DNA of 64,000 nucleotides from Lineus longissimus (lineage: Eukaryota > Nemertea > Pilidiophora > Heteronemertea > Lineidae), in NCBI RefSeq assembly GCF_910592395.1, contig NC_088311.1:19844501-19908500 (forward strand). Reading direction: 5' to 3'. This document shows positions 1 through 64,000 of this stretch, one piece after another. The position numbers and the translations under genes were made by a program. Below the pieces are notes generated by a model. The model saw only the letters and a list, made by a program, of their open reading frames with translations, ran no database searches and was not told the origin of the DNA. Each line of letters starts with the position of its first letter. The stretch's first letter is position 1.

Positions 1-1
1 T

Positions 2-928
2 CAATTCTGCCGTAATTGTAAAAGGTGGACACTTTTTGAGTATCAAAAAAACTTGAATTCAGCAAGGTACGCAGCTAAAACTGTGAAGTATCAATTCTGC
101 ACCAATTGCAATTCGACTACTTACGACGATGATTTTAAAACTCTTGAGATCAATATTGACAACAAGACACGTTACTTTGACAGTATTCTAAGGAAACTTG
201 GATGGAGTCGGCTGTCCGAATCGGCAGTTAAGTATTTAAAGGACTTTGTGGAAGGGTATTTACAGTGCTACTTTTCAAGTCACAGAAAATGTCTTAGTAA
301 GCAGAGATATGAAAGTACTCTTCAGTCAGCCCTAAAAATGGGTATTAACACTCTCCCCTCTAAGTTATGTAACCAAGGGTTACATGGTGAAGCCATGCTT
401 TTTAAATTTCACTGTGGGGAATATGATTGGTTTCTTGCCATTGAATTTATTAACAGGGCAATTGGTAAACCGCAATTAACCGATGAGAATATCACTGACC
501 TTAGACTAGTGTACTATGCTTTCCTTAGATTTCTGCATTACTGTGGTGTCAAGGTCACCATTAACTACAAGGTATTTTTACACCAAGCCTTTAAAACGCT
601 GAAAATTGATTATGTAATATTTACACCTTTTTTAACCAACAAGGAGCGAGTAAATGATTTGGAGATATTATGGTATGATTTCACTCAAAGTATTTTCTTC
701 CAGAATTACAAGGTTGAGAAGGAATATGACCAGGATATTGACAAGCAGTTTGACGTTTTATTGGGTGTTAGTGCAGGTCGAGACATTAACTACATCAGTA
801 ATATTAAGTTTACACCAGCCGGACTTCGTCCTGAGAGCACAGCTCGAGCCGGACTTCGTCCTGAGAACACAGCTCGAGCCGGACTTCGTCCTGAGAGCAT
901 AGCTCGAGCTAGTGTTAAGATGCAATAA
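2..928 (+). CDS. Unidentified element protein, 5' end cut by window edge
   Basis: The frame is already open at base 2 and runs to a stop at 926-928, so this is the C-terminal part of a longer gene whose start lies left of the window. The visible N-terminal part carries two C-x2-C pairs (FCRNC and FCTNC), which suggests a zinc-binding ribbon. The middle is a mixed alpha/beta-looking stretch rich in aromatic residues that I do not recognise. The C-terminus is made almost entirely of three tandem 10-residue units (AGLRPESTAR and variants) encoded by the double-hairpin repeat at 821-909; these look like an added tail, not part of an ancestral fold. It lies upstream of, and collinear with, the 980 and 1881 genes. 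No function is assigned. Confidence 0.7.
   Translation, partial: QFCRNCKRWTLFEYQKNLNSARYAAKTVKYQFCTNCNSTTYDDDFKTLEINIDNKTRYFDSILRKLGWSRLSESAVKYLKDFVEGYLQCYFSSHRKCLSKQRYESTLQSALKMGINTLPSKLCNQGLHGEAMLFKFHCGEYDWFLAIEFINRAIGKPQLTDENITDLRLVYYAFLRFLHYCGVKVTINYKVFLHQAFKTLKIDYVIFTPFLTNKERVNDLEILWYDFTQSIFFQNYKVEKEYDQDIDKQFDVLLGVSAGRDINYISNIKFTPAGLRPESTARAGLRPENTARAGLRPESIARASVKMQ
821..909 (+). repeat. Tandem triplet of double-hairpin elements
   Basis: Three copies in direct 30-bp period, each built as GGAC-TTC-GTCC, TGA, then GAGC or GAAC, a 3-nt loop and GCTC, then GA. Because the period is 30, all three are read in the same frame and add three decapeptides to the C-terminus of the first gene. The middle copy has GAAC opposite GCTC, a half-changed stem. 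Confidence 0.9.
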
Positions 929-979
929 AGTTGTGAAAACAGCATTTTGCACTTAACAGTCATTTTTCCATAATTTTAA

Positions 980-1831
980 ATGAATAATCAGCAAATGAAT
1001 AATCAGACATCTGCAGTGATTGAACAACAGATGAAACAGATTGGTGTTATGAGTCCTGAGAGCTTAGCTCGAGTTGGGGCTTCTAACCAACAGAACACTG
1101 GTAGTTACCAACAAAACAGAACTAACTTTCAACAGAACTGCTCTACAAATCAACAAGTTTCAAACAAGCAGTTGAATAGTTCAAATTTTGTTAATCCTAG
1201 TCAAGGAATAGTTAATCCCAGTCAAGGAATAGTCAATTCTAGTTGCCAACTAGGCTCAACTCGAGCTACGCTCTCAGGACAAAGTCCGACTAGCAATCAA
1301 CAAAATTTGAACTATTTGACTGATAGTGGCCTTAAAGCCAAACAAGACTTAGAGATTCTAGTTGCAACTGGTAAAAGCAAGGATTTCCTTAATAAACAAA
1401 TAACTTTTAATGACTTAGATAATATGACTGAAAAAGAAATCTTAAAACACCATAGAATGTATGAAACAAAGATGGCTGCCAGACTTAATGATTCTTTGGG
1501 TAAGACAGTAATTAAAGCTTACACTAAATTATCAAGGTGGTTATTACCAATAGATGATGAAGATAATCTTTACCATGATCTTAGAAATGATTATTTGATA
1601 ACTAACGAGTTGGATAAATGGCTTGGATGGTTGAGTTTGAGAATGGGACCATTAACTGCACTTGCCTCAACAACACTTATTACTTTAGGTCATTGTCATG
1701 AGGAATCATCTATGAATACATCGAGTATGACTGCATCAAATATGAATACACCAAATATGACTGTCTCTGAATGTGACAAATCAATAGATGAAAGTCTAGA
1801 TATCACAGGTAGTGATGATAAAGAAGACTAA
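980..1831 (+). CDS. Q/N-rich conserved element protein, function unknown
   Basis: This encodes 283 residues. The ATG sits in TTTTAAATG, matching the start context of the other element genes. Residues 1-110 are low-complexity and rich in Q, N and S, with two VNPSQGI repeats (about residues 72-85) and two double-hairpin insertions. From about residue 120 the protein becomes ordered and helical: a charged segment, then KTVIKAYTKLSRWLLPIDDE, an acidic stretch and a hydrophobic segment MGPLTALASTTLITLG near residue 230. The C-terminus is S/T/M/N-rich and acidic. The ordered part resembles a protein family I associate with animal Polintons, but its role is not known to me. It lies between the first gene and the membrane-protein gene on the same strand, 51 bp and 49 bp apart. 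Confidence 0.7.
   Translation: MNNQQMNNQTSAVIEQQMKQIGVMSPESLARVGASNQQNTGSYQQNRTNFQQNCSTNQQVSNKQLNSSNFVNPSQGIVNPSQGIVNSSCQLGSTRATLSGQSPTSNQQNLNYLTDSGLKAKQDLEILVATGKSKDFLNKQITFNDLDNMTEKEILKHHRMYETKMAARLNDSLGKTVIKAYTKLSRWLLPIDDEDNLYHDLRNDYLITNELDKWLGWLSLRMGPLTALASTTLITLGHCHEESSMNTSSMTASNMNTPNMTVSECDKSIDESLDITGSDDKED
1053..1074 (+). repeat. Partial double-hairpin element in coding sequence
   Basis: Only the 3' half is present: GTCC, TGA, then the GAGC-TTA-GCTC hairpin and GAG. It is read in frame as PESLAR in the Q/N-rich protein. The left GGAC arm is missing. Confidence 0.75.
1190..1238 (+). repeat. 21-bp coding minisatellite
   Basis: Two near-identical 21-bp units plus a partial third encode VNPSQGI, VNPSQGI and VNSS inside the low-complexity N-terminus of the 980 gene. 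Confidence 0.75.
1259..1291 (-). repeat. Double-hairpin element in coding sequence
   Basis: A complete copy, read on the plus strand as GAGC-TAC-GCTC, TCA, GGAC-AAA-GTCC. It adds TRATLSGQSPT to the 980 gene. This frame differs from two of the three used by the copies in polB. Confidence 0.9.
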
Positions 1832-1880
1832 ATTAACCTGGTTATGAGAACATAGTTCGAATTAAATTCGGCCAAGATAA

Positions 1881-2387
1881 ATGGAACTTGAAACTGTAAC
1901 TGATACTACTCGAGCTATGCTCTCAGGACAAAGTCCGACTAAAGTTTCAGTGTCTAAGAAACCTCGATCAGAGAAACAATTAGCATGGTCTAGAGAACTG
2001 GGTAGAAGATCTAAGGAATTTAAGAGGATAAAAAAGGATAAGACGACATTTAAAGTACAGGACTCCTCACCAAACAACAGAGTTGTGGAAAAGGAGGAAG
2101 AAGAATTAGAGGAAGAAGAACCACAATCTCAAAATACTGATGTATCACTGCGTGAATCTAGTAGTAATACTTATGTCTATGTACTAGGTTTAGGTGCAAT
2201 TATTTTAGCATCATTTATCATGTTTAAGAAACTTCCTAAAAAAGTAAGTAAAGAGCAGCGATCAGGCTTGAATCGAACTTTGTTCTCTGGACAAAGTCCG
2301 AATGAAGCAGTCATAAAGGGATCAATTAACCCTCTTGTTAAACCTGTAGTTAAAGAGAAGAAATGTACTATTCCTTTAATGGAATGA
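1881..2387 (+). CDS. Small single-pass membrane protein of the element
   Basis: This encodes 168 residues; the ATG lies in GATAAATGG. A double-hairpin insertion (RAMLSGQSPT) occupies residues 10-20. Then comes a basic conserved-looking block, KKPRSEKQLAWSRELGRRSK (residues 26-45), and an acidic stretch of repeated E near residue 75. One hydrophobic membrane segment follows (YVYVLGLGAIILASFIMF, about residues 99-116), then a basic stop-transfer run. A second double-hairpin insertion (NRTLFSGQSPN) lies behind the membrane segment. The basic N-terminal block plus single membrane span resembles small proteins seen in other Polintons; a virion or membrane role is inference. Its 3' end overlaps the convergent 3381 gene by 20 bp. 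Confidence 0.75.
   Translation: MELETVTDTTRAMLSGQSPTKVSVSKKPRSEKQLAWSRELGRRSKEFKRIKKDKTTFKVQDSSPNNRVVEKEEEELEEEEPQSQNTDVSLRESSSNTYVYVLGLGAIILASFIMFKKLPKKVSKEQRSGLNRTLFSGQSPNEAVIKGSINPLVKPVVKEKKCTIPLME
1908..1940 (-). repeat. Double-hairpin element near gene start
   Basis: A complete copy (GAGC-TAT-GCTC, TCA, GGAC-AAA-GTCC) only nine codons after the start codon of the 1881 gene, read in frame. Confidence 0.9.
2273..2302 (-). repeat. Double-hairpin element with changed stem
   Basis: A copy in which both arms of one stem have changed together: GAAC-TTT-GTTC instead of GAGC-NNN-GCTC, followed by GGAC-AAA-GTCC. It is in frame in the 1881 gene, after the membrane segment. Confidence 0.85.
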
Positions 2388-3381
2388 TCTCATCAGGTGG
2401 TCGAGCTTTGCTCTCTGGACTTTGTCCTAGTCCGACTTCGTCTTGAGAGCAAAGCTCGATTCTTAACTCTAAAGAAACCTCTGTTCCTCTGAAATTAACT
2501 AGCTTACCATTCTCATCAGTGATTTCGAATTTTATGTGATTAGTACACTTATTTATCGTTTTCTTACAATTCGGTTCGTATCGCTGCATTTTTATTTGGT
2601 CACCATCTTCTACAGGTATGATGCAGAAAATGTTAGATGGTTTATTGTTGTAGAGGGTCTTAGCTTTGTCAACCAAATTAGCTTGCAGGAATAGATATTT
2701 CCTGTAAAAGTTGAGTGGTCTTGTGGAGTAGTATTTTCCTTTCTTGGTGAATTTAGTTTGCTTAAAGCCAAACCACTCATTCACCACTGTGAGCTGTTTT
2801 TCTATCACCTCTCTTATGGTTTTGCTTATTTGAAAACCTTCTGTGTTTCTCTCAATCTTGATTTTTTCATTTTTATCTAACTTGTCTACTTTCAGAGGGT
2901 ACTCTTTATCCTCTGTAAGTTCAAGGGTTATGTAATTATTGTTATCACAGTAAATTTTCACATGGCTTATTCCAATTTCTTTTATGTATTTTTGCCATAC
3001 CTCACAAAACTCACTTAAACTAAAATGTCGAGAGTATGGAAATGTGTATTGAGTAATGGTGTCTTTAGTTGTGGTAGAATCATTTTCCAAATGCCGTTCG
3101 CAAATTTTCATGACTTCCTTTTCAAGTGTATCTGTTTCAAGTCCAGGAGCAAATAATGTCCTACACCATAATTGTTTATCTAAGGGCTCATGTGTTGTAA
3201 TTCTGGTTATTTCGACTAGAAATGAGAAAATCCTGACTCCCTCTGGTAGAAAATCACCTGTCCACCATGAATTGTAAAAGGTTATCGATTTCAAAGTAAT
3301 GGATTTTATGTCTAATTGGTCTGTTAAGTCGTACTCAAATTTGGCTTCATTACATTCTTGTTCATTGATTATGAAGTCCAT
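2368..3381 (-). CDS. Penton/minor-capsid-like protein (paralogue of the 11133 gene)
   Basis: This encodes 337 residues on the minus strand. Its end, with IKFEITDENGKLVNFRGTEV (about residues 281-300), closely parallels LNIRLTDEKGEIIDLNGHNV in the 11133-11900 protein. Its beginning (ITLKSITFYNSW) has the beta-strand pattern common at the start of Polinton minor capsid proteins. I infer a second penton-like or spike-like virion protein. The last ~35 codons consist of two opposed double-hairpin elements. The start is ATG at 3379-3381, preceded by TAAATAGAA. It diverges from polB across 56 bp and overlaps the 3' end of the 1881 gene. A spike-type rather than vertex role is possible. Confidence 0.6.
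   Translation of the reverse strand: MDFIINEQECNEAKFEYDLTDQLDIKSITLKSITFYNSWWTGDFLPEGVRIFSFLVEITRITTHEPLDKQLWCRTLFAPGLETDTLEKEVMKICERHLENDSTTTKDTITQYTFPYSRHFSLSEFCEVWQKYIKEIGISHVKIYCDNNNYITLELTEDKEYPLKVDKLDKNEKIKIERNTEGFQISKTIREVIEKQLTVVNEWFGFKQTKFTKKGKYYSTRPLNFYRKYLFLQANLVDKAKTLYNNKPSNIFCIIPVEDGDQIKMQRYEPNCKKTINKCTNHIKFEITDENGKLVNFRGTEVSLELRIELCSQDEVGLGQSPESKARPPDEIIPLKE
2399..2460. repeat. Opposed pair of double-hairpin elements at a convergent gene junction
   Basis: An inverted copy (GAGC-TTT-GCTC, TCT, GGAC-TTT-GTCC) is followed directly by a forward copy (GAC-TTC-GTC, TTGA, GAGC-AAA-GCTC). It lies just past the stop of the 1881 gene and codes for the C-terminus of the minus-strand gene. 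Confidence 0.9.
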
Positions 3382-3437
3382 TTCTATTTAATTCAAGATA
3401 TTTATTGAATTTAATAAATTTTAATCTAATAAATAGA
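3382..3437. promoter_or_regulatory. Divergent start region between penton-like gene and polB
   Basis: A 56-bp AT-rich space separates the two start codons. Both sides carry TAAATAGA a few bases before the ATG (AATTAAATAGAAATG on the minus strand, AATAAATAGAATG on the plus strand), which suggests a shared bidirectional promoter with short leaders. Confidence 0.5.
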
Positions 3438-6400
3438 ATGACTGATAAGAATCAGAAAATACTTTGCACTACATGTGACAAGTACATATCCTACAATAAT
3501 ATGGCTATTCACAGGAGAACCAAAGGTCACTTAAGTAAATTAAATCCGGATTATGTCCCTATTGCTCAACCCCGAGCCCAATCACTGATCCCTAAAACTA
3601 TGGATAAGAAACTTGCATTTGAGGAAAATGAGCTAGATGGCATAAAGAAAGTGAGTGGAATAGAAATAGTAAAACAATTTGGCAAGCCTGTAGTCACCAT
3701 TAGTTTGAAGATTGACAGAGAAGCTAAACAAGTGTATGAATACAGAGATAAATTAGAGGAGGTATTATTTCAACTCAATGATTACCATCACAAAATTAGC
3801 ATATCAGTATTTGCTCAGTTTGATCGTCAGGGTGAAAGTGTAACACACCCCATACAGTCTCCAATGGAAAGCATAATTTCAAGGAACCAGGCAATTTATG
3901 CCATAACCAACCAGTTAAACTACATTAAGACACAGATTGAGGAAAGGTACTTTCAAGGTTCTGGACTTACTTTAAATAAAATAGAGTCTTGTAACATGAC
4001 CATCTGTTCTTACAAGAGGTGTAAAGGTGGTCATTACACTAAATTACCATTTAAAACAAAAGCAGTAATAAATGTGGAATCAAATGACAATAAATGTTTT
4101 CTCTGGTCTTTATTGGCCGCTAAATATCTGAAAGAAAATCCAGAGACGGACTTTGTCCTGAGAGCAGAGCTCGAGAGTACATTCAATATCACTACCGATA
4201 TCAAAATCAAATCATTTCCTGTATGTATTCAAAAGGATATCCCTAAGATAGAGAGTGATAATAATCTCAAAATTAATGTGTTCAAGTTAGAGAACGAATC
4301 GGCTAAGAGCACATGTGAGGCAAAACTAGAACCTCTCTACCTGTCCAAGAATTATGATGATGATGATGTCATCGATCTGTTGTATTTCAAGGACCATTTC
4401 ATGTACATAAGAGACATCAATCTTTTCTTCAGGACACTAGCTCATAGAGTGTATCTTTGCAGGAGATGCATGAATTACTTTTACAGGAAGTCAACACTAG
4501 AAAAACATAAAAAGAAATGTGGAGAACACGATTACTGTAAGATTACTTTGCCTCCACCTAACAGTAAATGGTCACAAATTAAATTTGAAAAACACTCATT
4601 CAAAAATAGAGTTCCGTTTGTGATCTATGCTGATTTCGAAGCGATAAGCGAACCTTGTTCTTCTGCCGAAGGCAACATACCAGTAGTATCAGTAGAGCCA
4701 CCTATGATGAAAGAACCGAGTTCAAAGAAACTTTTTAAACAAAATGCATCAGCTGTTGGTGTTTATGTTCACTCAGACTACACACACCTTTACAGTAGCC
4801 AGTATGTGTCTCACAGGGGTGCTGATGTTGTAGATGTGTTCTGTAATTGGTTAATCAGGATGGAAGAACAATTCTCTAATTTATTGAACTGTAACTTTCC
4901 TCTAACAATGACAGATGAAGACTCGAGCTCTGCTCTCAGGACGAAGTCCGACTGGCATAAATATCAATTAGAGACACATTGTTACTATTGTAATCAACCT
5001 TTGGGATATGACAAGGTCAAGGATCATGATCACTACTGTGGTAGATATCGAGGTGCTGCTCACAACTCGTGTAATTTGAATGAAAAGAAAGCTATGTTTG
5101 TTCCAGTGTTTTTTCACAATCTCAGTAATTACGATTCTCACTTATTTATTAAAGAATTAATGAATAAGCTACCGAAGTACAAGAAACTGAAAATACTTGC
5201 CAAAACATCAGTGGACGCAAATAATCTCTACGGCTGGTCCATGATGGAACCTCAACCCTATGGTAGTTTTGAAATGATAGATATTGATCCACTCGAGCTA
5301 TGCTCTCAGGACAAAGCTCGACTTAACATGAATGTTATCAGTAAAGAGCAGATTATGGCAATTCCAAGTGATAGTGAAGTAGGCTACTTTTTAGAGGTTG
5401 ATTTGGAGTATCCAGGAAATATTAAATTTAAGTCAAGGAACTTTCCATTCTGTCCCGAATCTCTCTTTATTGAAGATGATGAATTAAGTCCTTACCAGAG
5501 AGAGTTACTGGGCGATGATAAAAGATCAAATGTAGAGAAACTAATACTAACACAAAAGGATAAAACTAATTACATAGTGCATTACAGAATGCTACAATTT
5601 TACCTAAAGCACGGAATGGTACTTAAGAGGGTTCATTCAGTGATAAGCTTTAAACAATCAAAGTGGTTAGCACCATACATTGATTTTAACACTAAAAGAC
5701 GTATGGATTCTAAGACTGATTTTGAGAAAGACTATTTTAAACTGATGAACAATGCGTTCTATGGAAAAACTTGTGAGAATGTAAGGAACAGGGTTGAAAT
5801 TGAATTTGTATCGGACGGGGAGAGAGCCAGGAATGTAATGGCCAATCCCAGGTTTTCATCGATATGCGTATTTGACGAACATAATGCTGCTATTAGCATG
5901 AGGAAAACATCAATGAAATTCAACAAACCAATCTACATAGGAGCTTCAGTACTTGAATTGTCTAAATTATTAATGTATGAATTCTATTATGAAGTTCTTC
6001 AACCGTACTTTGGTGAGAAAAATATTGAACTGCTGTATCTTGATACAGATTCCTTTGTACTTAACATTAATACTGATGACTTAACTAAAGACTTAAAGGA
6101 GTTGAAACACTATTTTGACTTCAGTAATTATCCAAAAGATCATCCACTCTATGACACCAGTAAGAAGAAGGTACCAGGCTACTTTAAGGATGAGCTAGGA
6201 GGAGTAGAGATGACTGAATTCATTGCCCTGAGAAGTAAGATGTACGCTTACAGGACCAAGACTATGTCTGGAGAGCAAGGATCGACAAAAGATTACGATT
6301 CTAAGAAATTGAAGGGTATTGCCAAGAATGTAGTAAGGAGAAATATCTCATTTGATGACTATGTTGATTGTCTTGAAAAGAGTAGGTCATTTTACCACAA

Positions 6401-6572
6401 GATGAGACACTTAAGATCAGATAAACACCAAATCTATTTGGAAGAAGTTGACAAAAAAAGCCTCAGTCCTTTTGATGACAAGAGGTTCATACTTGAAGAT
6501 GGAATAAGCACCTTACCATTTGGAATGTATTATGAAGGCTACATAGATTACAGCGATTCAAACTTCGCTTGA
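3438..6572 (+). CDS. PolB: Protein-primed family B DNA polymerase, internally deleted
   Basis: This encodes 1044 residues from the ATG at 3438; the frame is open for 11 codons upstream without another ATG. Zinc-finger-like motifs lie at the N-terminus (CTTCDKYISYNNMAIHRRTK), around nt 4455-4530 (CRRC with HKKKC) and around nt 4975-5085 (CYYC, then DHDHYCGRYRGAAH). Exo I is D399-x-E401, Exo II N564-YD566, motif A begins at D593 (DANNLYGW), motif B at K768 (KLMNNAFYG) and motif C is D869-T-D871. Only 27 residues separate Exo II from motif A, where relatives have a long segment of very roughly 200 or more residues with the Exo III tyrosine/aspartate motif. That piece is missing in frame, so proofreading is likely lost and the enzyme is probably inactive. 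Three double-hairpin elements interrupt the gene in three frame relations. Confidence 0.92.
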   Translation: MTDKNQKILCTTCDKYISYNNMAIHRRTKGHLSKLNPDYVPIAQPRAQSLIPKTMDKKLAFEENELDGIKKVSGIEIVKQFGKPVVTISLKIDREAKQVYEYRDKLEEVLFQLNDYHHKISISVFAQFDRQGESVTHPIQSPMESIISRNQAIYAITNQLNYIKTQIEERYFQGSGLTLNKIESCNMTICSYKRCKGGHYTKLPFKTKAVINVESNDNKCFLWSLLAAKYLKENPETDFVLRAELESTFNITTDIKIKSFPVCIQKDIPKIESDNNLKINVFKLENESAKSTCEAKLEPLYLSKNYDDDDVIDLLYFKDHFMYIRDINLFFRTLAHRVYLCRRCMNYFYRKSTLEKHKKKCGEHDYCKITLPPPNSKWSQIKFEKHSFKNRVPFVIYADFEAISEPCSSAEGNIPVVSVEPPMMKEPSSKKLFKQNASAVGVYVHSDYTHLYSSQYVSHRGADVVDVFCNWLIRMEEQFSNLLNCNFPLTMTDEDSSSALRTKSDWHKYQLETHCYYCNQPLGYDKVKDHDHYCGRYRGAAHNSCNLNEKKAMFVPVFFHNLSNYDSHLFIKELMNKLPKYKKLKILAKTSVDANNLYGWSMMEPQPYGSFEMIDIDPLELCSQDKARLNMNVISKEQIMAIPSDSEVGYFLEVDLEYPGNIKFKSRNFPFCPESLFIEDDELSPYQRELLGDDKRSNVEKLILTQKDKTNYIVHYRMLQFYLKHGMVLKRVHSVISFKQSKWLAPYIDFNTKRRMDSKTDFEKDYFKLMNNAFYGKTCENVRNRVEIEFVSDGERARNVMANPRFSSICVFDEHNAAISMRKTSMKFNKPIYIGASVLELSKLLMYEFYYEVLQPYFGEKNIELLYLDTDSFVLNINTDDLTKDLKELKHYFDFSNYPKDHPLYDTSKKKVPGYFKDELGGVEMTEFIALRSKMYAYRTKTMSGEQGSTKDYDSKKLKGIAKNVVRRNISFDDYVDCLEKSRSFYHKMRHLRSDKHQIYLEEVDKKSLSPFDDKRFILEDGISTLPFGMYYEGYIDYSDSNFA
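4147..4175 (+). repeat. Double-hairpin element in polB (first)
   Basis: A forward copy (GGAC-TTT-GTCC, TGA, GAGC-AGA-GCTC) read as DFVLRAELE, residues about 237-246. In this frame the common ATA loop would create a TAG stop; the AGA loop avoids it. Confidence 0.9.
4921..4953 (-). repeat. Double-hairpin element in polB (second)
   Basis: An inverted copy (GAGC-TCT-GCTC, TCA, GGAC-GAA-GTCC) read as SSSALRTKSD shortly before the CYYC zinc motif. Confidence 0.9.
5291..5323 (-). repeat. Double-hairpin element in polB (third)
   Basis: An inverted copy read in yet another frame as LELCSQDKARL between motifs A and B. The second stem is imperfect (GGAC opposite GCTC), as if the last arm had been swapped for the other stem's arm. 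Confidence 0.85.
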
Positions 6573-6603
6573 GTCGGACTACGTCCAGAGAACAAAGTTC
6601 GAT
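6573..6603 (+). repeat. Double-hairpin element abutting the polB stop codon
   Basis: GGAC-TAC-GTCC, AGA, GAAC-AAA-GTTC, GA begins within a few bases of the TGA stop. The second stem has the double change GAAC/GTTC. Confidence 0.85.
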
Positions 6604-6708
6604 TAAACTAATGAATAGGGTGGTGCTGATGGTAGTGTTACTTGGTGAAATTCATCCCTAACACCGAAGTCATGATAATAGTGATAGTGATACACCACAT
6701 TAGGATTA
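6604..6708. other. Short noncoding spacer after polB
   Basis: A roughly 100-bp noncoding spacer between hairpin clusters. GTGGTG near its start and CACCAC near its end could pair. Nothing else is seen. Confidence 0.4.
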
Positions 6709-6785
6709 GGACGTAGTCCGGGTCCGACTTCGTCTTGAGAGCATAGCTCGAGTCGAACTTTGTTCTCTGGACGTAGTCCGGGTCC
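6709..6785. repeat. Hairpin cluster at the polB / 7453 convergent junction
   Basis: A lone GGAC-GTA-GTCC hairpin (6709-6719) is followed by a forward copy (GAC-TTC-GTC, TTGA, GAGC-ATA-GCTC) and an opposed copy (GAAC-TTT-GTTC, TCT, GGAC-GTA-GTCC). The block GGACGTAGTCCGGGTCC occurs at both edges. Confidence 0.9.
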
Positions 6786-6793
6786 TGTTTGAT

Positions 6794-7453
6794 TTACTGA
6801 ACTTTTAGTTTTTCTAGCATCTCTGTCTGTGCTAGTTTTTTTCCTTCTTCTAAAAAAGTCTTCTTTAAAGACTCTACATCAACAGCTGAACTTGCCTCCC
6901 TTTGTTTTTTCCTAATGGCATTTTTCATCGAAATGTATTTCTCCTTCTCCTTGAGAATCAAAGTAAACTCATCTGTAGATATGTGAGAATCGGTTAAGGC
7001 TTTACTAACCAAATCATTGATTGTGTTCAGTTTTGAAATTGCCAACATTCTGATATTCTCATGCTTTTCAATTTTCTTAAGAATATTCTTTTTCTCCCAG
7101 CCTAAGGCTGATGAAATAATGGCACTACCTATTGTTACGCCACCCAAAGCTAAGCCTATCGGTGCCGTGATTACACCAGCTAGAGCGGAAACACCAACAG
7201 ATCCGGCTGCTACGCTAGTTAAATTAAGGAAATGGCTAATGCCAGTAATTACGCTAAATGCTTTTTTGTACTTTGAAAATATCTTTCTTCTAAATTCAAT
7301 CTCGCTTTCTAAGAAACTCTTAACCTCACATATTTGTTGTAGTCTGAAAGCCTGAGGGTTACTTTCTGTATGCTTTTCAGACCTTTCATAGTTCAAATGA
7401 CTTTCAGAGTTTAAATTACTTAAATCTGGATAAACCTTATTGACTCCATCCAT
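6794..7453 (-). CDS. Glycine-rich membrane-active element protein
   Basis: This encodes 219 residues; the ATG lies in ATTAAATGG. The N-terminal third is charged and helical (ICEVKSFLESEIEFRRKIFS). The centre, about residues 78-117, is a long small-residue hydrophobic stretch (AAGSVGVSALAGVITAPIGL and onward) that could form one or two glycine-zipper membrane helices. The C-terminal half is a predicted coiled coil rich in K and E. I recognise this architecture as common in animal Polintons but know no proven function; membrane remodelling or a capsid-internal membrane role is inference. It starts 4 bp after the stop of the 7727 gene, so the TAAATG start word follows directly on the upstream stop codon. 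Confidence 0.65.
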   Translation of the reverse strand: MDGVNKVYPDLSNLNSESHLNYERSEKHTESNPQAFRLQQICEVKSFLESEIEFRRKIFSKYKKAFSVITGISHFLNLTSVAAGSVGVSALAGVITAPIGLALGGVTIGSAIISSALGWEKKNILKKIEKHENIRMLAISKLNTINDLVSKALTDSHISTDEFTLILKEKEKYISMKNAIRKKQREASSAVDVESLKKTFLEEGKKLAQTEMLEKLKVQ

Positions 7454-7457
7454 TTAA

Positions 7458-7727
7458 TTAGTGGGAATAACTAGAATCAGTTGTTCTGTCATTTCTAGTG
7501 TTTAGTGTTGATCCTACAGACACTACAGGTTTTTGAAGTACATTAAATTTTAAAGGTTTTTCTGACCCAACAGGTTTTTCTGTCCCAGCAGGCACAGCAG
7601 GTTTTAAAGGTTTTTCGGGACCAGGCTCCAACTTTGACTCTACTTCTGCCTCTAATTCTCTATGAAATCGTTCTAATCTTTCTTTCCAATTACGTGGTCG
7701 TTTTGTGTAACCCCAAGTTCTATTCAT
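7458..7727 (-). CDS. Small basic/proline-rich element protein
   Basis: This encodes 89 residues; the ATG lies in AATTAAATG. The N-terminus is basic and aromatic (WGYTKRPRNWKERLERFHRE), then repeated EKPLKP/EKPVGSEKPLK proline-lysine motifs, then a polar S/T tail. No domain is recognised. The gene sits tightly between the 7453 gene (4 bp) and the HNH-like gene (19 bp), all on the minus strand. The start context and lack of overlap support a real gene. Its small, basic and extended nature would suit a DNA- or capsid-associated protein, but that is a guess. Confidence 0.5.
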   Translation of the reverse strand: MNRTWGYTKRPRNWKERLERFHRELEAEVESKLEPGPEKPLKPAVPAGTEKPVGSEKPLKFNVLQKPVVSVGSTLNTRNDRTTDSSYSH

Positions 7728-7746
7728 TTAATTAAGTAAAATAAAA

Positions 7747-8733
7747 TCAATTCACTGCAAAGAGTAAATTTCTTTCAAGTCTATTATTCAACTTAATCAT
7801 CTCGTTTATGATTTCTGTCTGACTACATATGTTAATGTTCTGGTTCATTCTCATGTTATTATTTAAATTCGATAATCTATCAAGCAGAATCATATTTTCA
7901 TCACGAAGATAATCCCCGAAATGCTGTGATATCACTATTTTCCAATTTGGTATTACATCCTGGTCTCGAAAGACAAACCAGTTTTCACTTCTCATTTTTA
8001 CCATGAAATCCATTGACCTATCCAATTGATCCTTAAATAGTGTGTAGTCTACTTTAGCACTCTTCTGTCTGTTTTGTGTTTTAGACATTGGTCTAATGTT
8101 AAACCAAGCAAAGCACAGTTCAGGTTTATCTTTGAATTCCTTGATTGGTAAGACATGATCCAACTCTTCTTCTACTATTCGAACTCTTTTCTCGGGACTT
8201 TGTCCTATTGGAGATAGACTCCTCTGGTACTTTAACCACTGTGAGAAGAAACTGTCTGTACATCCTAGATTGAATGATGAATTACCGGTCGGACTTCGTC
8301 CTGAGAGCAGAGCTCGAGTACACTCTCCCTCAGAAATGCGGTTTAGACCAACTCTAATTTTGTGTCTGTCTCTATTACCATTTTGGTCAAGGTAATCCTT
8401 TTTGTAATATGAATTAAAACATGATCTGCAGTTACCTCTATTTCCGTCTTTACCAAATTCACCATCACTTAGTAATTTATTTTCATAACATTTATTACAT
8501 CCCTTGATTTTACTTGAACCACATTCTTTACAGTAATCAAGTAGTTTATTACGCCTGTTCTTTTCAAAATTAATTTCAGGTTTCTTTTCACAGCACTTAA
8601 CACAATAAATTATAGGTCCTGAAATTACTGGTTGTTGCTGATACATAGGTTGCTGCTGAAACATAGGTTGCTGCTGATACATAGGTTGTTGCTGATACAC
8701 ATTGACAGTAGCATTAAATATTGCTCCATCCAT
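7747..8733 (-). CDS. Zinc-ribbon plus HNH-like nuclease-type protein
   Basis: This encodes 328 residues. The N-terminus has four QQQPMY-type repeats (residues 14-35). A cysteine-rich region follows, with CVKCC, CKEC, CNKC and CRSC pairs (about residues 45-105), which would make two or more zinc sites. A double-hairpin insertion (TRALLSGRSPT) comes next, then LDHVLPIKEF with downstream CFAWFNIRPMSKTQNRQKS. This D-H-x-L-P ... N-x-R-P ... N-x-x-K-S pattern is typical of HNH-type endonucleases that place a histidine and an asparagine around a metal. I infer a DNA nuclease; catalysis is untested. The C-terminal 100 residues look helical. The ATG is preceded by TAAATAAAGAAAGAA, a longer leader than most neighbours have. 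A partial hairpin element (GGAC-TTT-GTCC) encodes SPIGQSP. Confidence 0.65.
   Translation of the reverse strand: MDGAIFNATVNVYQQQPMYQQQPMFQQQPMYQQQPVISGPIIYCVKCCEKKPEINFEKNRRNKLLDYCKECGSSKIKGCNKCYENKLLSDGEFGKDGNRGNCRSCFNSYYKKDYLDQNGNRDRHKIRVGLNRISEGECTRALLSGRSPTGNSSFNLGCTDSFFSQWLKYQRSLSPIGQSPEKRVRIVEEELDHVLPIKEFKDKPELCFAWFNIRPMSKTQNRQKSAKVDYTLFKDQLDRSMDFMVKMRSENWFVFRDQDVIPNWKIVISQHFGDYLRDENMILLDRLSNLNNNMRMNQNINICSQTEIINEMIKLNNRLERNLLFAVN
8179..8206. repeat. Degenerate double-hairpin element
   Basis: GGAC-TTT-GTCC is intact; the partner stem (GAACTCTTTTCTC) is degraded. It lies just upstream of the HNH motif in the minus-strand gene. Confidence 0.6.
8288..8319 (+). repeat. Double-hairpin element between zinc and HNH regions
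   Basis: A complete forward copy (GGAC-TTC-GTCC, TGA, GAGC-AGA-GCTC), read on the minus strand as TRALLSGRSPT, located in the linker between two domains. Confidence 0.9.
8625..8698 (-). repeat. 18-bp repeat encoding QQQPMY
   Basis: About four 18-bp units on the minus strand encode QQQPMY, QQQPMF, QQQPMY and QQQPVI near the N-terminus of the HNH-like protein. Confidence 0.8.
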
Positions 8734-8780
8734 TTCTTTCTTTATTTAGTAGGACATTTTTTTTTTAAATTACGTTTTTC

Positions 8781-8806
8781 GAACTTGTTCTTGTGACTTA
8801 AGTCAC
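8781..8806. repeat. Palindrome pair downstream of integrase
   Basis: GAACTTGTTC (10-bp palindrome) and GTGACTTAAGTCAC (14-bp palindrome) lie adjacent between the integrase stop and the HNH gene start. The layout is like a double-hairpin element whose loops have been lost. Confidence 0.5.
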
Positions 8807-8821
8807 TTTAGAGACTTTATT

Positions 8822-9973
8822 TCATTTCAATGATTTGATATCAGAAACTGGTAACCATTCATTGAACTTATCACTGTAACCCTTCCACTTCACTAATCCG
8901 TATTTCTTGCCTTTACTGGTCTTGTACCTTAGGATTTTCTCGATCTTGTACTCTAGCTGGTCAGGATTAGGAACATAGCTCAATTCCTCTTCATAGAAAT
9001 ATCCTTGAATTTCTTCTTTGTGGTAATCCTCAAGCTGGTAGACGATAGGGTGAGTAAATATGATCTGTTTGATTTGGAACACCTCCTCAGTGTAGTTGGG
9101 CATGTAACCTTTACCGAAAATGGACTTGTACTTTGAAATTCTTACACTGTCACCTACTTTGTACTTTGGATCACCAAATGTCTCTTTGAGGTGAAGACCG
9201 TAAAGATTGTACCACACTGTTCCTTCGTTTTCCATCTTTCTGGCGTCTACAGGTTTCATACCTATTGATGAGTGAAATGTGTTATTGTAGCCGCTGACCA
9301 GGTCATCCAGAACGTCAATCCACTTGTCAGTCTCCTTAGCGGTGAAATAACGCCACATTTTTTCTTTAAGGGTTCTATTGAATCTCTCTACTACTGCTGC
9401 CTTCTTATCAGATTTTGTGGAGAACCATTCTATGTCATTTTCTGTTAAGAGTTCCTTGAAGTGTTTGTTGTAAAATTCTTTACCGTCATCAAACTGGATT
9501 TTCGTTGGTTTTGCTTCCTCAAATATCACTTTAAATGCATCTCTGATTTCTTCTCCCCTCTTACTCTTAACTGCTAGAGCCCAAGAAAAACGACTAAATA
9601 GATCTATGACTGTTAAAATGAATCTGTTGCCTTTATTTTGTTTCTCGAATTTCTGCATATCCACAAGATCTGCTTGCCATTGTTGATCGATGTACGATAC
9701 CATTGTCTTCCTGAAGGTGAATTTCTTAATGGCCGGTTTGTGTAGTTGGTGAGTTGGTAGTGTTTCTAGAAATTCTTTCACTTCTTTTTTTTTAATAAGT
9801 TTTCCTGAGCGGGACTTTGTCCCTAACAACGAAGTTGTGCTCTGCTCTCGTGACGAAGTCATATCTTCCTTGACCTGTTTCCAGATTTTACTCAAAGAAC
9901 TGTAAGCCACGGGACTCTCGGGGTTGTAGTACAAATCCCTTAGATACTGCTGTGTGTCATCCTTTACATTCAT
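8822..9973 (-). CDS. INT: Retroviral-type integrase with chromodomain
   Basis: This encodes 383 residues on the minus strand and would catalyse insertion of element DNA into the host genome. The rve core has D102 (QWQADLVDM), D162 (FDDGKEF) and E196 (VVERFNRT), with 33 residues between the last two, so the catalytic triad is complete. The last 43 residues (341-383: EYKIEKILRY, LVKWKGYSDK, NEWLPVSDIK) form a chromodomain, which in related integrases can direct insertion to modified histones. Residues 39-56 are an insertion built from hairpin repeats. Unlike polB this enzyme looks intact. Its ATG is 4 bp from that of the ATPase gene on the opposite strand, within the palindrome CATTTAAATG. Confidence 0.93.
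   Translation of the reverse strand: MNVKDDTQQYLRDLYYNPESPVAYSSLSKIWKQVKEDMTSSREQSTTSLLGTKSRSGKLIKKKEVKEFLETLPTHQLHKPAIKKFTFRKTMVSYIDQQWQADLVDMQKFEKQNKGNRFILTVIDLFSRFSWALAVKSKRGEEIRDAFKVIFEEAKPTKIQFDDGKEFYNKHFKELLTENDIEWFSTKSDKKAAVVERFNRTLKEKMWRYFTAKETDKWIDVLDDLVSGYNNTFHSSIGMKPVDARKMENEGTVWYNLYGLHLKETFGDPKYKVGDSVRISKYKSIFGKGYMPNYTEEVFQIKQIIFTHPIVYQLEDYHKEEIQGYFYEEELSYVPNPDQLEYKIEKILRYKTSKGKKYGLVKWKGYSDKFNEWLPVSDIKSLK
9810..9869. repeat. Multi-hairpin insertion in integrase N-terminus
   Basis: Successive short stems with 3-nt loops: GGGAC-TTT-GTCCC, ACAAC-GAA-GTTGT, GCTC-T-GCTC (unpaired) and TGAC-GAA-GTCA. The architecture is that of the double-hairpin repeat but the stem sequences differ, as if it were an expanded or diverged copy. 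It encodes integrase residues about 36-55 without breaking the frame. Confidence 0.7.
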
Positions 9974-9980
9974 TTAAATG
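9971..9980. promoter_or_regulatory. Palindromic head-to-head start site, CATTTAAATG
   Basis: The two start codons are the two ends of a perfect 10-bp palindrome; only TTAA separates them. Each ATG therefore reads as TTTAAATG on its own strand. Neither gene can have an upstream leader without crossing the other gene's start codon. Confidence 0.7.
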
Positions 9981-10598
9981 AGTGAAGTATTTATTTACGA
10001 GCCACACAATATGTTAATTTCTGGTGTTACCAATTGTGGTAAGACATATTTTGCCCTTGACCTCTTAGAAAAGGAGTATCGGCACAAGTTCCAGAACATA
10101 GTAATTTTCTGTCCAACATATTTCAACAATAAGACATATGAAAGGAAATGGATTTACCAAGACAAGAACGTCTACATAGTTAATCCCGAAGCTGTGGCCA
10201 GTAATTTGGACCTTGTGCTTCAGTTTGCTACTCTGACCTTTGCTGGTTCTAACACATTATTCCTCATTGATGACTGTGCTAATTTGAGAGACACAAAAAA
10301 GAAGGTGTCCGAGTTATGTAATCTTGCCTTTTCCGGCAGGCACTACAATCTCACTGTTTGGTTACTAGTTCAGAAGTACAATTCAGTTGTTAAGGACTAC
10401 AGAGAGAACATAAGAATTTTAGTATTATTTTTTAATAAGGATGAATCAGCCATGAAAGATGCCTTAGAAGAAAACAGTGTTATTCCTAAGGAGAAAAGAC
10501 AGTACTACATAGAAGAACTTAAGATGAAAAAAGGATCAAAACTGATCATTAGACTACAACATCCATTTGGATTTACTCTTTCACATCAAAAATCTTAG
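9978..10598 (+). CDS. ATP: FtsK/A32-like genome-packaging ATPase
   Basis: This encodes 206 residues. Walker A is GVTNCGKT (residues 16-23) and Walker B is TLFLIDDC (residues 93-100), with D98-D99 as the acidic pair. The short length and FCPTYF strand after Walker A fit the A32-type packaging ATPases of Polintons and related double-jelly-roll viruses, which pump DNA into the capsid. The motifs are intact. It is the only plus-strand gene among the morphogenesis genes, starting head-to-head with integrase and ending 53 bp before the convergent 10652 gene end. Confidence 0.9.
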   Translation: MSEVFIYEPHNMLISGVTNCGKTYFALDLLEKEYRHKFQNIVIFCPTYFNNKTYERKWIYQDKNVYIVNPEAVASNLDLVLQFATLTFAGSNTLFLIDDCANLRDTKKKVSELCNLAFSGRHYNLTVWLLVQKYNSVVKDYRENIRILVLFFNKDESAMKDALEENSVIPKEKRQYYIEELKMKKGSKLIIRLQHPFGFTLSHQKS

Positions 10599-10611
10599 TC
10601 CCGCTTCTCAT

Positions 10612-10668
10612 CATCAGGACTGTGTCCGATCATCAGGACTGTGTCCGATCATCAGGACTGTGTCCGAT
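10612..10668. repeat. Three tandem 19-bp single-hairpin repeats at a convergent junction
   Basis: Three perfect 19-bp units (CATCAGGACTGTGTCCGAT), each holding GGAC-TGT-GTCC, the same stem as half a double-hairpin element. They lie just after the ATPase stop and include the last codons of the convergent 10652 gene. Confidence 0.9.
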
Positions 10669-11110
10669 CAGTTGTCTTAGTCTTTCTAACCCTAGTAAAA
10701 TAATAAATTATTAACCCTAAACCACTAAGTCCTAGGATAATCCATAGGTATTCGTATTTCTTCATTTCATCACTAGGTTGGTAGTAATCACTTAATTGTG
10801 GTCGCTGAGGTAGTACAATAGTTCTTTCTGGATGTAAATGATTGTAAACAGTAAGTGCTGAATCAGTATTGTTAAAATCAATAGAAGCGTCTCTTTCTCT
10901 CTTTAATTCAAGATTAACGAAGTCAATGGTACTTTTCCTATGCTCCTCCCATTCGGTTGAAGCTTTTTGTAATTGCTCCTGAGCCAAATCATGTCTTTTC
11001 ACTTCAGTCTCATAGCCATTCTTGTCTAGTTTTTTAAAAAGGTAACCGGATCCAGTGAATGCTAATCCATTGATTATTGCAGATCCAAATAACATGCCAA
11101 TGCCAGCCAT
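10652..11110 (-). CDS. Small two-segment membrane protein of the element
   Basis: This encodes 152 residues; the ATG lies in ATTAAATGG. The N-terminus is a glycine-rich hydrophobic stretch (MAGIGMLFGSAIINGLAFTG). The middle is helical and charged, with EQLQKASTEWEEHRKS. A clear membrane helix follows near the C-terminus (YLWIILGLSGLGLIIYYF, about residues 121-138), then basic residues. The pattern is familiar from other animal Polintons, where such proteins are thought to be virion or membrane-associated, but no function is proven. The last few codons come from the 19-bp hairpin repeats. It precedes the penton-like gene on the same strand by 22 bp. Confidence 0.7.
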   Translation of the reverse strand: MAGIGMLFGSAIINGLAFTGSGYLFKKLDKNGYETEVKRHDLAQEQLQKASTEWEEHRKSTIDFVNLELKRERDASIDFNNTDSALTVYNHLHPERTIVLPQRPQLSDYYQPSDEMKKYEYLWIILGLSGLGLIIYYFTRVRKTKTTDRTQS

Positions 11111-11132
11111 TTAATTCCAATGAATTTTAATT

Positions 11133-11900
11133 TCAATGATGTGTCCCTGAGAGCATAGCTCGAGTTAATACCAATTGGTACTGTACATTATGACCATTAA
11201 GATCGATGATTTCACCTTTTTCATCAGTTAAGCGAATATTCAGCTTATTGAATCTTGGTTTACAGGGAATTGCTATTGGTTTCTCAAATGTGTATGCTAT
11301 TAAATCCCCAAAATTAGCTTCCTTTATTGGTCTTGTGGTTAGCACATCAGATGCTTCACCATTACTTAATACACTATTAGATTCGATTATGTCACAGTGA
11401 AAAACAAAATTGTTAATTGGTCTAAAATTGATGGGTTTCTCGCTTACAACATCATCCTTACTTTTATTGTCTAAAGGGTAAGGCCATTCTGATTTCATGC
11501 CAAATAATTCATTACTTTTACCAATAAAATAGATCTGATAATGCGCCTCATTTTTTCTCTTTAGGAAGTGTAAGATGGCCTTACCTGTTGGTTCTTCAAG
11601 GTCAAATCTGACAGCACCTCTACTCATACTATTTTCTTTCAACTTATCCGCAAATACTTTTGAAAAGCTCTGTAGGTCATAGAGACCATCTGGTAGCGTA
11701 ATCTCTGCCACATCAAACCCCTTAACTTTGATTCGGTTATTCTCCCTGGCTGCACTTATGTTGTAGAATGTACAAGGTATTACTGCAAAAGTTAAAGTGA
11801 TGCTACATGCATCTTGAATTTCAGTCTTGAGATTGACTGTTAAATCACTTGAACTCTGATCTGGATAGTCACTTGAATCTATGTTCATTACAGTAACCAT
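11133..11900 (-). CDS. Penton-like minor capsid protein
   Basis: This encodes 255 residues; the first ATG lies in AGTAAATGG, which favours it over the ATG four codons later. Beta-rich throughout, it begins SSSDLTVNLKTEIQDACSIT and ends with LNIRLTDEKGEIIDLNGHNV, the arrangement of single-jelly-roll vertex (penton) proteins of Polintons and adintoviruses. It should occupy the fivefold vertices of a capsid made by the 12273 protein; that is family knowledge, not shown here. The extreme C-terminus (TRAMLSGTHH) is derived from a partial double-hairpin element. It shares its C-terminal motif with the 2368-3381 gene, so the element carries two such proteins. Confidence 0.75.
   Translation of the reverse strand: MVTVMNIDSSDYPDQSSSDLTVNLKTEIQDACSITLTFAVIPCTFYNISAARENNRIKVKGFDVAEITLPDGLYDLQSFSKVFADKLKENSMSRGAVRFDLEEPTGKAILHFLKRKNEAHYQIYFIGKSNELFGMKSEWPYPLDNKSKDDVVSEKPINFRPINNFVFHCDIIESNSVLSNGEASDVLTTRPIKEANFGDLIAYTFEKPIAIPCKPRFNKLNIRLTDEKGEIIDLNGHNVQYQLVLTRAMLSGTHH
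11139..11166 (+). repeat. Partial double-hairpin element at penton gene 3' end
   Basis: GTCC, CTGA, then GAGC-ATA-GCTC and GAG. The GGAC arm is missing. It encodes the last residues of the penton-like protein. Confidence 0.8.
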
Positions 11901-11957
11901 TTACTTAAGCAAATTTTCGTTTTCAAATTTACCTTTTATCAAATAAGTAAATTATTC

Positions 11958-12194
11958 TTACTTCATAATATTTCTGGGTAGGATTCCTTGATCGTAAAGG
12001 TACTCTAATGTTCCATTACTAATAGCTACAGTTCCTCCCAGTTTAAGAATTTCCTCTAGGTTGGCCTGACTTGGGGGACCAATATTGATTCTCAAGAACC
12101 TTTTCAGTAACATAGAGTAACCAATTGTTGTTGATGCCAACAGTAAACTTTGATACAGTGTATTTATGATATCTTTCTTTCCTGGTGTATCCAT
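11958..12194 (-). CDS. Small hydrophobic element protein
   Basis: This encodes 78 residues; the ATG lies in AATTAAATGG. A hydrophobic N-terminal helix (LYQSLLLASTTIGYSMLLKR) is followed by a basic turn and a second, weaker segment, LEEILKLGGTVAISNGTLEY, that could pack on a membrane. No enzymatic motif is seen. It lies between the penton-like and major capsid genes on the same strand. The start context and position argue that it is real; similar tiny proteins occur beside capsid genes in related elements, so a virion role is a reasonable guess. Confidence 0.6.
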   Translation of the reverse strand: MDTPGKKDIINTLYQSLLLASTTIGYSMLLKRFLRINIGPPSQANLEEILKLGGTVAISNGTLEYLYDQGILPRNIMK

Positions 12195-12246
12195 TTAATT
12201 ACTTAGAAAATCACTAGTAAAACTCATTTATCTAGTATTCAGTGTT

Positions 12247-12284
12247 GGAGCGAACTTTGTTCTTGCAGCACCTCAGTGCTGGAG
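12247..12284. repeat. Hairpins at the major capsid gene 3' end
   Basis: GAAC-TTT-GTTC is followed by CAGCAC-CTCA-GTGCTG across the stop codon of the major capsid gene (TGA at 12273-12275, minus strand). The first stem matches the variant double-hairpin stem; the second is different and longer. Confidence 0.6.
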
Positions 12285-13529
12285 TGAAGCAATCTGAGAA
12301 TTCTGGATGTTTACCTGGGCGTCAGAAACCACGAATATGTGCATTTTGTATGGTCCCTTTCCAGATTTCTTTGTAATAGATAATTGAATACCATCTTTTG
12401 TGTTCTGGAGCTTCTTTCCTGATCCGTGAAGGCGATTATCCTCAGAAGTTCTCAGGTCCAACCATAAACCATAGTGATTAGAATCACCATAGTATTTTTC
12501 CATGGTCATGTTACAGTCATGAGTTTTCTTCAAATCTTCAGACATAAAATGTTTCTTGATCTCCTCCCATTGATCCATCATTCTCATTCCTTCTGGGAAC
12601 ACCTGATTGGCAACACCCTCTATTGTGATCTGCACTTTACTTATGTTAGGGTTTTCAAACTTCTCTGAATCTCTAGCTCCATCTACATAGTCAGACACAA
12701 ATAGTAATAATAATCCTTTAATAGACATTCTTGGAAAGTTGATGTTCTCATTAATTAGTGTTTCATTAGCAGTAACATTGACTGTCTTAAAATGGTCTAC
12801 CCAATCATAAAATATTGAGAATCCAGAATTGTACTTGTTACTCAATTGACTAGCAATCATTTTGTTGGTTACGGTATCATATTCAAAACAAATATTCTCT
12901 AGTTTGTAGCCCATGCTAGCTGTGTTTGTGGTGACTATGATTTCCTCCTTTGGTGCTAAAGTTATTTCAATAATCACATCTTCTTGAATTGGAAACTTGT
13001 AAAATGGAGCATGATGATGGAATAGTTCAAAATCTAATGGTATTTTGTACTTCTTGTCAAACACTTTCTTTAAAGTCTTTTCATTAGCTGTTTCTCCAGT
13101 GACATCAGCTTCAGCGACTCCTGATCTTAATTCTCTAAGATTTTCTGATTGAATACCCTGAAAAACTCTATCATTTCTTTCTTCTTCTGTAAACCACAGA
13201 TCTTTAAATGTAGAATAATGACTGTATTCGTCAAGGTCAAATATCTGCTCTGTTCCCCACTTAACCACCATCTTTGAAATCAGGTTTCTACCAAGATTAT
13301 TTACAACACTATTTTTAGAATCACCAGAAATGGTTACATCAGCAGACAGATAAAGAGATTTAGGTACAAAGAATGTATTCTCTAGCAATGCCGGTATTCT
13401 AACATACAGTGTTTCTTTGGGGTTAGCAGATGATGGGTTATGAGTAATGATATGATGCTGCCTCTCAGCTTTCAAACCAAGTGGAATCTTATGTGCCCTT
13501 TCGGTATTTAATAAATATCCTGTTGCCAT
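12273..13529 (-). CDS. MCP: Major capsid protein, double-jelly-roll hexon type
   Basis: This encodes 418 residues, within the usual size range for the family. The order of segments fits hexon-like Polinton capsid proteins: an N-terminal arm, beta strands around LYVRIPALLENTFFVPKSLY, a loop with WGTEQIFDLDEY, and the C-terminal stretch MEKYYGDSNHYGLWLDLRTS followed by HGSGKKL. It would form the trimeric capsomers of an icosahedral particle. No stop or frameshift interrupts it and no double-hairpin element lies inside the coding body, unlike polB and integrase. The ATG follows GTAAATAAATAGAAA, a short-leader version of the start motif. It is the last recognisable element gene before host DNA. 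Confidence 0.88.
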   Translation of the reverse strand: MATGYLLNTERAHKIPLGLKAERQHHIITHNPSSANPKETLYVRIPALLENTFFVPKSLYLSADVTISGDSKNSVVNNLGRNLISKMVVKWGTEQIFDLDEYSHYSTFKDLWFTEEERNDRVFQGIQSENLRELRSGVAEADVTGETANEKTLKKVFDKKYKIPLDFELFHHHAPFYKFPIQEDVIIEITLAPKEEIIVTTNTASMGYKLENICFEYDTVTNKMIASQLSNKYNSGFSIFYDWVDHFKTVNVTANETLINENINFPRMSIKGLLLLFVSDYVDGARDSEKFENPNISKVQITIEGVANQVFPEGMRMMDQWEEIKKHFMSEDLKKTHDCNMTMEKYYGDSNHYGLWLDLRTSEDNRLHGSGKKLQNTKDGIQLSITKKSGKGPYKMHIFVVSDAQVNIQNSQIASLQH

Positions 13530-13741
13530 TTTCTATTTATTTACTAGTAAAATTATGTACATGCAGTGAACAGTGCCAACATCATATATCAGGTAAAATG
13601 CACGGAAAAAAGCTATTGACGTGTACTTTCTGTTGGAATACAGTAAGTCATGATTACATTAACCCATTGAACTCTAGTATTCCCTCACCATTTCATTGAC
13701 CATTTCACTGCAACGCTTCACTGGGAATCTAATGAATGATA
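13530..13741. other. Noncoding right margin of the element
   Basis: AT-rich sequence upstream of the capsid gene start, with no supported gene. The right terminus of the element is probably here or within the next several hundred bases. It cannot be fixed because the left terminal repeat is outside the window. Confidence 0.4.
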
Positions 13742-13869
13742 GAATATATGTATTGTGGTGTCTGGTTCTTAGGGGTTTCTAAGCTAATTTGAGACAAAAA
13801 GGCCTGTAAGGGCTTTTTTTAAAATAGCTTAGAATTACCTACATTCCTACCACCACAATACATATATTC
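13742..13869. repeat. 128-bp foldback (long hairpin)
   Basis: The outer arms are a perfect 19-bp inverted repeat (GAATATATGTATTGTGGTG at 13742-13760 and its complement at 13851-13869). An inner pair, TTCTAAGCTA / TAGCTTAGAA, and AAAAAGGCC / GGGCTTTTTTT extend the pairing almost to the tip. It could be a small foldback transposon, the inner edge of the element's terminal region, or an RNA-forming hairpin. Confidence 0.8.
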
Positions 13870-15092
13870 TTGTGTGCAATCATATGTTCCCTCATTTTGA
13901 CTTTTGATTCCAGTACGGAACCCCAAGGAAAAAAAAACCTTACTGGGTAGACATTGCAATATCATGGACAGATCAATTCGAGATGGCGGTATGGATTGCC
14001 GTCATTTAAATATAAAATGACCATACATTAAACAAGACACATATTCATCCAAGATGAATACATTTTAGTGTCAATATCTAGATTTAAGGAGTCCACTAAG
14101 TGCAGTATATAGCAAAATCCTCAATATTCACTAAGTCATTATACCGGAACAAGTTGCGCTATCAGTTGAAATGTATAGCCAAGTCAAAGACCGATATAAT
14201 GTTAAGAGCTTGATAATTTCCGAGTCAGCCGAGTATGATGATGGGCTTCATCACTATTATAGCCGCCAACTGGCGCGTCACTCCCTGTTCGGAGAAATCC
14301 ACGCAGTTGCTGCGCAAATCCCGCTTGCTTGTCTTCGACACTGACGGGATCGTGAGGTCAGATATCCCATAAAATGCGAAAGAATTGGGAAACGAGAGTC
14401 CGATGGCTATTGCTTTCTATCCCTAATCTACTTGTCGATTGTGCATTTTGATTGATCTGCTTACTGATGTCGCTGCATCTTTGCATGATATGTGGTGTGT
14501 GAATGCCGTGAGAAAAAAGGCTGCCGATTGGTTTAACCCGTGTTGCCGTAGTCCATTTTGCACAAAATGCAGCATTTGCATTCTCCAAGCCCCGCACATC
14601 AATAATCCGTTCCTTAAAGTACATGCAGCATGGTGCTTAAAGGGGTACGCCGTTCGTTATAACTGGTGGTCCAAGAAAATAGAAATGCAGTGATACAAAT
14701 TGCCGTTGTACAGTTATCATGCATACAAAGTTACTGAAACTTGGTATTTACATAAATGTATATACACGTATAGTATTTGTATATCAGTCTATACACAGTG
14801 GAAATGCTGAAATTTATATTAAGCACGTATTCCCATGAATGAAAATTTTAAATTTCTCTTAAAAAGTTCATATTTCTACTTACTAAAAGTTATGATTAAA
14901 CCTCGGGATTTATTTCATACAAGGCGTCTCTACTTGGGAAGCACAATCGCATTAACAAGCGACGGTATGGGCATCAAGTGGATGTACGGGCCACGCACTT
15001 AAAATGGCCGTTCAAGCTTTTGGACATGAAATCGATGTCCAAAATACATGTAGTACTAAAGTATATCATATATCGTGTTCTGTATTTCCATT
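13870..15092. other. Intergenic, no supported gene
   Basis: Base composition moves to that of the rest of the host DNA by about 14.2 kb. Short open frames here lack recognisable content. Nothing else is supported. Confidence 0.4.
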
Positions 15093-16306
15093 TCATATTG
15101 TGTGCTGTTCATTCCCATCCTCCTCGTCACTGGATTCCGCCAGAGCGGCGTCGATTCCCTTCGTCATCAGCGTCCACTGACGCTTCATCCGGGCGCTGTC
15201 CAAATATTCATTCTCCGCCTTAGCTTTGACCTCTTTGTACTCCTTCACCTCTGCCAAGAACGTTGTGATTCTCTTCTGAAGGGGTTCCTTCCGCGCTGGC
15301 TTAAGTTTCTTCTCGATTACTTCGGCCATGACGGATTGGTTTGTGTCATTATTTGAATCCTCAGCGATACTCGTTATGTACGGAGTCTCTTGCACGTCAG
15401 TCTTTTGCTCCGTGAAAATGACTTCACATCCCTTTTGAGCAGACGAGCTGTTTGTGTGGTCGCCTTGTTCCTGTCCGAGAAGAAGTCTCTGCACATTGGC
15501 CTCGTTCACGTCGTGTTCATTTGCAACGCTTGCACGACGCTCCTGATGGTCAGCAGTCGTATGATGTCGATGCCTTCTTGGCCGCAGTCTCGTTCTGAGG
15601 TCTGATCCAAGCGTCAAACCAGCTGGGGCTGACATTGTCATATTATTGCGTCTTGAGCTCAGTGCCAAATCCTTGAAATGTCTAAAAAGGAATAAAATAA
15701 CACTTTGAAATTTCATACTTATACGTTCTGAAGACCAGTAAAAGCCAATGGAATGTCTCATGATCATATATCGCGTACGCGTAGACTGTAACCACGGAGT
15801 AGTTGTTTTGAACATGTTCAAAATCAAATACATGTACGGAATACACAAAGCGAGGTTCGTGAGCCATGTTGACAGGTTCACGGAATATATTTTAAGCCAG
15901 CACTCGGATTGCTGGGAAATCAAGGCAATTAACTAACCAAGTACACTCAAACAATGAAGGTGTTTGATCATTTTATCCAACACAAAATATGCAACCAAAG
16001 GAGAAATTTCAGGAAAAATTAAAAACCATTTCCGGTTTTTCACAGCATAGGGTTTTTCATTTCTATGAAAAGTGAATTACTAAATCTTACTTGAGGTATG
16101 CCGGGTCCTTATCCGATTCCCTTGTATTGATGGCGTGTAGAAGATTCATCGCCTCAAGCCGATCCTGCTTTAGGAGAGTCATACGGCTGATCCTTTCACG
16201 TTCGACCTGGGCCAGGACGCGTCGAAGCCTCATCTCGGCTAGGTTGTTTTTGTTGTTTACTTGGGCGAGGGCCTGGGGTGATGGTTGATTGGGGTCGTCC
16301 ATCATC
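15093..16306 (-). CDS. Two-exon host gene, coiled-coil protein of unknown function
   Basis: Minus strand. Exon 1 spans 16306-16091 and exon 2 spans 15681-15093, stop TGA included. Exon 1 follows an acceptor (CTATTTTCAG) and starts coding one base later with two consecutive ATGs, so an upstream noncoding exon is likely. The donor is CTCAA|GTAAGA and the acceptor is CCTTTTTAG|ACATTTC. The two phases match, giving 267 residues from the first ATG. Exon 1 encodes a helical coiled-coil stretch (LRRVLAQVERERISRMTLLK). Exon 2 is polar, with a basic RLRPRRHRHH patch, a KKLKPARKEPLQKRITTFLA helix and an acidic end (SSDEEDGNE). No family is recognised. Consistent phase and splice sites make it more than a chance frame. 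Confidence 0.6.
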
Positions 16307-17659
16307 CTGAAAATAGAGTAGAACGTATTCATACAGGAAATCGTGGTGTGGACTTCGATTATCCTGAAAATATGTTACATCATAGGGGCAAGGGATCGCT
16401 TGTAAGTAAATATAGTAAAATTCAGATGACAGGATTGGTCTTAAATTACCGGTGTAGCATCTGTCAGTGTTTCCAATATTTCAGTGTGTCCCTTATCAGT
16501 GTTGCCCAATTCGCATACAAGGCGACCACTATGAATAACCAAACAGCAACCATTTAATTCGAGGCCTGATCTATCGCAGGGGAAAACTGACGCATAGAAA
16601 CACCCCACTCCGTTATTTTGACCCTTACGACGCAGTTAAAAGAATTCAGGCCTCGCTCGATACACGGTCTTTTATCTTTAAACAAAGCCCCCATTGTTCT
16701 ACTAGATAACATCAACCAACACGAAACTGCTTTCACTAAGCCGGTGTAAAAGGAATGGACGTCCTAGGAATGCAGGATCCCATACAATAGCTGTGTATTG
16801 TCAACGAATGTGGTTAATGGCTTGGTTAGGGTTAGCTACATAATCTTCAACAAAGGAACTCGGCGACTCTATTCACTTTAACAAAAGGACCGGGCTTGGA
16901 TTTCGGGGGGACTTGCATTTCTTTTACACCGGGAAGGGCAAATAAACACGTGTAACAGATTACTACATTGGTTTGATTGGTCATTGCCTTTAGACTACAA
17001 GAAGGCAATAGGTGTTGTGTATATGCTGATGTAAACAGTGCTGAAAGTGCCACGATTGCGCCCGGTTAGCAACATGTTTCTTCCCATCAGCAGCGCCTAG
17101 GGCTCTCCTTTGATTCTGATCAATACATGTACATATGGAATAAAAAGCTGGAGCAATCTCGTCAGAATATTGTCAGTGTCGGTTAAAATGATAAAAAAAC
17201 TGTTGTGTGGTTGGAGAAGAAAACTCGAAATGTGATTTCAATTTTAGCGCCGATCGGAGTTTATCGCGAGTTTTGCACATATTGAATTCTACGTTTCGCG
17301 ATCAATCAGGGGATTTGAAATTAGATCTTCTTTCAATAAACGACCCCGGGGCACAGAACATAGTGAGCAAGAGTTTCCATAATCACCGAGAGCAATTCGG
17401 TTAGCTTGGTTTGCTGAATTAAAAAAAACGGCAACCAGAAAATAGAGACATTATATGGATTTAGGAAGGTGAAATAAAACAGGGTCCATCTGGTAGACAC
17501 ATTGATTCTGTTAGTACGCACATGTATACATATGTTGATAATAATACTTATAATAGTATATAAATGTACATGAATGAATAAAAAAAGTACGCGGTAATGA
17601 AGAGAAAAAAGAATGTTGTGGATTCAATATAGAATCCGGCAACCATAGGAGAGAGATGT
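16307..17659. other. Intergenic with dispersed repeat fragments
   Basis: No gene is supported. Around 16449-16495 a diverged copy of the repeat that is inverted at 42.65/44.38 kb begins CCGGTGTAGCATCTGT. At 16632-16700 there is a segment shared with 40.0 kb (GCAGTTAAAAGAATTCAGG and following). Confidence 0.5.
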
Positions 17660-18302
17660 TAAATTGAAGATGTGGACCATTTCAAATACCTAGGGTCCAT
17701 CCTCAACACGGACGGTACATCAACGCAAGGGATAAAAGTCAGAATCGCCCAAGCGCCCAACAGCAGCATTAGCCAGACTCTATCCCATTCTAAAGAGCAA
17801 GAACATCAGCCTGCAAGTGAAGGTCAAACTAGACCGGTCCCTCGCCGTCTCCATATTCCTCTACGGCTGTGGAAGTTGGACGACAAACGCCGAGACAGAG
17901 TGCCACATCCAAGCGTTTGAGATAAAGTGCCTACGGAAACTATTTGGGATCTCATACCTACAACGAAGAACCATTGTGTCAGTTCGACAAGAGGTGAGAC
18001 AACACGTGGAACACACGAGACACTCCTGACCACCGTAAAAAGACGGAAGCTCAACTGGTTTGGACATGTATACCGACATGACTCGCTTGCAAAGACAATC
18101 TTGCAAGGCACTGTCGCTGGAGGGAGGAAGCGAGGAAGACCAAGGAAAACGTGGATGGATAACATCAAAGAGTGGACCGGCCACACAACACCTCAACTTA
18201 TCTGGAAGGCCGAAAACATATCTACTTGGGCACGCATCACTACTGCCAGCTACCATGGTGCCTCTACGATCTTGGGTCACGGGTCTCAGTAGTAGTAGTA
18301 GT
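17660..18302 (+). pseudogene. LINE reverse-transcriptase C-terminal remnant with (AGT)n tail
   Basis: Three frames in turn carry one degraded protein: FKYLGSILNTDGTSTQGIKV, then VKLDRSLAVSIFLYGCGSWT, then RRKLNWFGHVYRHDSLAKTI with GRKRGRPRKTWMDNIKEW. This is the thumb and C-terminal tail of a non-LTR retrotransposon reverse transcriptase, the FGH(V) and RGRPR..W.D motifs being characteristic. At least two frameshifts break it, and the 5' part is missing, as expected for a 5'-truncated insertion. The end is followed by (AGT)5 at 18288-18302, a simple-repeat tail as in some LINE clades. It is not functional. Confidence 0.85.
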
Positions 18303-21300
18303 AAAGTTGAACGGTGTGAGCGAAGGAAATTTGCGAACGTAGGTATCAAAAGTTCGTATCATCTTTGATGACACTTTTTATCACACGAAAACATAATCAT
18401 TCATTGTGCTCCTGTTTTTCATGTTACCCTTGAATTTTTCAGAGGCAAATGTCCACGAGGTCTTTGGCCGCTGTGCGAAAACAACAGGACCGATTTTTCA
18501 AAGTTTGTTTTTTCCCCTTATTCTAATCTGGGACCCAAGGCTCAAGAAAAAACAAGAGCTGTAAAGAAATCGGCCATGTATATATAGTTTGGTCTCGACC
18601 CAAAACGATGAGGACATTCACTAAATACGAAAATGTCTTGAGAAAAAAGTGAGATGCAAACCTATATTTACACATTCGACGAGATACAAAATGAAAAATA
18701 TCTTCATAGAAATAGCTTAGCTTACCTTGAACGAATTTCCTAAGTCGCCAACATGTGTATAGGAAGGTTTACAATATTCTACCAACACTATGCTTATTTT
18801 GACCACTTGTTAGTCATTAAAGCGGCTCCCTGTTGATATCATTCGGCAATTAATAAACAGATTTATTCATACGCGGACTTTCAAAGTAATACTAAACACC
18901 TTTGTTTGATATGACGTATAGTTGTTTCTCATAAAGCTTTGGATTTAGGGATTGATCACAGGTGGGATTATGTTTTTTGAGGATATTATTGGCATTGGCT
19001 TTCTTTCAGTTCTTTGTTGCCGTTTTGGTATTTCCTGTCACTAACAGTGATTAAGAATAATGGAAAAGTTCGGTTTGATAGGGTCCGAACTGTGATTGAC
19101 CGGATTTAGTGGTAATTGGCAACATTAACGGGTCGACTATTTGGGCTTGGGACTTAGGTGACAAGCAGGATAATACCCATGCTTGCCACCATGTGTCGCC
19201 GCAAGTATAATCTTACGATGTCCAGTGGGTGAACATGTCCTTTCCTTTGACATTATTGACCAATTGTTTGGGTTAGTGATTTAGCGATCTCAAAACATTG
19301 CGGGTAAAGATGATATAATGGCAAGAATAAATTATTTGATAATTAAAATGATTAGATGAGGTTAAACTGGAGTAAATACAGGCGCATAGGTCATTTGGGC
19401 AATGAGCTGTGAACTTTATAACTTTATTGAAGGTTGTATCATAATCATATAAATCTATCGTCGTTTTGGAATGTCAGGGAGTTTACGAAAAGCTCACATA
19501 ACCCCAATTGCCAAAGTGCACGCAACGCCTATGCCATTGTTCGACACCCTAATCGTGATGTCCAACGAAGGGGCTTGGCGAAACGCATTCGGAGAATTTG
19601 CCTTACTTGAATGAACGCGCAAAATATCTCTACCTCTTTCTTTATGACTTACCTTGCGATGCCCCGGCGTCGCCTAGAACTGCCCCCTCCACATTCTATC
19701 TTCGGTACCGTATCAAACTCAGCAGAGTCAATTATCTCGGTCATCTTTTTGTAACACGTTTTTCTTCAGGACAGAAGAAACCCTATCATATAAACTTCAA
19801 GGAAATTCGTTGATTATACTTTGGGTCCAAGGAATGATATATATTTCCTTGGTATTGTGATATTCCCGAAGTGTAATGATGACTTTCTAGCTGATATGTC
19901 CTGCCTGGTTCCTCAATGTGGGATATCAAGTCAGTGAGATGAAACGAACAACTTGGAATGTCAATCTTTTGAAAATGTTAAAGATACAGGGTGGTCCCCC
20001 AAAACACGCACGACCATACTACCCTACCCGCAAATTTCTCGCTGCTTTATTCTTGCGATTTGTGACAAGCACGTCTTAGAGGTTTCTCAGAGAAATAAAG
20101 AACCCCTCCTAGTTTGTGAGAATCTCAAACCCGGTAGGACTTTTTGATTTAACCGTGAAACACCTACACGGGGTACATATTTGATGGTCGAAAATCTTTA
20201 AGAGTTCTAAAAGCTTTAGAGTGTACGGTGTGGCATGAAGCAATCTGAAATGATCTCTTAACAAAATAGCGATTACTATTGCCAGCTTAAAGTCGGTTAT
20301 TGAAGCAAGCAGTGTCATCTGTTCCGTCAAGTCGTGCTTGCCGCCCAAACATTCAAAACTGGCTCATAATTTTGATATCTAGTTTGATTAACATTTATAG
20401 AACTGAAAATTAACGATCGGAACAGGTGGTCATGGTACACAGCATATTGCCCCTTTTACTGAATGAAATAGTGCCCAACGATTCCATTGTGATTGGAACA
20501 ACTTACAATGCGAACATGTAGTCTGTTACATGAGTCGCAACACTGAATATGCTCAATACATGCCATGCCGACTTATCGGCAGTGAATATCAGTCCTAAAG
20601 TCTCCTCCTTTCACCGCCGATAACTCCCGCCAGATAATCTGTCGGACGCGCCATCATAAACGGGTGGCCAATCAAATTGCTCTACACAAAGTAATTGAAT
20701 GACGGCCTGAATTGATAGTGCCAACCTCCGGGTCAAGTTACCCTTCTTCCATACAACATGTACTGTGCATTTGGGTCAGGTCAGCATCCCTGGAACCGTT
20801 ACTCATTGAACACATCTTCAATTATGATGGCTTTCAGTGCGTGTCTCGTGCGACATCCACGAGTGAGTGTAATGTTAGTGTTGTCGCGACAGAGACGCGT
20901 GGGAAAGGAAGGGAATGCAGGGATACTACCGAAAAAGTAACAGCCCTTCTGACGGCCCCTCAGGGGGGTGTTATCGGCGGTGAAGGATGGATATACGCAC
21001 AACGACGGTGGATCAGCATGAATACATGTATATTGCACGCCTAGGATTTTTTTTCAAGGTCGTTTAAACTGAAATTGTATACATTGTATAATAAGCCTTT
21101 TAGCAAAAAGAACCGAATAATTAATAAATAATTGATAATTGATAGGGGTATCAAATACATCAACATAACAGGTATAATGCTCATCAACATCAATATCTTT
21201 TTTGTCGATGTATGTGTAGTAAACACTCCAGATGCAAGCGAATCTACTCTAAATAGGGTTATGTAAGATGAGAATAACTCAATGTCAGTTGCTACTTTAT

Positions 21301-24300
21301 CGTACATTTATGCCTTTCACTTTTGATGTCAAAATGCTTTTATGTCTGAATGTCGATTAAAATCTGACCCGTATAAAACTTTGAAGTGTTGCGTTGAAGT
21401 GTTGTTGGCGATTTCTGCAATATGGCAATGCATTACGTCCTTCAGAACGTCCTACACGGAAAGGCATTTTTTTCTAAGACACAACCTGCTGAAGATTTTG
21501 AGCGAAGATAGGTATAATATATTATTGTATATGTAATGCTTTGGTCAACTCATCAAAGTAACATGGCATATGGTAAACCCCTTAAAACTACCGGTGCATT
21601 CACTTCAAAAAAGTACTTTTAACCACAAACTGAGTATCAGGAGACCGCATCTAGGAATCTAGACATAACAGCTGAACGTGACCCTAGCACACCCGGTCTC
21701 GCGTGATGTAGAAGGTGTCTAGATGTCGAAAAAACGCGCGGGGTACTTCTCATCGGGACTCGGGACTTCATCATCTCAACAGCGCCTCCACCTATTGGCA
21801 GATTTGGGTTGACGGGAGTGCAAACGTGAGTGTTATCAGCTCACAAGCTGTTACGGTGCCAATCAGGTCGTCACGGGATCCTGAAACGACCCAATTTAAT
21901 TTTTGGGAATATTGTATTCTCTCGTAATCATTCTCTATCGACCCCCAAAAAGTGTAAATTATTTGATGAAATTGATAAACCTTTTGAGAACTATTTTTTG
22001 TGCGCATGGCATGAATTTCAATTGACCCAGGGTCAGGGACAGTCTTGTCCTTTATTCAACATGGCCACCACCAAACAGGAGGCCGCCATTGTTTTGTAGG
22101 AACGGAGTCGTATACTTTTGGCAGCGATATATTTTGGAAAATATGAAATTAATGGAGGTATATATCGGTGTGAAACAGTGTGCCAAGACTTGACCTCCTG
22201 ACAGAAGTTTGGCCAACCATTGGACAAATGTCACGATGTCATTTGTACCGTACTCCTTTTCAAGGCCGGTTTTTCTCTCTAATTTCACATTTTCAAACTT
22301 GGCATTCTCTTTTGAAGTGTTTCATTGAGAGTTTATTCGAAATGGACCCGTGTTTTACCTTTTGTAACTGCGGTAGTTTTCTCAAGCCGTCGCCTGAAAT
22401 CTCGTACAAATTGTTATTCTTCATATCCATTGATCTTGTTGGCAGCTGCCTCGCTCCTCATTGCCTGGCCAACCTTATTACCAGGTCTTAAATGGCTACA
22501 AGTTACCTCGGCGGCATAACAAAGGCTCCAGGCCGTATCCCATCCTTGGCTATCGATATTATGCCTTAACGCGGAGCTTATACGACGCCGCGTGCGTTTA
22601 ATTACTTCAGTTCGCAAGCAAACAATAGTCGTTGGATCGACCGAGGAAAATTTCACACCAGTTGCGCTGTGATCTGGACATGACTAAGAATATTCCGTAA
22701 GTAAGATTTATCCATCAGTACTTAGGCTAGTGTATTATTCATCAGCCCTATCATGAGTATTTTAACATCCTAAAACGTAGCCTTTACTTAGCCGTCATCA
22801 ACCCTGCCTCCTTGGCCAGTAAACTATTGAATAACATCGCGCGAAACGAGTTTTTTTCCGAATCCTGCTAAAATATGGGTATCTATCCCGAAAATCCCAT
22901 CTGTTATTTTGTCTATCCCGGTGTAGTTGCAAGTGAAAATAGTATCTGGCCCCATTGTTTTCTTACAGATTATGGTTCGATTCCTTAGAGGCCATGAAGG
23001 TCAACCATACAATGTAGCTTAGATATCATAGTGCATGAAATTCTTTACTTCGTTATCCGGACTTTCAATCCGAGGACATTTCAAACTACTACTGTTCTGT
23101 ATGATTTTTTCTACGCAATGTATTGTATCTGATTTCTTTCTCGACAGTGTTTTTGCTGTTGCTTTCTTAAACCTGTTTAGATCACCCGATTCATAAAGGT
23201 CAATGTGTCGGCTCCTCTCCTTAGCTGAATCACTTTCGCAACTTGCAAAATATTGATACAATCTCTCGAGTATCATTTTCACCTATCTGCAGAACAACTT
23301 CTCTAACGATTCTGTAATGTGACAGGGAATGTTTTTGACTTGTACTGGTATCGTAAGCGGAAACGAAATCACATTCCGAACTTCAAACGATTACTAGCAT
23401 CGGTATGTTTAAGGAATTGATACCAAACTGGAGGTATTGGTTGTCTCACCAAAATCGCGAGGGTGGAGCTTAAATGGAGCTTAAATTTAACCGAAAGTTT
23501 AAAACCGTGTTCCATATACATGTAATCTAAACTGCTCCTCCAGTGAATTTAGACTCTCCGCGATGAGAAGGAGCGCAATGGCTGACACGCAAAATAACGT
23601 TGAATATGCTCGAGACATCTGCTTCTGAGTGATGGAACTAGAAATATCGATTCTTACCAAAGCAAGGTACCAACTGCTTCTCGTGACTGCAGACTTCAAA
23701 TCCCCATGATGACGAAGAACTCACCACAATGTTCCGCATTCACTTCAGCAAACCTTTGAGACTTTGAGAAATTGATTCGGAACTCTAATCTAATCAGTAC
23801 TCAGAAAAACCATTTTGCCCACCCCGGGGAAACCGAGCGCAGCCAATTTAGGAAAGACAACATGTATCAGTCGGTTGAAGCGGTCGATATTGGAGGCATG
23901 AATAAAAAAGAACTTAATCACAATTTGTAAATTACGCCTACAGGTTTACCATTGGTGATAGGTCACTTTTTATCGGTTCTTACGTGATTAGAACTGCATA
24001 ACTCAATTTGTTAGATAAACGTATCGACCATTAGTTTTATCGCTGATGAAAGTTTATTGATTTTATTTCATTAGCTGTGAATTAACTGTCATGGGGTGGT
24101 GTAGCTAATCTCTGGGTACGTTAGGTAATGAACAATTTGATTAGGGCAATGTCTAATTATTTTTCTTATTTATCACTCTGGATAAAGTGCTACGCCGACC
24201 AGAATCGCCAAGGGATAAGCGGGTTTTCCAAATTTAGGAAAAAGTAGAAGCGATGCACTGAATGTTATTCATCCAGTTATTCGGTTCTGTCTGGTGGACC

Positions 24301-26505
24301 CATATTCTGAAGTGAGGGATCTCATAATTTACCTCTCTGTCAGGAGCCCAATAAAAACAGCAGGGTATTCAAGCGTTTTCAGATTTGAAGCAACTGTTAT
24401 GAGCCAGTAGTAGTGAGAACACTCGAAACTGTCCATGCTTGTGTGTACATCGTGGTGATAATTTGTGTACATACATGTAGCTTTAGCAGTTAAGAAACGT
24501 GCCATATGTGCATGTAGTTACACTCAAATGGCCAATTTACGCCAAACTTGATTAACTAGATTCTAACTGTACAAATGATTTGCGTTGTAATGAACTGTGA
24601 CATCATCAATATGGAGCCAATACTGGCAGAGAGAATGTATTATAATATTTATATCAGAATGCCTGTGATTTCTGATAAATGCCACTTCCATCATTTGCCA
24701 TTTTACGCACGGCATGTTGACAAACGCGAACCAATTACTGCGTGATCCGCGTGTCGAATATTCAATATAAATTTATCAAAAGCCGTCACCTGGCTTTAAC
24801 GGAAAAGTGATAAAAATTCGGTTCAAAACGTCCTATAATTGATTTGCATAGCGATACTTACAATTTTGGCCTACCGCATTAGTTGGTTATCTTTTCCACC
24901 CTTAAACCATATGTAGTGGTTAAGACCCTTGGCCATTAATACTAAGATATTCAGAGCGCATGATCTTTTGTCCACGAACCTTTCATTCTTTGGAGAGCTT
25001 TCCAAAGAAAGCCGCGATTTGATGGGTTCTGAGAACTCGGAATCCACCTGACCCTACTCTATCAAGTGATGCCGTTGTGTTGCTCTAAGGTATCAACCAG
25101 TTACATTCTTCATCTCGATCAGAGAATAACCGCATTTTTTATATCATATCAGAGATATTCATTTTGACTAGATTTCAGATTGCAACTTCCATGACCACAT
25201 ACCCTCAACATCTACAACCAGGAGGCGATAAATCGGCAGACACAGCAGTTCCACTAACCCTGCATTGCCTGGATGATAAGATATTATCAAAAACGTATAG
25301 TCTGCCACGCGTATCATTTAACTTTATTCAAAATGCCCGGCGTGCCTGAATCAACATATATGAAATTTTCAATCTGATTCAGAAATAAAGTGTTAGAGTG
25401 AGGTATAATTTGAATAAAATTAGTCTTTAAGGGTTTCACAAGAGCTATACAAATCAAACCATGATTTAATAAAATTTCCGATAATAGGGTCATTTTGTTA
25501 GTTCGTGAGAACAAAAAGGATCAATGGCTTTTTATTGTACTTTAGCCAAAAATAATTCATGTTTGCCTCTAGCAGTTCCCACTGTTTTAAGCAGTAGCTT
25601 GGTACGTATTATCAATGATTTCTACTTTTCGGAGTCTGCTTGTTTTCTTACCGCAGCTAATTTCGTTTTTTTGTGAGACACTTTGTATAAAGATTCTGAT
25701 ATTCTAATATTTATTATGATTTCTAAGGGAACATCTTTCATTCCTACCGCTTACATTCTTACGTGTCATTATATTCTGTTGGTGTCTCTGCTTAGAATCA
25801 GATTGGTAACCCACAAGTAAAACCTTCCTATTGGCTTATCATTCCAGGTATGTGAAGAAATTACAGATAGAAAGTTCAACCTTGATGCCCTGGATGTTTA
25901 TCCCCGAACAGATGAACCTTCAAGGTATTCTCCTTGATTGATCCTCATGACGCAGTTCGACTGACTCCAAGGGTTTCTTGAGATCGACGGAGATGATGAT
26001 ACCAACAGCCGAGATCACCCGGAAGATACCCCAACTCACAAATAAAAGACGCTCCTCGCTAAACTACTTGGAAATGTTGTTCTGTTAAGACGCAAGATAA
26101 GCGTTCTCCTCAGAAACATAATACAATGTGGTGATGTATACCTTTCTCGACGAGTTACGAGATGCGAAAGTAGAAAAGTGTCCCCCACTGAATCGGAAAC
26201 GACGAGGCCGCAGATATAATGATTTCCTACCGCAGTTTCCCACAGCGATCGTGCAGGAAATCGAGAGACGAGAAGACCCCTTCGAAGGAGTAGGATCCTT
26301 TTCTGAAGGAGTTGCGGTGCATTGATGGAATCTGAAGGTAACACAAGGAATATCTCTAAGTATAGCCTACATCTAACGACGCTGAGGCATAAGTCATATT
26401 ATCGATCTCTCGCAACGGTTCGGATTTCGGGCGCTGGATTCCTGCGCCACGTGGTTTGATTGCTCAGCTCAACTTATCGACTCGTATACATTCGCGAACA
26501 TCCCC
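18303..26505. other. Long intergenic stretch, no supported gene
   Basis: Only short frames without recognisable domains or consistent splice sites. One dispersed repeat at 24346-24450 is listed separately. Nothing else could be supported. Confidence 0.4.
24346..24450 (+). repeat. Dispersed repeat, copy 1
   Basis: Matches 37897-37986 with scattered changes: shared blocks include CCAATAAAAACAGCAG, ATTCAAG, AGTGAGAACACT and TGTCCAT. Family unknown; no terminal repeats are evident. Confidence 0.6.
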
Positions 26506-27027
26506 ATGCTGCCTTCAGAGTACAACGCGGTGCCGGACGACCAACAAGCGGCCATGCACCACCGGAGACTGAAGGTTGATGTGGGGGGATCTATGTTCAA
26601 CACGTTGGTGCATACCATCAACAGGATACCTAACACCCGGCTCTGGCGACTAGCTCAGGGCAGGGAAGATGACGAGTGTATTTTGGAATCGGGGATTTAT
26701 TACATTGATAGGAATCCGTTGATTTTTCACGCGATTCTTGACTGTTATCGCACGGGACATTTCCACATTCCATGTTGTTCGTGCATCTCGTCCGTCCGAA
26801 AGGAGTTGGAGTTTTGGGAGATTCCGACTCGTATGATCGCTTCTTGTTGCCAGCGGAAACTGCAGTCACATGAAATGGAGGAACGGGCTCTCGCTGACTT
26901 GAAAAAGGAATTTAAGTGTCAACTTAGCGAGTACAAGGCAATGATGTCACGCGGGAAGTCCTTTCGAAGATGGTTGCTCACAATATGGATTTTCTTGGAA
27001 TTTCCAAACTCCTCAAAATGTGCAAAG
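26506..27027 (+). CDS. Voltage-gated K+ channel T1-domain exon (non-Shaker Kv type)
   Basis: This exon has 174 codons from the ATG at 26506 to a splice donor AAG|GTAGGG at 27027/27028, phase 0. Residues 21-115 form a BTB/T1 tetramerisation domain, beginning RLKVDVGGSMFNTLVHTINR and including YYIDRNPLIFHAILDCYRTG. The zinc-site signature H-x5-C-x20-C-C is exact: H87, C93, C114, C115. That motif marks Kv2/Kv3/Kv4-type rather than Shaker (Kv1) channels. The exon ends with WLLTIWIFLEFPNSSKCAK, matching the linker just before the first membrane helix S1. T1 domains control subunit assembly. The S1-S6 and pore exons were not found downstream within the window; they may lie far away, or the exon may be a remnant. 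Confidence 0.8.
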
Positions 27028-27033
27028 GTAGGG
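27028..27033 (+). promoter_or_regulatory. 5' splice site of the Kv exon
   Basis: The exon ends ...GCAAAG and GTAGGG follows, a good match to the donor consensus. The frame continues to a stop within the intron, as expected. Confidence 0.65.
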
Positions 27034-27267
27034 GTGTTTTTGTCGATTGCAATATTTGAGTTTATGTTATTTAGTCCATATTAAGGTAGTACTGGGCGCG
27101 GTTGTTCACGACAAGTTTTTTCACTATAACGCTGGCGTTAACTTTCATCTAACCTGATGCATGATATGTAACTGCACTCAAGCAACGTTTATTTTCTATT
27201 TCCCGGAGCCAGAGGAGAATACGAATTACAATGAATACGAAAGAAACGGCGTAGGCCTTTTGTATAC

Positions 27268-27443
27268 AGTAGAAACTCTCTTAGCGGACACCTCTCTATT
27301 AACGACAACCTCTCTATTAAGACCACTAGTTTTGGCCCCAAATTGGTTTTTCCATTTAATTTGACCTCGCTAATCAGGACACCGCTCTATTAAGAGCAGC
27401 ACTTGTCGGTCCAGAGGGTGCCCTTAAGAGAAAGGTTCTACTG
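27268..27443. mobile_element. pogo/Tigger-like MITE, 176 bp, TA target duplication
   Basis: The ends are CAGTAGAAACTCTCTTA and its near-complement TTAAGAGAAAGGTTCTACTG, flanked on both sides by TA. The internal words CTCTATTAA and TAATCAGGACAC recur in the copy at 54808. The CAGT ends, the TTAAGAG words and the TA duplication are typical of Tigger/pogo-derived elements. It lies within the presumed intron after the Kv exon. Confidence 0.8.
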
Positions 27444-29114
27444 TACAATGTGTAATAGCAAGTATCGCTGTAAACATACTAAGTAATAGCTTGATAAACC
27501 GAGTATCACTTTTGCATCGCGCTATATCAGTGGCTATCAATTATTGATCATGTTGTGGCACAGTGTCTGATTTTTTCATTACACCAGGCCAATCAGAAAT
27601 CAAATGGTCCCTGTAACCATATCTATTGATTCATGCGCTATTCCTATTACAGTTATATAATCGACTATCTCATCTATTAAAACCTCGTCAAAACTGGTGA
27701 CCTTGTGCTCAACCGCGATGACACTACATTCTTTCGGCCAAATTCGTAAAGGGCGTTTAAGAGTTAGACGTGTACAATTTCTCTCTAATCAGTTTCAGGG
27801 CCTATTCATATTCTGTGAAGATTTACATGAAGGACCTGAATCTGTCTATTGAGTAGTTAAACGCTGTTTTTAGCTAAACTCCCTTTATGAATTTGGCCCC
27901 GACACGCTGGCGCAACGCACCAGTCAGTAGCCCAGTAGTTGGTCAATTCAGTCAGATATCAAATTCTTCCATTTGATGGATATGACTTACCTGTTGAGTG
28001 GAAGGTGCCGGGGTGCCAAAGGCTTGGTAATGTTCCTTTATAGCTGGTGTGATTTTGCAATCGTCACAATTTGCTTTGAATAAATGAAATTGATTGATGA
28101 GCGGTTGTAAACATGTAAAGATTCGTTTATGTCGAGAAAAACTGTTTGTAAGTTGGCTATCAAAGAAGGAAATGATAACAATAATGGTTGACGTTGATTT
28201 CTAAAGACGCGCGTGTGATGGTCCTTTGCAGAATCCGTTCTATTGAGCATGTTGTAGGATGTGGTCACGGAGCCCCGCATGAAACATTCTGCTGCTGGGT
28301 GGTTTTCTTCAGAATGAAGTCCACTGGCAGTGCGTCCAACATCATCACCGCGAGTTGGAAACGCTAGAAGGATTTGCATTGACATGATTAAAGGAAAATT
28401 GTCTCGAGATAATGCTGGACCGCAACTAATGAATTTATAAGAGTTTCTCTTCAGAGGACATACTTGGATAAATCAGAAAAAGTGGACATTCTACCAAATG
28501 CTGCCCAGTTTCTTTTGTACATTTGAAGCGCCGATTGCAAAACAATTCGCCAATCTAACTGCCTGTTTGGCAATACATGTGCATTCCTCCTTTGATAAGT
28601 CTTGATGTCTTTGTCAGCACAGACTCAATGTTTTACCCTTGAAACTCGTCTTCTTTCTAGTTTTAATGCAATCAAACTAGAGTCGCTGGAATTAGCATGT
28701 TGGTTCGGGACTATTCGGAATTTACTGCCTGCCTTTAATCACCATATAAAGTTGACTTTCTTTTCTTCTGTGGGGATTTGAAACTCCATTCTTCTGCATA
28801 CGACGGCTTTCAGCTGGAACATTTCTATGGGTTTTTCGTCCAGATAATTAATCACTTGTCTCAGTTAATTCTGTTGTTGGTATATCCTGAATTCTTTGAT
28901 CACGTACTGCATTCCGATAGTTCTACAATCAAAATAACAATAAGGAATATGATCATCTTCATGTAAAGCAGCCTATACCGTCACAAATACTTTTATGTAC
29001 ACGAAAAAAATCATATATTCTTTTGATCTCAAATAACTGCTAAGCATAACAATTAATCTTTACTCAATTTCTGTCAAAAGTAGCTGAACAAAAGAAAACG
29101 TTTGTGGTTTCTTA
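27444..29114. other. Intergenic or intronic, no supported gene
   Basis: No recognisable coding segment, RNA or repeat was found here. It may be intron of the Kv gene. Confidence 0.4.
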
Positions 29115-29553
29115 CGGTGGCTGAGAAAGGACATCAGATGATTTTTTTTTTCAACATGAAAATTTTTTTTTCAGGAAATATATCGATTGATGGACTTATT
29201 ATCTCGATCACTCGAGATAATGGCTAATATTTATAAAGACTAGTAAATGCTTTTACTACAGTTTTCTACAGAGATGGCTAGTGAAAATGTACATGAAGTT
29301 TAAAGTAAAAGCATTTACTAGTCTTTTATAAATATCAGCCATTATCTCGAGCGATCGAGTTATTTATCTCGAGCGATCGACAGCTTATCTCGGGCGACTC
29401 AAGTTATTTATCTCGAGCGATCGATATATTATCGCGATCGCTCGAGGCAATATCTCGAGCGATCGAGATGATAAGTCGATCGATCGAGATATTTCCTGAA
29501 AAAAAAATTTCATGCTGAAAAAAAAATCATGTGATGTCCTTTCCCAACCACCG
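29115..29553. mobile_element. 439-bp nested foldback MITE with TA target duplication
   Basis: The outer ends are CGGTGG... and ...CCACCG with TA on both sides. The terminal inverted repeats run ~110 bp and include matching GATTTTTTTTTC and TTTCAGGAAATAT blocks. Inside, a second inverted repeat of ~37 bp (29221-29257 with 29303-29341) carries GACTAGTAAATGCTTTTACT. Between it and the right end are several ATCTCGAGCGATCGAG units, themselves palindromic. No coding capacity, so it is non-autonomous. The TA duplication suggests a Tc1/mariner-type source. Confidence 0.8.
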
Positions 29554-30384
29554 TAGCTTCTACTTATGATAGGTTATTTTCATATCGACTTTATTCATAA
29601 TTTTGGAATAATAGCCGTTTTAATCCCAGGCTTTCGTTGTCATTGATACACCCAGTAGATAGAAAAAGACAAGCATGAAAACCATTACTAAGCCACCAAT
29701 ACATGGCGTAAGTGGCATTAGCCTCAATTTGTGACCGAGCGCCTTCGAGTTCGACCAACTTTTAGGAATTTTCTCGGCGAAGATTCCTAAGGAAGGGGGG
29801 AATCGAAATGGTAGCAGTTTTGACAGTCATCTGTCCAATATAAATGATAAGACGATGTCTGTATGGCCTCTGTATTCTCGTGCTTGTTCGGGTACGTTTG
29901 TGCACGGAATGAAATCGTATGCTTTCAGTTCCAGGTCAATTTTGCAACTCATTAATTTTATTTCGTCTATTTGGTGGACGGAAGGGTCACCACAAAAACT
30001 TTCATGATGTTTAGTAGTTTCCGGTGGTTAAAACGTGTGTTGCAACGTGTGCATTTTTCAAAGCTTCTCAAAGGTTCAAGAACACACATGTAAGAGTACA
30101 ATTGATTTGTTTTTATTAAACCAAGACAATTATCTCCATTATTATTAGTATCTTTACCATAACAGGCTATCATGTCTCCCGATAACAAGTCTGCTAATTA
30201 TAGGTGTTACATTGCTACATGCATTACTGGTGCTCGCATCCATATCAAAACAACCTTGCGAATCCCACATTCACCTTCAAAACACAAAATGTACAAAATA
30301 AGATACAAAAAGTTCCTTGACTCAACCCCCAATTCATTTCAACTTAGCGGCTTATTTACGAGTCTGTTACACTACCCAATCACT
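29554..30384. other. Intergenic, no supported gene
   Basis: Nothing recognisable in either strand. Confidence 0.4.
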
Positions 30385-30560
30385 TCCATAACTTCCTTAG
30401 CAAGTCTGGTGACCAATCATCCTCCTTGGTCGAGGGGAGGTAGTGTGGAGTTAGACGTCTTGCCCAAGAGCATTCTAGTGTGATCGAACCCATGACCTCT
30501 TGAATTTGGCACATAGGCGCTATTACAACTATGCGGCTGATCTCTCTAGCAATGTAAATG
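30385..30560 (-). mobile_element. tRNA-derived SINE
   Basis: On the minus strand a tRNA-like head carries an A-box-like TAGTTGTAATAGC (about 30533-30521) and a B box GGGTTCGATC (about 30491-30482). It is followed by TTGGGCAAGACGTCTAACTC and CCTCCCCTCGACCAAGG, a block that recurs in the central part of many animal tRNA-SINEs. The copy is diverged. Confidence 0.65.
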
Positions 30561-32540
30561 ATAACCAAAAGACTGGTTTTCAGCGCGATTGAGTGTCACT
30601 TGTAACTTTAAATAAAATAGACAGGGACGTTTCTAACACAGCAGTTAGTCTACTTGACCTTTAATGGGTGACCGCATGCCACTCTGAGTGACATCAATGA
30701 TTAAGTCTTTATTAAATCATGATGATATTTATAGCGGTTCATGCAGGGCCACGATGTTACAGGTCCATCTCAGAAGTTAATTGAGGTCATACATGTATTA
30801 TGTTTCTGTGTTATGCAACGTCGTGACAGAGCTCATCCAGCTCGCCGTGGACACCCGGGTTTTGAATGTATAGAAAATCGGAGTTAAGTGCGACCGGGCC
30901 CGGACGAAAACCCGCATGTGCACTTAAATGTACATGTTCTCTGTGTAACCGATTATCGGCATTCACTCGTTTGTGAATCGGGCAATCACTGTCAGTAATG
31001 TTCCACGATAACTTGTTATCATATTCTATCACAATGTCGAATAAAAACAACATCGCTTTTGATGACGAAATGTCATTTATTGTGAGCGGTGTCAATTACC
31101 AGCTTTGCAAAGTTTACCAATCACCGGCCGATGTTATGATATTAACCATAATGGGATACATATTGCCCAAAACACTCTCTCACTACAAAATAGGACGCGT
31201 TTCTCTCTAAATGCACTTAACCGGACAATATTTATAAAAATCAATTGCGAACCAGAACAATGTGACATGCTTTTAGCCATGTTAGCATGTTTAGCGATTG
31301 TACGGTATGAGTTCTTGTTTCGCATTAACTCAACGTACTTGACCGGTGATAGCAATGCACTGCACAAAGGCTTGTCTCTACATAAGCAATATCATGACAT
31401 GTATAACGCAGTGATTTATGCCTTGTCGGACATGTCAGAAAGCATCGTTATGGTTCCTGCTTGCAATGATACTGTCTGTACTATTATGTCCGTAGAAAAT
31501 CCATAGTAAAACCTTGCGGATATCGAGCGACTATTTATGTCAGAACGTTGTCAACAAACTTCTTCAAATATATTTTTAGTAGTGCCGCCAATCCAAGGTA
31601 AACCGACTGATTGCCATGCATATCGTCGGCGCTACATGTAAGTCGATGGCGAAGACAGTCCAAAATGTTATTCGTGCGTAACAGATAAATCTACTGGTTT
31701 ATCTTTTCACGAAACAGTTAGGAAATATATTTACCTTAAGGAGTACGCCGTTCATATCTTATCACGGGTCAGTAACATAGAATTTCAATTTTCTTAACGA
31801 GCGGCATAGCCCTTTAACGTTTCGTGACTAACCAAGTAAAGCTTGTTGATCTTCTAACAGCGCCACGGTACGAGAAAAACTGAAACCATTGGAGGTACTG
31901 GGGTATATAATTCAGCTCTAAAGTTATGATTTTAGCAAACGGTTTTTGGAAAACGTCCGCCACTCTTAACCTCTTGCTTTGTCTCTTTCAATTTCCTACC
32001 GCGAGGCAACTTTTTAGCAAACTATGCATCCGTACCAATCTCCAATACTTCCATAGGACTTGTCTACATTTTTTCCATCGATGTATGACATCAACTTACT
32101 TTTCCTTGCAATTTCCTTGATAATATATAATATTTGATTACGAAATTTGTCTCCACTTTTGAGATGAACGCGTTTTTAATACTGACATACCAAAATCTTT
32201 TTCTCCAATTAAGTATGGCGGCAGCTGGCAGCTGATTTATTCAAGCATTTACTGACAGAAAGTGAATATCGCTTTTAACATGTTTCATTGTGTACTCGTG
32301 AACAAATGTAAATGTTGACGTCCCAACATCTGTTTATTAAAAATGTCAAATAGACGAAACGATGAAATCTTTTCAATAAATACACGCGCAGACTACTTGA
32401 CTGGAGATTGATTTCATGCCTTTTCACTGACTTTATAATTGAGCAATTGTCAGTAATGAAATCAATCTGAGGTTAAACACGATCCGTTAGAGCTCGGGCA
32501 TAAAGAAGTATTAAATTGATATTTGTCGGATGGTGTCACA
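30561..32540. other. Intergenic; weak broken coding-like segment only
   Basis: Between 31028 and 31506 two overlapping frames could be one frameshifted gene, but there is no recognisable domain. The rest holds nothing supported. Confidence 0.3.
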
Positions 32541-32576
32541 CACGAATAAGTGCCAGCCAGACTTGGCTTACGAGGT

Positions 32577-32790
32577 GACAAATCATTCGGCTGTATCGGA
32601 ATGAGCTACCAACCAGTTTCTAGGTCACGAGCCGGATGCCGTAACAACTATTTTGATATGCGTAAAATTCGAGGCTTCTGAAACGACAAATCATTCGGCG
32701 TATAATCAGGATGATGGAGCCACCATTCGACCACCAGGTCACGAGCCGGATGCCGTAACAACTATTCTGATCTGCATAAAATATGAGGTT
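32577..32790 (+). repeat. 108-bp tandem duplication with coding-like divergence
   Basis: Units begin GACAAATCATTCGG at 32577 and 32685. The period is 36 codons. In one frame both copies give GHEPDAVTTILIC followed by VKFE or IKYE: the copies differ at synonymous or conservative positions, as if selected as protein. A TGA interrupts the first unit. Confidence 0.7.
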
Positions 32791-32799
32791 TTCCAACTA

Positions 32800-35278
32800 T
32801 ACGCTTTCACTTACTACTTAGCTTATGAATGTTCATCCCTGGTGCGACATTATGCCTTTTTCTGTCTTGGTTGCCTCCTCTTAGTAGGTCCATCTCGCTG
32901 TGCTCAGCTGTCGTAGATCTTCGAAATGTGGTCCTCAGGCTAGACATGTCTAACCGGTTTTTGAACAGGATTTAAACGATCGTCTTTGTACCTGTAAGTG
33001 GTTTGTGTGTTACAATTTATCTAAAACGCCACAGGTCAGGCAATCATAGGTCTGCTCAGTGACCTCTTAGAAAGGAATTTAGAGTTTACACGTGTTCTGA
33101 TATGAAAAACCACTCTTTCCCAATTGTTTGACCATGGTCCATATGATTGACTTATGCAAATTGTCATGCTAAAATGTATGACAGCTTTAGCGCAAAAAGG
33201 TATAACATCTAGCTCAAAAAGTATTCGAAAAATATCTATGTACATCAGTTACACAAATCGTACAGCAGATTTAATCGTGTGCAAAACACCTAATACGTGC
33301 TTCAAACATGAAACGACGTATCAATGTCTCGCCATGATACTTAAGCACCTCTCGTCTCCCTCAGTAGTGCCATAAATTGCCTAACAATGTGGAAACGAAA
33401 AAATGTAGTCACCACCCAGTGATCCGTAAAATGATATATTCGGTGGAAAACGCATAACAATGTTTATAGCGCCAGTGCTATTTTATACGCCAATTATGGG
33501 CTCTTGCTGAGCATGATGCATGCGGTAACAGATAGAGATGCATTTTGCTCACAGTGATTTTCTTTCCACTCTGATGTAATTAATTTCACATCGCTACATA
33601 GAAGGTGTGAAATTAACGGTAGTCGTAAAACAGGAAACACAGGACACGCATAAACGCGACAAGAACTAGGATTTCTGTGCGAATTCTGGTCTGACAACTA
33701 AATGTTTTTTAGAACGCCCATCTTTTAATACCCAATAAAATGAACGTATTCGTTTGAACATAACATACCAGATCAGAACCTGAATTTGAGAATTCCGACC
33801 AAAAATGTGAACGTCGGATGATTAGACTCAAGTACGAGTTCATGGTGCATTTTGTGTGCAGTATAGCACCAATATGTTGGTCGTTTCGCTTTGAAATTAC
33901 CCAGTTTGTAAGGTGTCTTACCCGGTGGAAGTGCTCTCGGCTATACGTAAATCCATGAATTCCAAGTTTTCAAGTATTATCAATAAAACTACGATATGAT
34001 CACCCATTTTCTTGGGGTGATTTCTTTCTTTACATGTACATTGCTTCGGATCATACCTTTTGATTATAATATTCTATTTAACAGAAGTATATGACGACAG
34101 TTTACATGAACGTTTTACCGATTGAGCTATTACCACAGTTCCTGGCCGACGTTCTCTTTTCAAGTAACTGCAACCGACAGAGAATATAACAAATTAGAGT
34201 ATCGAATAAAAAGATAATCACCCGTTTTAAAGGATGCAATTAAGAAGTAATCAAGAGAACAACACCTGCTCTCAGTAAAGATGGAAGGCTTTTCTTTCTT
34301 ATGTCGCGTTCTTAAAAAATGTTTGCTCGAGTTCCGCGGTTTGAGTTATGTTACAATTTTCTCCATCGTTGTCGCTTTGTTGGTGTCAAAGTTAAAGTAG
34401 ATGTTAACGTCCATGGTCATGGGAAGTCTGTTGTCTTGTATACACCATACCATGCGATAACGTGTCAGAGTAGGCCGGCCCCTCGAAACCATTGCGCAAA
34501 CTGTTTCCTTTCCCTTCCGAGTAGAATGATCCATTTGCTTTTGTCCTCAAATCAAACAAGCAGATCGACTTGAAAAGGGAAGCTAACCGACTCGTTATTT
34601 GTCTAATGGTAAGAACGATATCGGTGAAGTAGAACTGCATTAAACAGATTGGCATGCTTCAGCGAAGTGCCTCACCAACTTCCGATAACGGAGATCGGAC
34701 AAGTCGGCCAATTGGTCTTTTTAAAGACCGATATACTGTCTTCTCCCACTTAACCGAGCGCCAGGAAAATGGCTCGAAAATGACGAAGTCCAGAAACATG
34801 GCAGTCTGTAGTTTTTTACCGGTGGGCTGCAAACATTCAATATGACAGCCAATTATAGTGATCAATCGTTATAGGAAGACAATTCAATAACGCCTGGTCG
34901 CGGCCAGGGACAGTAATCCCTGCAGTGAGAGTGATGATTTATTGAAGTTTATTATTTAAGTCCATGTGAATGGTTGACCAATCCAGAGTCTTTCAAATGA
35001 ATTTATTTTATCTAATCGATTATGGAATCGTTTTCTTGTGGGGGAAATCCAATAAAGAGCTTTTTCGTGTCAAATGTCATAATTGTTGTCTGCCATCTTT
35101 CTTTGACCACGTTCTTTTGGTAAGATGCACGCAATTCGATGGCTTTTATTGGTAGGCCTAGCACACTACTTGATGATCTTAACGTATGGAATGATGACGA
35201 TGACGACGACGACGATGATGATCGAAAATCGGCCACACCGATGATCAAGGACATTGTGAGCGGATCACCAGGCGGGAA
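32800..35278. other. Intergenic, no supported gene
   Basis: Only short unrecognisable frames. A short (GAC/GAT)n tract lies at 35190-35222. Confidence 0.4.
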
Positions 35279-35485
35279 GTGGTCAGGATGATCAGACTCG
35301 GCTGGGAAAGGGTCACACAACAGACGATTGTGAACAGTTGGAGAGCCAGTGGCCTAGTTCCTGAGGACGATGACGAAGTCGGGGAGGGGGTAGAGATGGT
35401 AAATGATGAGCTTGAGCAGTTTGTTGAGGGGATTGAGTTTTCGGAAGGAGAAGAGGATGATGATGCTATTGATGATGACGTGTAA
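35279..35485 (+). pseudogene. Possible pogo/Tigger-type transposase C-terminal fragment
   Basis: A 68-codon tail, RLGWERVTQQTIVNSWRASG followed by LVPEDDDEVGEG and a very acidic end, resembles the region after the catalytic core in pogo/Tigger/CENP-B-like DDE transposases (W..V...TI.N.W...G). No catalytic aspartates are visible upstream and the preceding frame is not continuous, so this is at most a fragment. It fits the presence of pogo-like MITEs at 27.3 and 54.8 kb. Confidence 0.4.
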
Positions 35486-38400
35486 ACCCCGTTTGGATAA
35501 TAAAATTGATTGGTAAATTGATAAGTAGATCTGTGATCTTATTTAATTTATTCGTTGACAGCAAGACTTCTTTATTGGGACATTCTGCAAACCCTTAAAG
35601 CTGGCTTTATCATAGACCCCAGATTAGAAGTTTCTGGTCAACCAACACTTTAGTCATGAAATGAGGACGCTGGTAGTATTGTATTCATTCATTCAGTACA
35701 GGACTACCACATGTCAATGTTCATGTTTTTTATCCACTCACGTGGAAGGCATTGGCATTCCCCACGAAAAGGGAGTCAATTATCAGCTGTGGCTGTTCTT
35801 TCTAATGTTCGCCTGCCACCAGTAAAATCAGCCTATTCATATGGACCTAGTCATTTTACGATTCAGCCGCGCTCGGTTGAGTGGGAGAAGACATTATGTC
35901 ATATACGTTCCTAAGCCTTGGTCTGCCGCAGCAATTGTCAAATGAATCTGTTAAAGGGCGTCGCCGCTTATAGCGGTAACGAACTCACGCGACCTCACCG
36001 ATTAGCAAGCCATGGCTCTTTCTTTGAAATTTGTTGAAGATTGTTGCAACACTTATCATAAACAATTTAAACCTTTCCAGCATCTCAGTCGATGTCAATT
36101 GATATTCGAAGCAATTATTTCGTTACGTCTTGCTTTGCCTTCTTAGCCGGAGCGAAACGCGCAACGCGGTGGTGTGACTATTTTACCGAGATCTGCGTAT
36201 CACCACATTCTTAGATATCGTCTTAGCTTTGACCACTCGATCACCAAACTAATGATAACGACAGTGTATCTCATTAACGACATTCATCACTGCAGAACAC
36301 AGTACTTGTTTTTATCGCCACCACCCAACTGGTGAATAAGGTATTGGCGGCTATCTTGCGATAATGTCAATTATGGGCGTCCCAGACATCCTGCCAAACA
36401 GGATGTCTAAGAGTCGATCCAATGGCACGAATGAGATCGGTGTTATCATAGCGCTTTCCGAACCATCGTGAAGAACTGGATTTCTAGGCTGTGGAAATCG
36501 CTAAATTATTTTCCAAGCGACGTGAGAGTCGATTAGTCTATAGTTGCCTGTTATCGATAAGGTCTCTGGATTGAAAAAGGCCATCATGAACAGATGGCCG
36601 ACAACATGACCCTCTATATATGTCCATGAGGTCTTGATATATCAATAACTTGTGTGTGCGATCAATTATGGAATAAGAATCTATGTTTCATGAGACAATC
36701 TTTTACCGACGAGAGATGCAAGTAATCTTCGTGTCACAAGATCTCGAGCAGACATCAATAGCAGCTGCAAAATATATAATTGAAGTAGCAGCTCGTCGAC
36801 GAGGAGATGCGCCAAATGGCAGAGACAATAAGGCGGTTTCATCCTCCCCATTCAGTTAAACAGAGCTGTCTCCGCGAATCACATACACAGCTCCGATTAT
36901 GCAATTTCGTGTCAGTAGGTGGCCCAAGAGTTTTCCTCCATAAACCTTCTGTACGACACATCGGGTCAAAAGGGCTTGTTATACACCACGAAATGCAGAA
37001 TGCGAAATCGCGAGATGCCAACCTCGGTGAGAGTACCATGCGCCACAGGATGTATTGAAAATATGAAACCTGAAAAGGCGAACATTCATAAGACCGAGGC
37101 TGTTGTAGGGAGCTATCCTTGTTTTGATTGGCCCATTGAAATAGACGCCGCTGTGCGATGTGTGGAATTTAACCTAATTTATAGCCTAGTTTCGATGGTC
37201 AGACTATCCCGCGCTATTTTTAGGGATGGCCAGACGTTCACCAGGTGCATGCCCTGTGTTATCGGTCAATCATGTGTATGGTGAATGTGCCGCCAGGCGT
37301 AACGTGAAAATAATATCCTCAACCTGGTGGTATTATACTCGCAGTATACACCTTTCCAGAAATGGGGCGCTGAGTGTCCGAAATAGTGATGTCATAAGGG
37401 GAAACTAGGCCTTATGGTGGAGGAACAAAGGAGATAGTCATGGTTGACCAACCCACTTGAATGACTTTAATGACGGACAAGGGGGAAAAAGTTAGTTCCA
37501 ATGCAAGCCACCAATTTCGGGAAGCATGTATAAGTTGCAAAAACCTTCGTGGTCAAGATAAACATGCAGTTGCATGTAACCTTTGTATTGTCTTCGGCCC
37601 TGCTATCATTGACTGCAGCGAATGGAGAAGTGGACAGCAGCATCAGAAAGGGTGATTGATTGTCATTGTCCAGGGAAGTAGAAAATCTTGTGGCAGAAAA
37701 TAAGGATTACTCATCTCGCAATTTCGCGTTTCTCATCTCGCGGTTTATAAGTGTACTCACCTTGACATGGACAGATATGCCGTAAAGTAGCATAATCAAC
37801 ATGTGTATGTAACTGATACCATCATTGGTTGTGATTATTTGTAGTGTTTGTGAACAGGAGATGGTGTAAATCAGAATGACGTACTTACACTTGGTCATCC
37901 AATAAAAACAGCAGATAATTCAAGTGTTTGCATATTATAAGCTAGTATAAGTGAGAACACTGCTGAGATTGTCCATCCGTGTATATTATCTTAGCGGTGG
38001 CACTGCTTCATGTTCGCCTGCCCCCAAAAACACAAACGAAGTTCTTTTTTGTCCTCGCTATTTCTCGCATCTGAATGACTGCCAAAGTTCTCCAAACATT
38101 TTGATTTACTGTTTTACTTGGACCATCAAGTACATTTAATAGAGAAGTATTTTCGAGCCATTGGAGAGTTCGTCATAAATACATGTACACTATAACTTAA
38201 AATATTGAAGAGACCGAAATATGAAATCAATGATATTTTCAACATCAGTATATCGATATATCAGTATATCAGTATAACCAAGTATGGATTGAGACTCTTG
38301 GTGTAATATAAACAAATGTCTGTACACAAGTTCTTCTGTGATTTAAAAATACACTTGGTACCAGTATCTTAAGCTTATCCGATTCAATGAATAAATGATT

Positions 38401-40001
38401 ACCCATGGAAATAGCCTGCAGGTTTTTCCGTCCACAGCCACTCATCATTTGTAATAATTCATCAACGTACAGTATCTTATACAGTGTATATCCATAACAG
38501 TTTTACACATTATTTTAAGTCTATTTAGTCTTAAGACTAGACGTCTAAAAAACCTTATTAAACTCTCTATTACCCAAAAGCAACTGACTTCTTTTAACTG
38601 GCACTCCGGCCTTGGATATGTAGGGAAGTTGTTAAGTATAGATGCAATTAGGAGAATCAGAAACCTAAGCATGTAACAGAAACGTCGAAGTTGGCCTTTT
38701 TTAATTGCGATGCTTCAGGCGTTTCCTGCGGCGGTTCGTTTTCTTCTATCACATGAACTCGACACGTGTCTACAAAAAACACTTCCTATCAAATTCAGTT
38801 GGATTATAGTATCATTAAGGCACCAAAAAAAACCCTATTCAGTTCCAACGATATTTTTCCTTTTCGTTTTCGGATTTTGCATTGCGGCTATACAGATAAT
38901 TGCGTTTCGCAAAAAGGAGTTTTTGTATTACGATAAATGTATCTATGGCAGAATAGAACATGTTACGTTAATCATCATAACATGTCGCGATAGCACAAGG
39001 GCATGTATTGAACTGAAGTGTTGTTGCCTTTGGGTCCGATCTCCATCAACGCACCCTCATCATAAAAATAAAGCACCCTCACTATAAAAGAAGAACCTGG
39101 ACCTTGCTTAGAGTTCTGCTTGCATTCGTAAACAAGTATGACGGGTCATGTTTGGAATGGTAATTTGGCATGATAAACCACGAAGGCCGCTAATGGCCTC
39201 CTCGACAAGCCATAAGTACTGGTACATACTTTACTGGGATTTGTTACTGATTCTGACCACTGCTGTAACATCGTAGCGGCGATTTACAGCGAGCGGTATA
39301 AACTACTACAGAACAATCTGCTGTTTAACGTCATCCATTGGTCATGTAAGTGGAATATAAGTGAGATGCACTGCCCTCAAAACGCATAAAAATGTCTAGG
39401 AGAAAAAGACAAGTTTTTCTTGCTTCTTCTTGGTAATGCGTGGTCCAATTTTGGCAAGGATGTATTTTTCATGTACTAGTATCATTAATCCAGACTATTC
39501 CGGACATGAAAAATAAAAATTTGGTAAAACTGTTGTGTTGTAGCCTGAGAGTTTTGCTGGCAAACTGCTATATGTCTAGTTCAGTTCTATTGCCTTGGTT
39601 CTATTGTTTCGTTTCTAGCAATGTCTAATCGCTGACACGTTGCCCAAGATGTGTACATGTTCAAGCATTGGACACCATGATACCCTTGATTAGATAAAAA
39701 CCACTCAGTAAATCGATGAAGTAACCAAACATCTACTGTGTAAACATGTTTCATCCCGGCAAAGTGGCTCCCATCACCGTCGAGAGGTTCAAAGTAAAAT
39801 CCGCACAGCGTAATAATCAAGTATTAATGGTATCGGAGTTTGATCTTCCTTGATGTGGTATGATTAACTATTCGAAATGTAACATACGTTGGGTTCAAAG
39901 CTTCTGGTAAATGCAACTGCCGTTGATTTTGCAACACGTAAGGCTACTTACATGTACGCGTACTAATTACCTGCCCTCGATATTACGTTATTTGCCCCTT
40001 T
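35486..40001. other. Intergenic, no supported gene
   Basis: Holds one copy of a dispersed repeat (37897-37986) and a short AT-rich ATATCAGT tract near 38250. No coding region is supported. Confidence 0.4.
37897..37986 (+). repeat. Dispersed repeat, copy 2
   Basis: Related to 24346-24450 in the same orientation; both also have GTGTATA or GTGTGTA after the TGTCCAT block. Confidence 0.6.
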
Positions 40002-40055
40002 GCAGTTAAAAGAATTCAGGCTAAGGCCAGTGCACGGTCTATCGTCTTTAAAAAA
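40002..40055 (+). repeat. Dispersed repeat shared with 16.6 kb
   Basis: GCAGTTAAAAGAATTCAGG and the following ACGGTCT...TCTTTAAA match 16632-16685. Here the segment is followed by the 49-bp tandem array, at 16.6 kb it continues directly to the CAAAGCCCCC end. Confidence 0.65.
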
Positions 40056-40252
40056 AGCCCGCTCGCACCTGGGCGGATATTTCCATTGTTTCACAGTCTA
40101 ACAGAGCCCGCTCGCACCTGGGCGGATATTTCCATTATTTCACAGTCTAACAGAGCCCGCTCGCACCTGGGCGGAAATTTCCATTATTTCACAGTTTAAC
40201 GAAGCCCGCTCGCACCTCGGCTGAAATTTCCATTGTTTCAGTCCAACAAAGC
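40056..40252 (+). repeat. 49-bp tandem repeat, four copies
   Basis: Units start at 40056, 40105, 40154 and 40203 with AGCCCGCTCGCACCT. Copies 1-3 are nearly identical, copy 4 diverges. No unique spacers lie between them. Confidence 0.9.
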
Positions 40253-40256
40253 CCCC

Positions 40257-42639
40257 AATGTTTCAGTGGGGTCAAGCCTTGTTCTTCGATATATCGTTGG
40301 GACTGAAAGTATTTGTATGACACCTCCTTTTGGGCCTGAAGGTATTTTGAATATACATGTAATAATACAAAGCAATCACAAAACTTCAAACTATTTTAGA
40401 AGAAGAGGCATAAATGCACTTCCCTAGTTCTAAGAACTTTTTTTAGCATCTTAAAGTACAATTAAGTTTGGGTAGTTCTTTCGTTGGTTAGTACGAAATT
40501 GAGGTTACCGTTTGTCTGATATTCCGATTGTAAACATTCGTAGGTACTTATTTCTATTACATGTATGAGGAGAAATATCCCGATAAGAGGCTGTTAAAAG
40601 CACTCAAGGAATAAATTTCGCTCAGTTACTTCAGCAACATTGATTTCAACTTCAACATGCAGCCTACTACTTAAGTTGATCGTGTTATTTAAAACAGAAT
40701 TGTGATTTGTTATTTCTTCTTTTGAAACAGAATTGCAAGCACGATTCGGTTCTTGGTGGAGCAACATTGAGTTAACTCACTTAGTCAGGTGAAGGGAAGG
40801 CAGGTTTCGCAAACCCTACGAACGACAAAGTACAAACTAATATGGAGGTGTCGTGTCACAAAGCCCTGTACTAACTTATTTAAGGTGAAGTCACACTATG
40901 ACCTTTTAGAAAAAACGGATATCTAGCGCACGAAAATTCACCAAAAAATGTCTAGACGGGGCATTTACTCCCGAAAAAGCATCGAAAATCCTTCACAGCA
41001 TGAATAAATTGGACGTGTGCATAGCGTATTGAACGTATACATAGCGAATGTCTAACGTATCGGTAACCTATCGCTATCTTGTAGGCTTATATCACGTACG
41101 ACAGAGTATTTCTGCGTCTCATAACGTATGGCCAGCGTATGTCCAGCGTCATCGATACCCGTATATCATGTTCTGTAGTTGTACAGGAAATCGGGGAAGG
41201 TAAGTGTAGTCGGTAAAGTACACTACATACTTCGTACTTCGTCGTTCGAAGCTCTTAGAAACTCTTGAAACTCTTGAAACACATTGAAACTGATGTTGAT
41301 AGATCTATCTTTCTCGACCTGACATTTTCTGAAGAACTTAACCGTAATTTTTTTTTCTGTTAATTCCCAGCACCAAATGTATTTGGCGTCTAAGAATTAT
41401 TAGCTTACTGTGGCTACCTTCGCAAAAAGAAGCTTTTAACGCCCAGTTGCAGCAACTGCTAACGCATCAGTTAGCAGCATGCAGATCCGCAAACGGATGC
41501 GAAACTCTCTTCTTCAGATCCGCCTCCCACCTTTCTTACTACAGAAGTGCTGGGGTGCCAATTTATTACAAAATCTCAACTTAGGAATTTGTTTTTAACG
41601 GATATGTTTTTTTAATTGACTGAATGGTGGAAAAGATCGTCGGGTCGAACTCTTATTGCTCTCAGAGTCCATGATTGGCACGACACCCTTACTACATTTT
41701 GCTTTCAGTTTTACCCGAAACATACTTGCCCCAAGCCTCTGACTAATGACTGTGTCTATTTTTTACGAATCAATCCTCTTTGTCGGAGTAGCCAAACTGG
41801 TTTTCATGGCCTGGAAGTAGGTTTTTATGTCCCTGACCCTCGAACGGAGAAGGCCGGGAGTATAATGTTGTTGTCCTGGTCAACGGTATTCGTTTGTCTG
41901 TCTGTCTGTCTCTCCGTGGGTCTGTCTGTCTGTCTGTCTGAACGCAAGCGGCTTATATGCGAATCTCCTGGAGTAATCTTTCCATGAAACTTGAGGAAAG
42001 TGTTAAGTACGGCCAGTATGTCGCTTAGCTTCTGCGATGGGCTTCGTGAGATTACAACTTTGGCTACTAGGGGACCAAACCTAAAAACCTTAAAATTGAA
42101 TTACACCAAAACTATTTGTTCGTTCCTTGCCAAACTTGCAAAGGCAGTTATGAAAACACAGTTTTGATACACAACGTGACACACAGGTCATGGATTTAAC
42201 CTACTTTCATAGACTAAAAGCATTTGAAGCAAATCACTACAACTACTCCTCCTGTCTTTTTCGCCTATTATACTGTACATCGAACAGAAGCCCTCAATTA
42301 CCTCTTGATATTTTATGTTAGCCGCACACATGGACAAAAACAGTCAGGGGCATATGCCACGCTATGTGTTGCTCTTGTGATGGTTTCATCATAGCCATTT
42401 GGTGAGTGAGTAACTGAGTAATAGGAACGCCTCCTACACGTTGGTTATCCTACCTTCTCCAGTTAGCGTATTACCTTCAGCACTTAATGAGCCATCTGAC
42501 TACTAACATCACATTTTGTTAGGGTCTTGTTGTAGTGTTAACAGTTGTAAACTCTATAACAGCAGGTGTTTTGCTGTTGAATGTGCTCTCAGGTGAGGCG
42601 AGTAACGCTTAACCCGATGCATTAATTTTTTGGAAGTGA
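40257..42639. other. Intergenic, no supported gene
   Basis: Contains a (TCTG)n microsatellite at 41894-41940. Nothing else is supported. Confidence 0.4.
41894..41940 (+). repeat. (TCTG)n microsatellite
   Basis: Two runs of TCTG units broken by CTCCGTGGG. Confidence 0.9.
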
Positions 42640-42846
42640 CTATTTGGCAAGCCCGGTGTAACATCTGTGGTTGTTCCCCATGTTTCAGTGTTTCCAAACA
42701 ATAGGCAGCTAGAGAGACCATGACTTTTCAATAGGGGGGATACACAGAAAAACTCCTCAATCTATTTTTGAGCGTTCCCAAACAATGAGGGGAAACACTC
42801 AAAAACAGAAACACTCAAAAACATTACACCGGCTCACCAAACAGCG
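42640..42846 (+). mobile_element. 180-bp inverted-repeat element, left copy
   Basis: The core (42653-42832) starts CCGGTGTAACATCTGTGG and ends TTACACCGG, so it has its own short terminal inverted repeats. Pairing extends outward as CTATTTGGCAAGC / GGCTCACCAAACAG. The same sequence lies inverted at 44378-44557. Confidence 0.75.
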
Positions 42847-43195
42847 CCTTTTTTCTGCCCTAGATGGAGAGCCGAACTCATGCATATTCAACCATCCAGG
42901 AGCTCATTATCATTCGTGGCAACACGGTCAGCAACACTGGAGTTACAGTAAAACGCCTTTGGAAATGCACACTAATGCATTTAACATGCTTATCAGTTAA
43001 ATCACGTTTATGACTTTTTTTGTAAATCCATACAGTCATGTACATGTACATGCTTCTTCATGGATTATTGACCAAAACCCGAGTTTAGTAACAGAAATTG
43101 AATCGAGAGCGGGAAGTCGGCCATTGTTAAATATGCGCATATAAATTCGAATATGACGTCACTGCTCTCTGATTGGCCAACATGTTGTAACCTCT

Positions 43196-43340
43196 CCGGC
43201 TCGCCAAAGAGGGTAGTATTTTTGCCCTGTTTGGCAAGCCCGGCTTGCCGAACAGGGTGGCTTTTTAGTGCTGTTTGGCAAGCGGCTCTCCAAACAGGAC
43301 AAAAAAAGATGCCTGTTCGGCGAGCGGCTTGCCAAATAGA
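43196..43340. repeat. Array of ~30-bp palindromes
   Basis: Three or four palindromes of the type CTGTTTGGCAAGC/GCTTGCCGAACAG follow one another (43225-43257, 43271-43297, 43312-43338). The half-site words equal the outer ends of the left 180-bp element. Confidence 0.75.
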
Positions 43341-44377
43341 CCCGGCCTAATTTTTTTGCTGGTCAGCATCAAGTTGTGTACGATATTCCAATGCATTTAT
43401 GGCAAAGTCGTCAATCACTTTCAAGAATTAGATGAGGGTTTACCTTCAACAGTCATCGTTCATCATCAATAAAACCATGATTTTCATGGTGAAAAACACA
43501 ATTTCATTTAGAAATGGCTCGGCTTCATCCGCCAGACAACTAAAAATTAATGGGACACTTGAAATCGTTAGATGGGATTAAACCTCTAGCCTGTCTACTT
43601 CTAATTTTATTTTCTGTTGCTCTGTCTGTATCAGCAGGATATGGATTTGATTATATATCAGTGAAAACTATCATTCATTTTTGAAAAACTTTCAGTTGTG
43701 TAGAATTGATGAACTATTTAGGTGCGGGCTCAACATGTAGATGAGTGCAGCGATGAGTTAAACTACTGAGTAGTGCTTCATGTACATCTACAGTATATAA
43801 AATACGGAATCCATTGCTCCTTTCTATAGCCCCCCCCCCCCCTTCAAATATGATGGAGCACTTTTCCGCAAATATAAAGGGTTTTTTTGTAATTGGAAAT
43901 GAATGTTTTATTTCTGATTATGTTGGACGGGCAAACCATCTGTAGTACTAGATTTTTTCATTTTTACCTTTACTTTGCTTGGACATGACTCTGTATGTTT
44001 ATCGACTGTGACGAGTTTTACAACATAAACAATTCCTGTGACAGTTTTTATTGACTCTGTATTGTTGACACGGTTGATGGGTTGACTATCATGTCAGTAT
44101 TCTTTTATTGACATGCTGTAATCTGTTATTACACACGCAGATGTTTGAGCATTGTAGTCAGAGTTAGCAATCTATTTTACATATAACATTGAGCTCGATC
44201 ACAAGCCGAAATGACTGAATGCAATACCTACCAGATTCTTGTGAGATTATAGTTTGAAACAAATTTGAATCTACAAGAATCTCGTAAGATTTTACATACA
44301 ACAAACATGGTATTACCAAATATGAATTATTTGATACTGGATGTCACCAAGAATAAATAGAGACTAAGAATTTGGAA
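43341..44377. other. Spacer between the inverted 180-bp copies
   Basis: No gene is supported. A run of 13 C lies at 43830-43842. Confidence 0.4.
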
Positions 44378-44557
44378 CCGGTGTAATGTTTTTGAGTGTT
44401 TCTGTTTTTGAGTGTTTCCCCTCATTGTTTGGGAACGCTCAAAAATAGATTGACGAGTATTTCTGTGTATCCCCCCTATTGAAAAGTCATGGTCTCTCTA
44501 GCTGCCTATTGTTTGGAAACACTGAAACATGGGAAACAACCACAGATGTTACACAGG
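44378..44557 (-). mobile_element. 180-bp inverted-repeat element, right copy
   Basis: Nearly identical to the complement of 42653-42832, starting CCGGTGTAATG and ending TGTTACACAGG. The outer GGCAAGC extension is lacking or degraded. Confidence 0.75.
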
Positions 44558-47500
44558 TGTGCAAGGGATAGTAGTCCTAGGGCTGATAGTCCGTGTAACA
44601 ATAGCCCGCATTGCTAAATGTTTTGGTTAGGGTTAGCGGTACAATAGATCATGCTGCTTAATTGGTCAAATACAATGCTACCGGACTATGACTCCAGGGG
44701 GACTATATCCGCTGTCACACCGATACTACAGGATCTTAACTAGCACTAGGTTCTAAATTTTGACAATAGGGGGCTTTTGCAAGATAACTCGTCTTCACTA
44801 CTATTGGCTGGTTGTTGCTTGATTTTTGTCACACAATACATGCCTCAAATAGCGTAACTTGTTTAGTAGCTATTATTAGGCTAATAAGGAAATGGTATTT
44901 TAACGAGGTTCTAAAACCCCTCTTATCTAGGACAAAGAATGCCAACCATCACGCCATAGCATGGGAAATTAAATAATCAATTTTGTCTCTTAGACAAAAT
45001 GCTCTGTATCTCCTTTATCTTTGGGAGTTCAGAGCTGAATAAGGTATCATTTTGTTTGTCTTGGAAATATCTTTACAATAGATCAATAACATTATTGTTC
45101 TCTTCGATGCCAATGCGAATGATAAATGCGATACATGCCCTTGCCTTGCTTGACAAACTATCGCAATGTTCACAGAGTAAGTATCGGTTTTTCTCACAAC
45201 CGGAGGCATCGATGTCATCGTAATATTGATACCCTAGCGAATCTTCCTTCGCATTGACAAGTACCATTTGGACCATCCTGCTCGTCTCGTATCCGTGATC
45301 ATCAGAGGATAATATAGGTAGAGAGCATTGACTGTCTGTGTTTGCTGAGGAATCAATACCCGCCCAAGCTGGATCGCAGCCATATGAGTGTGCTTTGCTA
45401 ACACTTCAGAAATCATTTAAACCTCATTCAATGTGAAGAAGATGATCCGTCGCTGCACGGAGGGCTTACTCGGTTTAGGGATTACAATCGCAGTAGCTTG
45501 ACAGTCAAATATTATTAAATGTACAATTTGATGATGGAAGCCACTTACTGTCTTCTAACAAAGTTTCAAAATCTTTAAAAAAATTGTCCCAACTGACTAC
45601 TCATCCTGACAAAACAATACTGAAAACACGCACAGAATGATTTATTTCTTAATTGAATGGCTGCCATTAATTAAGACGTGCATTCCCACGTGCCCGCTCT
45701 CCAGCCGAATCAATCTCAATATACGGTCAGTGTAGACAGGCGCTAAATTTGAAAATTGCATGTCAATGTTGCAGTCTTGCTTGATAAATCCGCTCTGAAT
45801 GCTTGAATCATGTCCGTGCTATTGGATTTGTGCGCATAGCAAATTGTTATTGCAATTCTTATAGAGATTTTCACTAGCCAACGAAATTACATAGGTTTTT
45901 AACCATGTTGGCGCCGTTGCTTGATATATAGCAGTCGTTCCGTGCTGGAATGACTGATATGTCCGTTAGTAAATTCTTCGGAAGTCGACTGCGAATGTGA
46001 TACACGCATTTGATTTTGCACTGCAGCAATGCCCATCACTGAATGCGTATCTGATGTCGAAACGTACGCCTATTACTTCTTCTGACTGTCACAGAAGGCA
46101 CATCTCTCGGCCCCTGTCTAGGATAAACAAATATTCCACATGGTGTGTTGGCTGATTGCAAATAATATCCTTGAATAGATTTATTCAGTTGTGTATACAT
46201 GTTCCAAGGGTATTTCTTTCCTATATCAAATGACGTTTAGTTGGGCCAGGTCAATCACTTCAATGCATTTGGAATACCGGAAGTATCTGGTCACGTCGAC
46301 ACCAGCATAGTTCTAACCAATATGAGGCATCAACATCATGATACACTTGCCTTCCGTCCCCCGATATTTCAGCTACGATAGTGTCTATATAAACAGAAGA
46401 TAACGTGTGTTCAAATAGTCTAGAGCCTCACAGGAAAGATGACATGGTATCATTTGGTTTCTTTGTAATGTTTGTGTAGATCCGGGGTTAAACGCGTAAA
46501 CCATACGGTGACTGATCCAGAAATTTGTAAGATATAGGGCTTGTGAACAGGTGAGGGTCAGGGGTCTCTCTCCCATGCAGTATGAAAAACGGACGTTTGA
46601 ATGCCAAATATGCGTTTTCCGGGCATCTGAGGTCAAAAATTAAAAGTAACGCTTTTTGGGGAGGGGCGCTCTGCGGCAGCCATGGTTTACATTAGTAGAT
46701 TTAAACAAGTTTTCTAATTGTTTTTCAGTGACACATAACAGCCTCGTAGCATGCTTTGTCTGAGGTTCTTTCTCATCATTGGCCCTATCGGTTCATAAAG
46801 CTCAATTCAACGTGTTGACCTGAACCTGAAACCTCTAAGGCGAAGCATCCAGGTGGATACTCTCAACATCCTAACCGTCAAGATCAACAATATTGGTCCA
46901 GTTTCTTTAGTGTTAATCGAACTTCTTACCTACGTTGACGAGTGCAACTACAGGTTGAAAACTTCTTAGTGTTAAAAGCAAAAGCTTTTTATAAGTTGGT
47001 GCGCAGATTCGCTTCAACTACAAAAACCGCGAACCCGAAGTCGGCCTTTACTTCAGTTTGACAGTACGGGATTTTATGGTGGTGCTCCATGATGCATCGA
47101 TTCGAATAAAGATGGTCGCTGAACGGAGGGCTCACTCGTGTTAAGTCGGAATAAAAATGGGATACAATGACAATTTTATGGTTGTCAGGGAATGTGATGG
47201 TACCAAATCATTCTTGACTTTATCCGAAGCTTTGACCACAAGGTCCCTGGTATTGCTCCCCGCAGAGCTACAGAAGTGATAATTGCGGACACAGTGCCTC
47301 TGAGGGGTAAGACAAGAACACATAAATTCTCAAATCTGTTAAGCCCGAAGGCAATGTTTGATGACATTGAACCCATAAACATATCATGGTTGTGACATAT
47401 GCGCTTTAGGGGATTTGGGCCCATGTGTGGGTCAGAGTTTCTAATGTTAAATCCATTACCGTAACATTTGTTCGGGACCGCAGATAATAATTCATCCTGC

Positions 47501-47703
47501 GTTGATTTAACGACGGCAAGTGTATGTGTGCTCTGGTCCAGCTGGTTTGGAGGCAGTATTTTATCAATATTTGATTACTTTCGTATTATTTCTGTATTGT
47601 TTGATATTGCCGTCAACATGGTCAATAGGTTTTAAGGCTTCCAGGACTACATACATAAAAGTAATATTGACTACCATGATTCCGATATCATGTTTATGCG
47701 CAG
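44558..47703. other. Intergenic, no supported gene
   Basis: Short frames only; none has a recognisable domain. Confidence 0.4.
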
Positions 47704-47991
47704 GCTTTCGGCGTCGTGACAAGTAATATACAATCTGTCAAAATCTACTCGGGAAAATCTACCATCAGGGAACTGCGCGTTTTCGTCCGGGAGACCTACA
47801 AAGCACGAGATGGACACATGTTTTCGCTTGATGAAACAATGATTGAAGAATTGCCGCATATGTTACGTCTGATTAGTTATGAACAAAACTCATCTACAGC
47901 TTTTTTCATTATTGCCAAGCAAGAGCGACTAGTAGCATATATTGGAGCGACAACTCCATCATTTTCCGACTTTGCTGTTTTGCTGAATTAA
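47704..47991 (+). CDS. Candidate terminal exon, unknown host protein
   Basis: An acceptor-like TTTATGCGCAG ends at 47703. From there the frame is open for 95 codons to a TAA. The predicted peptide (SVKIYSGKSTIRELRVFVRE, later LISYEQNSSTAFFIIAKQER) has the balanced composition and amphipathic rhythm of real protein, but no family is recognised and the upstream exon was not found. Low confidence. Confidence 0.25.
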   Translation, partial: AFGVVTSNIQSVKIYSGKSTIRELRVFVRETYKARDGHMFSLDETMIEELPHMLRLISYEQNSSTAFFIIAKQERLVAYIGATTPSFSDFAVLLN

Positions 47992-50900
47992 CTTAAAAGT
48001 TGCCGGGAGTAACATTTGGATCACATCGATCATTTTGGTGACAGGTGTAATTCCTAGCTATTCGCTTTGCCCCCGCCGAGAACATATAGTGAGGCAGATG
48101 TAGATTGATAAAAGACAATAAATTGAAAATTTTCTTAGCAGAAAATGTCTCCTTTTAAACTATCCCCTAACTTTGGTCTAAGTCAGCTATTTGACAATGC
48201 TTGACTGCTTTCTATCCAAGAAACAATTTAGCGGGTGTACAATCAAATGTTTGTCACGGTTGATGATCATGTCAAGAGCTTTGCCCTGATGATCGAATTA
48301 CTTGAGGATGTCTCTCCTCGATTTCCTGAATCTAGCGAGCCAACTCTTGCAGATTTCAAACACGTATTAGCGTGTCCAAAACAAATCAGATTACCATGCC
48401 TCAAACATTAACACACCTCATCTATCCGCCCGGCCAGTTCCCACAGCTGGTCACTTGTCCACGTCCCACATCTCTGGTCAGGGTCGAGTGAGCAATATCA
48501 TGGTTTTCACATATCGACGACAGCAAGAAATTGACCGTTAAGCTCAAGGCATGCCAGGGTCGGGTAATCACCGTGGTAGACATTGATCTTACATATTCTA
48601 CATGGTCCAACAATTAAAGTAGCTGACCTCTTCCTCCGACTGTGAAGGCAGGCATTTGTTATATTCTTTAAATCGAAACTAAACGGTTTCTGCCAGTTTC
48701 GATTTCTTCTTGACATATTTATCAATACCATTAGCCGTTCCTGTCGAATTGTTAAGCTATTTTCCAGACAGATGGTTATGTTCTGCTAACGTTTGCCGAA
48801 TTTTCCAGGAGGTCGTCTAGGAGATGGTGTGTCGTTAGATCAGGCTATACACGTACTTCAAATCTTGACAGGATTCCATGTGTTTCAAGGTGCTTGTTAT
48901 CGTGAGGCAGATTTGACAAGATTTCGCATGAATTCCACAGCGCGTACGATTTCCTCATTGTTTGAGTGTTCGGCGTGGGGAAGAAATCATTGCAGCCGCA
49001 CGTAGTGTAAGGGTATGTTTCCACCGAGAGCGATTGCGAGAACGCACGCGTCACTGCACCCAAACCGAACCAACAAAAACCTTTCTTTTGCGATGTCGCA
49101 TACTGAAAAACTCATCTAAACCTACCCAAAAACGTTGAATCTTCTATTGCGATTGCGATGGCCTCACGATGAGGTGTGTTCTCTCCTATTCTGTTCACCA
49201 CCAGTCGACCAACGGCTGCTATACTAACGAGATATTTACTGTTACACCTAGTAAAATGTACAAAATATAACGATCACAACCATCTCGCATCCCACTCATC
49301 AGTACGTCGCAGGTCTATTGCAAGCTAAACTCGCAGTGCTCATTCCCTGGCTCTGGGCATAGAAACGATCTAAGTGTGGATTCAACACCTTTTCGACGCT
49401 CTGATACACTGACGAGTATCCGCATTTAACAATGTTTTACTACATTTTGTATAGCTTTGTTCCTTTGTGACAATGACATTAAACCTGTGATGTTCCCCTG
49501 AAGCCTTAGAGGAAATATTCTCCGCCTACCTGTCATTGTACTAATATTAAAATATGTTTGTTCATATCGTTGCCATCCTTTTCTCCCACTGTTTTCCATT
49601 ATAAAGGCTCCTAAGATAGCCCTAATGGTAAATATCAAAGCCTTCGCCTGGAATTGTTCGCGCGGAATGCTCAAAGTAAATATCGCTTTGTCCTTTCTCT
49701 TAAATCTGCTTAATCTGTCCTTCTAGGATGAGCCCACCACTTCCGCGTCTCTCTTTCTATCATTCTTTCCATTGACAACTGATCATGTTTGCCTTGTAGT
49801 TGGAACATCGGCCATATTGAGGGATTACTGGAACTTATTTTGCACGCATAGAACGGAGTCGTTTTCTAACGCGTGCTCCGATCTACCTCGTATTTGTTCT
49901 TCCTTCCTTGCGCAAGAATGCACTCTGCCAGCTATGTAACTGTCATCTCTATCCTCTTTTATATCAGAATGGCTTACTTCATAACGGAAAAGAACGAGAA
50001 GAACACCAAACAGACGAACATGTTGTCATCATGTTCACCATTCGAACTCAATTACCTTTGTATGTTCTTTGATATGTTTACCATGTCAACATAGAGGCAA
50101 AGCCGGACACACTTTTCATAGCGGTACTTTTAATCATCTCTTTGTTACATACACGTGGACTTCTGTTTGTTATTCTCTTTGCGGCCACTCAGTATTATGA
50201 TCATGTCTCATTTGATTGTCCACACTGTGACAGGTGAAGAAGAGGACGGTACCGTGGCGCATTGCAATGTTGTGGCAGAGATGCGATTGTCCGATTTTGC
50301 AGTCATTTTGACAAAAGCTAATGAAAATCAGCGCCGCCAGGAGGCAATAATTTATTCATAGAACTAGGTACACTACTACTCCTGGCGCCGCCTGTAATGA
50401 TCACATGATTGGCGCGTTGATACCCTGTTGATTCTAGTTATGCAGAGGATGCTTGAATATGAAAGTACACGTACATGTATAAGCCTGTAAATACTTTCAT
50501 TCTCCAGGCAGTGCCCAGTTGCTCAATCGGCGTTTGAGACAAACGCCAGGGTAAGCCCAACTCAGCGTTATCTCCTTCAGTTATTTCACTCACAATAGTA
50601 TAGCGTTCGGACTCTTCCGGCAACGTTACTGCTTACGCTGATGGACCCCGCCGATAGAGCAACCGAACCCTGAAAGGAATCAGTTAACTAATAATGCTCA
50701 ATGAGTTGTTATTACATGTGCACGTCCCTGGTTATCAGATAGGTTAAAGTACTTGGACTTATATTAGAGACAGGTGCACTTGGAAATAGACTTCATGAAT
50801 AAGTATAAACTGCCGCTGCGAGTGAGGTTTAACAGCACTCTTGCAGGAACGGAACATATATCAAGATAATAAAGCCTAAATGACCGATAATCACGCACTT

Positions 50901-53900
50901 GAGTCATTCATCTGAAATGATAGTCCACCTATTGACGATGAGATAAGCTACCTCCTGAGAAACTAAAGCTAATTATCGCCGCATCAGGAAGGTGCAATTT
51001 TACTGGGAACATACGTCTTGTTTTCCGTCAGATTCGTTTTCGCAATTGACAAGCGTTTTTATTAAGGACAAACGGAGTAACATGTACCAAGCGCATACCC
51101 AGCTGTCGGCTGCCCAGTAACCGTCCACTCTACAATTAGATCGAATTGCACATAAAATGGAAAAATTCCAGATCTAACTGTATCATCGCGACATTCATGC
51201 ATTCTGATTTTTATCCCGGCTGGACCCACGTGAGGGAAAATCTGTCCACTGACCCACTTCAATGTGCTGTTCGGTTATTTGCCTAAAATCTCAATACTTA
51301 ATGTCGATCTTATAGACAGCGATCAGTGATATCCTATTTCAAAACGATTGCATTATTTAAATCGGCACTAGCGATTCTCCACCCGATTAGATAGCCTGTT
51401 CCCAATACCTCTAACGAACCGTAACCGGGAAAATCATTGATTCGCAACTCAATCGGAAAACACTTTCCTCACCACGTTTCATCAGGTTTCCAATTGAACT
51501 TCAATTGCTTCACCGGATTTTCCGCTCAGAATTTCAATTTCGTTCAAAGAATTACCGAAGCGGTACAGCCCGACAGACTTCAATAACCATGTCAGTTTTT
51601 CTGGCGGATGGGTTCCTTGATACATACGTATATCTGCTGCCGGTTCGTGTCCCCGCGTTCCGGTACCCCTTGCCTTCATCGACTGGGGTGCACTAGTGCG
51701 GAAGGACAATCAACAGAGCTGTTTGTTTGCATATTCGAGTAGTTGTCAAGGAGTACAACCTCGGGGTACATTTCTCTTCTCATTGTAAGTTCACCTTCAC
51801 GAAGTTTAGACATCGGGATAACTTAATTAAACAGTGTTTGTCCTTTTGCGAAGTTTAAAGTTTCTGTGTGGGATGTTTACAATACTTTCGAAATCTACTT
51901 TGGAATTTGACTCTATCTTGAAAATATCCCATAATGCTTCAGAAATTTAGTTGGGAAATTGACTTCTTTTTTTATCATTCTTTTTAAGACTTCATAATGC
52001 TTTAGAAATCTACCGGGACCTTGATTCTGTAATTCATTTGAAAGCTTTAGAAGTCTATTGAGAACTTGACTTCAGTAATTCCCTTGTGAAGATTTTAAGT
52101 TTTTTCGCCTTGAGAATTGGCCCAGTGTCTTGTCTTTCACTTGCGGTCTGTGGCAAAGTGGTTGATCAACCACCAACAGTACCCCGGCAAGTAATTAACG
52201 TAATGTGTCGGGATACCATCGGCCTTAGTTTTTCCGGATAACGTGAGTGGCATGCCAGCTGATGTCCTTGCCAGGTTTCTCATGGGTTCAAGGTCGTATC
52301 GTCGACAGAGCAGCGGGGAACGTTCGATCGAGGAGGATATCCACGTCCGGGCGCATTGAGAAACTTTCAACAGAATTGAGGGTCAAAACAGCTTACAGAA
52401 ATAGCAAAGGATGCAACATTTTCTTCTGGACGACTCCCCGCAAGTTTCTGCATACGTATCCCAAGATTGCCAATAAAAGATGTTTCTACTCTTTGATAGC
52501 TGGTTCGCTCCAACCTCATCAATATTCAAATGGCGGTGTCGTCATTTTACAAATGGTGGTGTCGCAGATATTTTACAGATGCAAACCATTCCATCACAAT
52601 GTAGAAGCAAAAACCAATACAACGTCTGCCCGTGCTTGCGATGACATAGCATTTTCGATTATTCACGCGGAAGACTTGGTATCCTGTAATCACCGTCCAT
52701 CGATTGATCGAAGGTGGCCAAGATCGCTGTAACAGGCCGTAAATCTCCACCAACTATTTTCCAATTACCTTGCCTATCATACGTATGCCAAAACGGAATT
52801 GTTATTGTTTGGTGGGATGTGATAGTTTAACTCTTAGTGTAAGGGGAGGAGATGCTGGGTGCCTTTTGATTATAGAGGATTTACCTCATCGTTCGTCTAG
52901 ATCTTCTCCTTCTTCGAGTTTGTCAGCAATTAGTCATTGCGTATCTTCAGTCCAGCTTTCGTCAACAGAAATAATTTTCTCCCCGGAGCTATATTATCTC
53001 TACTGCCCTCTCAGATTCCTTTGACATTTGACCCAATCACAAAATGGAAAGCCTGTATAGAAGGTTCTTTTTTCTGATTCAACCAAATCGATAGAAACTT
53101 AAAGAGATTTTCGAAATGCTCTCGAGATCTAATTGGGGCAACTGAATTTGGAAACGATAATTTATTTGTTAAAATAGATTTCCATTCTATATATTATACA
53201 TTTAGCTGTTGAAGAAAGCTGGATCGTTTGTTATTATCATTGGCAAAATAGGTGATAGCAAGGTGAAATAGTGTCCTGATATCACCAGATTAGGGATCGA
53301 TCTCTGGCATCATGCCTCAGAGCACTGTCTTAAATCACCGGGCAGACAGTGCAATCATCGACCATGTAAAGGAACCCATACACGTCCACGCCGTAATTTC
53401 GATTCATAACGTGGCCATCGTGATCGTGGCGTAACACCGGAGCACCGGAAATTGAGCCAAACGGATATGGTTATCTGCGGGGATATTGGCGCAAAGCCCG
53501 CGATCACCCAGGTCAACCCGGCAGCTGGAATCGACTCTGAGTCCTAATGGTTATACGCACTGCACGTTTAACTGCGCGTGAAAAAGACGTTAGGTATGAC
53601 AACAGCATCCGAATGGAAGGTATAACTATGATATATTGCATAAGTTACGTTGAAGTTGATAGCGACAATGGTATATCTATGCCAAAATGACACGCATACC
53701 GGATTTAATCGTGTTGGGACAAGTAAACAACGTCTCTGTACGCTCTTTGAGACACTTCCGCTCATGAGGCCATTTTGGTGGACTTGCATGATCCGATTCT
53801 AATTTATCAGTTACCACTTTATCATGTCAGGTATCGATATATTAATGTTCTTGCATCAGTTTGGACATTTTTCAAAACTAAATGGCAGTGCTGGCGCCGA

Positions 53901-54807
53901 CGGAAAGAACTACATGGAGGCTTACGTCGGCGTCCATACACAAAACCACACGAGTGGGATTTCTGAGGTGTCAAACTACACTGGGGTGATGGTCTTTGGC
54001 TTGGAAACCCCCAACGGCTGCGGATCGCGCGTGGGATGCCGATGGTCAAGCGTCGGCTCAGACATTCCTCCTGGCGCCGCACTGAATCGGTTGAACGCTA
54101 CCAACCGGCTGTGACCATCAGAGAGGCCACTTCCGAACACAACATCCATCGCAATTACTAACCAGCTGTTCCAAGATTGTAACGGGTTTTCGATTTCTGC
54201 GGCATAAATATTATGATATTATATCGCGCTATTTGGCACCATGTCATCGATAGTGCTTCTTCATTGTCTTGTCAATGGCATTTGCTTGTCGTAAAACAAT
54301 GCCGCGTGATATATGATTGCAGTGTTGCACTTTATTGTCATAAAAGACAGCTGCAACATGCCATATGTACTTTTAACCAATACAAATGGCTTGATATTCA
54401 AGGCCAACCTTTTATCATCGTGAGCCAAAAGGAAAATGTGTCCTCCCCTTCTCACTTAGACCTTGAATAACATGCGGAAGTACACCTTCTCAGTTAAACA
54501 ATTTAAGTGTCGGGCGATACGGAATTTCCTGATCTGAAATCCTCGGATGCTGCAAATGTAGGGCCAGATTCCAATATATGCCCCCTCAGAAATCTACTGT
54601 TAACATCTACTGTGTTCTTGCGGGTGCCGTAGATCACTGTAATGTACAAAGAGTCACCACAAAAGACTGCTAAGTTGCGTCATAAATCCCCTTTCTAAGA
54701 CACTGATCGTCATAGACTGCAACCATGTGATAGAGATTTGTGGTCTTTCCTATAATGAATCCATTGCCCTTTGAAAAAGAGACAAAAAGAGGGCGTGCAT
54801 ACATGTA
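47992..54807. other. Intergenic, no well-supported gene
   Basis: Weak exon-like frames at 48809-49005 and 50234-50361 follow acceptor-like sites but have no recognisable content. Nothing else is supported. Confidence 0.35.
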
Positions 54808-54971
54808 CAGTGGACCATCCCTTAGCGGACAGCTCTCTATTAAGGACACTGGTTTTGTCCCAAATTGGTTGTTTCCATTCAAGTTTACCTCTCTAATCAG
54901 GACACATCTCTATTAAAGACAACACTATTGTCAGTCCTAAGGCTGTCCTTAAGAGAGAGGTTTTATCATAT
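54808..54971. mobile_element. pogo/Tigger-like MITE, second copy
   Basis: Begins CAGTGGACCATCCCTTAGCG after TA and shares CTCTATTAA, CAAATTGGTT, TAATCAGGACAC and CCTTAAGAGA with 27268-27443. Its right end is degraded. Confidence 0.75.
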
Positions 54972-57900
54972 CGGGGTCCATGTCACCAAGACTCGGGGTC
55001 TGTACCTAGAATAGCCCAGTTCTTTTTTCCCAATAGCAGCTGTAATAAAAGTGTCATCAATCTTGACATGTTGTCAATGCCTCGTTAATATTTTATGCGC
55101 GAAAGGACACCGCAGTGGTCATTTGTCACAATGTATAGTGTACATATGGTGAGGATTTGTTTGAATCTACGTATTAATCAGATGTGTCTTATTGCGTGTA
55201 AGCCAAAGGGATGTTCGTGTAGATTGTAAGGTGTCGACTCCTTGGAACTACAGTTACCAAGGACCCTGTTGAAATCCGTCTCCTTCATCACTAAAAATCT
55301 CAGCCAGATCCAGGGGGGTCAACAATCAAAAGTGCCAGATTTTGTCTGAATCTCTATCATGTAGTGACTCTTAAACATCCTTCTTTTAATCCATACTTAA
55401 TGAGGTGCTGTTGCATACGGGAATAGAGAGCCTAAACTTTCACTCGGTTTCTTCGGTCAGGTTTCAATTCGTCAACAGGGATTCAAAAAGTACTTAAAGT
55501 GTTAGCTGGTAATTAAAACTCTGTGATGCTATGGGACAGAGGTTGGTGAAATTAAATTCGATTGGTTGGCATAGCATGTTTAATGATAGGAAAACGAAGT
55601 CTCATGGGGGATTAATTAAGTTTGCAAAGGTGCTATATGAATCCTTAGATAAATGTGCACGCTTAAAACCTTGAGATGTGATGAGCAAAATTCTATAACG
55701 TCAGTGACAATTAAAGTAAAATTCGACAGTTCGAATTTAGTAAATCTATACCGTCTGGAAACATTGATGAAACGTATGCCGCTTTGCTCGGCGAGAGCTG
55801 AAATGAAACCGAATTATTTGAAGCTTGAAAAAATTCAGCCTGGCTCTTGATAACATCAATACCGGTAGTTATGAGTACATTTTAAGTTCGGGGTGAAATA
55901 AAGACCGACAAGATGAATTTGCTTTTGATTCGATTTTGTGAGAACACGAACAGATTATTCGAAACTACATTTAACTGAATTCCATCGATGAGTTAGTTTT
56001 TTACACTACCAATACGTGTACATGATGATTTTGGAATGATACCTCCCCGACAGTGTCATCATTAAGTCTGGCGTAACGATATCTTGCACAGGCAGCTTGG
56101 GGATATCGCTGACTAAGTCGATGCTGTGGTCCAGTTGCTCGGACTCTCCACTAGTCATGGTCAAGGTCCTTGGTGAGAATTCCAGAGTTGGCGTGAGACC
56201 TTTGACGGGTATCTTTGTCTAACTTGCCTCAATACTTCACCGGTCAGGATGTAGCGCTGATTGAGACGCTTATCTGAGGATATGCCGAGGTCCTTAACAT
56301 GGGTCGTCTGTTATAGACTGTCAGACTCCGAGAAAAGAGAGGCTGCCAGATTTAATGCCTTGTCTCAAAGGGAGTTAGTTCGCAGTGATGGCATAAATCG
56401 TTCTGATACTAGAGGCAAATACTAATAAAGCTGCTTGTTCATTGTGGCCATTAGCGTTTCATCTAGTCTGTACCCATCCCTGCCAACTAACTCAAACCCT
56501 TTGAGACATTGAGTTTAATCGTGCAGCCTCTCACAGCATCGAAACGAGGCCCGGAATTACTTTTTAGCAAGTACATTGTATGGAGGTCGTCAACATACTG
56601 TTCATGTATGGGTTTTGGGACAGTAACATTCTCGTAAAGTAGCATGCGGTTTTTTTGTTTTGACTTGAATTCGCACTGTACCGATACCCTGTAGCGAGCG
56701 CGGTGGAGTCATGGTGTTTAGAGTGCCTGAATCTTTAGCGGTTCGGAAGTTCGGAACCCTTCTGTGACACTTAGTTCTATACATTCATTTCCTTTTATAG
56801 CATGATAATCTAGCGTTCGAAAGTTAAGCGAGCTCATTTTGCCCCTTAACATCCTTCGGATGACTTGATCTTTATGAGAAGGCGTTTTAAGCAATGATGA
56901 ATCCGTCCTTTGAAAAGCGCTATAATCTAAATCTACTTTTAAACGGCGCCATATTGACTCAGCAGTACTGAAGAGCAACTGAATCCACTGCCCAGCAGAG
57001 CGCTGAGGTGTCGGCGCTGTCTATTCTTATAGAGCGAAAGTTGCCGTGAAAAACAAGCGGAAGAAAGTTTCGAAATCATTATTTGGCAAGCTCCTATAGT
57101 TCTCACACAATAAGCTGCCTAATTACTTCTGTGCCCATCCGAACACCCTCATGTATATTTATGCCGTATCGGGTTTTCGAAGTTAATCCACCCTCCGCAA
57201 ACTGATCGAGCTCCGAGGAGCTTGGTCCGTTGCATTATTCATTATCAATCATGATTTGTTTGTAATCAAATTTAGATATTTGCCCAACTTCTTGAATCTA
57301 AATCACCACAGGGGCACCATATTCATTAGCTACAACAACGAGAGAAAATTGCTGCTGAAATTGTTGTTGTCTGCATACATACTTATTTTCAGCAATTGGG
57401 CCTCTTTTGCTATGTTAAGAAGCAAAATCACTTTGACTCACTGGACATGTGTAATTTTTTTGTCATTCGGTGCTTCATCATAGTAAATAATACTCTTTTC
57501 GGAATAAATGTTTTTGCGCTTTCGAAAAACTTCTAATGCCAACACAAATATTATGCAACCCCTGAGGATTGGATATGCGTGTTGTCCGAAACGGTCGAAA
57601 GAGTTATTTCAAAAACATCAAACCTTTGTTTAGTTCTTAAAAAGTCTCACGTCAAAAGAGATAACATCTTTTTAAAATGGTTAACGTAACTGTTAGGACA
57701 ACGTGCTTTCTACGCTTTTGAACCACCTTGCTCAGGTGGGGCAAGTAGATGTACAATGAATCACATCTTTTCCCTGTTCATCATTCAAGTCATATGTACC
57801 AATATCACATGAAGCTAAAGGTCGATAGCCCTTGTTATCGATGTATTTGCTTGTTAAGGACGACGGGCGTGATATGTAAATTAACATGGTTGGGACTAAT

Positions 57901-60062
57901 TTCTATCGACTTTATATTACAATTAACTATAAAGTATTGTCATTTCTGCGACAGTCAACTTAACATCACTGCCGTCGTGCTGGGGAGAATAGTATCGGTC
58001 ACCAGAATGACGTGATGAATAATCTAGTTTCTAAACTACATTGTTTATAGACAGAGTTGAACTAGACCGTAACTATATACGTATCATTCCGTTATGTTTA
58101 CTTAGCTTCAAACGTATTGGTATCCTGCCAGTTGATCATTCTCATCATTCGTTATCGGTACTTAAGCTTGATGCCATGTTACATTGAAGGATATATCACC
58201 CCGGGTATTTCACTAGGTAACATATTTATACAGTATCAATTAGTTAGATGACTGAGCGTTTGGCCAATTCCTATAACTAGATTTCGCGAGTCCATTCGGA
58301 AAATACCCATTAGCTGAGAAGCTGCGCCCTGTAAGTTTAAACCTCAACAATCTACCTTACGGTAAATTGTTGTGAGACGATCGAGTGAAATAACCCGATG
58401 CGATAGTGTTCAATGTCCTAAGATAGGGTGTCCTAGGGATTTTGGGTTCCATTACCCATTTCTAATCTCTGATTATCAAAGTCCATGGGTCTCCCTAGAA
58501 CCAATCATTAATCCGTCACAATTATGGAAGAGCATTTTTCGGGGGAGGGACATTTGAAGACTGCTGCACCGGCATTTGAAGCCCTTTCCCTGGAAAATAC
58601 CTCTTGGGTTAGAAGCTGTTCCATTGAACATTTACTTCTCAAGCATTTACTTTACGGTAAAAACTGGTCATACTCACAATGAAAGCCTTTTCCTCGTCGT
58701 TAATTGACCTTTTGAGGACAACCTTGTTGAGTACCGGTCGTCGACGTGGTTGATAATCGAGAATCGATCATCTCTTCCCCGAAAGAATGCGACTCATGGC
58801 TATCAAGTCCGCCGCCGTGTCGCCAGGCTGCCTGCGCTGTTTCCAATATGACACAAAAGTGGTTGGCCGGGATCAGGCCGAGATAATGTAACCTCACCAA
58901 GCAAGCAATTCATCATCTTCCGCTCTTCTTCCTCGTGATGGGAAATAACAGGCATGAAACGATTCGAGCGGAGATACCCCGCGTACCTTTGCAATAAACA
59001 AGGGCGAAATACGACAATTATTTCCATCGATCATGAACTAAATGCTTTTCTTTCTTGGCACCATCAACCCCGTTGAAACTATCTTTTATCTTTTAATTTT
59101 TCTTGCGCTGCAGATCATGTCTTGAATGCCCGTGTCATCATTAATCAAAAGTAAAGAGGCTTGAGAATGAATTTTCATGATATTGCCGTAAATCCCGTCC
59201 TTATTACTCATAATCTTGTTGATTTCTTCACAGAAGTACAAAAGCGTCAAACTATTTGCTAGCTTCTTCCATCATGGGTGATTGATGCTTGTACCGACAT
59301 TGAAATTGCGATCAAGGGTGTTCGAAGTTCCAGCTGATGTGGAATGTTCGCAAATCGGTACTTTGCATGCAGTTGCTTGGTGGACGTTTGTTTTAGGGTA
59401 AATTATCTCTATACGATTCCTTTGTTGCTGAAGTTAAGATAATTTGATCGCCTATCGTTCAACACAATTTGATGGAATTGACCAGTTGGTCAATCACAAA
59501 TGGAAAGTGAAATGTTGTTTGAATCAGATGACATATATTGTCGTATCCTATAATAAATCGCAATCTCACTAGAATAGAGCAAATCATCATATTACGCCTC
59601 CGAAGTTAACCTGCCGCTGCTGACTCAAACAGCAGATCTTCACCACAAGTTTTGAACTGGATAGAACGACCTTTGCCTCTGATAAAAACCGAGCCTAATG
59701 ACCAATTCAACCAATTCTTGACAAAAGGTCCAGAATGAGTAGCAGTGATGGAGGAGTTTTGGCCAGCCGGCCGGAACCCTGCATCCAGGACAGGCTTAAT
59801 ACGTATCCGGGGACGAATTAAGCGACAACAGTCGTCACCATATACGACTAGAACGCAAAACAAAGACAAGGCAGAAGAAATTTTCTGATCGCTTTAAAGC
59901 TGGACAGGGCTTGCCGTCTAGATATTATTATTTACGTATATGTTCCTAAAAGCCTCATTAGACTTGCTAAAAGCAATCTTTCCTCTTTTGTAAATACGTT
60001 GAAAATGAGTTTATCTCCTCTTGAGAGTGAAAAAGTGGCTTTCACAGAATGACATATTGGGT
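54972..60062. other. Intergenic, no supported gene
   Basis: Contains one imperfect inverted repeat around 56350-56515 (TGTCTCAAAGG / CCCTTTGAGACA). No coding region is supported. Confidence 0.4.
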
Positions 60063-60178
60063 GATATGAATAAAGACTAGCAAATGCTTTTATCTAAAAC
60101 GTCATGTACCTTTACACCAGGCCTTTCTGTACAAAACTGAAGTAAAAGCATTTGCTAGACTTTATTCATATCAGCCAA
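60063..60178. mobile_element. Foldback related to the inner repeat of the 29.1-kb MITE
   Basis: The arms GATATGAATAAAGACTAGCA and its complement near 60140-60175 enclose about 50 bp. The arm words (AAAGACTAG, AAATGCTTTTA) match the inner arms at 29221-29257. Confidence 0.75.
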
Positions 60179-63100
60179 TGACATTGAATATGTCTAAAAT
60201 GATTGTGTCACACACAACAAACTCTTCATGTTAATAAATGGCTTCTACCTATTTCAAGGAGTCCAATTACGTGGCCCCGCTGCGCTGAAAGCCATCGAGA
60301 CAAACAGAACATTCGTCAAGTACCTCTAGTAATTTACTTTTACTTTATTGAAGGGGGCCTTTTGTGGAGAACGATCAAAGCTACCAGGGTTTTCTGCTAA
60401 CGCTAGCCAATCAAGCATCATTTCCGACGTCCTTATTGTTTGACAATTCCGGCTGTAGCAAACCCAAAATTCCCATATCGAATAATGTCTATGAAATTTT
60501 AGGAAGTCCCAGCTACGGGGGGGGGGGGGGGGAGGGGAAGTTAGAAATAGTTTTTTGGTAGTTATAAAGTTGAATAGCATTTTCAAAAGGCAACATATAC
60601 GATACACTTTCTTGCTGTGAATAATACTAGCGATAGGACACGTGCCCGGTCGAATGAACCTCCCTCTGAGCAGTCAGTTTCATAACAATCCATTGACTAA
60701 GCAAGGACTAACGCAAAATCCATTCCGAAAAAAAGCAGTTTGAAGAAAAAATTGTAAACTTGAAGCTTCCAATTCACCCTGGATTAGGCTAGGTCGTCAG
60801 CAAATAAGTAAATAACCATGCTCAAAATGCAAAGGTCCAAATCTAAGCCAAGATTCCATTACTAGCGTTGTACCACTGAACATTTAGCCTGATTCCAACC
60901 GTCTTGTGGTAAGGTAAGTAACACTCAGACTTTCCCGAAAGCCTCCGAAGCTTCCACACTATACATTAGAGCTATAGCGAGTGTCTTGCGCATTTCCTGA
61001 CAACGGTTGTTGCCCCTGGCATGCCTGAAGCCTTATTTGACATGGTATTGGTCTCTGTAATATCTACATGTAGTACTTGATATTATGTCAATGTCTTATT
61101 ATTAGCGCTTCGAGTGTAGTTTCAGGATTAGATCTAGATCCTGATGTCAACTTACAGTTGATAAGTGTAGCATGAAACTTCCGCGTCAACTTCAGATTAT
61201 CCCATATACATGTAGATAGTGGAACCATTTCGAGTGTTACGTGTTTTTACATCCAGAGCAACTTGGCGGAAAACGACTATATAGAATGGTGTTTGTCGCT
61301 CCTGGAACTAATTGGACAACGTTGCTATGTGCGCTAGCTTTTACTCAAGGCTCTTAGGGACTTAGGCAGAGATAATAGAATGTTCTGTTTTTTTTCCGAC
61401 CGAACGATATGTATGGCAAAGAGGATTAATTCGAGACAAAATGAAATGAATCAACACTATTATAGTACAGTATCTCTTTATTCTTGATTCAGCTACATGT
61501 AGAAGAAGCGGAAAATTACCTATTGTATGCTCTGGTCAGTCTGAAAGTCGCCCAAAATCTGCATGAAAGCACGTTTTTTCTGGTCCTTGATGACAATTAA
61601 CTCATGCCCCTTGCTCACAACTCTAGCTACTGACCTTCTTGTCTTCCTTTGAATTGAGAAGGAAGCAATCGCAAGCATTGGCAATCACGACCCAATTTTT
61701 AACGTTCAAGAGCTGTCGAAAATTACAGTGAAGACTCCTGACGGATTAACTCCACGGAACCTTCTCCAAAAAATATATCACGCCTAAATTAAGTGATCAA
61801 TCTTTCGTTAAAAAACGATTTTAATTAACAGCTATCGGCAGGACAGTTCATTCGCATGGTTGCTCCTCGAACAAGGCATAATTGGAAACAACTTCCGCGA
61901 CATCAATCTTCCCTTCAGAGGCTGAGATAATTAAAAACAACCACCCGTTCCTGTGATTCCGTATTTTAGTTGTTTTGAAAGGAAGCATTCTGGGAAATGA
62001 TGAAGCCAGAGCCGATTTCCTGAAAACTTCCTGTGACATGCGGATGATCGCGACGCCTGATATTGTAAGACTCAGCATTGCTAACACGCGTCCCTCTCGG
62101 AGTTTTCGTGTTAACTTCTCCATCGTAGTCAGCAAAAAATGGCTATTTGCTGTGAATTTGTGTCAGAACGCCTTTGGTTTCTTCTGACAACGACGATGTA
62201 AACAGTACTGGGTTTGCAAGGTTCATGATTTATATGCTAATTCCATGCCCTCGCTAAGCTTGTAGAACCATCATTGCGGCTGCTATACAATTCACGCTGC
62301 CGCAAGAAAACTCATATGTATGACATATTGGTAGGGAGTAACGACAATGTCCATGATATGTGGCCGAAAGAATCTCCAATTATTGTAGTCTACGCGAGTT
62401 TTTTTCCCATAAGGCTATGATGATATTCAAATTAGGTAATTCGTACTCGCGATTGCTGTGTCATATGAAACAGACGTCATTCTTTAGAATCTGCAGGCGT
62501 TTCTTGGCAGAGGGTCAATTGTGAAACTACTTTTTTCATTGAACGCCTGCTTAGTGATAATCCGGACCTTTTTGGCAGGCATTTTTTTAGGAGTCTGTAA
62601 ATACGTTGAAAGGTGCAGGATTGCTCTTCCGTATATCTCTTATGGAGTTGTTTTCCTCTTATAGGTATTTTTAGAAGTGCCTTTGTCATTAATTCAACCG
62701 CCTTTCGTCGTTAATCGTGGTGAAAAAGGTGAATACCTAATTACTAGATGTGAACACAAATAAAACAGAAGAAGTATAAAAAGGTGACTCTCTTTATACG
62801 ATAGCACTGAGGTTTTTTTACAAGATATAACCTATATGTACTCATATCCGGAAGGAAAGACATCTTCTTCTTACATCTTCTTAAGTATACTTTAAAAGCC
62901 CATTAAGTTTGTAGTGAGATATATATCTACTTATGTCCGGAGATTTGGCAAGCTCGTCAAATCTGTATTTCCTGGTAATTTCAAATTTCAAAATGTTTAG
63001 AACTTGTTCAAACACCATCAACTAGTCTCGTTTGGGTGAAGTAAAAGGTCTGTTATACATGTACTATCATTGGCAAAAGTGTCGAAATATGTAAATATAG

Positions 63101-64000
63101 TGAGTGCTCTGGGTAGCCAAAGTGTAACTGATATCCAAAGTGACCCAGTTGCTGGCAGATTATAGCCTCGGTTTAGTATACCTGGTTAGCATAAACTTGG
63201 CCGCCCACTGACATAGATTCATGCATAATATGTCCTAGTTTACCTATATTAGGAATGTAAACAATAATAGTGCCATGCATGGAAAGTGGAGTTGTCCATC
63301 TGAAATGTGCATTGAATTCACTATTGCAGTACAATAAATAAAATCACCCTCTCAACATCCCTAATCCATTGAATCAAGAATATCCAAATATCCAAACAAT
63401 TATTTCATTCCATATTCCTTTTGTGGTCGAAAAATATAAATCAAAGTAAGGGTCACTGAATGAATATAGGCCTACAAAGGTGAAACATTGATAATCCAAA
63501 AGAAGTAAGAATATAATCCACCAAAGGAACAACAAAATAAGTTTAACCTGTTCAGAAGAACTGGAACCAGGAACGATGTAACAAAATTGACAAGGCAGGA
63601 AGCACTTGATCTTCACCACCACGTGTTTCATCATGGTTACTGTGGTCAATATGCTAATGAGCGGCTGATAATGAGCTGGACAAGCAACATCAAAAATGTG
63701 ATAGCCACTTCGTTGATGACCAGAAAGGGTGTAAATTGTACTCATTCACTACAGTAAGACATGGTCAACACCATGGAATTGACCTTCTGCACTTGAAGTA
63801 TCAGAAACAAAATCTATCCCTATTACAAGATCAAAGGAATATGCCGCCTTGCAAACAAGCAGCCTGCTGAGTTTGAGAGATTATAGCAGACAAGTGTATA
63901 AACAAATTAACCCAAATGTGTGTAATTAATCAAGCAGAAAGGTCCCTGTACCAGGCTGTATCATGATACCATACACAAGTTGACCACCAAGAATGTTATT
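60179..64000. other. Intergenic, no supported gene
   Basis: A run of G at 60517-60532. Several short frames, none recognisable. Confidence 0.4.

Follow-up and report, generated by a model that had tools for sequence, protein, structure and literature searches.

Classical MITEs carry terminal inverted repeats that match a transposase, and for the palindromic mini-elements of organelles and Rickettsia we know of no proven mobilizing enzyme. As described in the reports cited here, the GC clusters of yeast mitochondria include GC42, a short palindromic non-coding element of 42 nt that is present in many copies, has a constrained structure and a putative short duplication of its target (AG), and undergoes turnover in copy number as well as merger and shuffling (PMC4478555). 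The double-hairpin elements of Allomyces fungal mtDNA consist of two adjacent hairpins and have been proposed to be mobile (cited in PMC5910586). Rickettsia palindromic elements, of about 150 bp, lie in-frame in unrelated genes and are translated as a short peptide (PMC10969869), and the MITEs of Pandoravirus, a giant virus, are non-autonomous elements in a large DNA virus genome (PMC4495683). By analogy, the GC clusters, the fungal double-hairpin elements, and the Rickettsia palindromic elements would be nearest in kind to a repeat that we describe here from a Polinton of Lineus longissimus. In the open literature searched, as titles and abstract openings, no report of such an element in Polintons was found.

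Results

The window, that is, the whole stretch of 64,000 nucleotides analyzed, contains a Polinton gene set comprising an integrase, an A32-like ATPase, a PolB whose relatives include adintovirus PolB, and a weakly matching capsid protein (Table 1). PolB is predicted to be of the protein-primed type. The endonuclease-VII-like protein gave no usable single-sequence fold (pLDDT 36), and its ORF had no relatives by protein search, in NCBIfam, or among solved structures.

Table 1. Polinton genes and copies of the double-hairpin repeat in the window
Feature	Position	Strand	Details
Three tandem copies	820-846, 850-876, 880-906	+	30-nt period, each AGC-flanked; ORF 53-928
Copy without most of hairpin 1	1045..1071	+	ORF 980-1831 (SPESLAR)
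Full copy	1262..1288	-	ORF 980-1831 (RATLSGQSP); flanks ACT/ACT on + strand
Degenerate intergenic copy, hairpin 2 retained	1833..1859	+	Score 14, marginal
Full copy	1911..1937	-	ORF 1881-2387 (RAMLSGQSP); ACT/ACT; empty in L042, L043, L045, L055
Copy	2274..2300	-	ORF 1881-2387 (RTLFSGQSP); AAT/AAT; absent in L042, L045
Head-to-head pair	2402..2458 (2402-2428 -, 2432-2458 +)		C-terminus of ORF 2368-3381(-)
PolB gene	3405..6572	+	Lacks about 600 nt of internal sequence found in other copies
Full copy in PolB	4147..4173	+	DFVLRAELE; flanks AGA/AGA
Full copy in PolB	4924..4950	-	SSSALRTKS; ACT/ACT
Copy in PolB	5294..5320	-	ELCSQDKAR; ACT/ACT; empty in L042, L045, L049, L057
Degenerate PolB copy	6258..6284	+	TMSGEQGST; GGA spacer in place of TGA, which this frame would read as a stop
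Copy directly 3' of PolB stop codon	6575..6601	+	
Intergenic cluster between convergent genes	6709..6780		One single hairpin plus 6724-6750(+) and 6754-6780(-)
Endonuclease-VII-like HNH gene	7747..8733	-	phrog_1035, E=9.6e-8; candidate mobilizing enzyme
Copy in endonuclease-VII-like ORF	8180..8206	-	GQSPEKRVR; empty in L045
Full copy in endonuclease-VII-like ORF	8290..8316	+	RALLSGRSP
Polinton integrase	8822..9973	-	rve plus chromodomain
57-nt double insertion, integrase N-terminus	9806..9862	-	After VKED; absent in L042, L045, L056
A32-type packaging ATPase	9978..10598	+	Pox_A32
19-nt array, mostly first hairpins	10602..10670	-	Marginal; absent in L045, L056
Copy with damaged hairpin 1	11136..11162	+	C-terminus of ORF 11133-11900(-); full in L056
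Probable major capsid protein	12273..13529	-	Capsid_N, E=0.0033, weaker than curated cut-off

The repeat unit reads C-GGAC-NNN-GTCC-TGA-GAGC-NNN-GCTC-G-A, and two adjacent stem-loops, as in the fungal mtDNA elements, were evident from both the consensus and covariation. The pattern GGACNNNGTCC matched the window 18 times and GAGCNNNGCTC 13 times, versus 0.34 and 0.45 expected by shuffling, and the two joined with a gap of 2-6 nt matched 9 times and never in any shuffle. These pattern matches were confined to positions 821-11161, and the region from 14 to 64 kb gave none. With a less strict score, requiring at least 14 of the 21 fixed positions, there were, in positions 1-13900, 23 copies, three of which reached only 14 and are marginal. 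Eighteen of the 23, including one marginal copy, lie in nine predicted ORFs, in-frame within unrelated genes. The 50-kb flank held no stretch scoring 15 or more, its best score being 14 (three stretches), and 22 stretches scored at least 13, where five mononucleotide shuffles averaged 12.6.

The initial annotation had thus rightly recognized a repeated double-hairpin design, absent from the 50-kb flank and present in at least seven genes. It had given the spacer as TGA or TCA, of which TGA stands and TCA is TGA read on the other strand; CGA and AGA are common variants beside TGA. The two hairpins that it had taken as the unit are real, and the unit itself is 27 nt plus an A. Its last match, at about 12240-12284, belongs instead to a different local repeat, in which GAACTTTGTTC lies within a longer unit found in tandem in another Polinton stretch (L056), and the matches at 10602-10666 form the 19-nt array of mostly first hairpins.

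Copies in the window use all six reading frames, so no single peptide is selected, and a frame-specific peptide function was ruled out. The frame in which the spacer reads as a stop is used in the window only with a GGA or CGA spacer or where the gene itself ends at the TGA, as in the array at 10602..10670, whose TGA is the stop codon of ORF 10652-11110(-). Rfam, searched for known structured RNAs in positions 1-14000, gave three sub-threshold matches (E up to 1), none of them over a copy.

The stems are maintained by paired changes. There were 33 compensatory changes, against 3 for every one of the three slid controls (shifts of -2, -1, and +1), and the covarying pairs 2-12 and 18-24 had p values of 4e-11 and 1e-13. 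As DNA, the hairpins are predicted to be weak (about -4 kcal/mol), with a stability not clearly above that of shuffles (z 0.01, -1.58, and -0.95). An exact 5-bp-stem scan did not detect the family because the stems are 4 bp.

In the Lineus longissimus assembly, GGACNNNGTCCTGAGAGCNNNGCTC has 1,593 exact matches and the reversed control has none. On one contig (C1), all 91 strict copies with 10-kb surroundings read were in Polintons, 87 of them within intervals homologous to Polinton pieces and 4 at most 134 bp from one, and ten of ten one-kb stretches around copies elsewhere in the genome were also Polinton. Among 100 genome-wide places listed, 76 had a scored Polinton ATPase copy no more than 16 kb away, for which chance gives about 1.2%, and were assigned by distance alone; a further 15 were read, all 15 proving to be Polinton sequence, and 9 were left unassigned. 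In every place read the element was restricted to Polinton DNA, and spread into host DNA was seen neither in the surroundings read nor in the distance test of the listed places. Of the Polinton family itself, 150 ATPase copies were scored, those listed all at 98-100% identity, and a second lineage had about 70-82% DNA identity.

Outside this species, the strict and looser patterns had no matches in viral contigs, nor did the strict pattern in other genome contigs. Single-sequence scans of viral contigs with the ATPase and MCP yielded no loci, and a PolB piece had no match among phage records. PolB profile scans recovered only distant relatives (L001-L007), and in six of these (L005 being left out) the hairpin family was not among the up to five largest repeat families of each.

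Comparison of Polinton copies revealed both filled and clean empty orthologous sites, with flanks mostly 80-100% identical, and empty versus filled orthologous sites were seen in protein comparisons as well. Only gaps of 12-150 nt that had 40 nt or more of sequence on either side, within HSPs of at least 200 nt, were counted as indels; those scoring 14 or higher and no shorter than 20 were termed hairpin-bearing. Among 389 hairpin-bearing indels, 233 were 30 nt, 298 were multiples of 30, and 352 were multiples of 3; the usual gain is ten codons, and therefore the reading frame stays open. A further 51 indels of 30 nt fell below the score within the insert, 13 with a copy in the context and 38 without, the latter mostly representing a local 30-nt tandem repeat. 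One low-score 30-nt set (L041, L050, and L052) resembles a shifted double hairpin. Turnover is recent, with 23 hairpin indels in 46 kb from 14 pairs less than 1% diverged.

From 20 Polinton stretches plus the window, we obtained 43 site signatures, 25 of which have an exact 3-bp flanking duplication, in all cases A-N-N (AGT 11, ATT 4, ACT 4, AGC 3, AGA 1, ATC 1, and AAT 1). This can equally be read as a 28-nt element with a terminal A and 2 bp of duplicated target. Some of the other 18 signatures lack an exact duplication because the copies are tandem, recombined, or old. Of 203 copies scoring at least 17, 144 had flanks that matched over 2 bp and 131 had flanks that matched over 3 bp, the latter versus a mean of 36.8 and a maximum of 51 in 500 shuffles; copies at one site are related, and neither the copy counts nor the shuffles represent independent events. 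Distinct filled loci were likewise counted per locus and position, not as independent events.

Occupancy varied from site to site. The array at 820..906 had 0, 1, 2, 3, 4, or 7 copies among the compared stretches. At 4924, the 14 protein relatives covering the site all show a gap of ten columns; the site is empty in L041, L044, L050, and L057, filled in L039, and holds two copies in L042 and L045, which are filled although nearer copies are empty. The diverged stretch L048 has no copy at 4924 or 5294. Absence from the 14 relatives and from L048 argues for a gain rather than a loss at 4924. Site 1262 is empty in L041, L042, L043, and L055, and a copy with identical loops and flanks is also present in L048, so those empty sites are probably losses or conversions rather than ancestral. 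Sites 1262 and 6258 both appear to be common to the window Polinton and L048; some copies would therefore be old, probably including that at 6258, and some empty sites losses or conversions. Site 8290 has an exact ten-residue empty counterpart in L039, L044, and L052. The integrase insertion, of which L049 and L052 have one unit (27 nt) only, contains a step of 27 nt that shows no clear duplication; copies in this gene lie at different points in the two Polinton lineages, and the region around the insert is itself variable in the alignment of other species. Recombinant junctions were found at 6575.

Discussion

Presence or absence at orthologous sites, together with frequent short target duplication, makes it very likely that the repeat is a non-autonomous mobile element, a 28-nt double hairpin inserting through a short staggered cut. 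The initial annotation had looked to clean empty sites in relatives for support, and these were found in Polinton copies and in proteins. Neither of the outcomes that it had held against itself was seen: copies were not equally common in host DNA in the places read, and orthologues did not have the same residues at all sites, these being absent at many. In place of the one virus-like genome that it envisaged, there is a large Polinton family plus a diverged lineage. Spread within the Polinton, as it proposed, agrees with the clean empty sites and with the absence of copies outside; template switching by the polymerase, its suggested route, found no support in the form proposed.

Template switching or slippage of the putatively protein-primed polymerase at hairpins, with no cutting enzyme, is an improbable origin. 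The 30-nt tandem arrays at 820-906 and the shuffled clusters at 2402-2458 and 6709-6780 do fit slippage plus recombination, and restriction to a replicating element suits any process tied to Polinton replication. Such a process would, however, give variable ends and microhomology to donor flanks rather than a constant unit with a target duplication, whereas the scattered single copies carry a duplication that is A-initial in 25 of 25 exact cases. These A-N-N duplications and the usual 30-nt gain therefore argue for a staggered cut. It is somewhat less improbable, yet still unlikely, that a few primary insertions were followed mainly by gene conversion or recombination among Polintons and by precise loss between flanking repeats. 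The patchy occupancy of 4924, the junctions at 6575, and the two sites apparently common to L048 are in keeping with this, but 43 signatures still require many primary insertions, L048 lacks copies at 4924 and 5294, other species lack one at 4924, and the integrase copies of the two lineages lie at different points. Conversion and loss are partly compatible with insertion of a mobile element.

We consider it very improbable that the hairpins are old functional Polinton signals (for replication, packaging, or transcript ends) or selected peptides, with the empty sites being losses. Covarying stems would suit signals, as would the two sites apparently common to both lineages and the location of copies, 5 of the 23 in the window being intergenic versus 7.5% expected (p 0.026) and several lying at gene ends. 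Against this, site presence varies between copies less than 1% diverged, and relatives from other species lack the residues at 4924 in PolB.

The mobile element is likely moved by an enzyme. It would move on Polinton DNA during replication of the latter, its hairpins being recognized either in a cruciform or where single strands are displaced. The cutting would fall to a trans-acting nuclease, a role for which the Polinton's own endonuclease-VII-like HNH protein is a candidate on the basis of one profile match, and the duplication would arise by ligation plus fill-in. Tandem arrays may result from unequal recombination or from re-insertion beside an existing copy, and precise loss of copies is probable too, as is their replacement when an empty Polinton serves as donor in conversion. 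More tentatively, the repeat may be a Polinton-only parasite of 28 nt, cut-and-pasted or copied by a Polinton branched-DNA nuclease, whose 28 + 2 = 30 nt, nearly stop-free, would let it colonize essential genes of its host virus in every frame; it would be among the smallest mobile DNA elements known to us. We regard this as possible, at rather less than even probability.

The repeat is very probably a case of mobile DNA that lives on a transposon-virus, and it offers viral proteins a route to ten additional residues with no frameshift. It is nuclear, has a very high copy number, and has turned over recently within a defined gene set. Its ends, target, and duplication are mapped, and the question of the mobilizing enzyme is therefore testable.

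Going by the features given in the reports cited above, the worm element resembles GC42 in being short, palindromic, non-coding, and present in many copies, with turnover, merger and shuffling, constrained structure, and a short target duplication. The likeness is one of features: unlike the mitochondrial GC42 of 42 nt, it has 28 nt and mostly AGT-type targets and resides in a nuclear, virus-like animal element. With the fungal double-hairpin elements it shares two adjacent hairpins and putative mobility, but its copies lie on chromosome-scale contigs, in nuclear Polintons rather than mitochondrial DNA; it usually adds 30 nt, and its target duplication is mapped. Like the Rickettsia palindromic elements, it is palindromic and lies in-frame within unrelated genes; unlike those residents of bacterial chromosomes, with their about 150 bp, it is a 28-nt unit in an animal genome, uses six frames, and was seen in only one kind of mobile element. 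It is comparable to the Pandoravirus MITEs as a non-autonomous element residing in virus or virus-like DNA, and differs from a classical MITE in that pairing between its ends extends over a single base (67% of 298 copies).

A double-hairpin unit dispersed within a Polinton

Part of a Polinton lies within the first 13.9 kb of the window, and the sequence was searched for a unit of two hairpins, GGAC-NNN-GTCC and GAGC-NNN-GCTC, usually separated by a TGA spacer. The first hairpin matched 18 times compared to 0.34 expected and the second 13 times compared to 0.45; nine joined two-hairpin units were present, and none in any shuffle. The initial annotation had placed the copies only within the Polinton part and in at least seven genes. 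Both statements held, as no strict hairpin pattern was found at 14-64 kb, and 18 of the 23 copies detected with a looser score (three of them marginal) lie inside nine predicted ORFs. One match that it had counted in the family proved to be a different repeat unit. The copies in predicted ORFs occupy all six reading frames. In the frame where TGA would be read as a stop, the spacer is instead GGA in the PolB copy at 6258 and CGA in the integrase copy.

Features of the window Polinton and associated sites
Feature	Position (nt)	Observation
Integrase		rve and chromodomain matches
A32-type ATPase		domain match
PolB		relatives on many contigs of animal and metagenomic origin, an adintovirus PolB among them
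Capsid gene		weak match
Unit sites compared between stretches	1262, 1911, 4924, 5294, 6258	
PolB internal gap	5205-5220	lacks a ~600-nt internal stretch carried there by other Polinton copies; 4-5 nt overlap at the junction; frame remains open
Nuclease gene	7747-8733 (-)	endonuclease-VII-like ORF
Predicted ORF	10652-11110	stop codon is the unit's own TGA
Separate repeat	12239-12284	carries GAACTTTGTTC; tandem in Polinton stretch L056
Imperfect palindrome	13741-13870	130 nt, near the Polinton right end; other copies have related sequence at their far end

Covariation was counted in 92 distinct copies scoring at least 15, with three slid alignments as controls. Changes on both sides that still pair were found at 33 pair positions versus 3 in each control, and 59 pair changes were one-sided. 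The DNA hairpins of the unit are short and weak.

The host Polinton

The assembly that contains the window comprises 391,118,348 bases in 30 contigs; for Lineus longissimus, the genome note reports 32 scaffolds totalling 391 Mb (PMC8593623). A search with the window ATPase scored 150 of 529 candidates, and the 98-100% protein identity of all listed matches indicates a recent expansion of the Polinton in this assembly, with at least 150 near-identical ATPase copies. Three copies on contig C19 (4334739-4353480), spaced ~9.06 kb apart and each with one in-frame TGA, probably represent a broken Polinton segment repeated in tandem. The window copy, with its internal gap in PolB, is probably defective. 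The imperfect palindrome probably belongs to the Polinton terminal repeats, given the related sequence in other copies.

The window integrase is 94% identical to a protein attributed to Bartonella sp. CL29QHWL, whose contig measures 1,226 nt and which is probably contamination; this protein is weak evidence of an empty integrase site because it begins just past the insertion point. Polinton-type PolB genes on bacterial MAG contigs are likewise probably eukaryotic or viral contamination. A metagenomic PolB relative (P0006) has intein-type Pfam domains and, at another site, a GETSALLN triple repeat, possibly a different short insertion element.

Precise empty sites in related Polintons

Orthologous Polinton stretches differ precisely by presence or absence of the unit, and the clean empty sites predicted for relatives were found. 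At 1911, stretches L042, L043, L045, and L055 have a single ACT where the window carries two, with a 27-nt unit in between. In the nuclease gene, exactly ten residues of the window and L053 are missing from L039, L044, and L052, and the integrase of L042 and L056 reads VKEDGKLIK where the window has 19 extra residues. All 14 protein relatives covering PolB 4924 have a ten-column gap, and those covering 6258 have gaps of 7-10 columns.

Confinement to Polintons

The proposed pattern search of the host genome found the strict unit 807 times in forward and 786 times in reverse orientation, compared to no match for the reversed control pattern. Contig C1 holds at least 96 among the matches listed, from 8.63 Mb (first listed) to 14.66 Mb, and surroundings were fetched for 91 of these. 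Intervals homologous to masked Polinton pieces contained 87 of the 91; the other four lie in internal gaps, at most 134 bp from such an interval. For a rarer loop class, 100 of 165 places genome-wide were listed. Seventy-six of the 100 have one of the 150 ATPase copies no more than 16 kb away, compared to ~1.2% by chance, and among the other 24, the 15 placed were all Polinton (3 on C1 already read and 12 in ten one-kb stretches). The unit is thus confined to Polintons in every place read. The earlier claim of confinement to one virus-like genome stands in that respect, but not as to a single genome, since the Polinton is itself a large family and a second Polinton lineage also carries the unit.

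Turnover and history of the insertions

Fourteen stretch pairs less than 1% diverged contained 23 indels carrying the unit in 46 kb. The rate reached 11.3 per 10 kb at 8-15% divergence and was only 1.8 per 10 kb in the most distant bin (15-35%), perhaps from distant alignments breaking at unit sites. Each such difference may reflect the gain of a unit, its loss, or conversion.

The 1262 copy is old and the one at 6258 probably so: in the diverged stretch L048, the first is present, its loops and ACT flanks unchanged, and the second appears to be. With the unit present in L048, the empty 1262 sites of L041, L042, L043, and L055 probably arose by loss or conversion. L048 lacks copies at 4924 and 5294, and 4924 is also empty in other species, which points to gain. 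The 4924 site is filled in L042 and L045 and empty in nearer copies, a pattern that needs recombination, re-use, or precise loss. In the integrase of the second lineage (L047 and L063), copies lie a few residues from those of the main lineage, and a Lineus longissimus protein (P0134) has the same kind of insert (GHSPESIA).

Unit ends and a proposed mechanism

Among 389 indels bearing the unit, 233 measured 30 nt and 298 were multiples of 30. An exact 3-bp duplication occurred at 25 of 43 site signatures, with A first in all 25 and T third in 21. This fits a unit of 27 nt that duplicates 3 bp or, nearly equivalently, one of 28 nt that ends in A and duplicates 2 bp of an A-N-N target. We prefer the latter because, in copies scoring at least 17, A directly follows the unit in 201 of 203 but stands three bases before it in only 169, and because, among the 144 copies in agreement at the last two flanking bases, 13 differ in the first base only, with A always on the right.

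The observations comprise filled and empty sites, a step that is usually 30 nt, a bias in the target, short duplications, conserved hairpins, and confinement in every place read. In the proposed mechanism, a nuclease would make a staggered cut in Polinton DNA, probably during Polinton replication. Endonuclease VII cuts branched DNA. A Polinton-encoded protein matches the phage enzyme (phrog_1035, E=9.6e-8), with the HNH motif assigned by eye, and this match together with that activity makes the HNH protein a candidate for the cutting enzyme. An Endonuclease_7 match in the window PolB falls below the threshold (E=2.7e-4).

Comparison with known elements

Elements of this kind are known: the yeast GC clusters, which have a putative AG duplication of their own, the fungal double-hairpin elements, and the Rickettsia palindromic elements, located in genes. 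As far as the open literature searched shows, what is new here is the setting, a Polinton in an animal nucleus, along with a unit that is very small, usually adds 30 nt, and is restricted to a single type of host element.
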